Source: Paralichthys olivaceus (lineage: Eukaryota > Chordata > Actinopteri > Pleuronectiformes > Paralichthyidae). From it: 64,000 bases of DNA. Under the pieces are notes generated by a model. It did no database searches and was not told the DNA's origin. It worked only from the letters and a program-made list of their open reading frames with translations. Positions 1 through 64,000 of the stretch are shown here, one piece after another. Position 1 is the first letter of the stretch. Every line of letters starts with the position of its first letter. The stretch spans positions 12,571,001 through 12,635,000 of the forward strand of contig NC_091094.1 of NCBI RefSeq assembly GCF_024713975.1. The letters are read 5' to 3'. A program made the position numbers and the translations under genes.

Positions 1-2064
1 TCAACACTGGGAGCTTTTGTTGTGAGGACGTCTCAACGATGACAAGCTAATTGAAAATCAACATCTTCTTTTAATCTGATTCTGAAAACCATATTTATCA
101 AATGGTAATCTCATTATCTTATATCAACTTGCCAACACAGGTTAACTCACATTTATTCTTGCTGTCTGATGTTTTATAGGTCAGTTTCCTTTTTGTTTTC
201 GAGCGGAGTGCCTCACACAATATCAATCCATGATATTATGAGCCAGTGCTTCTCCACACAAGTGAGCAGTACGGCTGTGTTCAAACCATAGGTTCACACT
301 GACAGTGAGACATCTTGTGGCTGAACCGACACATTACACACAGATACAGGAAAGACTTGAGACTGCTTAGTTTTGTTATTGTTTTGAATTTTGAAATCTT
401 GCACACACACAAAACATGCTTAAAATTAAAATGTATCTGCAAGAACGTCTGGTGTGATTATAAAGAATAATGTGATGTTAATGTTTCTAAATGAATTGTT
501 TCTTGATCCCCATCCCCCAAAGAGGAGACTGATTTACAGGAACAAACTGGCTGACAGCAATTGAATTTGTTTTTTCAGGGTAATTGTAGAATCTAGATGT
601 TACCCACATATCCAGACTTTAACCATGTTAAAAATATTTCCGTCACTAGTATAATCCTGTTTTCAACAATTGTTTTAAAAATGTATGAAACAATTTACAG
701 GTATCAGGTGTGAACCAAACCAATCGCCTAATGTTGATTGTCAAATGTGGTGTGAAACATGTATGTTGGCTTAATATTTCATTTGTCAATGCTGATATGA
801 ACTAGATTTAATGAACAAAATACATACTGAGTTTCACAGAAAACAAGTTCAGCAGCACCTCAAACTGCAACATCTAAACCTTTATCAAAAAAAACATTCT
901 ACCATTTTTTTTACTTAATAATTTGTCATGAGTGAAAACGATATTTGACAATAAACTATGTTGGGTAATGTAAAACAGACCACCAGAGGGTGCTGCATGT
1001 CACAACACAGTGGACACAATCAACCATGTATAATGATGAACATGTTCATTTCATGATAACAGGTCAGATGAAAACATCCTTCTTATAGAAACACACTGTT
1101 TTCAATAAAAATATTTAACCTCCTGATAACACCTGGCCCCACAAACCCATCACATTAGACTCCATCCATTCACATTCCCATGAACAGGAACGTGATCTCA
1201 GGCGTTTGCACCCACCTTATTTTTGAACTGTATGTATATGTCACCACAAGGACAAGAAATGATATATTCAAGAAATTACAACCGTAAACTTGTGTCTTAA
1301 ACGGTCTTAGTTGTCGGAAACTTCCCCGTTACATTATCAGAACTGTTGGAAGTGGATGATGTGAGGAGATGTTATGAAAAGTTTTTCAAGGACTCTGAGG
1401 AATGTGTATCATTCCTTGATTGCAGTAATGGTGAATTGTAATGTGTATGCACAGGGTAGGTGGGAGGGTTGAGCATTAGACCATAATCCTGTGGTGCACA
1501 CGAGTGTCTGAGCCACTGTGGAAGCAGAGATTATACAGATCTCAAATCTCACAGGAAGTCAACGTCGGCACGGCCTCAGAGGAATGAAACATCATCTAAT
1601 AGATACTCAAAAGGAACTTTATCAAATTATTTTATTTATTTTGGATCACATGTCAGGATCACGTCACATTAGACAACTTATTTTCACACTTTATTAACTG
1701 GGCTTTAAAGGAAAACAGCTGTGATCTTACCCCTCTTACCTAATGATGCTTGACCTTCTGCCACATGACACATCTTGAATTTTGTCTCATGATTTTTCAG
1801 TCAATCTAAAAAAGCAAGTAATGAATCTGTTATGTAGCCTGACCTCATTAGAGTGTGTCTATTGTAGGTATGTAGGGCAACATGAAGATTCATTTTTCCA
1901 GATATATATGAGAAAGAAGAAGGACAATGCTAAAATATAAAAAAAGATATATAAACGATTATATAGGCTAATAATATGAATCATAATCGTAATCGATCAT
2001 CAAAATGGTTGCTAGTTTGTTCCCCGTTGATAAACTCTCGGCAGATATTAGAAATACACTTCTT
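1..2064. other. Non-coding stretch, no gene seen
   Basis: AT-rich sequence with stops in all frames. I find no exon with credible splice sites and recognisable protein similarity, and no RNA gene. It is upstream of the opsin cluster. Confidence 0.5.
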
Positions 2065-2438
2065 TTAAAGATACAGTGTGTAGAATTTTGTGATATGTAG
2101 TGTTGAAATTGCATGTTGCAGCTGAACACCCCTCACCTCACCCTCTCCTTCCAAACATGACAAAGAACCTGTCGAAGCCTTTTATTGTCATAAAAACTCA
2201 AAAGGTGTTTAGTTTGTTCAGTCTGGACTAATGTAAAAAACATGGCGGCCTCTGTAGAGAGGGTCCCCTCAATGTAAATATAAAGTATTTAAATATAAAG
2301 AGTCTTTTCTAGAGTAAAGAAAACTACAATTCATACAATTTAGATGAAATGAACTAGTGAAAACTTATGAGGATTATTCTACATTAAATTTCTGCCAATA
2401 GATCCCTTTCACCTAAATCTTACACACTGGACCTTTAA
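2065..2438. mobile_element. MITE, full-length copy (CAGTGTGTA family)
   Basis: The ends form an imperfect inverted repeat: TTAAAGATACAGTGTGTAG at the left, and TTAAAGGTCCAGTGTGTAAG when the right end is read on the minus strand. No protein is encoded. Related copies lie at 27726-27942 and 33672-33868, with a more distant one at 56865-57205. The family resembles the abundant short non-autonomous DNA transposons of teleosts. I cannot fix the superfamily without a clear target-site duplication. Confidence 0.8.
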
Positions 2439-3133
2439 GTGATTTTTTTACTATTCTTTAAAATTCTTCTTTTTATTTTACACACAGTAAAAATGGATAT
2501 CTGTATTTTGTGGTAAATTGCAGACAGTGTATGAACAAATCCTTCCTTTCTCTTCATACCTTGCTTCTTAACACTACTTACTTTTAAAGTAGGATACTCA
2601 CTCAGCTTTTAGCATCTGAGTCTCTGGGTAACAATGAATATAATGAAAAATGCAGGAACAGGAGTCTCTTACTTTCATCGGTTGACATTTAATGTGTTAT
2701 AAAATGTTCTAGTTTATAATGTGTGTCCTGACCCACTAACAGATTAACCACAGTTCCGGTTTAACACAGGTAGAGGACTTCCTGTTACAGTTTCGATGCA
2801 CTTAGCCTCCACGGGAGTGTGTTAAGTACTTGTATAGCTGTTAAGCACAAGGCTAATTCCAATTACTTGTTGTTGACGTGTGACTTTAGGCACGAGGCAG
2901 GTTCCCTATTGATCAAAGTTTTTAGAGATTTCTAATCTGCGTCAGGCTTACGAGTTTTTAAAAGCTTCTATATCAATCTCATTTAGAGCTCAGCTCTCAC
3001 ATCCTTGCTGTCCTAGATGCCCCATATACACAAATCACCAACTGACCTTTCACCCATGTGGAAAAAAGTAGTTCTTCAGTTTAATGAAACTGTATACTCC
3101 TTTATGGAGATGATACAAATCTTTATCTATCCT
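2439..3133. other. Non-coding stretch, nothing recognised
   Basis: Ordinary AT-rich intergenic DNA between the MITE and the tetranucleotide array. No exon or repeat that I can name. Confidence 0.4.
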
Positions 3134-3703
<570 letters not shown>

Positions 3704-6300
3704 AATTAACGATGAATACATTACTTGCATAGAAAGAGTTTCCACTATGAGTAAAGCAATAGAACAACACTACAATACAACAGATTGTGTTTATTTCAAT
3801 CAAACATTTACATTGTTGACACTAGATGATAAAGTGAAACGTACAAATTCTAGTGATAATACTTTCACATATAGCAACGCCCTGGATGTACTAACAGGAA
3901 ACAATCTGTCACACAGCTTTCATAAGTATGCCAATTCCTCCAAGTGGGATTTCCACACCAAGGAGCTTGTGTTTATCTGCTTAGCATCCAAAAATTGCCA
4001 CTAGCAAGCTGTTAAACTGGAGGGGTTTGGCCCTTTCTAATCTTCAATCCTTGCAAATTGGATTCACACCTCGTACGCAATTCAGAGGTGTTGAGTAGGT
4101 TGTCTGGAAGTCAGGCCGCACGTTAGAGGTGACACCTGTCTCCCTCAATTCACGTCGTCTTCAAAAGTGATTAGAGCAGCCAAGTACTGACTCCACAGGT
4201 CAAAGACCTCAGACTATTTCTGAGGCCAGAGAATATGTCGATTTTATCGCTTTTCTCAAATGCCATGTTTTCCCAGAGACATAGAAAAACTAAAGAAATA
4301 TAATAACATGGAAGATATATGAGTGTACGTGTTATTTTAAATTCTCATGCAACATTTATCGTTATATAACTTATAAAATCAATAAATTCGACAAACTTCC
4401 TTAAGAGTAACATATTACACCTGCTAAGAGCAACACTTATTAACAAATATTGTAATTATTACTGGTGTTTTTTCCTGTGACATTTCTTTTGAGAGACAGA
4501 TTATTAATTGTTACTCATTATTATACATTTCTCGGTTTCTAGCTTTTCCTCTTACAAATCAAAGTCATATGTTTTCTTCAGCCAGGCTGCATGCTGATCA
4601 AATAGATAGCAGCTCACTATAAGTGACAGCATAAATACGTAAATAGCTTAACATAAATGTATGAGGACAAAATGTACACATTGGATTACTGACACGGGAA
4701 ATCAAGAGGTTAGTACATTACAGTTCAAGAGGCTTAACAATTGTTAAATGGTCAGCATTGCATAGACTTATATACCAATGATAATTGCTCATACAATGTA
4801 TAAGTCATTATCACCCCACACAAGCAGGTTATTGTTTCCATTGTTCCCGTACTTATACATTTGTAAGGACCATTTTAAGCAACGACCCTACAGAGAGAGG
4901 ATATTTTTGGAAAGTAAGGACATTTTGAGGCTCTCTTTACCCTCAGACCAAAGGGACCTGCCAGCTCAAATATGCAGTATATCAAATTCATACATACATA
5001 TACAATTATGATTTATATAAATATAAAATGCAGCGTTGATCTGCGGTGAGTATTTCAAGTGGATGTCACTTTCAGTTCATCAGTTTACTCTGACATGTCC
5101 AAACATTGAATTGAGACAGTTGCTGACAGTTTAACAGAAGGTAAATAAGAGCAAAGCCTGTTTGATTGAATTAGTGTGCTAAACATTGTCTGTTAATGTA
5201 CTTTTCTGCTTTTACTATTCATTCACAAAAGAGCCAATAGTCACTGTACTAACTTCCACCGTATAGCAAGGGACCCAATTAAGGTAATAGATTTAAGGGA
5301 AAGTGGCTCAATCAGTGTTAGCTTAACTAGGTAATAATCTTTACTTTAATGATGTAAGATCCCCCTCCTCATCAAAGAGTGAAACCTACAGCGATGTGTA
5401 ATACCTCAGGTACTCAGATACTTGCTTTCTATATTATGTCTATCTTTTTTTTTCTCTCTTTTTTTTTTTTCAAGCTTAGGTATCTGGCCAAAGGACACTT
5501 CATCATGCGGATGGAGAAGACTGGGATCAAACCAGCGACCTAGATTAGAGAAAGCTGCCCAAATTCATAATTTATCCCTCCCTGTTGAATATTTTTGATC
5601 CTGGGACATCTGGGTCATCTATGTAAAACTATTTGTATCTCTATTTTGAAAATGCCCATATACATTTATTATGATTATGATTATTTATTTCGTTTTCAGG
5701 CTGTCAGGTAGGAGAGTAGGGTTGTGCTCTATAATTGCAAAGTTGGTGGTTCGATGCTCCTCTTGTCTGCATATCAAAAGTGTACATGAAGAAGATTTTT
5801 AGGTGAAAAGCTCTATAAAGTGCCTCTCGTTTACTAGAAAAGAGTTTTTGCTGAGTTTAATGTTTCTGTTAAGACACAATATTCAAATTTTCTGTTAAGA
5901 CACTAATATAACTAATAATGAAATGAAAACATTACATATTGCTTCTCTCAGCTTGATGAAGGCCACAACGCGAAACTGTCTCCATGATCTCTGGTTGTTC
6001 TTTTTCATCATTGTCTTTCTGGTCTAATTATGTCATTAACCAATGACCCTTGTAAAAAGTTTGAGAGCAAACACTCTTACTGTAATTGACCAATGCAATA
6101 ATGATACTGAGCAGGTTGTTTAAAGTGGTTTCACAGTGATGAGTTGAGCTGAGATGGCAGCTGACGAGGTTCCTGTAAGTTCATTAACTTATTAAGAACA
6201 ACATAACAGGTGGAAATATAATTATAAAAAACTATTGAAGTTACTAATGAAAAAACGTGAGCAAAACACTAACCTTATTCAATTTGAATCAATGTTTTAT
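3704..6300. other. Non-coding stretch with a small repeat fragment
   Basis: No gene recognised. Around 5470-5545 there is a fragment of a dispersed teleost repeat. Its wording (a phrase like CCAAAGGACACTTCATCATG, followed by ATCAAACCAGCGACC) recurs in related form near 6330-6430, 7750-7800 and 20160-20230. Confidence 0.4.
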
Positions 6301-6319
6301 GTTAAATGATCTGTATTGA

Positions 6320-6432
6320 TATAGCACTTATAGTCTGCCACTCAAAGCACTTTATAGTACAGTTTTTAGCACAGGATTGAACTGCTGACCTTCTGGTTAG
6401 AGGACGACCGCTCTAACTCCTGAGCCACAAGT
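6320..6432. repeat. Dispersed repeat fragment
   Basis: Contains the phrases CAAAGCACTTTATAGTACAG and CTTCTGGTTAGAGGACGACC, then TCCTGAGCCAC. These are typical of a common short fish repeat also seen at 20100-20232. No coding content. Confidence 0.55.
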
Positions 6433-7189
6433 AATACAATGAATTATGCGAGAGCCCACTGAGTCTGTTTAACTGCAGCAGTAGGTTTAACACCAACTGA
6501 TGTCATTTACAAGCCAATATAAATGAGGTGACAACTTCTGGCTTGTCTAATTAAATAAGAACATAATCCCCATTATCTACTGGAGGAGACACGATATCCT
6601 GCCAAACAATGGATTAACCAAGTCCCAATATTGAGAAAGACCTGACTGAAGAATATACCACCTTTTGTACATGATAGTAAAGAGACAAACATTAACAATG
6701 GGATATAAGAGCATAAATACAGTATATGTACATCTCTTATTTTAGTTTGGCTGTTTCTATTTATAATGTATATGTTTTGAAAATGATAGTGTTGTCGATG
6801 GAGTCAGTGATTATTTTGTGCTGGGTGTTTATGGGTTTACAGACAGACATGCAGAAAGTTAAATAAATGATGAATGTCTGTTAAGGTCATAAAAGCGTTT
6901 ACATCTGTTCTTATAACATAGAAATACAAGGAAAGAATATATAATAAAACTTTCCTACACATCACATATTTTTTGGTACAATAAGATAAATTCTTCTTAT
7001 ACAATTTGTAAAAATACTCTTATGAATGGATCAACTAGCAAGGACAGTTTACTCCCTTCTAAACTTATGGTTTCAGCCTTTTCTGCCAAATATTGGTTAT
7101 TACAGTAATCAGACAGACTTAATTTACTGGTTCCCGTTGTATAGCATTTTTCAATACAAGTAATACAGTGCTTTAAAACAAACAATATA

Positions 7190-7555
7190 AAATTCACAAA
7201 CATTCAGAGTAAAGAAATAATAATAAAACAGATACAAATAATAAAAGCTTTTTTTATAGAGATGTGTCTTAAGAAGAGCGATAAAACAGGTAACCGATTC
7301 TGCTCGTCTAATCTCTTCTGGAATATTGTTCTGAAGTGTAGGGGCCCTCACTGCAACGTCTCTATCTCCTTTGGTTTTCAGCCTTGATTTTGGAATGAGT
7401 AGCAATGCTTTGCCAGAGGATCTGAGGCAGCGTCCTGGCTCGTAGGGCGATAAAAGGTCCAAAATAAAGGGAGGGCCTACCCCACGTCTGTCTTTAAAAG
7501 AAATTAAAGTAATTTTAAAATCAATCTTAAAACAAATAGGCAGCCAGTGCAAGAT
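7190..7555 (-). mobile_element. LINE fragment, 3' end of reverse-transcriptase ORF (L2/Rex1-like)
   Basis: The minus strand reads a C-terminal LINE ORF2 segment beginning HWLPICFKIDFKI and continuing through LLSPYEPGRCLRSS, RLKTKGDRDVAVRAP and LKTHLYKKSFYY. This order (HWLPV, then the LRS and LKT.GDR.F.V.AP blocks, then LLKTHLF) is the usual tail of L2/CR1/Rex1-type fish retrotransposons. The copy is 5' truncated and dead. Confidence 0.8.
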
Positions 7556-7609
7556 GCTAAACAGGGCTGATATGGTTTCATTTTGGGGATTGTGTCAAAA
7601 GCCAAGCGG

Positions 7610-7830
7610 CAGCATTCTGGACTTACTGACTTAAAGAGCACTGAAAGCACTTTACTGTACAGTTTAACATTCACCCATTCACGCACACAGACGTTCATAC
7701 AGTGCATCTACGTGCAGCACTTTTCTCTTTAAGAATGCACAATTTGGGGTTCAGTATCTTGCCCAAGGACACTTTGGCATGCGGAATGGGGAAGACTCTG
7801 GGTAGCAGCACCATGGGGTTGTACTTTCTA
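7610..7830. repeat. Dispersed repeat fragment next to the LINE
   Basis: Contains TTGCCCAAGGACACTTTGGC and a CACCCATTCACGCACACA block typical of short fish interspersed repeats. It is related to the fragments near 5470, 6330 and 20160. It is non-coding. Confidence 0.6.
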
Positions 7831-8270
7831 TTGATCACAAGTTAAAGTACAGTTAAAACAAAACAATGGATCAATCGGAGGTTTGAGTCAAATAATAACC
7901 CTTCATTTCCAGCAGTCCGTTTGATGTTATTCTCTTTATCAGAAAGATTAGCACCAATAAAGGCTGGTTGTGTGATTTGTGAGGGTGTTAGTGTCTTAGT
8001 GTTTTAATGTCATGTATAACTAAGTGTTGACAGCATGAAAAAAATATGTCATGACTTTGAATATCCTGGCCAAGAGGCAAAATATACAATAAACGGGAGG
8101 GGCATTAGGACAGAGCCCTGAGGGACACCACATCTTAGCTAAGCAGATGAGTGAGTGGAGTTACACAATGATTGAGAAAGACCTGTTAGAGCCGTAGGAA
8201 TGCATGCTAAAGTCCTTAATTCCTACCAATGTCTCTGGTGGGAAAGAATGATTGACAATATTGAAGGCAG

Positions 8271-8271
<1 letters not shown>

Positions 8272-8354
<83 letters not shown>

Positions 8355-8364
8355 GTATGTATCC

Positions 8365-8418
<54 letters not shown>

Positions 8419-8460
8419 GTATCTATCTATGTATGTATCCATCTATCTATCTATCTATCC
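8272..8460. repeat. (CTAT)n microsatellite
   Basis: Perfect and near-perfect CTAT array of about 190 bp with a few CTATGTAT and CCAT interruptions. The Tyr-Leu-Ser-Ile reading frames across it are artefacts. Confidence 0.97.
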
Positions 8461-8839
8461 ATTACATCTGAAAGAAATGAGCAGTCACCTTTATCTGCAG
8501 TAAGTAATAGCTCATCAGTAACCTTAACAAGTGCTGCATCGGTACTATAAGGTTTTGATGGTGATCGGGTGGTGTTCACCTACTTATTTGCCATACAGTG
8601 TTTGAAGAAGTATTTGCTGGCTGAACAGTAATCCCCTTAAAAGACAAAGACCTAAATCTTTGGAAGTGAACTATTGACCCAGGTACTACTCATCCATCTT
8701 ACATACTGCCACAGATGTGCCTGTGAAACTGTTATGCTGCTTTTACTATATATTTTGATATATTGACATTTACATACAGATTTACATTTCACCAGTGTTA
8801 CAAAATAAAGAGAAGGGTTACTGGTGTTATTCAGTGATG

Positions 8840-9190
8840 GATTAATAACCCTGTTATTGAGTGTCTTCCGGTTTCTGGTCCACTTATTAACCGATTCTCA
8901 TGCGTCTTTGTTTACTTCAGAACAATGGTGAGTGCTACTAAGTGAAACCTGTTGGAGTCGTAGCTGATAGATTTGCAAATGCAACAAAGAAAAGAAAGAT
9001 GGTGCCAGTGTTCGTCCCTTCAGCTCAATTCAAAAATGGCTGCAAGCCTACCAGAAATGCTATGCTACAAAGCGACCAATCACAGCTTTTGCGGTCTGTG
9101 TCGCCGCAACATATTTTTTAAGAGTTGTAATGGTACGACTTACGGCTCTGCGTAGTGTAAATGTCTACGCGTGGGCTACGGCATAGTTTC
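8840..9190. repeat. Probable dispersed repeat, unclassified
   Basis: The block has a locally CG-containing, palindromic style at its right end (CTGCGTAGTGTAAATGTCTACGCG, split as CTGCGTAG and CTACGC). This is reminiscent of terminal parts of fish DNA transposons. There is no open frame of note. Assignment is tentative. Confidence 0.3.
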
Positions 9191-10101
9191 GTCGTAGAAG
9201 CATGATTTAAGTTTTATCTATTTTTAATCTTATTTTATCATGTGTAATTATCATTTATTTAAAACATCAGTGACATGCAATTGACTGTTAGATTGTTGCT
9301 CATACTTTGCTGTATGAGGAGCCCTTGTGAGCATCTTCCTTGTGAAAAACTTGAACTGTAATTTTTATCTCAGTATGGTCACAAAATCATTTTTTGCTGT
9401 ACTTTCAAAGTCAGTAGAAACATCAGATGTGGCTGTGACACATTTATCTCTCAATAAACAAAACAGAATCATAAATGTTTGCCTACAAATAACAATCAAA
9501 GAGAAAACGAGTACACAATGAAAACTTCCAGCTCAAAACATTGCATCGATACATTTTAGGAGTTTGTAACATTCTTCGCTCAGAACAGCTAAACCACATC
9601 TTTAACTAACTGTTAACTGTACTACTACGTGTACTAACATGCACTCTGAAATCCTATTACGTGGTTGTTAGCTGCATCCAAACTAAATGGATAACCTAAT
9701 CAAATTATAGCGGTCAGGCTGAGTCTTAGTTTAATGGTTATTAGGAAATAAGCACCTTGTTTTTAATTAAAAGTGCACACATTTCTATCAGCTCCCTAAA
9801 GGAAAGTCTTGAGGAGCATAAAAAGTAATGAATTGACTGACAAGAATATATATGCCAGAGCTGTTCATGACAAGAAAATATCTACTAGTTTTCCATTGCA
9901 TTTTTGTTGTGGTGAAATTTATGAATAATGGTGCAGTAAAATGTTCCTTACAGTAAAATCTCAGTAAAGAAATACAATGAATGATAAAAGACTTCCTGAA
10001 AAAGCAAGAAGTGATTATACACTGACAGATTATGGATTCAATCCACAAGAAGATCCTCTTTGCTTATCTTTGTCATCCACTGTGGGTCTGCCCCTCGGGG
10101 C
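9191..10101. other. Upstream region of opsin gene 1
   Basis: No gene seen. The segment immediately before the TATA box holds homeodomain-like sequence (GATTATGGATTCAATCC at about 10028-10044) that could bind CRX/OTX factors. This is inference only. Confidence 0.35.
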
Positions 10102-10108
10102 TATATAA
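10102..10108 (+). promoter_or_regulatory. TATA box of opsin gene 1
   Basis: TATATAA lies 98 bp before the ATG at 10206, so transcription should start near 10135. A TAATCC motif (CRX/OTX type) lies at 10159-10164, within the presumed 5' UTR. Confidence 0.65.
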
Positions 10109-10205
10109 CCATAGCTGCAGTATTAAGTTTGAGAGCAGACACTTGGCTGCATTGACAGTAATCCAGGGTTACTCTACTGCCAATACAAAGCCTAACAAAG
10201 CAAAG

Positions 10206-13200
10206 ATGGAGAACGGCACAGAGGGCAAGAACTTCTACATCCCCATGAACAACAGGACGGGGCTGGTTAGGAATCCATATGAATATACTCAGTATTATTT
10301 GGCGCATCCATGGCAATTCAAGTTACTGGCTCTCTACATGTTCTTCCTGATCTGCACTGGCTTCCCTATCAACGCTCTCACTCTGATGGTCACAGCCCAG
10401 AACAAGAAGCTACGACAACCTCTCAACTTCATCCTGGTCAACCTGGCTGTGGCTGGACTCATCATGGTCTGCTTTGGTTTCACTGTCTCATTTTATTCTT
10501 CTCTAATGGGTTATTTCTCCTTGGGACCATTGGGTTGTGCAATTGAAGGATTCATGGCAACACTTGGAGGTAAACATTGGGAAAGTGATTATTTGCCTTT
10601 ATCACACATGATGATTGTCTAGATTGTCTTTTGTTTTGACTGATGAAGTTGTGGGATAGTGTAACAGATGGCAGGATCAGAAGATTCTCATGACTACATC
10701 TGTTCTCCCTTTCTACCAACAGGTCAAATTTCTCTGTGGTCCCTCGTGGTTCTAGCTGTTGAGAGATATATTGTTGTATGTAAACCCATGGGAAGCTTCA
10801 AATTTACAGCCACCCATGCTGGAGCAGGTTGTGCCTTCACCTGGATCATGGCTGCCTCCTGCGCTGTTCCTCCTCTGGTTGGCTGGTCAAGGTAATCAAC
10901 TACTTACCAATAATGGATCACATGACCCCTTGTCCACATCAAGGAGTGCAGAATAGAGAAGATCTTTATTCACTTCAGAATTATCTAAATTTAGACATTC
11001 ATCTGTGCAACATGGCTTATTTTTGTAGTCGTGTCCTTTTCTTTCTGTTGAATCTGCAATTGTTTCACACAGTCTTAATTACTCTTTTGTTGTTGATGTT
11101 GATGATTTTAATGGATCCAGCAGTGATACCATCTTTTATTGTTGATTGTGGCCATGTTTACCTTTAACTAATCTCCACACATGAGGGTAGGATAATTGGC
11201 TTAAAGCAGAGGCATGTTTACTACCTGTCTTGTCAAGTGACTTCTCATGTGGCTTGCTCTGATGCCTCTCTTCTAAGCTCTCTTCAGCTGCTTTTGCACG
11301 TCCCAGCATTGAAGCTGATAAAGTATTAGCATAACTAATAGGAATAATGGCAAAACCCATAAAACGAGAGCCATCTGTAAATATGAAACAAACAAAGAAA
11401 AACTTCAAGTACACATTTACAACTCTTGAAGATACCATGACCTGAAAATCCAGCTATCCTTCTGTTGTCATGTTGCATTTGTCTCCATGGCTGTGCTCTA
11501 TTGCACAATATAACATAAATAAAAGCAGGCCTTGCCTGACTCAGTAGTACCCCCAGCTCTTGATACAGGCCATGATGATCTTCTGGCTAGTCCCCCTTCA
11601 TACACATTGAACGCTTACAGATGGTCCAGAATGTGGCAGCACATCTGGTCTTCAATGAGCCTAAGAAATGCACATTTCATTTCACCGCTCATCAACCACC
11701 CATGGCCTCATTTAAAAATGTGGACACTATATGGCTGTGGAAATGGGTGTGCTATGTTCAAGCCTTTCTACTTTTTTGCAAATCCACTTTGGCCATTAAT
11801 TACATGTAAATATAGCTGTCTATTGTTGCCTGAAGTGCAAATTCAGATTATATGACAGTGACCTTGAATTTTGTTGTTTTGTATCAACAGCACAAATCAC
11901 ATTATTTCATAGTGGCTTTTCCAGAATCCATCTGAAAGCAATCATTTTGGTGTTGCTCTAACAATCGCTCTGAGATTTTGCTCAGTGCTTCTGCTGGTGA
12001 ATCTTCTGAGCAATTGATGTCAATGATATAATTTTTTAGCTTGTATATTGCATTTACATGCAAACTTTGACACCTGACAAAACCTTTAAATGATTGCAGT
12101 ACTTTGTGGGCCAGTTTGAACTCCTTCCCACAGTCATGCATCATCAAATATTACAGTAAATATTACCTCACCTGATCCTTTTCCTAACAATATGTTTCTT
12201 TCGTGATTTTTTTAACCTTAAAGGGTCAGGGTTAGGACCAGGACCACTGTGTCATTATGTTCTGACTTGTGCATCACATTAGGTCCCACTGACATAAACC
12301 ATTCCTATCCAAGTACAGAAATCCCCAGTTAAATCCCAGTATGTTCTCTATATACTAGTTTGGTTGACACATAGTTATGATTTATAATGTAAACACTGAT
12401 ATCATGTATTTAATGCTATATGTCTTGTATTTACAGGTACATTCCTGAGGGAATTCAGGTCTCCTGTGGACCAGACTACTACACTCTGGCTCCAGGCTTC
12501 AACAATGAATCATTTGTCTTGTACATGTTCACCTGCCACTTCTGTGTTCCTGTATTCACCATCTTCTTCACGTATGGAAACTTAGTGTGCACAGTGAAGG
12601 CGGTAAGAGACGTGCTTTAATCTAGTGTGATGTTTGTAAATGCATTTTGTGGGTGGTTGCAACTGTGTGTAATGTGAAATGAACAAGATGCACACAATAC
12701 AAATAACGAATGATGGCTTAATTTTCAGGCTGCAGCTCAGCAGCAGGAGTCAGAGTCCACCCAGAAGGCTGAGAGGGAAGTGACACGTATGTGCATCCTG
12801 ATGGTGCTGGGCTTCCTCGTGGCCTGGACCCCATATGCCAGCTTTGCTGCCTGGATCTTCTTCAACAAGGGAGCTGCCTTCTCAGCCATCGCCATGGCCA
12901 TCCCTGCCTTCTTTTCAAAGAGCTCAGCGCTGTTCAACCCTGTTATTTATGTGCTGATGAACAAGCAGGTACGATGCTCATAGTGCTTAGAGTCCGTACA
13001 CTTTTTAAATTCTTTATAACAACAGCAGGCAGACAAAAGGACATTTTGAAGTGTTAATTACTATTTATACTTGTGAATATGTATTTACACATGAGGAAAT
13101 GCTTTACTGGCAGGTTTATAAAAATCTGTTTCTACCTCATTAACATGCAGGGATGCTTCACGGGAGGAATCCTATTTGTTGATACTGTACATGCTTACAA

Positions 13201-13654
13201 TCACACTATAGTGCTCTAAAGATATGGATGACCAGATTATTACAATCTACAAATGCTCCTCAAAACACTTTCAAAAACACAATACATTTAAGTAAAACTA
13301 GAAACAATGAACTGTTATTTTTATAAAATAAAAGTATATTAGTGTCAATTTAATCTGAGTTTTCAAAATAATAAAAATGATTGTTTGCCTGATCTGTATA
13401 ACTACAATTCTATTTGAGTTATAGTTATATTGTTATTAGAATGCACTATGAATCACAGAAATGCTAAACAAGTGTTTCCAGTATAACTTGTTTTGTTTTT
13501 GTTTTGCATTCAATGATTATTGATTTTTTAATTGTACAATATTCTCCATTTTCAGTTCCGTAACTGCATGCTGACCACTGTTGGAATGGGCGGTATGGTG
13601 GAGGATGAGACCTCAGTATCAACCAGCAAGACAGAAGTGTCCTCTGTTTCCTAA
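10206..13654 (+). CDS. rh2b: RH2 green-sensitive cone opsin, gene 1 (RH2B type)
   Basis: Light-sensing G-protein-coupled receptor of cone outer segments; binds 11-cis retinal and activates cone transducin. Coding exons by splice sites and homology are 10206-10569, 10723-10891, 12437-12602, 12729-12968 and 13556-13654, giving 345 residues. Exon lengths of 169, 166 and 240 for exons 2-4 match vertebrate rhodopsins. Seen (bovine numbering): N-glycosylation NGT and NRT near the start, counterion E113, C110/C187 disulfide pair, ERY at the end of TM3, W265, retinal-binding Lys296 in the motif [14 protein letters not shown], and a Ser/Thr-rich tail. Residue 122 is Gln, 185 is Val, 207 is Met, 292 is Ala and 295 is Ser. 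Q122 and the short MENGTEGKN start suggest the shorter-wave RH2B class. Intron 2 (1545 bp) is swollen by a LINE fragment. Exon 4 is almost identical to that of gene 2. No disabling change seen. Paralog class is inference. Confidence 0.95.
10892..12436. other. Intron 2 of opsin gene 1, enlarged by inserted sequence
   Basis: At 1545 bp this is about ten times the matching introns of genes 3 and 4 (122 and 139 bp). It holds a LINE fragment near 11600-11830. It also holds two unidentified minus-strand open frames, 11136-11438 (100 codons) and 11902-12147 (81 codons). The minus strand before codon GATGGCTCTCG near 11374 looks like a splice acceptor (TTTCATATTTACAG). I do not recognise either frame; they may be remnants of an inserted element. 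Confidence 0.5.
11600..11830 (+). mobile_element. LINE fragment in gene 1 intron 2
   Basis: The plus strand reads [12 protein letters not shown] in one frame and [16 protein letters not shown] in another. The latter matches the L2/CR1/Rex1 reverse-transcriptase C-terminal block (LQ.VQN.AARLV, then HWLP). Both frames are broken and the copy is decayed. Confidence 0.6.
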
Positions 13655-14059
13655 ACACAGACGATTCCCAACAACTCTGACGGACTTTTCTCATCATCAC
13701 GTCGTATCACTTGATTACATTTTCCAAGACATACTACAGGTTACTAAAAGTCCCCTAAAAGCCATCGCACATCGTCTAATAGATTCTGATGTCTGGTACA
13801 GTTTGTGAAGCTGAAGGTGGAAAATCAGTCAAAGTAGTTCTGCTGTTAACCCAAAGGAACAAAATCAGCATGACTTCTCTCAACAGTGAAACTAAATGTG
13901 CTGTTGTGTGAGTGCCCTGAGTGACATTATCCTCATAAAAATGAACCATCACTTATTTTGTTCTAATCAAAAAAGGTTATTTTTTGAGAGCCAGAATAGA
14001 TTTTCTTGGCCAAATGTGTATATATTTTATAAATACTAATGACATTGTAAATGTAGGTA

Positions 14060-14074
14060 AATAAATGCATGCAT
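14060..14074 (+). terminator. Poly(A) signal of opsin gene 1
   Basis: AATAAATGCATGCAT, about 405 bp after the stop codon. The AATAAA hexamer is followed by the same nine bases as in the other three intact opsins. Confidence 0.8.
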
Positions 14075-16314
14075 CAAAAATGTGTCTGTTTATTTTCTTT
14101 TAACACATGAATGTTCTTTTATGAAAAATACATATTTGGAGACAGAAGTTTACAGTTTGGGTCATCTTTAATAATTTTTTTTGTTTGTACACAAAGATTT
14201 ATAATTTTAATTAGGATTAGCTGATGAAGAGGATTAACTTCTCTTCCTGCGGTCCTCTCAAAACATTATATTAGTATACTATATCAGCCTATTATATTAA
14301 TATCAGTATACATTATAATATATGAATGAATACACATATTTACGAACTTTCCAACATAAACAGTACATACAAGTGGTATTTATATGTGCACTTCAAGCCA
14401 AAGTTAAAGAGTTTCTTATTACACAAAAGATAAAAAGCAATGATCATGAGCATGATTAACTATAATACTGTTTAGTTTTAAGACAAACAGTTATATAATC
14501 CTTGACTTACCCAAAACAAGGCTAATAACCAAAGGTGATTACTCCTTCGCAGTAGCCGTCCCAAACTTATGGAACAATTTACGACTCCAGATTAGATCTA
14601 CTTCCTCTCTTTCACACTTCCAATCACTACTAAAACCATATCGGTTCTCCTTGGCTTACTCCTCGAGCTGAGGACGTTTTTATCACAGCTGATTTCCTCA
14701 GATTTATTTTATTGTATATCTTATATTTTACTTAATTTTAATTTTTCATTACTCTACTTTCTATCTTATTCTATTTTTACTCTGATGTATTGCGTGTTAC
14801 GGTCTTCTTGTTGTACCTTGTACTTGTGAAGCACTTTGGTCAACCAAGTTGTTTTAAATGTGCTATATACATAAAATTGACATGGACATAATCAAACACC
14901 ATTATTGTCCCTCCTGCACACTCTCATTCGCAGTGCACAGTGAGGCACTACGAAGGAGTGTGGATGCATCTAGTGTTTCAGAGGAGCAGCTTGTTAACGA
15001 CCTGCCCTTTGGAGGAGTGGCTGAGAGGACATAACACTGTGGACGCCCTGAGCAGCTTCTTCAACAGTCTTTTTCTAGACTCTACAACACCATCCCTAAC
15101 CTTAAAAATAATACCAGCTGTTTGTTTCTCTTGTTCCAATCTACTAATGATTGCACTATTTTTAACAAAAACTGCACATTACCTGTGTAGAAAATCATTT
15201 TATATTATTCACAGAAGTTTTTTTTGCCTCTCATCATCACCTTAAGATTCTACATTCTCGTGCAATCATCCTGTAACACTGTACTTTACTGAAATATTTG
15301 TTTTCAGTACAGTGATGTTTTGCTGCAGTGAAAGGTGTATATTACTGTATGTACATATTCTGTATTTTTCATATTTACATTTTTAAATTAACTTGACTTC
15401 TTTTATAGTTGTATTCTCTTTTCTACCTCATTTTTCGGTTGTTTGCTGTTGTAACAAGGAAACGTCTGCAGTGTGGGATCAATAGAGTTTCAACTTGTAC
15501 TTAATAACATAATATATACAGACCACACTAAAAAATGATCAAAACAAATAAAGAAAAAATAAAGAAAAATATATTAAAAATGCCTGGAAATTTGTACAAA
15601 GCATATTGTACAATTGTATATTATATTTACCTATATTTGTACAATTATATAGAAAATATATATTATATATAAACTTTTGTACAATTGTACATATCAAATT
15701 TTGGATAGTATTTTGAAGATATATATAAAACAAATCATGTTCATGATCATGCTTTTTATCTTTTATGTCATAAGAAACTCTTAAATGTTGACATATAAAT
15801 ACCAAATTTAAATACCCCTCTAGTCATGACAGATTCGGCTCTCAACTTAATCACCAGCATAGCTAGGGTCATAGTATTTATATGCAAACAGTATATAACA
15901 TGGTATTACTTGGTATTAGAAAAAAAAAGATATTAAATGTGCATTTTGCTCATAATCATTAAACAAATAAAAAGGACTTCTCTGTTACTCTAAGAACATA
16001 AACAGGTTCTCCTACAATGTGTGAGAGGTCATCAGTTGTGTGGTAAATGTTGTTTCAAAATTACATCCTCTAAATTTGAGTTTTTTATTAAAGAGGAAAA
16101 CATCAGTTAGTTGAAAATTGTAAAGAGATGTATTTGTTCTCTGGACAAGTCCAAGATTTTCAAACATAAGCTGAAACAGAAGTTACAGATAACATGGACA
16201 GAAAAAAAAGAGTAACAAGATTAAAAAGCTGTTTATTATCCAGTGTTAAGATGAATTACCAAGGATTACACAAGGACTTTTTGTCTATCCCCCTGTAAGC
16301 TACTTCTTGAAGAG
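14075..16314. other. Intergenic region between opsin genes 1 and 2
   Basis: No gene seen. It holds a LINE tail at 14515-14877 and an unclassified GC-richer block at 14890-15110. A 101-codon frame in the latter resembles nothing I recognise and is probably repeat-derived. The rest is AT-rich DNA. A GGATTA motif (TAATCC on the other strand, CRX/OTX type) lies at 16263-16268, just before the TATA box of gene 2. Confidence 0.45.
14515..14877 (+). mobile_element. LINE 3' end with tail (L2/Rex1-like)
   Basis: The plus strand reads approximately LITKGDYSFAVAVPNLWNNL, then a SLSHFQSLLKPYRF block, which is the C-terminal end of a fish LINE ORF2. This is followed by an AT-rich 3' UTR ending in GTGAAGCACTTTGGTCAACC and AAATGTGCTATATACATAAA. 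That ending is the classic tail of these elements. It is 5' truncated. Confidence 0.85.
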
Positions 16315-16320
16315 TATAAA
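16315..16320 (+). promoter_or_regulatory. TATA box of opsin gene 2
   Basis: TATAAA 98 bp before the ATG at 16413. The presumed 5' UTR has no intron signal. A GGATTA motif lies 52 bp upstream of it. Confidence 0.7.
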
Positions 16321-16412
16321 GCCAACACCTAGACCTGAGATCCATCGCACGCTGAGGGATCAAACATTGCTTTAGGCAAACTCCACGCGGTCGGTCCTTT
16401 AACCAAGAGAAG

Positions 16413-19097
16413 ATGGAGAACGGCACAGAAGGCAAGAACTTCTACATCCCCATGAACAACAGGACAGGGCTTGTGAGAAGTCCTTTTGAATATCCACAGT
16501 ACTACCTGGGGGATCCCATGTTCTTCAAATTTCTTGCCGTATACATGTTCTTCCTGATCTGCACTGGCTTCCCCATCAACGCTCTCACTCTGCTAGTCAC
16601 GGCTCAGAACAAAAAACTCAGGCAACCTCTCAACTTCATCCTGGTCAACCTGGCTGTGGCTGGACTCATCATGGTCTGCTTTGGGTTCACCATCACCTTC
16701 ATCACTGCTATTAATGGCTATTTTATTTTTGGACCAATGGGTTGTGCCATTGAGGGATTCATGGCTACTCTGGGAGGTATGATATAGTAACAATGTTTGT
16801 ACTGAATTTTGTTGCTTTTGTATCTGGAAATTCCTTTTTTATTTTACTTAAAATATTTTCTGAAAGGGTCTTATGCAACTAGAGTCATGAACACATGTCT
16901 TCTGTTCTTTCATTATGTCCCAGGTCAAGTTGCTCTCTGGTCTCTGGTCGTCTTGGCTGTTGAGAGATACATTGTCGTCTGCAAACCCATGGGTAGCTTC
17001 AAATTCACTAATTCACATGCAGGAGCAGGTGTTTTGTTCACCTGGATCATGGCTCTATCTTGTGCTGCCCCTCCACTGGCTGGCTGGTCTAGGTAACAGC
17101 AAACATCTCACTGAAACACTAAAACTGCAGCCTCTGCATCCACCTGATGATTTCAGGGTGCTAGGGGGAATGGAAGGATTTCACACTTGGAAGCTGAGAG
17201 CTAATTTACAGAAAACAAAACTTAGTGCTCAGTCAACAAACACAAAACCTCAGAACAAACTAGCATTCATGTTGTCCAGTTCTGTGGCGTCAACATTTGG
17301 CTAATCTGATTGATCATTAACATCGGAACCCTCAGCACTAGCCTTTGCCTTGTCCATCTGAAAAAAACAAGCAAGCTTCTTCCTATCATTGGATGAAGAC
17401 CCACAGTGTGCGACGCATCGCAATATGCAATTCTTGCGAGAAATCTTGCCCGATCAACCCAAGTTACATAGTTATACCTTAAAATGACCTTCTCCTGTGC
17501 TTTTCTGACCATGACGAATCAGAATGTCTGCTGCTTTCTGAAGAGAAGCTTTACCAAATAGACTTAGACTTTGATACCATTCATTAAAACAACCCCAGAA
17601 ACTCCATAGAGCTTTGACTTAAACCAATTATATTGCTAATTATGGGGAAATTGAACTGTGAAGATGGCACGTTGGAAAAAGCTTTTTGCAAATGATTCAT
17701 TATTCAACACTCTCTGATAAGATGGACAGGGTGCAGCTCATGTACTAACACTAACTAACAACAATTTAACAAATAGAATCTTCGCTGAATATTAATGATA
17801 AAGTAATAGTGAGGAAAGGGTATAACTAAGTTTTCTTGTTTCTTAACTTTCCTTAAAGTATACCTAGAGCTCATTCATAGATCAGGTTTGAATGATTTTC
17901 TCTTTTCTCTCACAGGTACATCCCTGAGGGCATGCAGTGCTCATGTGGACCAGACTACTACACTCTGTCTCCGGGCTTCAACAATGAATCATACGTCATG
18001 TACATGTTCATCTGCCACTTCTGTGTCCCAGTTGGCACCATCTTTTTCACCTACGGAAGCCTTGTGCTCACAGTCAAAGCTGTAAGTCCTACCCTCTGTG
18101 CCACACTCACCTGCACATTGAGCTCAGTGGTCACACCTGCAGCTCAGCAGCAAAACTGTGTTGAATTCTTGGCTAAATCCTGAAGAAATACAGTGGTTGC
18201 AAATGTAGTTGCTTTTCATTTAAAGCTCTAAAACAAAACTTTCTGATCTGTGAATCTTGACGATATTGTGTGTTTCTCAAACACTTCAGGCTGCAGCTCA
18301 GCAGCAGGAGTCAGAGTCCACCCAGAAGGCTGAGAGGGAAGTGACACGTATGTGCATCCTGATGGTGCTGGGCTTCCTCGTGGCCTGGACCCCATATGCC
18401 AGCTTTGCCGCCTGGATCTTCTTCAACAAGGGAGCTGCCTTCTCAGCCATCGCCATGGCCATCCCTGCCTTCTTCTCAAAGAGCTCAGCGCTGTTCAACC
18501 CTGTTATTTATGTGCTGATGAACAAGCAGGTCAGTTTATCACTGAACTGTAGCAACTGTTACTGCAGAACCCAGGTCTTTGGTCCGTGTTGCTTGGGGAC
18601 AATAATAAGCACATTTCAGTCACTTAATAAGTTGTATTTTTTGATAATATTGCAGCAGTTAGTTTGATTCTTTGTCCAGTGTTTCAAGGATTCAGTTGAA
18701 CAGTTTACTAAGAAATTGCATTGTTGTTGTACAGGCCTGTAACCAGTAGGAGGCTCAATAGTTCAGATTTGACAGTATCATAGTGCCTGTAACTCATAGC
18801 TTCTCTTATACAGTGAGCAACACTATGTTAAGTCCTTTTGATCCATTTCTAATAAATCTAAGTTTTAAATTCTGCAGCTGTTCTTAATATGGCATTCATC
18901 ATGATATTTGATTAGTAGATTTGAGCGCATAGTTTCTTCATGTGAGACATGTTTAAAATTGTCTGGTTTCTCACCTCTATACATTTTCTCCCTTTCAGTT
19001 CCGTAACTGCATGCTGAGCACTATTGGAATGGGTGGCATGGTTGAAGATGAGACCTCAGTATCAACCAGCAAGACAGAAGTGTCCTCTGTCTCTTAA
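16413..19097 (+). CDS. rh2: RH2 green-sensitive cone opsin, gene 2 (RH2B/C type)
   Basis: Cone visual pigment with the same fold and role as gene 1. Coding exons are 16413-16776, 16924-17092, 17916-18081, 18290-18529 and 18999-19097, giving 345 residues with all GT-AG introns. The start [19 protein letters not shown] matches gene 1 over 19 residues. Conserved features are E113, C110/C187, ERY, W265, Lys296 and NPVIY. Tuning residues (bovine numbers): Q122, M207, A292, S295. TM2-TM3 differ from gene 1 ([17 protein letters not shown]), so it is a distinct pigment. Exon 4 is 238/240 identical to gene 1 with both differences silent. The second half of intron 3 is closely similar to that of gene 3. 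Intron 2 is 823 bp and carries an unidentified minus-strand frame (17267-17512). Whether it is RH2B2 or RH2C in published schemes needs a tree. Confidence 0.95.
17093..17915. other. Intron 2 of opsin gene 2, enlarged
   Basis: 823 bp, several-fold longer than in genes 3 and 4. The minus strand of 17267-17512 is open for 81 codons (including [20 protein letters not shown]) and may be from an unrecognised inserted element. No link to an expressed gene can be shown. Confidence 0.35.
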
Positions 19098-19508
19098 GAA
19101 TAACTACTACACATCTCCAAATGTCCACCCTCCTGATGTCTTTCTGCTTCTGAACGGCAAACTTGAAATGGAAATAAGCAATGGATACAATCAAACAAAT
19201 CTTTTCTGCATCAAATGGATACTAACCTCAAATTTCACGTGGCAGTGTTTAACCATGGAGGTTCTATATTTTTGCATGTGTGAGATTCTGGACACTGACA
19301 TCATCTGAATGACACCTGGAAAAGAAAATCTGCTGAAACACAGTCTCAAGTGTCTGGTTATGATAAATGTCGATGATGACACATGCTTGGACGAGTGGGT
19401 AAAAATCATCTTTGTATATTTATGACATGAAGGGGTTGGCATATTTGTGGACCTTTGTCATAAAATATTGTATATATTTTGTAAACACAAAAAGTGTAGA
19501 TAGAAGAT

Positions 19509-19523
19509 AATAAATGCATGCAT
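19509..19523 (+). terminator. Poly(A) signal of opsin gene 2
   Basis: AATAAATGCATGCAT, about 410 bp after the stop; the same motif as in the other opsins of the cluster. Confidence 0.85.
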
Positions 19524-20099
19524 AAAAATAATTCTGACTGTCCCTGTCATTTAAACAGTTCAGAGGATGTTTGGTTTTACTTGGATAGAGATTTGTGCTG
19601 TGAATGTGTCCTTCCTCTTTTGTTCATCCCATTTATCCTCTAGCTAATCTGCAGACTTGCACGGACCACTGATTTGTATTTGCTGATAAGTCACATTATT
19701 TTATTAGATAGTTAGTAAAGGAAAGGGTCAGGGATAGGACATAAAGTTTAATAATGTGTTTGCAGTAGCAAACCTGATGATTAAATGAACTAACAAGTAA
19801 ATAACATGAGGTCACAGTAGAATAAGCAGAAGCACTTTATAATGGTGGATATGCAGAACAGACTTAATTTAGTGACATGACAGTTCAGCCGTTACGTATA
19901 TATTTTTTTCATAGCTTAAATTAATTCAATCCTATCATTTTATGACATTTTTACTACAATACAATATATACTGTAAAAAATTCAATTTTGGATGCATTAA
20001 TTAACTATTGGGAATGTTGCAAGGAATCCCTGACCTCCTCCACCTTGTTTTTTATCTTATAGTATGTTTCTTTATGTTAAATACATAACATACTTAACA

Positions 20100-20232
20100 T
20101 TATTAGGTGACACTTTTTTTCAAAGCTACTTACAATTCAATGCATTCCAACATCTATGAGGGGCCATTCAGGGCTCAGCATCTTGCCCAACCTACTGGTT
20201 AGAGGATGACTGCTCTACCCCTCAGCCACAAT
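20100..20232. repeat. Dispersed repeat fragment
   Basis: Contains CAGCATCTTGCCCAACC, CTGGTTAGAGGATGACTGCT and CTCAGCCACA. It is related to the fragments near 6330 and 7750. Confidence 0.6.
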
Positions 20233-21696
20233 TCCCTGACATGCTGAAGTTGTTTTTTAATTTTGATTGCCTTCCTTGGTTTATTAAAGGGGAATATAAT
20301 GATCTTTATTGAATCTTTAAAGTATGTAATTATATTTTTAATCCTTCCTCATCCCTACAATGTGGCTTCAAGTAAAACTCCCATATGATAGAGTCAAAAC
20401 AACCCTGAAGGCCCTGAAATTATCTCCATACGTTGACTGTCCTCACCCCTTTCATTATTTGCCTCTACAAAGGGATGAAAGCTGAGGGAAGTAAAGCTGA
20501 TTAGCCGATCCAGTGATAGTGACCTAAAGGCTTCAGTCATTACATTTATCTAGTCTCTTATTGTGTCACAGGCAACATGTTGGTGGAAGCCTTTTAGGGA
20601 TTTGTCCATGGAGCAGTGATTGACGTCCAGACGATGAATTATATTATCTATAGTCTACCACCAACTTTTACTCCTGCCATCATGTGATTATTACAAACTG
20701 CATCGTTAAGCCAATTTTTAAAACCACGTTTAATTCATCATGTTCATTGCAGACTTAAATATTTTTGCATGTTTGCTTCTCGATCCTTCACCTACACGCT
20801 TTCTTTTGTTTTCTTCTATCACTCTTCAGCATGTCATGGTGAAGGAGGACAAACTCCTCAATGGCAAAAATAAGACCAGATTACATCATAAACAGTCTGT
20901 CTGTTCGCAACTTTATACTAGTTTAAGACAAGTGTAAATAAAAGAGAGCATTATTGTGAGATAAACCTTCACTGACCCAGATAAGAAAGGTCTATGAAAT
21001 AAATAGTAAGTAGTTATAGTAATAGTCATATATTCCTCTATTCAGGAGAAATGAATCTCTAGTCGATACTCTCTCTGCATGACTGTTATTTGTGAAAGGT
21101 AATAAATAATATAACTGCCGTAGCTCACATACAGTAAATTCAGGTCCCATATATATATATAAAGGTCTAGTAAATAATGTACTTGTGATGTCAGCTGAAG
21201 AAGGAGCCACACATAGGAGCCATTGACCTAGTTCTTCACAGCAGTTACTGAGGGCATCATTGTGCAATAACCTGCTGTTCTCCTCTCTTAAGAGCTGATG
21301 ATCTCTCACTCAGGGAGAGGTAACAAGAATGACATTTCAACTTTTCGCCTCTGGTGGGCGCTACAGATCACTGTACATTGACTAAACATGGAAAACACTT
21401 CAATCCACACAGCACTGACGATATGTACCTCTCTCATTTTGTCCGATTTCCTTTTTTGTAATCTTCTGCCCATCCTGTATATTTTATGTAAATACCAACA
21501 TTCACTAGTCAGTTCCCACCACTACTACTGTATTCTGATTTGACATCTGTTTTGGAATAATCATGTTTCTTACTCCGCATATAACACTGTTGGTGTTTCC
21601 AGTGCCAGTGGGTGTGAGGCTAATAACACTGTTCTGCTCTTTTCTTTGCTAAACAGGTTAACCTGATCTGGCTTTACCACCTTTTGGTCTCAGCCA

Positions 21697-21915
21697 GTGA
21701 CGGCGCCAGAGTATTTTTTCTGGTTCAACCACGGTGGGGCTCAAACACACACACACACACACACACACAGTTGTTGTCATCGCAGCTGCTGGAATGCTGT
21801 TATGATGTGGAGGCGCTGTTGGACTCCACACTTCTCTTGGTTTTATGGTAGGGCTAACACAATTCTTGATGGGGCTATAGCCCAACCAAGCCCTACCCTG
21901 GCGCCGCCTATGGTC
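21697..21915. mobile_element. hAT-like MITE with central CA microsatellite
   Basis: The left end GTGACGGCGCCAGAGTA mirrors the right end TACCCTGGCGCCGCC as an imperfect inverted repeat. The middle contains a (CA)n tract at about 21744-21769. No transposase is encoded. The CAGTGACGGCGCC start resembles hAT-type termini, but the superfamily is inference. Confidence 0.65.
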
Positions 21916-22175
21916 TCAGCACAGTAACGATCAAGTAATCCTAAATAATCCTAAACTGCCTCCTGTGGGCGCTGACGCCCCCTATAGACCAGTGGCAGAA
22001 CATGTTCTATGATGGACTGAGACAGTCTCAGATGAGGAAAAGTGTGAGCAAGAGTATAAAATGGTAAAATCAATAAAAAACTGATGTTTGACATGAATAA
22101 AAAAAATGTTGAGGTCACAAATAGATACCAGTTTTTAAGGTTTGAAATCAACTCGATATGTGAAACTCGTTTTTC

Positions 22176-22190
22176 ATGCATGCATTTATT
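22176..22190 (-). terminator. Poly(A) signal of opsin gene 3
   Basis: On the minus strand this reads AATAAATGCATGCAT, about 490 bp after the stop codon of gene 3. It is the same motif as in the three plus-strand opsins. Confidence 0.85.
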
Positions 22191-22676
22191 TACCTATGCT
22201 ATATTTTGTATATACAATGTTTACAATTCATGATGACCAACTCAGCAAGTGACAAAAAAAGAATTTTACATGGTATATAGTTGCACTTTTTGAAAATACA
22301 GTACAAAATGTGAAATATTGTGGCATTTGAAACACATATTGTTAGGTGTTACATATTTTCGATGGTGCCAAATAGCTCAAATGTGTCGGGGAGTCCTGTG
22401 CCTCAGATGAAAGGGGGGAGTCAAAATGAGCATCCATATACATGAATTAACAGATCTTACCATTATTTGCACTGATTTTGAATTCACATTGATTTCCAAC
22501 ATGCTTCAAATAAAAGGTGAAAAAAATGCAGTTCATGAGTTTGTTCCTGGAGCCGTTCATCACTGGTCAAGTAGTTCAGACGTCCCTGAACCTCACTCAG
22601 TCCACATTGAGGATTATTCCAGATTGAAGAGACAGTGGAAAGGAAAATGTCCAGGTTAATGAAAATGTCTTTATGT

Positions 22677-24194
22677 TTAAGAAACAGAGGACACTTCTGT
22701 TTTGCTGGCAGACACTGAGGTCTCATCCTCCACCATGCCTCCCATTCCAATAGCGCTCAGCATGCAGTTACGGAACTGAAGAGGTGAAAGAAAGAAGAGA
22801 AACATTAGAGTAAAAAACATTCTGTGTTCTCCATGTTGGGTTTAAACACTGACAATATAGGTAACATCTTTTTTATATGAACTAACCTGTTTGTTCATCA
22901 GCACGTAGATAACAGGGTTATAGAGAGCTGAGCTCTTAGCAAAGAAGGCAGGGATGGATGCAGTCAGGGCGGTGAAGGCAGCTCCCTTGTTCATGAAGAT
23001 CCAGCCAGCGAAAGTGGCATATGGGGTCCAAGCCACGAGGAAGCCAATGACCATCAGGACGCACATACGTGTCACTTCCCTCTCAGCCTTCTGGGTGGAC
23101 TCTGACTCCTGCTGCTGAGCTGCAGCCTGAAGTGTTTGAGAAAATTCACAGAACAGAATGATTTGTTATAGAGCTTTAAATGAAAAGCAAATATATGAGC
23201 AAACAATTCAATTTCTTCAGGATTTAGCTAAGAATTCAACATCTCATATATTTTATGTTTGACTTACAGCTTTGACTGTCAGCACAAGGCTTCCGTATGT
23301 GAAGAAAATCACAAAGACGGGAACGAAGAAGTGGACGACAAACATGTAGATGACGTATGACTCATTGTTGTAGCCGGGGGCCAGAGTGTAATAGTCTGGT
23401 CCGCAAGAGCACTGCATGCCCTCAGGGAGGTACCTGTGTGAGATGGAGACAGAGCCATTATTAAGAGCTAAAACTGGAGCCGTGCAAGAAGCTCTGCTAT
23501 CAAACCAACCTCATAAGTTCACTGTCATGCACTGTTCATAGGAATGTGAATTTACCTGGACCAGCCGAACAGTGGGGGGCCAGCACATGCAAAAGCCATG
23601 ATCCAGGTGAAGAGGACTCCAGCTCCTGCATGAGTTCCGCTGAACTTGAAGCTTCCCATGGGTTTGCAGACGACGATGTATCTCTCAACAGCCAGGACGA
23701 CCAGAGACCAGAGAGCGACTTCACCTGTAGAGAGACAAGAGTGAATTCAGGTTAACTTTCAAGACTTTAATGCAACCCTGGTAGTGAGAATTAGTTGATT
23801 GACATTTACCTCCGAGTGTAGCCATGAATCCCTCAATAGCGCAGAAAGTGGCTCCCAGAATGAAGTAGCCGTTAAAAGCAGAGGTGATGGTGATGGTGAA
23901 TCCGAAGCAGCACATGATGAGTCCGGCCACGGCCAGGTTGACCAGGATGTAGTTGAGAGGTTGCCTGAGTTTCTTGTTCTGAAACGTGACCAGCACTGCC
24001 AGACCGTTGATGGGGGTTCCAGTGCAGATCAGGAAGAACATGTAGAAAGCTAGAAGTTTGTACATCATAGAATCTACCATGTAAAACTGAGGGTATTCAA
24101 AAGGACTTCTAACAATCCCAGTCCTGTTGGACATGGGGATGTAGAAGTTCTTGCCCTCTGTGCCATTGGGCTCGATTCCTCCGTCCCAAACCAT
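22677..24194 (-). CDS. rh2a: RH2 green-sensitive cone opsin, gene 3 (RH2A type, Glu122)
   Basis: Cone visual pigment on the minus strand. Coding exons in transcript order are 24194-23810, 23724-23556, 23433-23268, 23126-22887 and 22775-22677, giving 352 residues. The open frame continues upstream to an ATG at 24317, but that lies beyond the TATA box at 24287-24293. The start [16 protein letters not shown] is therefore at 24194, as in gene 4. Seen: E113, C110/C187, ERY, W265, Lys296 in [14 protein letters not shown]. Exon 2 opens with Gly-Glu-Val, so residue 122 is Glu, the only one in this cluster; 207 is Met, 292 Ala, 295 Ala. E122 in the RH2 family is linked to longer-wave (about 500-530 nm) absorption, so this is probably the most red-shifted pigment here. 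Intron 3 and the first 66 bp of exon 4 look like gene 2, not gene 4. Confidence 0.95.
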
Positions 24195-24286
24195 CTTCGA
24201 TTGTCTGTTGTTTCTGCTGAGCTTCTTTGGCTGAAAAAAACCCAATAGTGCTGATGGACACGAGAGTCTGATTTGCACTGACTGAC

Positions 24287-24293
24287 TTTTATA
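24287..24293 (-). promoter_or_regulatory. TATA box of opsin gene 3
   Basis: On the minus strand this reads TATAAAA, 93 bp before the ATG at 24194. It sits at the downstream edge of a proximal module shared with gene 4. Confidence 0.75.
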
Positions 24294-24349
24294 CCTCAGC
24301 ACTAACCTTGTCGTCAAATTGCCAAAATGAGATTACAGGATTGTGAGGT
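24294..24349 (-). promoter_or_regulatory. Proximal promoter module shared with gene 4
   Basis: On the minus strand: CCTCACAATCCT, then TAATCT, ATTTTG, ATTTGA and, after a variable gap, AGGTATAAAA. The same blocks in the same order precede gene 4 (31394-31455). AATCC and TAATCT resemble CRX/OTX photoreceptor sites. I do not find this order before genes 1 and 2. Confidence 0.6.
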
Positions 24350-26044
24350 GGTACAGGAGGTCAGTAATTACTCTAACCCCCCCGCCTAGGCCCTGAAGTA
24401 ATTTGCTCCACTTTCCAAGTTCAACTGAGTTCTCCTAATCCTGATTTAAGAATGTGAAATAAGTTCCGTCAGTAGCTTTTAGCATGTTATTTGCTGTGAA
24501 CACATTTTGAACAATTAAACCTGGAGGCATAAGGAAAATCTAATTTGTCTGGATAAATTAATCATCAGTGTATTGATTTATGTGCAATTTAAAACCTATG
24601 GCTGTTTTCCATTTCTATGCTCATTTGAATAAAACATGCAGAAGTGGTGCTATTTTAATTTCCTACTTTCAGGCTTGTCCAGCAATCTGGAATTTCAATC
24701 ACCATTATCCAACTGTATATGAAAAGATTTGTAGGTGTGCTCATCCTGATTAACCTCGGAGCCTCACCTGCAGAGGCCTTGTTGTGATGTAGCAAGAGCT
24801 TACTGTCACAGACGAGAAAGAGAACGTCTGCGAGACACTTATCGAACTTGTCACTTACCTCAGGGTCAAGTGTTGCCCTCAGTGTTACTGAAGTGGGACA
24901 ATAGATAGAAATCAGTGGAAGTCAGAGGAGCCTGACTGACGCCAATAAAATTCTGTTGCTACGGGCGATTAATTGTTAATTCACTGCAAGTAAAAGCTGC
25001 CTGTGATTATCTGTTTACATTCAGTGAAATCTAGGGTTTTTAATTGTTTTAAATGTTGTGCTTGTTAAAGTGGGTCTGTCTTAGTTGAATCGAGTACTTG
25101 TATGATGTAAGTTATTGCTTGTAAAATTTATAGCGGCAAGTTAAATGTGGTTCAATAAAGACTTTTGCCATTTTAACCTAGTTTTTTTGGTCCTAGTCTG
25201 CTAATTGAATGCAGGATTTTTGTAGTGTATTGATGCTTGTTAAATGTAGTTTTTGCTTGTTAGATAAACATTTTACTTTACTTGTTTTTTTTTGTAGTAT
25301 TCTTATCGTATAAAATTGTGGTTTGCTTGGCAAATGTAGTCTGGTTTAATATAGGATTTTACTCAATATGTTTCTTGCTTTTTAAATGTGTGTTGTCTCT
25401 TGTTAAATGTGGCTTTTTGCCTGTTCAATAAATATATAGTTTATACAGTTAATATACTTTTAGTTAAATGTTAAATGTCTGTTTGTTTAATGCAGGGTTG
25501 TACTTTTAATGAAGTTTGTCACTTGATTAATGTAGTGATTTACTTGTGCAATGCAGTTTTTAGGTCATTCTCTGTATTTTAATTAAATGCAATATGTGTA
25601 GACTTTTAACATCTCTTGATTTTTTATTTTTTTTATTTCCATTCATCCATTTATCTGTATCTGGCCTTTGTCATTGGTGGATGAATATGTGCTTCAAAAC
25701 TAATTTAATTGAAAGGTTTGATGAGTACACCAATGAGCTTTAATGTCTGACCTTAATTTAAGGCAAACCAGATGAATAAATTAACAATAACATTATCACA
25801 CTGAATGTGTCACAGGTGCAACCCTTCGCACCTTACCTGCCAAAGCACATAACAAACTAAGCGGACGACTTAGAGGCCATCCGGTGTTAAGGTCATTAAC
25901 AAATTGTTTCTACTTACCTCACCCAGACTGAAATCTAATTTAGCTAATTCACGGCTGTCACTGTTAAAAAAATAAGATGCACTAATTAAGGTGTGAATGC
26001 GCACATCCACACACAAGCTGATTGTGTCCATCCACTTACTGAAG
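24350..26044. other. Upstream region of opsin gene 3, with a degenerate repeat
   Basis: No gene seen. From about 25060 to 25590 the plus strand is a G/T-rich diffuse repeat with recurring pieces such as CTTGTTAAATGTAG and TTTAATGCAGG, looking like an old decayed minisatellite. The flanking parts are unique-looking. Confidence 0.45.
25060..25590 (+). repeat. Degenerate minisatellite-like tract
   Basis: Variants of (C/G)TTGTTAAATGTRG and TTTTGYTTG recur at irregular spacing over about 500 bp, with few C on the plus strand. The unit length is unclear, roughly 30-60 bp. Confidence 0.45.
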
Positions 26045-27084
26045 ATTTGAAGTATTGAGCAAAATTCTCTCGGCTCACAGGATCAGGAGTGTGTCCCTTT
26101 TGACACACAAAGTTTTATTAGACAGATCTTGGTTCGTTTGTCTTTGTCTGACCTGTGACTCCATCAGAGATCTGCTATTGTTCCCGGACTCTCTTTCAAC
26201 CTCTCGACTGAATCCTGGTGAAGTCAGCTGTGGTTGGACTGAAGATGTGCAACTCTGGATTCACCATCAACCACAACATCTACTAAACTGTCTTTACTGT
26301 GAAGGGATGCATGGCCAAACTCTGAGGTAAAGTGCAAATTAAGATATCACAATTATCTGAAAATTGATAAATAGTTCATATGTTTGATAATTTATGATAT
26401 ACTTAATAATATTTCTTGCCTCTGATCCTGACATTACACTTTTGAGTCTTGTCAGAAGGTCACTGTAAGTATTAGTTGTAGTTGCAGTGCAGAGGTGGAG
26501 CATATGATGCTCACATTTCAGCTTCACACTCAACAGACTATTACAATGAGCTAAAAAATCTTAGAAATGGGTAGATTTATCAGGTATCTACCTGACAAGC
26601 TGGCACTGTGCATAGTTGCTGCTGTTAAAGGCACTGGTTGATTTACTTCTACTACTGGTAATAGTGGTAATCCACTAATATTACAATTAATTGTAGACCC
26701 TTTCAAAATACTGATTCAAAGTGGTTTATCAAACAATACATAGAAATGAAAAACCCATAAAAATATGTAATTTATAATGATCTATAATATCAATAAAGCT
26801 GTGGATCAATACTACAATAAATCAATTTAATCATAAAACCCATTTTACATCCAGATCCAGGTTCTATTGTCTCCGTGCTCAAAAAGGAACAAAATACAGG
26901 CAAGTAAAACAGAACACATTTGTAAGAGCGCAGTAAGGAGTAAAAGGTTTTAGAGACAAACGACTAAAAAACACCTTAAAAAAATATCTTCTTAACAAGA
27001 ATATAAGCTACATGACCAACTACAGACCATTTGCAAATCTGGGGCATTATATCTATAATATAGACAGAATCTGTGAGGTTCCAC

Positions 27085-28139
27085 GGGCCTCATTTATAAC
27101 CGTTGCATACGCGTCGTGCAGACGCGTCGTGCAGACCCCATTTTGTGCATAATACGCCACTTCACACAACCATTGGGATCTATAAAAACCTGACGGGAGA
27201 ATGTACGCAAACTTTAACCCATGTGTTCAAATACTTTGGATGCAGCAAAGTGGCAGAGTTGAGGAGGTGAAGTCAGATTATTGTTCCATTTCATCATTAA
27301 CATTACAACCATTGTTATTTTCTTGCAACATAATTGTTTCATTAGAACCTTCAGTTGAACACGGTACAAAACAACTTTAAGCAAATAGCATAAAATAAAA
27401 GTTGCACAACGGAGTGATTAATAGTTTTTAATAAAAAATGCTTATGTGTAATGCTGCGTGATGGATGCACTGGCACTGTATATAAATATATAGATTCTAA
27501 AGATCTTTGATCTTTGTGCTGAATGGAGTCCAAAACTACACAGACCGACCTGACGGAACCAAACCATCCCAGTACAAACACAAATACTGACCCCTCTGGG
27601 TTCATTAGCAGACAGATTAACACTGTTTAATTATTTACTGTTCTTCTCAATGCCCCTTTTGGGAATAATGTCATTTGGTAAAATTTTTCACATTCTGACA
27701 GCAAGGAATATTTTTTGCTTCCACCTTAAAGGTCCAGTGTGTAAGATTTAGGTGAAAGGGATCTATTGGCAGAAATTGAATGTAGAATAATCCTCATGAT
27801 GTTTTCACTAGCTCGTTTCATCTACATTGTTTGAATTGAGTTTTCTTTAACCCAGAAAAGGCCCTTTATACTTAAATACGTTTTTTACATTAGTCCAGAC
27901 TGGACAAACTAAACACCTTTTGAGTTTTTATGACAACTGTTGTCATTCAGTGTATTTTCTTTTGATATCACTGCTGTGGCAACCATACATTCTGTCTTTT
28001 TCTTCACCTCCACCTCACTAAGCTCCTCGATGTTAGCAGGTGGACTGTGATTGTTTTTGCCTACACCATTTTCCGGCTTTTGCACGCACATACACTTTTA
28101 GTATGAATCCTACGCACTGTTTTATACATGAGGCTTATG
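27085..28139. mobile_element. DNA transposon or MITE copy with terminal inverted repeats, carrying a nested MITE
   Basis: The left end GGGCCTCATTTATAACCGTTG and the right end, read on the minus strand, CCATAAGCCTCATGTATAAA share the CCTCAT.TATAAA core of a common teleost terminal repeat. A 13-bp direct repeat (ACGCGTCGTGCAG twice) lies at 27109-27134. A MITE of another family interrupts it at 27726-27942. No transposase is recognisable. It sits inside the opsin relic. Confidence 0.6.
27726..27942 (+). mobile_element. MITE fragment (CAGTGTGTA family), nested
   Basis: Begins TTAAAGGTCCAGTGTGTAAG and runs through about 215 bp similar to the reverse complement of the right half of the copy at 2065-2438. 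The other terminal repeat is missing. It is inserted within a different element. Confidence 0.8.
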
Positions 28140-28835
28140 GTGATTACAAGTTATTGGCTTTAAGAACTTGCCTGTAAACATATGCGACCCTTGCCACAGA
28201 GAGAGAGAGCTCCATGGTCCATGGACTACAAGAGTAAGACTGAGTGATCCTCTGCACAAAGTCAATTATTGTCAAGTCACCACACTGAGAGACCGATGTA
28301 TTGAGAGCACGGAGCGTAAAGAAAATGTACTTTAGAGAGGCTGTTATTAATTGTAGCAGTTTACAGTAAAAGGTACAGTGAATAAAACACATTATCTTTA
28401 TAATCATGATGTCTGAAATATTTCCCTTCACACTGTCTCAGTGTTGCATGTCCAGATGTCTTATCATCTACATTCCTACAGTTATGGGGACATTGTGTTT
28501 ACTATCAGCAGCTGTGGGCAATTTTCCATTTTTTACAATTTATCAATGGAGCCAGTGAATAAAATGCATAATTGTGGGGCTTGTGTTTATATTTTTGATC
28601 ATACGTGCAGTCAGACCATCAGAGTGGCTTGAATGTCACCATGTCCAACTTCAAATGCAGCAGGAGTGAACTGACACAGACTGTATTGAGTTGAGCTGGT
28701 TGGCTGGACTACATACTCCACCTCTGCAGGTTAGATAATTTGCTGGCTCGACAGCAGCATCTCCTGCTGTCTTTGGAAAGAACTCAGTGCAGCATAATCC
28801 AATTATCTATGTGCTGTTGAACAAACACGTGCTAA

Positions 28836-31393
28836 AACCTGCAAATACTCTTAAACAGCGTGAACAACCTGCACAAATATCCCTGTGTACTTTCTGTTGA
28901 TATGTAATGATGCTGCCAATGTTTGAATTCAATATATTCAATGTTTATAAACATCATGAGTAAAACAGTTCTTCCTTTTTATTATTAGAGATGGAAATGT
29001 TTTATTTTATTCATTTATAAGTGACTATGTTATGTGTGTGTATATATATATAATATATAATAATAATTAAAAAAATAATTACACATTGTTTTTTTTTGAA
29101 AACATACTGTTTGTACAGCTTTAGAGTAATGTTTGCTTCATGATTAATGTCTATGTTGGTGTTTGCCAGTGAGACAAACCAATATGTCATAAAAATAAAG
29201 ACATTAACTCAAATCTGGAAACTCGTCTTTCTTTCTGATTCTGTATTATTGTACACGTGTGTGACACTCAGTCCGTGGACTTGTGAGCCTTGAGTCCGTC
29301 ACTGCAGTCAAATCATGTTTGCAGAGACCGTCAGACCTGAGCTGGGGTCTTAACCCTCACATTAAGCGTCCAGAGGCTTAAAGGGTCTGTGACTCTATGG
29401 AGCTGGCAGAGAGATTTCATGTGGAAACTCTAATCACTAAAATCCCAGAATTCTTTACTTTAATACTAATGTACATATTCTATATCCATTATAATGGCAC
29501 AATTATCTGCTGTTTACTCTTAAGCCTTAAATATTCATTGAAGTTAAGTGTTAAGTTTAACTTTCAAGTACTTTACTTGAGTTGAGTTACTTAGTACCCT
29601 TTACTCCACTACACTTGTATAAAAACTTTAGTAATTTGCCAGGTTATTACAGGCCTACAAAAATGGTCAAAATATCAAATGTCATCGACTCTTGTATAAA
29701 ACAATAGTTTTAACCTGAGGGATGCAACATTTTACACATTTACATGTTTTAATTTAGTGCAGATGCTACACATTTGCCCACTCATGAAAACGTTATTTGA
29801 TATTCTACATAAAATTTGTAATACCACAGAGTAGATTTACTGTATTTCAAGTAAAAGTACAATGAAAATACTGTATTACTGTATTTACTATGTTTTGCCA
29901 GTTCAAGATGTTCCCGTCAGTACGAGGCATTGTTACAGAAAAACAGCCTGATAGGTGATATCATCAATGCCATCACAGCAAGTGCAGTGTAGAATAAATA
30001 AGGGGTCAAACATAGAGTTAGGGTGTCAACAACCAACCTCATCCATGGACTCTGCACTTCCTGGGGTCTCCAGCATCCCTCCAGTTTGAAATGGATCATA
30101 TGAGCGACTGACATGGAAATCGAAGGGCAGGCAGGCAGACAGAGATTTCTGGAAACAATGACATGATAATATTTGATGTATTAATATATCGCAAGAAACT
30201 TTATTTTAAATCAGAACCTATAATAAAAACTCCTTATTTTAGATAATATTTTGTTTTTTCAATGTCTCTAATGTGACCAAAATAATGGTGGAGTAAAAAG
30301 AAGCTAACAGTATTTTTCTCTAATGTTATAATGTAACAGGTACCACAAGTATCTCAAAACTCAGTCTACAGTCCATACGGTCTACTTGACTTGTTACTTT
30401 CCACCACTGCATTTAACACATGAATGTACCAGACCACTAAAGGACTATTTAAAATGGCTTTTATTTTGATATTTTAAAAGCATTTAGCTGTTGAGACTTA
30501 CTGTGTGCTCCTGAGTGGTAGAAGTGTATTTAACGTCTTGTGATTGGCCATGATGAGCAGCAGAGACATGAGGCGAACATCACAGACTGAGACCAGAGTC
30601 TGAGAAGCTGTACAGCGCGGTTTGTTGATCTACAATCGAGTGAAGTCTTCCTCGATTCAATCATCTTGACCTGGATCTCGATATAAAACTGCTACGTTGG
30701 AAATCCTCCAACCTTCAAAATAAAGCTCATTTTAAAACAAAGTTGACCGACATGGTTGAAACTCCACAAAGTTGTCACCTCCACAGCTGCAGAAAAACAC
30801 ACAGGCTTCTTTCTCCATCATTTGATGTTTAGGTCTGGAGGAAGCTTTCCCTAGCAGGTGGTCCTGATCTCCAGTCTAGTCTCAACATGCATTTCAAAAA
30901 ACATCAGAGATCAGAATTGTCTGCAGCAAGTGGTCACTGTTGGGGGTCAGTGAGAGGCCTCTCAGCAGGGTGCGAGTCTGTGTCAGCTGAGCAAAGCCTC
31001 TACTCTACGCACTGCACGCTAGTCAACAACATTCTATCCACATATTAGATATTATCATTCATCATAACTTTACATAACTTCAAATAATTTTCAATTTCCA
31101 ATTAATTACTGTCATAACTAGTACTTTGATTATTTAAAAAGTAGTTGTAGTTTCTGACTTAAATAACTAAAATGTATTCTTCTATTAAAAATAAATGCAG
31201 GCTGCAATGAACAGATAAAGTCATCCTTTTATTAGAACTGGCAGTACTGTTAATATCCATAAATGCTGATACTTTGCTGTTTCACATGTATTTCACAACA
31301 GCGAGCGCAAACAAATGTGTTCTTTAAGTTTCCATCCCTCCCCTTACTGCATTTCTTAAAGTCAATTATAAATCAGACATGAGCTCTCCTCTT
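28836..31393. other. Non-coding region upstream of opsin gene 4
   Basis: No gene recognised. At 29917-30114 the minus strand is open for 65 codons with a hydrophobic stretch, but I cannot match it to a family. A TA-rich simple tract lies near 29040-29065. The rest is ordinary intergenic DNA between the divergently transcribed genes 3 and 4. Confidence 0.4.
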
Positions 31394-31448
31394 CCTCACA
31401 ATCCTCCTCTAATCTAATTTTGCCGATTTGAGGATAACATCAGGAAGG
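31394..31448 (+). promoter_or_regulatory. Proximal promoter module shared with gene 3
   Basis: CCTCACAATCCT, TAATCT, ATTTTG, ATTTGA and AGGTATAAAA occur in the same order and nearly the same spacing as on the minus strand before gene 3. AATCC and TAATCT could bind CRX/OTX. Confidence 0.6.
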
Positions 31449-31455
31449 TATAAAA
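31449..31455 (+). promoter_or_regulatory. TATA box of opsin gene 4
   Basis: TATAAAA, 129 bp before the ATG at 31578. An upstream ATG near 31468 is out of context and lies close to the expected start of transcription. Confidence 0.75.
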
Positions 31456-31577
31456 CAACACCCAGGGATGCATAAGCTGCCTGTGAGGGGTTGGCTTAAA
31501 CCACTGGTGACTGCTGCACGACCTCGCACACCGTCGGCACTCTCCATCCATCGAAGCTCCAGCGAAGGTGAACGGAC

Positions 31578-33082
31578 ATGACTTGGGACGGAGGAATCGA
31601 GCCAAATGGCACAGAGGGCAAGAACTTCTACATCCCCATGTCCAACAGGAGTGGAGTCGTCAGAAGTCCCTTTGAATACCCTCAGTATTATTTGGCGGAT
31701 CACATCATGTACAAGATTCTTGCCGTCTACATGTTCTTCCTGATCTGCACTGGAACCCCCATCAACGGTCTGACGCTGCTGGTCACGGCTCAGAACAAGA
31801 AACTCAGGCAACCTCTCAACTACATCCTGGTCAACCTGGCCGTGGCCGGACTCATCATGTGCTGCTTCGGATTCACCATCACCTTCACCTCTGCTTTTAA
31901 CGGCTACTTTGTCCTCGGAACCACTGCCTGTGCCTTGGAGGGATTCCTGGCCACAGTTGGTGGTAAGAATGAAGAAGCAGAGGACATTTTCAGGGATTAT
32001 AGAATAAATTATGCTCCTTATTAACTTCTCCTTAACGTCTCTTACCCTCTTGTCTCTACAGGTCAAGTGTCTCTCTGGTCTCTGGTCGTCCTGGCTGTTG
32101 AGAGATACATCGTAGTCTGCAAACCCATGGGAAGCTTCAAGTTCACTGGTACTCACGCAGCAGCTGGAGTCATCTTTACCTGGATCATGGCTTCTGCATG
32201 TGCTACTCCTCCTCTTTTTGGCTGGTCCAGGTAAAATTTACTTTTAAAAAAATCTTCATTGCACTTTTGAAAGCCAGTAAATTGACGTTCACACACACAG
32301 CATAGACACAGAGGACCACAGGCTGTTTTAACTGAATGTCCTCATGATCTTCTTCCCTTGTGTACACAGGTACATCCCTGAGGGCATGCAGTGCTCCTGC
32401 GGACCCGACTACTACACTCTGGCCCCCGGCTTCAACAATGAATCATACGTCATTTACCTGTTTGTCGTCCATTTCTTGGTTCCTGTCTTCATCATTTTCT
32501 TTACTTATGGAAGCCTTGTCCTGACAGTCAAGGCCGTGAGTAAACTTTTGAATCTTCTGACGTTATTGAGATGTAACATGTACATCGTAGAATTTATTTC
32601 ATGAACTTCCCGAATGTTGGGTATCCTTGTAATTGATCAAACTCTTTAGGCTGCAGCCCAGCAGCAGGACTCGGCCTCTACTCAGAAAGCTGAGAGGGAA
32701 GTGACACGCATGTGTGTCCTGATGGTCATTGGCTTCCTGGTAGCTTGGGTACCATATGCCACTTTCGCCGCCTGGATCTTCATGAACAAGGGAGCTGCCT
32801 TCACCGCTCTGACTGCAGCCATCCCTGCCTTCTTCGCTAAGAGCTCGGCCTTGTACAACCCTGTTATCTACGTGCTGATGAACAAACAGGTTGGCCTAGT
32901 ACATCTCCTCTTTCCCCATTAGTCAATACTACATTCTGCATAAGCTTCGTTTCTGAATATTCTCTCTTTATGCTCCTCTTCAGTTCCGTAACTGCATGCT
33001 GAGCAGTATTGGAATGGGCGGCAAGGTGGAGGATGAGGCCTCGGTGTCTGCCAGCAAGACAGAGGTGTCCTCTGTGTCTTAA
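31578..33082 (+). CDS. rh2a: RH2 green-sensitive cone opsin, gene 4 (RH2A type, Gln122/Leu207)
   Basis: Cone visual pigment. Coding exons are 31578-31962, 32062-32230, 32370-32535, 32650-32889 and 32984-33082, giving 352 residues with short introns of 94-139 bp. The start [16 protein letters not shown] groups it with gene 3. Seen: E113, C110/C187, ERY, W265, Lys296 in [14 protein letters not shown], and the usual Ser-rich tail. Unlike gene 3 it has Gln at 122 (exon 2 opens Gly-Gln-Val), Leu at 207 ([10 protein letters not shown]), Val at 119, and Val at 266 where the other three have Thr. Gln122 with Leu207 is the pair known to blue-shift coelacanth RH2, so a shorter-wave pigment than gene 3 is expected. 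Exon 4 begins [15 protein letters not shown], unlike the QQQESESTQ of genes 1-3, so it seems not to have shared their conversion. Confidence 0.96.
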
Positions 33083-33489
33083 TCATGATGACACCCTCTC
33101 ATCTGTGGACGTTGTCCTTACTGATTGGCATCCAGATTTGAAAAGATCCTACTTTTGCCAAATGGACTTCTGGATTTGGTGAACAGAAACACGGGAATGC
33201 CACCTCATCTGTTAATATGTAAAAGTAAACATCTGTGAAGGGCTATCTTGTACAGCATTTCCTTGAGTATGTGTGTGTGAGAGTGGGGGAACTTTGTTTC
33301 ATTGTGGTGACACTCAACACAACTAAACTCTCAAATTGAACTGTGAACAAGCTGAGATGTGACAACACTTTCTTTTGTGATGAATTTGTAATCGCTAGTG
33401 GTTTATTTTCATTGTGGGGGGGGGGCATATGTTTAAAATTATTTTTATGTATTTCATGAAATCGAAAAAAATCTGTAAGTAGAGTAGAT

Positions 33490-33504
33490 AATAAATGCAT
33501 GCAT
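33490..33504 (+). terminator. Poly(A) signal of opsin gene 4
   Basis: AATAAATGCATGCAT, about 410 bp after the stop; the fourth copy of this motif in the cluster. Confidence 0.85.
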
Positions 33505-33671
33505 AAAAAGAAATGTGCTTTTGTGTTTGTTTACGTCTGAACTATTCAAGCTTGTTTGTCATCATGAAGTGTTTAAAACCAAAGTGGGAAATCATATATT
33601 TAAGATTGAGAGCATTTCAATACATTTTGACACAATATTATAATTTGATTACAAACCATTGATGTTCAATG

Positions 33672-33868
33672 TAAAGGTCCAGTGTGTAAGATTTAGGTGA
33701 AAGGGATCAATTGGCAGAAATAGAATGTAAAATAATTCCTGTTTTGAGTCGGGTTCTCCTTCATGTTTGGAGGGGGAGGGTGAGGTGAGGGGTATTCAGC
33801 CTGCAGCTGAATACCCCTCACCTGCAATTTCACCACTAGATATCACTAAATTCTACAAACTGAACCTT
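33672..33868 (+). mobile_element. MITE (CAGTGTGTA family), internally rearranged
   Basis: Left end TAAAGGTCCAGTGTGTAAG, right end TTCTACAAACTGAACCTTT. Much of the middle seen in the copy at 2065-2438 is gone. An 18-bp perfect inverted repeat (33783-33800 and 33806-33823, loop CTGCA) has formed from internal sequence. Confidence 0.8.
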
Positions 33869-35399
33869 TCCCTTGTAGGTTGAGTAAAAAACTGACTGTC
33901 TTATGAACAAGTCTAAGACACTGATGGTTCTCCTCTTTAAGACATGCTCATTATGTCCATCCTAAGTGTCAGAGAAAGGCCCTTGTCTTGATACTCAAAG
34001 CGTTACAGAGAGAGATGTCAATGATCCGCTCAAGAGCAGAAGTGGAGATGTTAACTTATCATAATCCCTGGTTGGAAGTCTGTGTGAATCCTCTGAGAGA
34101 AGAAGGCTTTCTAAGAACTGTGATTCCTGTTAAACTCACTGCACCTGTTCTACAGTAAAGGTATAATTTTTCTTATTTCTGGTGACATGGACGATAAAAG
34201 TTTAAAATGGTATTTGACAAACCTAAAGTTGAATGGTATGATATAGCTACTGTTTGCATCTGAGCACTTTATTTGATACACATTTTTGTCTCAATTTCTT
34301 TTTGCCAATAAAACAAATAAATGAAAAGTAAATAAAAAATCTATTGTAAATATATCGACAAGTAATGAACTAAGTAAATTTAATCATGGACACTGGATTA
34401 TCTGTGTGGTTGAATTCACTGTAACTTAATTAATCTCTGGGTTAATGTATGATCAATATTTTCAGGTTCAGTTTCCTCGGAGTAAGCACCTACAGTAAAA
34501 AGAAAATATATTTAGGTGAACTTGAAACTGAAATCAATGGAGTTTTAAATAGCAGCCTAACTGCAGTAATAGTTAGTTTAACGATGGGCGTAAGACCATT
34601 ATTTTCTAGCTGCAAATGCAAAGCAGCACCTTTTTAATCCTTTAAAGCTAAAAAAATGTTGACTTGACATTATTTGAAGTTGTCCACATTATAGATTAGC
34701 ACAACAATCAGCTATTTCATATGACCTGGTAAAAAAAACCACACACCTCCAAAGATGGCATAATTCCCAGAGTTAAGTGCATTATTAAATTGTGAAATAA
34801 AAAACATCCATTGGTTAAATTATTGTTCAAAAATGCACTTTGTGGTTTTTAAAGTTTTTTCTCATCTCACAATTTAAGAGAAGTAGTAAAGAACTGATGC
34901 TCATGTGTAGTTCCTGTAGATAGACACTGTAAAGTACATGTCACATATGCTTTAGGACTCATGAGCACAGACAACTCATGCAACCCAAAGCTTTACTCGG
35001 TGTATTATACCGCCCCCTTCAGGCCATAGTCAATATAGATCCTGTCATTATCACGTCTGCAGTGCAACATGGTCACAGATAATGTACAAATGTAGGCAAA
35101 ATATTTGAAAGTGGAAAGTCACACATGATTCCTGATCAGGCTGTGTAAACTGTGACATGTGTGAAACAAGTAAAAGCCCTAAAACCAAATGAAATGAGAG
35201 GTTTCACACGTTTACAGCAGCAGGATCCCCTGCTGTGAAGCTGTCAGTGAAGAAGACAGGTGGATGATGCCCCCTGCAGTTGTTTAGAAGAAGTGAAAGA
35301 TATTTGCAGTATGTTCCATTTGAAAGTAGCAGCCTTTCACTGCTCTGCAGATAATCCCGATGTTACCAAAGATAAACGTTGCACACCAGCCTAACATGT

Positions 35400-35720
35400 T
35401 GCAACTCAGAGGGGATTAATTACATTTAAATACAGGCTTCGTCCTCACCCAATAGGCCATCTCTCTCGTGATGTAGCCCTTTATTTCATGCTGATTGACC
35501 CTAATTGTTATATTCTGGGCACACACACTGTAATTTTCTTCAAAGAGCCAGCTCTGGACACCTGCCTGCACTTAGTGTTTCTGTCAGGGGGCCGGCAGGG
35601 AAGAGGGTCGTCTCCATTTGTTTTAATTGCTTGGTTCAGATTGGAGGAGTTGCACACAAAGGTCGTAATAACAAACTTGGTATGCACTGAATACATTTGC
35701 AGTTCAGTGTGAGGGAGCTG
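35400..35720. promoter_or_regulatory. Candidate conserved non-coding element
   Basis: Few stops in several frames on both strands, and homeodomain-like sites (GGGGATTAATTACATTTAAA, GATTGACCCTAATTG), without repeat character. It could be an enhancer for the opsin cluster or for synpr. This is a guess from composition; no alignment was possible. Confidence 0.25.
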
Positions 35721-36227
35721 CAGTAAGTGCTAATAAGCTGCTTTGATAAGATTTACTAAGATACTGTTGATAGTTTCAGTGTGATTGTCAGTATTGTTGT
35801 GGTATGACAAGAGTGTTGCCAGATGCCACAATAAAAATAGATTTTTATTTTCCTTATCTGACTGATTAAAATATCTCATGTCAACCTCACACAGAATGAA
35901 AACATCTTGCATAACAAGTGGTGCACCATTGAGTCTTGAAAATAAATAGGTAGTAAACATCATGATTTGTAATCTGAGCGCCATGAGTAAAATTTGTGGA
36001 ATATTCCTTTATATGTGAAAAGTTAGTTATCTGTACTAAGGATCATTAAGAGATATTTTGTCCTGTGGTAGCTGAAACTACTACTAACTTTTTAACAGTA
36101 ATATGTTTCCAAAGTTAATTAACGTTTAGTTAAAGTTGCATTTCCAATTAATTCAAAGTCTAAATTATCAACATCTTTAATTGACATATTATAAATTATT
36201 GATTTAATGTCAATCACATATAGTGAA

Positions 36228-36400
36228 GCCTGATTAATCCATGTAACCAACTCATTGTCATGAATAGATTTCAGACTCTTCAGGTTAATTAGAGCGCTAA
36301 GAGGTTTGAGGTATTAGTGTTGTGTTAAATGTCTTAGACAGGATGAAACTGACACCCGGACAGATTATCCCTTTGCCCTTTGCAGTGGAGATAATCCTGA
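36228..36400. promoter_or_regulatory. Candidate regulatory cluster of TAATCC sites
   Basis: TGATTAATCC at 36231-36240, GATTATCCC at 36363-36371 and ATAATCCTG at 36391-36399 give three CRX/OTX-type cores in about 170 bp. This lies between the opsins and synpr. It could be a photoreceptor enhancer, but the motif is short and chance is not excluded. Confidence 0.25.
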
Positions 36401-37959
36401 TACACAGTGTGAAACATGCTTTAATGTCGGCGCTGGTATCTATACAAAAGTCAATATTCATTAGTGATTCCCTGTTCAGAGTCCCCACATGTTTTTCTCC
36501 AGTATTTTCTCACATTCAGTCTCCTCTGCTCTGTTCCTCCTCCCATGAATGAAGAGACTCTCACAGCTCTCACCATGGTAACAGCGGCTCCACAGTGAAT
36601 ATGCTCGCTTTGATATCTGTTGCTGAAAGACCAGAGAATCACTGAAAAAGTTGAAGGAGAAACACTTGAAACAATGAACTTATTCATCAGCATCCTCATC
36701 AACTGGTCGCACACGCCCTCAAGTTACAGCACTCATTCTGAAATGCATTTTCATGAATTGTGCAGAAGCTATTTTTCCTTTGTGAAATTACAGCTTTAAT
36801 CAATACAGTGTGAAAAACCGTGACAGTGACGGTGTCAGAGTGAGATTATGCATCAGCAACAAGAGCATTTCAACAGTTTCCACATCCAAATGATGCATCT
36901 TAGCTCGTATAAGTGTAATAAAGTGTGATGTTGCACCTGAACACCATCCATTACCACCACCATCTTAAAAGGGAAAGGCATGCAGAGACACTGAAGAGCT
37001 GCATCAGTTCTAACAGGAAATCCATCAATAATGACAAAGCAATAAAAGATACAATCAAACATTAAATATTTATAGAGAAAGCTCCAGCACATTCATTGGG
37101 TAGATTCCTGTTCTTACACTGCACATTGTTTACCATCAATCACAGAGTATAGACCAAGATATGTTCTAATTCTTCATAAAAAACCTTTTGACACAGGGAA
37201 AAAAAGAATTGGATGAAAGACTAAAGTTAAAGTTAAAGTGAAATTAGATCAATATCTCCAGGCCTGAGACCTAAAATCATGTTACAGCAAATAGGTCACT
37301 GGTTTTGAGTCTTTCTAGTTTAATGATATCCTGGGGTTAAATAAAGAAAAATATTAATCAATAAATAAAAGCCATCCAAGCACAACCTGCAAGTACTACC
37401 ACAGCACTGTGACATCACTGACTCTGTATTGTACATTATAATATACTTTAACATATTTTTATGTTCTTAAAATATCTAGAACATGTAATGCAATAATATA
37501 CTTTCACAGCTTCAGTTAGTAATTGAATATAAATATGATAAATATTCTGCTGCTTACGTCAAAGTAAATCTTCTCATATTAGTATAAACTGACCTGTAAT
37601 GATTTTCATCCTTGGAATCAATGTCCTTATTGGCTGACTCATCCTGCCTGCTGATTGCAAACCCATGGTGGAATAACACCGAGCACGCAGGGTGCTAACT
37701 AACTAATATAATATCAACTTATCAGACAGACTTGTACAGTTATTACTGTTTTTCTGAATCCATAAAATTGTCTCACAGCCTCAAGTAATGATCATCTCAC
37801 ACTGTCACACAACTGGAGCTAAACTCCATCCATTTATCCAGATGGAGTCACTATGTATGTCATAAGAAGGACTCTCTGTGGTTTCATTCTTCATTCCGTT
37901 GATCATCTGATTGAGAATAATACTTTTTACAGCATGCAGCACTATCAAACAGAGTAGAA

Positions 37960-40784
<2,825 letters not shown>

Positions 40785-41661
40785 TTAAAAAGCGCAGAGC
40801 TCAAATCCAACGCCACTGTGTCGAAGGCTTTTGTCACCAGGCTGAGATGCCGCTGATGACAGGAAAAAGAAGAGAGCGACTCTTTGAACGGAGGGGTGGG
40901 ATGACAGGAGGAGTCTGAGATCTTCTCTAGCTCTGCAATTATCTGTTAACATTACAAAAAAACTGTTCAAATCTAACTCAAGTTAAATGTTCAGCACTAT
41001 ATACAGTGTATTTGTATAACACTGAATATATGATTCTTTTACTCTGTGTCCAAACACTTTTTGTTCATTCGAGACAACATTTCTCTGAAGGCTAAAAGTA
41101 GTTTTCTAAAAACGGCTACGTGACGAACAAGTCATTTTATTTTGGGCTAAATTATGCACAGAAGTGACCCAAATACCACAGAGAGTTGAAGTTGAGTTGC
41201 ATGTGTCATATTTAACTATTTTAGCATTTAGATTGTTTGCATTTATATACAGTTTTTTAAAGGTACTTGTTATCACAGTCATTGAAGTAAAGTAAACTAA
41301 TCATGGTAGTTTTTTTTACCTTTGATTTGTTTTGCAGTGGGATTAAAATACAGAAAAGTCAGTGGTTATTTGGCCCAAATAAATAATTTAAATGAATGAG
41401 CCTCCTTCTCTCTCCCTCTTTCTGAATATATAATGGTTTTGTGGGTGTGTAATAAAACAAGGTAATTAATAGAGCGTATTTAATAATACATCTATGTGAG
41501 TCCTCGTCAAAACCTGTGTTGCCATGGTGATTAAAATGTATTCCAAAATGTTCTTATGTTTCAGTATAAAAAGGTCTTTCTTGGACAGTAATCTTGCTGA
41601 GTCCCTTTAAGTTAATACACGTGAGTTCTTATCGTTACAATGTTGTAGATGAGATGAGTTC

Positions 41662-41785
<124 letters not shown>

Positions 41786-44766
41786 ATCACTGACAGATAC
41801 GTAAACATTTTATTTCCTAACATCCATCCATGATTAGGCCATTTGAACTGTTAAAAGTATTCTACTGACCTCTTTTGGTAACAAATCAGTATTACAGATT
41901 TTTCCTCAAACATGGATGAACTTAGGGTCGTATTAAAATAAATTATTTTGTGCGCTTCAACTTGACTTTTATTTTTAGCTATAAAATACAGCAAATAATC
42001 CAGAGACTGAAAGGAACGTGACAGTGATGTAAAAACAGTGGTTGTGGCAGAGAGGAGATGAGGACGTGACCCTCCCTCTCCAGTTTGGTCAAAGACAAGA
42101 AGACTGTTATTCCCAGCTGAACAAAACACACAGTACCAATAATAAAACCTAAAGTGAAATATTACTCCAGTTTCTGTCTTTGAATGAGGCTGAGGAATGA
42201 AAAACAACTGATTTAAATAGAACACTTCTCAACATCCAGCTCTGTCTCTGGTGTGTCTCACAACTATTTGATATTCTGTCTACTGTAGTTTTGAGAAGCG
42301 TATAACTGAATACCCACAGTGTAACAGTGAACTGAGGTTTTATGTTTACACTGAGTGAACAAGAGTGTGGAGAAATAAGGTTTTACCCTACAGCTGATTC
42401 CTCTGAGCTACAGAGAATATTCTGTTGATTTACCTCAGTGTTGTATCAGAGCTTATTCAACTTGTTGGTTTTCGTTTTGTTCCAATATGAAAACAATGCT
42501 CACATAATGATAATCACAAATGTTTTAAATGAAAAATATTTAAGAAATTTGAATATGAACCATAGCTGTAGTTGTATTCCTCTATTTATTGTTGTGGTGC
42601 AGGAATATAAACTTGTATAAAATTGCTATGTGCCGACTTAAACATATGACTAGATGCAAATCTCAAAACTTGAACCCATAGTTACTATCTACGACTGCTC
42701 CTCACTGCAAACACACATATACAGTGGTGGAAAATCAATATCATGAAGTAAATAGGGAAGTAGTTTTAAACACAGCCCTATATGAATTCTCCAATCACAC
42801 AATGCAACATGCTGAGTTTCATAGATATGAAAATTAGTGATAATGTCTGGAATCTCATGTTATTGCTCATGTTTTGTGAGAAACATTGTTACTATTACAT
42901 AGGAAAGAGTGAGTCACATCCACAGTAGTGCAAGGTTGGATTTAGAGAGGCCGTCGATCAAAATCCAGGAAGGAAGCTGGTTCCTCTGGACTTAAATAAA
43001 GATTAAAAAGATTTATACCAATTTCCTGTCACATTACATCAACCAATACTGATAAATGTATGTACACATCCATGTATGGAGTGCGTCGATCCAGGATCAG
43101 TAGGGTTTAGCCATCAGTTCCCATTATGATGCGTTTGTGCTCATTATTGTACTGTGTTGTAAGTTAATAAATGACAGTTTTTAGTGTGTGATTATATTTT
43201 GCATTCTTTTCTTTCTTATAGAATAATAATTATGGTTGTGTTTACTCTTAAAGACAAGTGTTTGCTGTGTAGTTTTTTGATCTGCCTCCAGTTGAAACTT
43301 TAATCTTGTTTGTGATGAATCAAAACATCCATTTATTTTGCCCTGGTTATTTTAACCCGTCCGAGGAATAAACCTACTTTCACTGCATTTTAAATGCTTC
43401 AGTCAACAGAGGGCAGTACTCAGCCATGCTGATTAAGAAGAAAATCTGTGACGCTGCAGTGATGAGCTCTTTGTTACTTTCTCACAGCTTTTGATCTCTC
43501 TTCGCTCAGCAGATGATTGTGTCTGCTACGTGTACAATGAGCTAAACACGCAGCAACTTATCGACTGCGCCCACTGAACGGATAAATCGCACACTCCAGC
43601 TGAAGAGAGGACTGTGCTGGTCTAACAGCTGTAGGGTTTTTCATCATGTTAAAGTGGTGAGGCTCCATCCTCCCGCTGCATTATTGATGACTCTTTTTCT
43701 GGCATCATCTCCCCTCTACACTGAAAACTGTGGGAGGAAGAGATGAGCATAAATCTGGTGGTTTTCATGGGGCCTCCACCTGTCATGTAAGAAAAAACAA
43801 CACATGCTAAACCCACTGTCCACCAATGGTCGACATAGGTTTCTCAATCATGATGACTACAGCTTTGTAATATGAACCATGCAGAGAGATGATGCTCTGT
43901 CTGTTCAAGAAGAAAAAGAAAATTAACTTGTGCAAATAATCTATAAAGCCAAACAGCTTTTATAATGATAAGTAATATTCAGTAAGAAACAATGCATTTC
44001 TATGTGTTGACATATCAAGGGGAATTTGACTTTGATGAATGTGATCCTACAAACCTGCGTGGACGCAACCTCAATAAGATTAATGTCAAAGATGTTTCAT
44101 GGAAAATACTCTAATCATGTTTTTACCAGCATGGAGAAAAAGAAAATGAAGAGAGATGTCTTATGTAAACAGATTTGTAGAGATCGGTGATTAAAAACTG
44201 AATTCTCCTTAATACTAAAAACCAATTACAACCACCTTCATTTTCATGGAACACATCCAGTTGATTTAATACGAAAAACAATTGTTGCGGCACATGACTT
44301 GAAAAGCCAGTCACCTGGGATGTAAACAGAATCCTGGTGAAATGTTGAGTGTCATCATAGAGTATTTACTTGGTGCAAAGCTCTCCCTGAAACGACTGTG
44401 GAAACAGCAGCGCTGATACTGACCCTATTCCATCAATCCCACATTAAAAACGCTCCAAGCATTTAAATATTTCAAAGAGCTCCTCAGCTAACTCCAGAGA
44501 AGCTCGGAGTCTCTCTCAGCGTGCACGTGAGTGTGTGTCTGCAGTGTGTGTGTGCGTGCATCACTTCTCCTCTTCCTCTTTAAACTGTTTTTTAAAATGC
44601 AGTTGAATTTAAAGCTAATGGCCGGTGACTAAACCCCAGGCTAATGTCTAAAAAGAGGAACACGGATCTGAATCAACTGAGAGTGGACAAGTTAAATCTG
44701 TCTCCAGCATCTTACTCACACTCAGTCAATACGTCAAGAACATACACTGAATGAAATAAACATGCT

Positions 44767-44768
<2 letters not shown>

Positions 44769-44798
<30 letters not shown>
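44769..44798. repeat. (TA)n microsatellite
   Basis: Perfect TA dinucleotide run of about 30 bp. Confidence 0.9.
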
Positions 44799-44803
<5 letters not shown>

Positions 44804-46377
44804 CAGAGGGAGAGAAGATTTATAAAATGAAAAGAGGTGAGGGAGGGTAGTCATGAATATGTAATCATGCAGTTATTCTGTGATGTTTCACTGTGTGCTT
44901 TACGTCTGCTGCTTGTGTCGGCTCTCCGAGGGCAGCACCATTATTTATAGTTTTTAATTGCACTGTGATGTGAGTGTCTTAAACATTTCAATCTAAAAAC
45001 CACTTTGACTGAATGAATGAAAAACCTGAGCGTTAGGAAGAAGACTTTCAGAGTGCCATGAGGTGTGATGATAAAGTCGGGCCCGTCCCCACAGAGCATG
45101 GCTGCTATTAATAATGAATACAGGGTACAGGTCGGCGGAAGTTCAAATGATTCATCTCATCTCTGATGATGATGAAAGTCGAATATCAGCAACCAGATTA
45201 ATTCATACTTGAACAGTTTTTTCCCATTAATTTGACAGGTATGTAAGTGGCTTAAGTGCTCATGTGACTAGACATCACATGGTATCTTATTAAAGGGACA
45301 TGGCCTCATTACATGAACACTGAGGCTCAACGTTCATTCATGACCTTGGAGACGGCAGTTGAGTAAATACCATCACCATGAATCCACTCTGGTGCTTCAT
45401 CATGTAGTCTTCATCAGCTGATGGAGTTCATTAAGATAAATATCTAAATAGCACTGTATTATTATATAATCAACATCTTTGTACTAACAATTGATCACAT
45501 GGTTACTTGTATGTAAACATGGTCAATCATATTGATATTCAGATATGGGTTCTATCATCTTGTGCTTTTGACGTAATTTGGAGCCAGTGCCTATGCAGTG
45601 GATAATCAAGGTCCGCTAATGCATGCACCCGACCAATTGTGAGTCAGATTCAGCTGTCAATCATCACGCTTCACCTCGTTTGTATAGCTTCAGATTAAAA
45701 CCAGAAAATGTAACACTTAAACACACATAAGATAAGAACTACTTTAAATGACTGAAAAACATCTTTAATAAAAGTTTGTTTAGCGTGCACTTTGTTTTTT
45801 TGTGTTTGGTCAATGTCCCACCTGCAAACAAGGAGGGGGCAGGGTCAACTTTATGCACAGTCTATAATATATATATATATAATATAAAAATAATACAACC
45901 CTTTTGTTAACTCAAATTCTACTGTTTTACTGTTTTACTCCCAGCAGCATTATTCCAAGCTGCAGCAGGTCACCAGTGTTTTGTAAGCTTGACCTATAAC
46001 ACATGGCAATAATTAAGAATAATTTAATCTCAAACCACAATTTTACTTCACCCAAATTGCTTATTTCAAAACAAGACCTTCCCCACAAACAATCCATTCA
46101 TTTCATTGTTTAATTTAGCAGAGACACAATTAGTGACTAGCTGGTGAAAATAGTTGAACATTTAGCAGCTAAAGAGGCAAATATTTCCCTCATGAGAAGC
46201 ACAGAAGTAAGAGAACAATTAGTATTCGTCTTATATTTGTCTGGGGAACACCAACCAGACTCTGTATTAATGCTGATAGTGCTTTATATTCAATGTAGGT
46301 AAATACAATGTTGTTAACTAACAAGTTTTCAAAATCCTCTTGATAGGTGAGAGCATGTCAGTAATAAGCCAACTTTT

Positions 46378-46381
<4 letters not shown>

Positions 46382-46421
<40 letters not shown>
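46382..46421. repeat. (TA)n microsatellite
   Basis: Perfect TA dinucleotide run of about 40 bp. Confidence 0.9.
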
Positions 46422-46422
<1 letters not shown>

Positions 46423-47535
46423 CATTAGTAGGTAGGTAGTCTGTTTCAAAGTTCAAGAATAGAGTGTGTAACATGATTAAAAAATTCTGGAACAGCTAAA
46501 TCAACATTGTACTTGGACATTGAAGTTTGGATTCCTAAACTTCTTGAATAATATTCTAAAAATAAGAATTCTAAATTTCCAAAAGCACAAACAAACAAAA
46601 TTCCAACTGGTTCATACAGTGCATGGTCTTTGTGTTGTAGTGCCCTGAAGAACATCAACATTTAATGTGTCCACCCTCTAGTTGAAGTAGAGGAGCGCTG
46701 CACAGAACCAGTCAATTATTAATGTTTAAAAGGTTCTGTTGCTGAGGTTAGTGCAAGACTTTTCTAAGGGATATCAGGAGTGTGCAGTCACAGAGAACCA
46801 AAGGGGAACTGAGAGCGTCACCAGCTGAGGACACAAGGAAGTCTCATAGCCTTAAAACCAAAAGACTATCAAACACCAGGTCAGGGCAACAGGGGAGCCC
46901 CAGAGCAAAATCAGAGCCGAGGAGTCCTTGAAAGCATGGCGACCTGCAGGGAATTTACTGGTCAGGAGCACAAGCAGCATCTGGAGTAGCAGTTAGTCAG
47001 TCCAGCTGTCAGATTGAATTTAATCTCAGAGGTGAAATGTGCAGGCGCTGAGCTCACACTGTAAAGACTGTGGTGGTAGTTGATACAGTAAGACGTGTGA
47101 GGGTGGGGGAGGTGAGCCAAGTGCAGGGTCAGAATAAGTCGTAACAAGAAAAAGACTTTAACTTAAAGTAAAAGTGTGGCGAAGGTTTCCTTCAGAATAG
47201 GTCACATTTTAAATCAGAGCATTTCATGCCCAAAAAACAATAACAGGCAGTCAGACTCTAAACACACGTTCGCCAATAATTTACTTCCTGAAATGGAGGT
47301 AACTAAATGGAATTCGACCGTCATTAACTGTAATATTTTATCCTGTGATATATCAAAATGTCCTCTGTGAAAAAAAGGCTTGTATGGCCGAGCAAACACA
47401 GGCTGTGGATTATATAAAAATTTTGAGATGGACTAGAGCCAAACATTGATTAATTGATCTCACCCCTATCTATGATTACAGACAGGTCACTAGGTTAAGT
47501 GGCAACAGTGAAAGGTTCCAAATCTAAGGGTGCAC

Positions 47536-47548
47536 TCACACACACACA

Positions 47549-47586
<38 letters not shown>

Positions 47587-47587
47587 A
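47536..47587. repeat. Compound (CA)n(CT)n(CA)n microsatellite
   Basis: A CT run flanked on both sides by CA runs, about 52 bp in total. Confidence 0.92.
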
Positions 47588-49145
47588 AGGAGAGTAAAAA
47601 ATAAGAAAAGAAATAGAAGGGTTACTGTATAATTATCAACAAATCTGTGCCTATCTTGTCTTAATATTCTTTGGAATTAGGTTTTATAGGTAACTAGAAT
47701 AGCATTTAGAAGAGCTGGCACCTCAGCCAAGGCCCAACAGTCCCCTTACATTCAATCAAGCTGCACCAAAGAAAGAAATCGGTCCCCTCTATTATTATAT
47801 TATAATATATTATCTAATATTAAGATCTATGAATTATTCCTGAGGAAATTGGTGAAAACATAAAAAATATATTGCAATGCTGAAGTATAAGTGAAAAAGT
47901 CAATATCAGTTAAAAATAATGTTGTGTCAAATTGGTGTATATCCGAGTTCATTCTGAAGCATCAGTAATGTGATTTTAAACTTATTTTAGAGTTGAAATA
48001 TTTCACATGGCTTCATGGCTTGCCTAAATCCAAAATGCATTGCTCCACCATCCATGTCAATAGCTGTTTTAATGTGTGGCAGATTGGCACGTTTTTCTCA
48101 GCCGTGTTCCTGAATCAGTGAAAGTATTTGGCAGTGTATCCCTATCGTCTTAATTCTTTCAGGCCAATAGTGATTTGCCTGTGAGTTTAATACAGGAAAA
48201 GCAATCAGGCAACTCTGGTGAGGGGTCAGAGGGTGAGATACTGTATATGTGACAGGTCTACTGCTATTATTTTCAAGCTGCTGTATCAACACATAAGAAT
48301 AGGTGCAGTTTTTTTTATTTCTCATGTGGTCATATTTGTATTTTAAAGTTGTTTCTGCACTTTAAGAACAAACAAATATCCAAAGACTGAGATTTATTTT
48401 AGATCTTGTTACGGCTAAAAAATGTAGCACCCTTAGAGCTTATCTTAATGCTGCAAAACATCTGAGAGGATTGTATCATTTGGTAAAATGACAATGCTCC
48501 TTTGTTTGCACAGATACACAAAATGTATTTAAAAATGAGATTATTAAAGCAAACCATGAGTCCTGTGAACACTGGTCTGTTCTTATGTGTTCTTCTGTCA
48601 TTAGATTATGAGGAACCCATTTTTTTTAGCAGGCTGTATTGGAATGGTGGAAAGGTCACATGACCACTTTAGTAAATAGCAAATCACAGCATGCAATGCA
48701 CCATACATACTGCAAAAACCCACTGGCCATTGTTCTAGACATCCATACTGGTACACACGGTGCAATAACTATATACATGTGCAATAACAATTCACATTCC
48801 ATACTGTTAAAGTTAAAACAAATCACCTTTGAATGTATATAGTTTGTAATGTATTTGACTTTTTTATAGTAAGCTCTTTTAACCTTGGTTTTATTTTTGA
48901 ATTTAACTATTGCACTGCTGAGCTGACCGGTTTCTTCTAGTCCAACACTGTATTTGAACGCAAGCTGAAAATGTAAGATTTCCATATGTAGCATGAATAA
49001 TACATCTCCATTGAGTAAATATGGAGTTTCTTTGACTGCTGTGTGAGTCAATATTCTGGCTGGAGATGCCAACACATGCTGCAACAACCAGCGGCTCCAG
49101 CGCCACAGCGAGCAGCTGAGTGTTAGTATGGCCGTGCACCCCACC

Positions 49146-49855
49146 CTTCAGCACACAGCACGGGGCGGCTGCATGCAGGAGCTATTGGGGAAATCTTTTT
49201 ACACCTCCTAATCTGCATCCGCGTGCTCTGCCCACAGACTGAATAATGTTCCCCATTTCAGTGACAATATCACAGGGAACCCGTGGCAGCCATCTTAGGT
49301 GTACCACTGCAGGACGGGACGATTCAGTGAAGCGACGATCTCAAGGACGAGCCGCCGCGCATCCGTCACTGCCCCGGTTCATGCGCTCAGCACCGCGGAC
49401 AGCTCCCCGGCAGAAGGAGGAGGAGGAGGAGGAGGAGGAGGAGGAGGAGGCCATCACCCGCTCCCACCAGAAAAAAATAATCTCTCTCCTTCTCCTCATC
49501 CGTACACTACTCCCTCCCCCCCATCCTCCTATCCCCCTCTCACCTCCCCCCTCTCACATCCGCAGCAGTGACTGGCCAATAAAACACAGAAGATACGTAA
49601 GCAGCGACGAGTGCTCGGCGCAGGCGGAGAAAGCTCAGTGTGAAGCGGACTCAACCTCCTCCAGCTCCACTCGTACTGCTGACATCCCTCAGCACAACCA
49701 GGGCCTCCCCCTGCCTTCACTCCGGGTATATTCCACCATCTACAAGCAAAAGGATTAAAGACAGCGGCACCGACCACCACCGGGGCACTGACAACCCCTT
49801 CCTCCACATTGAGAAGGTTAGGCTTTCTGTAGGGACGTGTCACCTCTAGTGCAAG
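49146..49855 (+). promoter_or_regulatory. CG-rich promoter and 5' UTR region of cadps
   Basis: Base composition changes from AT-rich to CG-containing and GC-rich, as expected for a CpG-island promoter, directly before the cadps ATG. A (GGA)n run lies at 49414-49450. A long upstream frame (49246-49758) runs through that repeat as poly-Glu; it is out of family and is taken as untranslated leader. No TATA box evident. The start site is not defined. Confidence 0.5.
49414..49450. repeat. (GGA)n microsatellite in the cadps leader
   Basis: Trinucleotide GGA run of about 37 bp within the CG-rich segment. Confidence 0.9.
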
Positions 49856-50191
49856 ATGTTAGACCCGTCGTCCAGCGAGGAGGAATCTGATGGGATAGTG
49901 GAGGAGGAATGCAAGGAGGCGATGGCACCCCAGGCCGGGTCCCGCATCTCCCCGAGTCGGACCAGCGAGAGCTCAGGCGGACTCGCTCCCAGCAGCAGCA
50001 GCCGCAGCAGCGCCCGTCCGACGAGCCCGAGCCCGTCCGCCGTCAGCGAGGAGAAGGAGGACCTGGAGAAGCTGCAGAGGGAGGAAGAGGAGCGCAAGAA
50101 GAAGCTGCAGCTGTATGTGTTTGTGATGCGATGCGTTGCTTATCCCTTCAACGCCAAACAGCCCACAGACATGGCAAGGCGACAGCAGAAG
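49856..50191 (+). CDS. cadps: Calcium-dependent secretion activator 1 (CAPS1), first coding exon
   Basis: CAPS1 primes dense-core vesicles for calcium-triggered exocytosis in neurons and endocrine cells. This exon encodes 112 residues, from [18 protein letters not shown] to RRQQK, and ends exactly at a codon before a GTAAGG donor. The acidic start, a Ser/Pro-rich middle, a charged [19 protein letters not shown] helix-like part and the block [20 protein letters not shown] are typical of CADPS N-termini. The later exons, which would carry the C2, PH, MUN and C-terminal domains, are not found before the window ends, so intron 1 is at least 13.8 kb. The gene is partial because the window stops. 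CADPS2 also has a related start, but the [12 protein letters not shown] opening and synpr next door favour CADPS. Confidence 0.93.
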
Positions 50192-52679
50192 GTAAGGGCC
50201 CTCGGTGCAAAGGCAGAATTAATAACCACATGCTGACGAATTGCCTGCTTTCATATCTCGGATGCTGTCACTGATGACCTACATAAGCTCGAGCACACAG
50301 GGGTCTATGGGCCTGTAACACAGCGCGTGGATTCAGCATCGTCCCAGTGAAACCACCTTTTGTTTGTTTGGTTTTGACGCAAAATGTTGAAATCCTCGGA
50401 GCATGACAGGAGCACATAAAGGCGCTTCGAGCTCCTGATAGTGAAAGGACACATGGCAGCAGGCTGTGTGCTGCAGAGCTGCAGCCTGAGTGCAGTCTCC
50501 ACTACACACAGGCTTACTAGTGAGATCAGTCCCAGAGTGCCTGCGAGCCCATTAACTGAAAGGGCGTGCAGGAGATGGTGGATGGCGTTTTGAAACGGGA
50601 CGGTGTCATTGTCCTTGTTGGCCCACATGTCACCAAAGACCTGCTGTCCAGTTGTTCTGCAGCTGTTCTGTGGCTCCACGTCCAGCCCTCCTGGCGGATA
50701 CCCAATTCCAACCCGCTTGCGCCATCACTTATCCCGTCAAATTGGCCTCCCAAGGTGACTTCTGGGCACAGACCTCTTGAGGAGGGTTGCTTAATAGCCT
50801 TCCTTCTCTGCAGATGAGCCAGGGTCCTCTCGATGGGTTACAGTCAATTAACTGCATTAACGTTGACTGACATTTTAATTTTAATTCAATTTTAGAGAAC
50901 ACTTAAATACAGGAGGTCCATCTTTAGAGATTTGTGAGTTCTTGTAAGAGACAAGGCCCACCTCCTGGTTTCACTGCTGCTGTGTGGCTCCACTGGTGTT
51001 GGAGCCAGTTTTGGGTCATGATGTCCTTACTGTCAAAGTCACAAACACCCAACTACGGGGACCTTGATCAGGCCAATGGTCCCAGTTTCTTGTCTTTGGT
51101 TTGTGTATTTGAAAGCACATCCAGTGTTTGTTCTCCCAGACTGCCACAACAGTTAATTATAAATGAATGGGATTATGCAACGATGAGCATGTTCCATGGA
51201 GGGCTACCTTCAAACACTGATCTCTCAGAGAAACAGTCGCACAGGTTTCCTGTGGCTCTCCTCACAATGCACGAGTTGTGTTCAGTGTGGCCTCTGTGGA
51301 CCTGCAGAAGATTCATTTAGCTCAGTTAATCTCAGGCTGATCGTGTGTCACTCACTGTGAGGGAACACTGTTAACAATACTCTGGAAATCACTTTTGGGA
51401 CTGTTGTTTTCGTGTAACCACACAGACAGTTTGTCTTCCCGTAGTTTAAAGCCATATGGTCAGAATTTTTCTGCTGACTCATGCACAAGAGCATGTGGGA
51501 GGCATAAGTAACATTTCCATCTATTTGTTTATTTGTAGTCCCGCTCAGCGTAGGTTAGTGATAGTCTAATGCATGCTTAGTAATGCACTTTCATATCTGG
51601 TTGTGCAGACAGCCTCTGCTGTGGGTGAGTGAATATCTGGATAAACAATCCAGTGCTTGATGTCAGACCAATCAAAGCGCGTCTGCCTCCAGTCTGCCTC
51701 TACACTGTGATTCTGTGTCTAATCTCTTCAGGACAAAAAACATATTGGGCTGCATTAAGTCACAACAAATAAGTAAGATGATTAATTACACAGAAACATT
51801 AAACAACAGTGATCTTGAATATACGTTTATTACTTTCTGGCAGTTCTGTGCTTTTATAATGTCATGACATTTTACAGTAGTCGTCATTTAACTACATTTT
51901 AGCCCTGTGTGGTAATGAGGAAATAATTTATCACATAATAATAAAAGAATATAATAAAGAATATTCAACATTGCCCCAATAGATTCCTCTATTAACCTTC
52001 AGTGAATGCTCCTCAGACGTCCATAAACAATAATCTATTAAGGAAAATCCTCAAAGCATTGGCTACACAATCTAATATGTTGCCTGTTACAGTTTTTGCT
52101 ATTATAGATTAGTCACAGAAATATGACGAAGCAATTTCTGTAATTAAAAGAATTAAAAGCCTTGGAAAAAAACAAAACATGTGGAGCAGCTCCATGATAA
52201 TCCGTTATTAGAAGCTCTGGCACACAAACAGCAGTGATGGGCTATCACAGAGAAACAGACCAGGCTGCAGAGGATGCGAGCTCCACTGATGCTTCTTGAA
52301 ATGTATTGCTGTAACCTTGTGAAAGGGTAACACAATAGGACAGAAGCAGGCCCACGCTTCCTTTTGAGGGGCGAGGAAAACATTTTCTCACTCGGGCTGA
52401 AAGAAGGCCACTGCTGTTGAACGTGTTGGTTGAGTGTATATGTGCATATTTTACTGGTGGCACATGATTATTTTTAATCTCTCTCCCTCCTTTAGAATAT
52501 GTAAATTATTCAGGTTGTTGACAGATACAGACTTTGTTCCTTCATTTGATGTCAATGAGCTGGACGTGTATGTACACAGGTATAACACAAAGTATGACTC
52601 AGAATGGGAAGAACATGGTGGAAATAATTGTCTATGGATGGCAATATCAGTGTTAATATTTGAGTCTGTTGGTAGGCCT

Positions 52680-52850
52680 ACTTGTGCCCAGACAAAATAT
52701 CTCAACGACTGTCAAGTGCAATTTTGTACAGACATTCATGGTTCCCAGTTGGTGTATCCTAATGACTTGGTCCCCCTGACTGTTCCTCTAGCACCACAAG
52801 CTTCTCATTTGTGGCTCTGTGTCAAACATGGCAGCTCCTGCATGGAGTGT
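52680..52850 (+). repeat. Dispersed teleost repeat fragment
   Basis: Contains AATATCTCAACGACTG, TTTTGTACAGACATTCATGG and CCTCTAGCACCACAAG in the order of a widespread fish repeat. The 153-codon frame that includes it (52434-52895) is therefore judged non-coding. Confidence 0.6.
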
Positions 52851-53049
52851 TATCAAAATTGGTTCTCATATCTGACTTCCATCCAGGAACCTTGAACACT
52901 GTAAAAATGCACCAGCCTCTTTAAATTAAATAAAGCTGCACCAATTTGCACACACTCATAGATATCAGTTCCCTAAGTATCACCCTGATTCTCTTTTATC
53001 AAGGTCCACGTGACATTCCCTGGAAAATCAGCGATTCTAAGAAATGCAA

Positions 53050-53575
53050 TGTTAAGAAAGTGCAAAAAAAGTTTGACCCCTTTGTCCTGATATGCACCAA
53101 AAGGTAATGGGTTCTTTCTTGTACTGCGTCTCATCCTGACACCAGGTTTTGTGGAAATCCTGCTGACAAACACAAACCAACCCACCACAAAAAAAGAACC
53201 CCCCCCCCCCCGATCGACACCAAAATTTCAAGCGTTCCTCTCTGACCCATTCCTGTCCCTCCACCAAGTTTCATGGATGTGCTGTAGTTTTTGTAAAATG
53301 CTGCTAAATAACAGCCAAACAAACAAATGCATGTCCTTGGCAGAGGTAATTAGAAGGGCACCCAGGGAGTGCATACCTCTGCCAAAGCTAATGGCCAAGG
53401 TCACCCAAAAGAATTCCTGGGTCCGCCTGTTTATCCTGTCTGCTATAAAATTGTATAGGTTCTTCCATGGGTCATGTCCCACCCCTCCACAAAATTTCAT
53501 TGAAATCGGTACATTTTTCTTTTATTTTTAGTAACTAACAGACAAACAAACAGATGAAGAATAACCTCCTTGGCA
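53050..53575 (+). repeat. Dispersed repeat, RTE/Expander-like 3' part
   Basis: Contains CCACCAAGTTTCATGGATGT, TAACAGCCAAACAAACAAAT and CATGTCCTTGGCAGAGGTAA, then a second related block ending AACAGACAAACAAACAGATG and CCTCCTTGGCAGG. The repeated wording suggests two adjacent copies of one family. A C-run lies at about 53201-53213. Family name is tentative. Confidence 0.5.
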
Positions 53576-56500
53576 GGATAAAAATATAAAACATATCTAA
53601 TATTCTCAGTTATGTCATTAAGTCGAGAAGAATAAAATATTATTGGTCAAACTGCTGAAAACAACATCTGATGAATCCAAATCTTCTTTGAGATCACAGT
53701 GTGGGTATTTTTCAGAAGTGATTACTCTCTCAGTTTGAGGATTTTTCTTCGAGAGGGACATGTGATGCCCCAAAGATAATCAGACCCAATCAACTCATCT
53801 GCCAGCGTGTTTGTTTAATAGAGTGCTTCTTGGCTCAGCTTTTTAACACCATACATTATGCCACCGACACTCCGAGGGAGAGGAGCTGTGAACTGTGCAG
53901 CCGGACGTGAATGTTACTGAAATGGATGAATTTGACATCTTTGGTCTTGAGATGTGGGCCTTAGTGCTGAGACGGACTCCGGGGGTCTATATGGACTCAG
54001 ATTGATTTCACTTTATTTTGATGTAAACCAGAACAATAGAATTAAATGCGAAAACTCTTGATGACACAGTGTATTTGGAACAGATCTGTAAATAAGGATC
54101 ATGATTGTGGTGGCATGGGTGTTATCTCCCCCAATTTGCCATATGTGTTGGTAAATTAGAGAAATTGTTGGTTAAACAATATTCATTAAACTTTGATTAA
54201 AAGTTAATGGTGACGTTATCAGTAGATTAATCATCATCTAATACACCAGAATAAAACATTAAATCCTATGGAAGAGCTGGGCAAGTTGTCATACAGACGA
54301 AGTCATGCATAGACATGATTATCAAATCTTTGCTGCTGATGAATGTCAATGCATTTGTTCAGTGGATGTAGATAATAGGATGATGCCTATGAGCAAGGAA
54401 ATGAAGAGAGAGGGAACTGACATCACTGGAAGAGGCATCAATAAATAAGTAACATTAAAAATAATAGGAATTCACTCCAGTGTGTGCAGCGAGGGTTCTC
54501 AGAAACATGTTGTAGACTGCATGATTTAAAAAATCATAATGTGTTTTGACAATATCTTTTTGGCACCGAACTGTGTATTGTGTCCTCTTTCACGTCTATT
54601 CATCGAAAGACATTGAGGTCATTTTCCAGGACTACTGTCAATCTGACTGATGAACATGTAGATACAGACGACTGAGACTGAACAGCCGGAGCTCATTAAG
54701 TTCATGAAGAGAGGGGCAGTGGAGAGCTCAAGTATGACACTCAATCATTTACATTATTATTTAAAACCTTTCACCAACCTAAAAAAGCCATTCAGTGAAA
54801 GAAGCTTCGCCTTTTGAGTGAAAGTCGAGTTTTGATTTCAGCGTTTTAAAGTTGGTTTTGAAACTGTTTGTCTCTGTTGTCACAGATGTGTCGCGCGGTT
54901 TAGCGCCACTTACATAAAGAATAAAGGTGTTAGTCGACAGTATGGATATAGAAGTTGATTCCAAAGGGATGACAGCTGAAAAGCAGCAGGCGAAATACCC
55001 CCTCACCCACGGTCTGTGCAGCAGAGTGTAACGTATCACAGACTCACGATTGAAACGTCTCCTCTGCTTATAAACCAACAGGGAAAGCTAAGATTAATTT
55101 TATTATTTGTTCTAATGTGACTAATTTGACTAGTTCGAGACTGACAATCACAGTCAGGATAAAATTGAGTGATGATGTTTACGTGTTTAAATAATTCAGT
55201 GGTGTGACCTGATATGTGGTTCACATAAACAGCGACAGAGATGCAAATCTTACAGTGCAGAGTCTCTGTCTGTCGTCATTCAGGAGTGAATGTTTGAAGG
55301 AAGTGTTGTTTATTCCTCGTAAGGTGCAGAGATGTATCTGATCTAGTTTGGAAGAAAACCTTGTACCCAGAGTTGTTTCTCTCCAGCACAGTATGTACTT
55401 GTTAATTGCAGTCGAACCTACATCGTCTATGTAATCTTGTCTGTCGCACAAAGCGGCAACATAATTTGAGTATAGACAAATGTGAAATGTCCACAGTTCT
55501 TTATCCTGGTGGCACAACACAAAACCATCCCTGTTTTCTCTGAGGGACATATTCCTTGGGCATGAAGCAGAATTGTCTGGTTAAGGACAGTTAGTGTGTC
55601 CTCAGAATGTATGCATAGATTGAGACGGATTAATCTGCAGAGCTCTTGTCATTTTCTTTTCATTGCTGTATAGGATATAATCCCTGCCCCCAATGCTGGT
55701 ATTTGGTTAAACTCTGAAAAAAAGGGTGAAAATGGACATAACGCATCTGCAGCTCTGGTTGGCAAAGTGGAAAGTACAAATACGTCATCACTTTTATCGT
55801 GATGATTCGGATTAACCTTTACAAAAAAATCAGACGGATACAAATTAAAACTGGATGTAGAGAATTTAAATGTGGTTTCAGAGGGGGACAGTTTGGACAT
55901 TTTATTGAAAACAAACAAAGCTTGCAAAAAATCATCTTCAAACTGCTTTGTTTTGTCTGATGCACTGTATGAATCAAAAATATTGAATGTACCTCTATAC
56001 AGGGTTAGTAAAACCAAGCATTAACATTTTTGGAAAAGTCAGTATGGTAAAGTGTGTGGTTGCTGAAACTGGTGGACGGCGGGAGCAACCTCACATTGAC
56101 CAGCGACTGCTCGTACCTGTGCTGACAAATGAATCAAGCAAACTTCTGTAAGTATCTTCTCACAATGTGAGGCAGCACATCGTCTGTGTCTTGTGAGAAG
56201 GTGGGCGGTTGGTGTTGGTGAACGTCAAGGACACATGAATGTGTTTGTGCCGCTGCATTGAACCATATGAGAGGTTGCTTCAAAGGGAAAATCACTCCAG
56301 TCTGAATGGGAAAAGAGATTAGCAGCACTGGCTTTCCATATTAAAGAAAGAGACAGAGGTAAGAGCTGTAGCCGGATCATTACCGCTCGCCTCTGTTCAA
56401 CCTCTTTCCCTCTTTGGCTGATGACTCTCACTGAGTGATAAAGAACACAAACAGCAGCCTGGTGCAGCCATGAGGAGCTTTGCCTCACAGACACTCAAAG

Positions 56501-56864
56501 TTTCCTTCTTTATTATGACTGTTACCTGTTTCTGAGCCACTCCCCTCCTGTGAAACACAGAAAACAAATCTGTTTAATTGATTTAATTTCTTTAATCACA
56601 GTCACAGATGAAAAATCACAGAAGCATTATCCACATTGTCAATATAAATGATCTTACTAGGGCATCATGAAGCAGGAGGATCAGAGATAAAGAAATACAT
56701 AAATTCACTTTTATTCTAACTATTTCCTGTTTAGCTTTCACATTTAATAGACTTCTTCTATTATTACTTTCACAAAAACATGTTTTTCTTAAGACACGTT
56801 TGGGCCTTTATTAATGGGACAGATTTTAAGTATGGAAGGGGGGAAGCAGGTGACAACTCTCATC

Positions 56865-57205
56865 TTGAAGGAACAGTGTAAGTTAGTGGGGATCTACTGG
56901 CAGAAATGAAGTATAGAATTCATAATTATGTTAAATTTCATGTAAAATCATCTGAAACTAAAAATGGTTGTGTTTACACAGGGAGTCTCTTGCATGGAGT
57001 CTGCCATATTTCTACTATAACCTACCATAGACAAACCAAACAGCAGCTCTAGAGGTGCCAGGGGCCTTTTGTGTTTCTACTTTACCTGAAGGCCATTGGA
57101 GGTTCATCTACTTGCTTGGTAAGGGAGTTTTGAGGGGAGGAGTATTTCATTAGACCTGCAACCCCACAACTAGACGCCACAAAATACTACACACTGGTAC
57201 TTCAA
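56865..57205. mobile_element. MITE, full-length diverged copy
   Basis: Left end TTGAAGGAACAGTGTAAG and, on the minus strand, right end TTGAAGTACCAGTGTGTAG form an imperfect inverted repeat. The internal phrase GATCTACTGGCAGAAATG links it to the family at 2065, 27726 and 33672. Confidence 0.75.
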
Positions 57206-58717
57206 AACGTCTCTCCTCTCCTTCTCCTCTTTTATTTTCAAGTCTTACTAAACAATGTCATAAAACCAAGTCTGATGAATGTAATATGTTTGATCGACAG
57301 TCACTACATCTTTATCCAAGATACAAACCTTACTGAGTGTCCACCAAGACGAACAGACCAGCACACAGGAAAAGATAGAGTGAGTGAAAAATATTGACTG
57401 GAGAGGCAAAGAAGTGATTTGGGATGGAAGGTTAGCAGGACGGGATTTATGTCTTAAGAGTCTTGATGAGGGTAATGCACCAGTAAAGGACAGATACAAA
57501 CCCACAGTCCGCTTCTATCCTCCACAGTTGCAGCAGTGCGGTATGGGGTACTTTTTATTCTGAGCCTGAGCTGACTAACACTATTTTCTAATACATTTTG
57601 AGACATTTTTCTTTTTCATACATACTTTCAAGCTTTGCCTTTTTTAAGTTGTTATTTTAAATGTTGGAGCTTCAACATTCACACAGCAACATTTAACTCA
57701 GAACACTCAGTGATCTGTTGGGCTTTCATGTGAATGGACTGTGCTGTAATGATTTTTGCCACACCCAGCTCTGAGGAAGTACAGGGCATTAAAGTTTCCT
57801 TTTAAATTTAAGAGAAATGCTATTTAATGGCTACACATAAAAGCTGTGACCAACAATTATTTTCATGATTAAAAAAGCTGTTGAGCTTTTCTTTTCAATG
57901 GCTTAATCATTAAATATGACTCAAGCTAAAACGCCTTGTCTGTCCAAGAGTTCAACAACAATTCTCATCAAGTCTTACATCAAATAAAGAGAAGCTTAGA
58001 AATCTCATATTTAAAGAGCTGCAAACAGTGACATTTGGAAAGTTTTGTTAATTTAAACAATGCATGAATGATTTATTTGGTTATCTTTATTTTAAGTACT
58101 TAGCATGAACCTAAAGAATTTGCAATGCACGTCGCTGGATGGGATTTCCAACAAAAACACAATGATCAAGTATAAAATACTAATAAATCGGCACAAAACA
58201 AACACAATGACACGAGAAAAAGACCACAAAGGTAACACATGCACACTACGTCAAATATTTATTAAAATGTAGGAATCTTAATCAGAAACAGATTAAGGAA
58301 TCTCAATTTGTCAGTGTCAAACATGCAAAGCATTGTAATGGACAGGATTGATTTTATTATTTTGGACCAAATTAATGCAAATTGTCTCATTGATTTCATC
58401 CTCTCAGTGTCGGTACCGTTTACGTAACGTAGGCATTTCTCCCCAGTAACTGAATGAGCATAGCTAGGAACCAGTTGAGCTGTGTGGCAGCTGCCAGTGA
58501 GTTGGTGGTGTGATAATGGATGACTGTAACAAGAAGGGGCTTAGCTGGTTGTGAACACTGTGTTCTCCTGTATGTATCAGCAGTGCCACAGCTCCTGAAT
58601 ATGACAACAGTGTGGAGACTGGTTATACAGAGTGAGAGCTCCCGGTTTGTGAGTCAGGCTAAATCTGCACACCTGGCTGTTTACTACCCCGGTCGAGTGG
58701 TGTTTACTGACACAATG

Positions 58718-58720
<3 letters not shown>

Positions 58721-58751
<31 letters not shown>
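58721..58751. repeat. (TG)n microsatellite
   Basis: Perfect TG run of about 31 bp in cadps intron 1. Confidence 0.92.
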
Positions 58752-58752
<1 letters not shown>

Positions 58753-61700
58753 TTCGGGACAAAGCTGTGTGAGCGTGTATGGTTGGGGGATAATAGCTTG
58801 TGCATCTGTCTTTGTATAATTGTATTTTTATGACCACAGTCACCGCATGATGCTGGCGTTTGGTGTTTGATGACCCTTGTTGCCGGTGGATTTTGTGCAG
58901 CTGTCGTGCAGCGCTCTCTGCCGCGCTCGTGTTTGCTGTTTGTTCAGATGTGGGCCGGTGGTGTCATCTGCAACATGATAAAGTGTGCTTTGTCTAGAGG
59001 GGGGGGGGGGGTCCAACCATTCTGTGTTTGCTGAAAACCAACATCAGCATTGGAAACAACTCTTTCCTGAGCAAACAGATTTAAACACAATAAAAGCGTT
59101 CAGTTTATCTCTTTCACTGCATGAAAGTTTACCCTCCGCATAAATCTTAACAGGACATTACACTCGTCCTCCCTTTTATATAGAACTGCACGTTTTGGCA
59201 GCATTGAGATGTTGCCTCAGTGCTTTTTTTGATGAAGTGCATTTACCACTGCCCACCACTGAAAACTGCACATTTAATTTGGGGCCATTTAATTTTGGAA
59301 AACACCTTAATTCAACTTGCCTTTTTGACGTTATGTAACTTCCAGGGAAAGCTTAACAGTGAGTCAGCAGAGCAGCGGCCTCACTGCGCTGAATTGCATA
59401 GTAGCCTCAGTATATACTGCATTCAATTAACTAATTACTGCATTCATCTTAGCTCTGCAGCCAACACGTTGAATACTCACAAGCCCTGCTGATGAAACAT
59501 TTCCGAGATATAAGAGTGAAAATAAGATGAAGAGAATCATTATATATATTTATGTTTATTTTATTTGACCTTGTACTGGTTTATTTTTCCTTACTATTCA
59601 CACACCCACACACACACACAAATGTCTTCAACTTGAGATGTTATTCAAATGTACATTATGGGCTTTTTGTCCCCATAATGTGACTGTATAAACAGATAAA
59701 GGTCTCCACAAAATGACCACAATTTATTTGTGGACTCTGTATTATTAAAATAAAAAGCTTTAACCCTGAATATTCTTTACAATACCTCAAATGTAACCAT
59801 CCCCCATTGCATTATAGGTAGTGACACAAGTAATTTCCTCACATTTGATGGAGCATATGTCACGTTGTAGATGACAGACTGGATTATCATTTTTGTACTG
59901 AATACAAGGACGTCTTTCTGTACTCCAGACAAAAAATAGTGGCAAATTAGGCAATATGAAGAAATCTTCCATGGGTTCACTGAAGAATCACTAAAGGCAG
60001 CTCACGTTTTACAAGATATGTGCCTGAGGGGGCTTAATACCATGGACCCGGGTTAAAGGCTCAGTGGGTTTTAAGATGCAGCACAGATACTTTGAAATTA
60101 TATTTGAAGCTGAAGGACTTTTACTACATGTCTGTTTATCTACAATATGTTATGTTTATCAAAGGGTATTACATAGAAAATTACAATTTTATGTGATTAT
60201 TGGAAAAATAAGGGACCTTGAATCTACCTCTGTGTATGGAACGTGCTTTGTATTAAAATTGCCTTGCCTGGCCCAAACAACAAAAATGCTTCTAATTTAT
60301 TACAAGGCCAGTTTTTAGATGAAAGATTCTTGATCATAAATATTTCACAGTGACTCCAGTATTGTTTCAGCCACATGGTCGAACTATAAACTCTAATCCA
60401 TAATCATTTTGAGCTGTAATGAAGTTACTGTACATCAAGCCAATGCAGTGAGCACATCTCTTCTATTGATATGTGAAGGGTGATTAATGTCACTGCCTAC
60501 TTCATTGCAAGCCAATGAATCACAGTGTAACAGTGCAATCTTGATAAGAGCCACAGAGAGATAATCAATAGCAGCAAAGCAGGAAAGTACATCTTGGGAG
60601 TTTGGTAATACTGATGAAAATGGAGGCATTTCCTGTCATCCATCAACTTGGTTACCAATCAGCACAGTTCTCTAATCAGCAAAGAAATAAAAATGCATGC
60701 AGCGTTGAAGTCTTAAATACTTAATGTGGTTGTGGTTTGGTTAAGAAGTGGACATGTTTCACCTGGTTAACTGCTTCAGCGTCAGCTCACACACTCAATG
60801 ATTAATCAATAGGTTTAAAAGAAAAAAAAAGTAGAGTAAAATGACCACTGTCTCCCAGATCACAAAAGGATGCCGTCTTGTTTTATTCAACAAACACGTG
60901 AAGCTATAGGTTAACATTATAAATGGTACTGTTTGAAAATGTATATTAAAAATGAATAGTTCATTAAAATAATTTTCTGTCAATTAATTCATTAAGCTTT
61001 AGTCTGGTTTACACAGCATACATCAGTTCATTGATTCCACTTAATTAATTTAACAGCTGCCATGAGCTTAATGAGAAACTACTTTTAAAGTTATTTTTTA
61101 AGCCAAAATACCAAACACGACTGAATTCAGCTCTTCAGTTCTTCTGCTATGGTAAACCAGAAATATTTGTTTTTGTTTTTCTGATGCATTCAATCAATTT
61201 AAAGACTAAATCTGTCAGTAAAATGAAAACAAAGTCAAGCTTATCAAGGTCCATTAATCCAGGTTTATGATGTCAGAGCTCTATAGTGAGAGCTCTATGT
61301 GTTTCACCTTAATGTAAAAACAAATAATGATGAGTAAATGACTCAACATATAAATGAATACATTAATAAATCTGCTCTATTGCATATTTACTGAACAAAA
61401 ACAATGAAAATAACATAACCTTACCTGTGAACAAGTAAAACTAGTAAATAAAGGAAGTAAATAAACGTAGGCACACACACACACGCTTGCACATGATTAA
61501 TCTGTAAAAGCAAACAATACGCTGTAGACGCACTCATAAAACAACACAACACACCACACACAGTTTGATGAACATCACATGAAGACATTCATTCATTTTT
61601 AAATCTTTGAATAAAGATCTGAACCTGTCATGAGGGGGTTAATGAAACGAATCTTGTAATGTAATATTTTACAAGGACGTGTCAGGACTCAATACAAAGA

Positions 61701-63249
61701 TTCACTGAAAATGATTGCATTGTTTAACCTTTGGTGTCATGCATCACATTTCTATAATGGCTTGTTGTATTTAGTTGTTTTCAGGAAACTCTACAGTAGC
61801 ACAGGCTTCATATTCTACCTTTATACATTAAATATTGTTCAAAGGTTCTGGTTCTTCTGTCCTACTTTTCGAAATTATTTGTTCATGAAATGAATTCACA
61901 CTTTGTTGTTTTTTTATTATGATGTTTTTGCAACACAAGAGTACTTAGAATTATTGTTACTTCAGAATTTAATAATGTATTCTCCAGGGAAAAATGAAGC
62001 ACGGTCTCATTAATTAACACAAGTCTCTTACAAATGTATCACAGCGAACCATTGCATCATGTGCATTGCGACAGAAGATAATGCAAAGCAAGTTTATTGG
62101 GTAAAATAAAACTCAACATTTCAAACTTAATGAAGATACGATTTATTGCAGGACTACAATAAATCATATCTTGATTTTTCCTCGCTCTATCAGAAATTGA
62201 GAGGCAAATGGACAGGAACGAGTAGGTTGACTTCAGCCTCCGAGTGTTTCAGTAGACTAGACTGATTTGCTGTTGTGAATATTAACATTTCTTGCCTCAG
62301 GGTGGTCCTAGAACACCATGGTCGATTAAAACATAGCAGAGACGTTTCTCGCTTTCCATTTAATCTTACATCTTGCTGTTGCCAAGGTGAATAGATTAAA
62401 AGCCTTGAAGGAGAAGCACAAGTATTGATGTCGATGTTCTGATATGTGTTGTATATGGATCTTTCATGTTTGGACACTGAGTGGTTTATCATGCAGAAAT
62501 CTGCTGTACAAGAAGAATCATCAATCGGCTGAAAAAGCAGTGAAATCACTTGTGATGCTTTAAATTTGTATCCGTCTTGCTTTTATTGACAACAATGGGG
62601 AGCTCATCTGATTGTCAACCTCCAAAGAGTCTATCGGTATCTAATATGTGTGTTTTGTATACACCTTCACAAAGCTTTCAAAAGACCGAAGTCAGGCACT
62701 TTTGCTTTGGAACTGCCATTTTATGTTAGATGAACCTCATTTTCTGAACATTACTGGTAAAGGGTTGGGGTAATATGATGGACACGCAGATGGTGTTGAG
62801 ATTGCCTCACAGGCACATGATATGTGGTACTTTTCCATCACACTCCTACACTAAAGGCTGTCACTTGCAAAGCAAGGCTGGATGCTCGCAGACACACGCA
62901 GGTCCTTCAGCATGATGGATATCCACAACAGCCTGAACTGTACAATTTAAAGGTAGTTGTCAAAGGGAGATCATCTATTGACTGTTGGGTAACTGGCACA
63001 AGAACCATAAATGTAAGGAGCTATAGGCCAGAGTAAGGATTGAAACAAAGGGAGAAAAAATATCCGACATGTGCAACACTATATATCTATATATAGATAT
63101 ATAGTTGTTGAGATACTTGAACCCAAGCCATTTATTATGTCCAGATCATTTTTCTCTGTACACTCAAGTTCAGTTGCAGCATTCTGAAAAAAACACCTCT
63201 CCTGTGATATTCATGAACAGGATATCAAAGCACAGCTGAGGCCTGGAAA

Positions 63250-63935
63250 ATGTCCTTTTGGGTGATATTACGGTGGCATCGCTTCTGTTTGCAGATGATG
63301 TTGTTCTTTTGGCTCCATTGGACCGTGACCTACAAAGTCCACCGAGCCATTTGTAGTTGAGAAGGTTGTGGTCAGGATGGTGGATTGCTCAGATCATATT
63401 AGGTTAGGGAGGGGTGTCCTCTGAACAGAAGAATCCAGCTACCTTGGGGTTTTATGATGGTAAACAGGATAGTAAGATTGACCAGCCGTTTGGGGCACTG
63501 GTTGCCATCATGCAGGCTTTGTATCGACAGTACAGACAGAGCTGAGCTACAAAGCAGAGCTCTCAGTCAATCTTAGCACTGCTCTCACCTGCAGTCAGAA
63601 TCTCTGACTCAAACAGATGCAGTCAGCAGAGATGTTTGACCTGTTTCCACATGAAAGCATGAAGAGCTTGGAGATTAAGGGAGGACCTTGTTATTGAGAT
63701 GCCGCTCCTTCACATGGAGAACAGCCAGTTTGTGTGATTTGGATCACTTGGTGAGGATGACCTGTGGCCTACCTTCAGAGGTGTTGTGAGCAGAGATAGA
63801 CATTGGGAACCCTGGAGGGATTACATCCCCCAGCTGGTCTCAGAGTACTTAGTGTTTCCCCTGAGGAGCAGGTCGAAGTTTCTGTGGGAAACTGATTTTT
63901 GGGCTGCTCTGATAATTTACGGATGGATGTTATAT
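63250..63935 (+). mobile_element. LINE relic, reverse transcriptase fragment
   Basis: The plus strand at about 63262-63330 reads ITVASLLFADDVVLLAPLDR, the catalytic FADD motif of LINE reverse transcriptases. Downstream, in shifting frames, come SSYLGVL and a REVLRRDRHWEPWRDYIP-like end, finishing near GGATGGATG. Frameshifts and stops make it inactive. The exact clade is not determined. Confidence 0.7.
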
Positions 63936-64000
63936 TTCTATATTTAAACTAACATGTGTATCTTTTGACACTCTCCTGTCCTGTTTGCTCTTGCTCCCGC

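Follow-up and report, generated by a model that had tools for sequence, protein, structure and literature searches.

Does the 7.4 kb that lies between two intact green cone opsin (RH2) genes of the Japanese flounder hold the remains of a further RH2 gene, and, if so, where in the history of the array does that gene belong? The window, by which we mean the whole 64 kb stretch of DNA analysed, carries four intact RH2 genes in a tandem array, each with five exons, consistent splice sites and an open frame: gene 1 (10206-13654) and gene 2 (16413-19097), both on the plus strand and encoding 345 amino acids, followed by gene 3 (22677-24194, minus strand) and gene 4 (31578-33082, plus strand), each encoding 352 amino acids. 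At sites 97, 122, 207 and 292, which we number through our own alignment to bovine rhodopsin, the tuning residues are S97/Q122/M207/A292 in gene 1, T97/Q122/M207/A292 in gene 2, S97/E122/M207/A292 in gene 3 and S97/Q122/L207/A292 in gene 4. The same residues appear, for genes 1-4 in turn, in the Table 3 rows for Japanese flounder RH2A1, RH2A2, RH2B and RH2C (PMC8186084). Two published naming schemes for RH2 conflict and gene numbers are used here; flounder naming has RH2-A for genes 1 and 2 (as does medaka naming), RH2-B for gene 3 and RH2-C for gene 4, and cichlid naming has RH2B for genes 1 and 2 and RH2A, as a group, for genes 3 and 4. The array order, genes 1-2 and then 3-4, agrees with the Rh2B-Rh2A order inferred for Neoteleostei (PMC5686071).

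Several further features of the window were recorded. Exon 4 of gene 1 (12729-12968) and exon 4 of gene 2 (18290-18529) are identical at 238 of 240 bases, whereas identity over exons 1-3 of the two genes is 78-83%, a contrast that points to recent gene conversion. Gene 3 runs in the opposite direction to genes 1, 2 and 4. The open frames at 37963-38397 (minus strand) and 49850-50233 (plus strand) resemble what we take to be synaptoporin (SYNPR) and the start of CADPS, respectively; SYNPR and CADPS are neighbours of RH2 arrays. A Pfam search with three open frames returned no family. Finally, the long open frames at 3017-4004 and 8176-8550 read (LSIY)n in several frames and are probably a four-base tandem repeat.

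The interval between genes 3 and 4 was searched with profiles made of the four copies of each exon, all filters being off, first over 24201-31570 and then over the whole window. Using nhmmer, the exon 1 profile matched 26076-26324 (49.5 bits, E = 4.9e-16) and the exon 4 profile matched 28664-28827 (45.5 bits, E = 1.3e-14) in 24201-31570, and the E-values in the whole window were 4.2e-15 and 1.2e-13, respectively. Both remains lie on the plus strand and are colinear, and their best local alignment scores of 80 (exon 1) and 74 (exon 4) compare with maxima of only 40 and 34 in 100 shuffles each. These alignments bear out the suggestion of the first-pass annotation that the two blocks derive from RH2. 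Outside the intact exons, no further profile match below E = 0.1 was found in the 64 kb window, and hence no sign of another relic by this search.

The remains of exon 1 (26038-26326, plus strand) run from about codon 12 to the splice donor and contain many gaps and stops. With the gene 3 protein as query, the tblastn match starts at 26038, and no ATG is present at the aligned start. Over 26077-26326, 177 of 250 aligned bases are identical to gene 3, with 68 bases missing in 11 gaps. The exon-1-like stretch ends in GAG/GTAAAG (the slash marks the splice point), corresponding to G/GTAA or G/GTAT in the intact genes, so that the donor is preserved as had been proposed. The remains of exon 4 (28664-28828, plus strand, from nhmmer) comprise the block for TM7 and close with the donor CAC/GT; a lenient alignment extends them more weakly back to about 28604. 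The two peptides quoted at first inspection, ILVKSAVVGLKMCNSGFTI for exon 1 and GKNSVQHNPIIYVLL for exon 4, are present within 26182-26268 and 28739-28825, respectively.

The 3' end of the relic lies farther downstream. An alignment covering the end of exon 5 and the start of the 3' UTR was found at 29158-29293 (plus strand), in which the exon part, 29158-29192, closes with TAA where the normal stop lies. This alignment scored 56 with gene 3, 49 with gene 4, 39 with gene 2 and 28 with gene 1; the score of 56 was reached by none of 500 shuffles, the best of which scored 46. Without the UTR, exon 5 was reached at the nucleotide level by 5 of 500 shuffles. The exon 5 call rests on the nucleotide match together with the UTR because the protein alignment was at chance (436 of 500 shuffles). 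The extent of 26045-28835 first given for the relic therefore holds at its start, where the gene 3 protein match begins at 26038, but not at its end, since the relic reaches about 29190-29293.

Profiles of exons 2, 3 and 5 gave no credible match in 24201-31570. For exon 2, a protein-level match at 26460-26528 (plus strand), in which LVVVAVQRW aligns with LVVLAVERY, begins about 134 bases past the exon 1 donor; the first introns in the intact gene models are 85-153 bases long. The protein score of this site was reached by 5 of 500 shuffles and its nucleotide alignment was at chance (417 of 500), and we regard it as a likely remnant of exon 2. An exon 3 had been called probable but was given no coordinates, and we thus took the best-scoring site, 28441-28512 (plus strand), which ends roughly 90-150 bases ahead of the exon 4 remains. 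Shuffles reached the score of this site in 35 of 500 cases at the protein level and in 116 of 500 at the nucleotide level, indicating that exon 3 is not established; the site is retained as a tentative remnant of the exon 3 end. Of the five-exon structure, then, exons 1, 4 and 5 are recognisable, exon 2 is likely and exon 3 is tentative. Approximately 2.3 kb separates the remains of exon 1 from those of exon 4 and about 330 bases separate exon 4 from the exon 5 remnant, and splice donors remain after exons 1 and 4. This intron-like spacing and the retention of donors mark the relic as a duplicated, unprocessed gene and not a retrocopy. The relic and gene 3 stand head to head, about 1.8 kb apart, and gene 3 is inverted with respect to it.

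The sequence of the relic is extensively disrupted. In one lenient alignment with gene 3, exon 1 shows 13 deletions and 3 insertions (12 frame-changing) and exon 4 shows 8 deletions and 7 insertions (13 frame-changing); against gene 4 the corresponding counts are 12 deletions and 1 insertion for exon 1 (8 frame-changing gaps) and 6 of each for exon 4 (12 frame-changing gaps), all of these counts varying with the alignment used. Stops also interrupt the aligned frame. A general deletion bias was considered and is not claimed, since it is seen in exon 1 and absent in exon 4 (8 versus 7 and 6 versus 6).

Intron 2 of the relic holds two dispersed repeats, both on the plus strand. The older, at 27085-27330, has at least 40 matches including itself (the best 40 of 51 candidates), and its other copies are 67-89% identical, mostly about 70%, among the matches listed. 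The younger, at 27726-27939, has at least 46 matches including itself, which is a lower bound because the best 40 of 1249 candidates were scored, and its other copies are mostly 78-95% identical among the matches listed. Positions 2185-2439 and 33672-33736 of the window belong to the same dispersed family as 27726-27939, which has dozens of copies in the genome. A reading of the region around 27.08-28.15 kb as one large transposon found no support: its terminal inverted repeats scored 25, whereas 200 shuffles gave scores of up to 39.

The relation of the relic to the intact genes was approached through shared bases, trees and rooted likelihoods. Of 451 aligned columns, the relic shares the base of gene 1 at 267, of gene 2 at 274, of gene 3 at 291 and of gene 4 at 290. 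At 39 sites where genes 1 and 2 agree with each other and differ from genes 3 and 4, the relic carries the gene 3/4 base at 22, the gene 1/2 base at 10 and neither at 7. By exon, these counts (3/4 : 1/2 : neither) are 9:4:3 in exon 1, 10:6:4 in exon 4 and 3:0:0 in exon 5; exon 4 by itself barely separates the clades, with 105, 104, 108 and 104 of 165 columns identical to genes 1-4. In an unrooted tree, genes 1 and 2 are set apart from the relic, gene 3 and gene 4 with a bootstrap of 100. Outgroups for a rooted test came from the same genome (588 Mb, 25 contigs), in which a protein search found, on contig C6, an intronless RH1-like gene and an exo-rhodopsin-like gene; further opsin-like genes were listed on C2 (several, at 22.65-22.67 Mb) and on C23 (one, at 0.084 Mb). 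These matches, the further ones taken simply as opsin-like, fit the set of ten opsins reported for Japanese flounder (PMC10044895). With RH1 and exo-rhodopsin as outgroups and likelihoods computed on fixed trees, whose differences carry no significance level, the relic falls inside RH2. The best placements elsewhere, equal for a position beside genes 1/2, outside RH2 or with the outgroups, lose 8.2 lnL over 415 columns and 4.4 lnL over the 179 safest columns. On the aligned bases, then, the relic groups with genes 3 and 4 and is closer to neither of them. Where gene 3 differs from gene 4, it matches gene 3 at 18 sites, gene 4 at 17 and neither at 12; the three placements within the gene 3/4 group lie within 0.63 lnL of each other; and the inner bootstraps are weak (all columns join the relic to gene 4 at 52, and the safest 214 join gene 3 to gene 4 at 41).

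The alternative that survives best is that the relic arose as a copy of gene 3 or gene 4 once those two had split, or as a copy of only part of their exons, and is not an older gene in its own right. Placements beside gene 3, beside gene 4 and outside both are equally likely, the UTR scores highest with gene 3, and little or nothing can be recognised of exons 2 and 3, all of which would fit such an origin. Nevertheless, remains of exon 1, of exon 4 and of the exon 5/UTR end occur with gene-like spacing, indicating that the copy spanned the gene, and the length of the relic branch argues against a late duplication. With outgroups, this branch is 0.60-0.61 substitutions per site over all columns and 0.46-0.48 over the safest columns, and without outgroups it is 0.57 and 0.43, respectively; the branches of genes 3 and 4 are 0.02-0.07 substitutions per site. 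The dS between genes 3 and 4 is 0.355, and the relic branch (0.43-0.61) is far longer than half of that distance (0.18). We therefore consider a later or partial duplicate rather unlikely, and the relic predates the split of genes 3 and 4 unless gene conversion has kept these two genes alike or misalignment inflates the relic branch. Its death was probably old as well, at or before the separation of genes 3 and 4. The RH2B/RH2C split has been dated to about 71 million years (PMC8186084); naive dating from this figure, with the relic branch divided by the gene 3-4 synonymous rate, yields about 170 million years or more, a value that we do not trust and of which we keep only that the relic is old.

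Could the relic still serve another purpose, such as regulating the RH2 array or giving rise to a non-coding transcript? An upstream block is common to genes 3 and 4 and ends at the TATA-like GGTATAAAA (score 62, against a best of 52 in 200 shuffles). Upstream of the relic, 25301-26000 showed no promoter likeness to any of the intact genes above 200 shuffles each, the scores being reached by 66, 143, 141 and 188 of 200 shuffles for genes 3, 4, 1 and 2, respectively. With this similarity gone and the exon blocks freely decayed, a retained function seems very improbable.

The first-pass annotation had also named a match of the blocks to an unrelated repeat family elsewhere in the genome as an outcome that would refute it. 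A DNA search of the genome with 26040-26600 returned only itself, and one with 28400-29300 returned itself and a single 67-base match to the AT-rich 29021-29085, outside the exon blocks. Such searches detect close copies only, even the intact paralogs not being returned, and thus exclude a recent repeat family and not every diverged copy; within that scope, the exon blocks have no close copies in the genome. It is therefore hardly credible that the blocks resemble opsin exons by chance, or belong to a repeat family that looks like such exons by accident, in spite of the shortness of the blocks, their identity of roughly 65-75% each and the repeats in relic intron 2, given E-values of 1e-14 to 1e-16, the correct order and strand, the additional exon 5/UTR and the failure of the DNA searches to return any closely similar copy of the exon blocks.

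The locus is thus best read, as first proposed, as a dead fifth copy of RH2 on the plus strand: exons 1 and 4 align to RH2 and no close repeat copies of them were found, and neither outcome named as refuting the proposal occurred. We conclude that 26.04-29.29 kb is almost certainly an unprocessed pseudogene of an RH2 opsin gene, a tandem duplicate within the RH2 array. A tandem duplication in the array would have made an extra copy of the gene 3/4 type, which presumably lost its promoter or its frame afterwards and may then have decayed free of constraint as repeats entered intron 2. Judged from its disrupted frame, the relic would yield no opsin today. More tentatively, the relic may be what is left of a third RH2 lineage within the gene 3/4 type, one that branched away early in percomorph history and ahead of the split between genes 3 and 4; we consider this origin possible, and somewhat doubtful. 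Were it true, the relic would help to order the duplications and losses of RH2, since a copy in decay probably takes no further part in gene conversion with its neighbours and could preserve a less blended record of the early array.

RH2 pseudogenes are well known and RH2 copy number is highly variable, and the relic is a further example. In the barfin flounder, Verasper moseri, an RH2-A pseudogene has been described (PMC5773313), which is likewise a dead RH2 copy in a flatfish that kept other RH2 genes. As described there, a single nonsense mutation and no indels mark the Verasper moseri pseudogene, whose type (RH2-A) is that of genes 1 and 2; the relic, by contrast, is heavily decayed and sides with genes 3 and 4. 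Atlantic halibut likewise has a presumed dead rh2 copy among its rh2 genes, a pseudogene misannotated by gene prediction whose first three exons were taken as correctly annotated (PMC9110347). On that description, the halibut pseudogene is neither shown nor excluded as an ortholog of the relic. An RH2 pseudogene of pufferfish was reportedly treated by Neafsey and Hartl in 2005. Tetraodon is described as having one functional RH2 gene and one RH2 pseudogene (PMC3116502); there, as here, an anciently duplicated RH2 copy was lost, albeit in another lineage, and the likeness is one of description, not of sequence. Among percomorphs, rh2a was probably duplicated early and lost repeatedly, gene conversion obscuring its history (PMC11874681). 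This second copy, with its early origin and several losses, resembles the relic; the losses reported there were deduced from the presence or expression of the copy across species, whereas here the decayed sequence of a lost copy persists. Neither the pseudogene passages of PMC5773313 nor the main text of PMC10044895 mentions a gene 3/4-type pseudogene in Japanese flounder, and no published title describing the relic was found in a search that left aside the RH2 survey of Musilova and Cortesi 2023.

The expected effect of the relic on the inferred history of RH2 loss holds only in part: it adds one more loss on the gene 3/gene 4 side, but frequent losses of RH2 were on record before. Inferences on how fishes adapted to light draw on counts of visual opsin genes, and such counts may omit pseudogenes; a gene absent from the annotation can still leave recognisable remains. 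The positioned relic provides independent evidence of an extra RH2 gene in the ancestors of this lineage, and it is useful mainly as an old marker within an array blurred by gene conversion.
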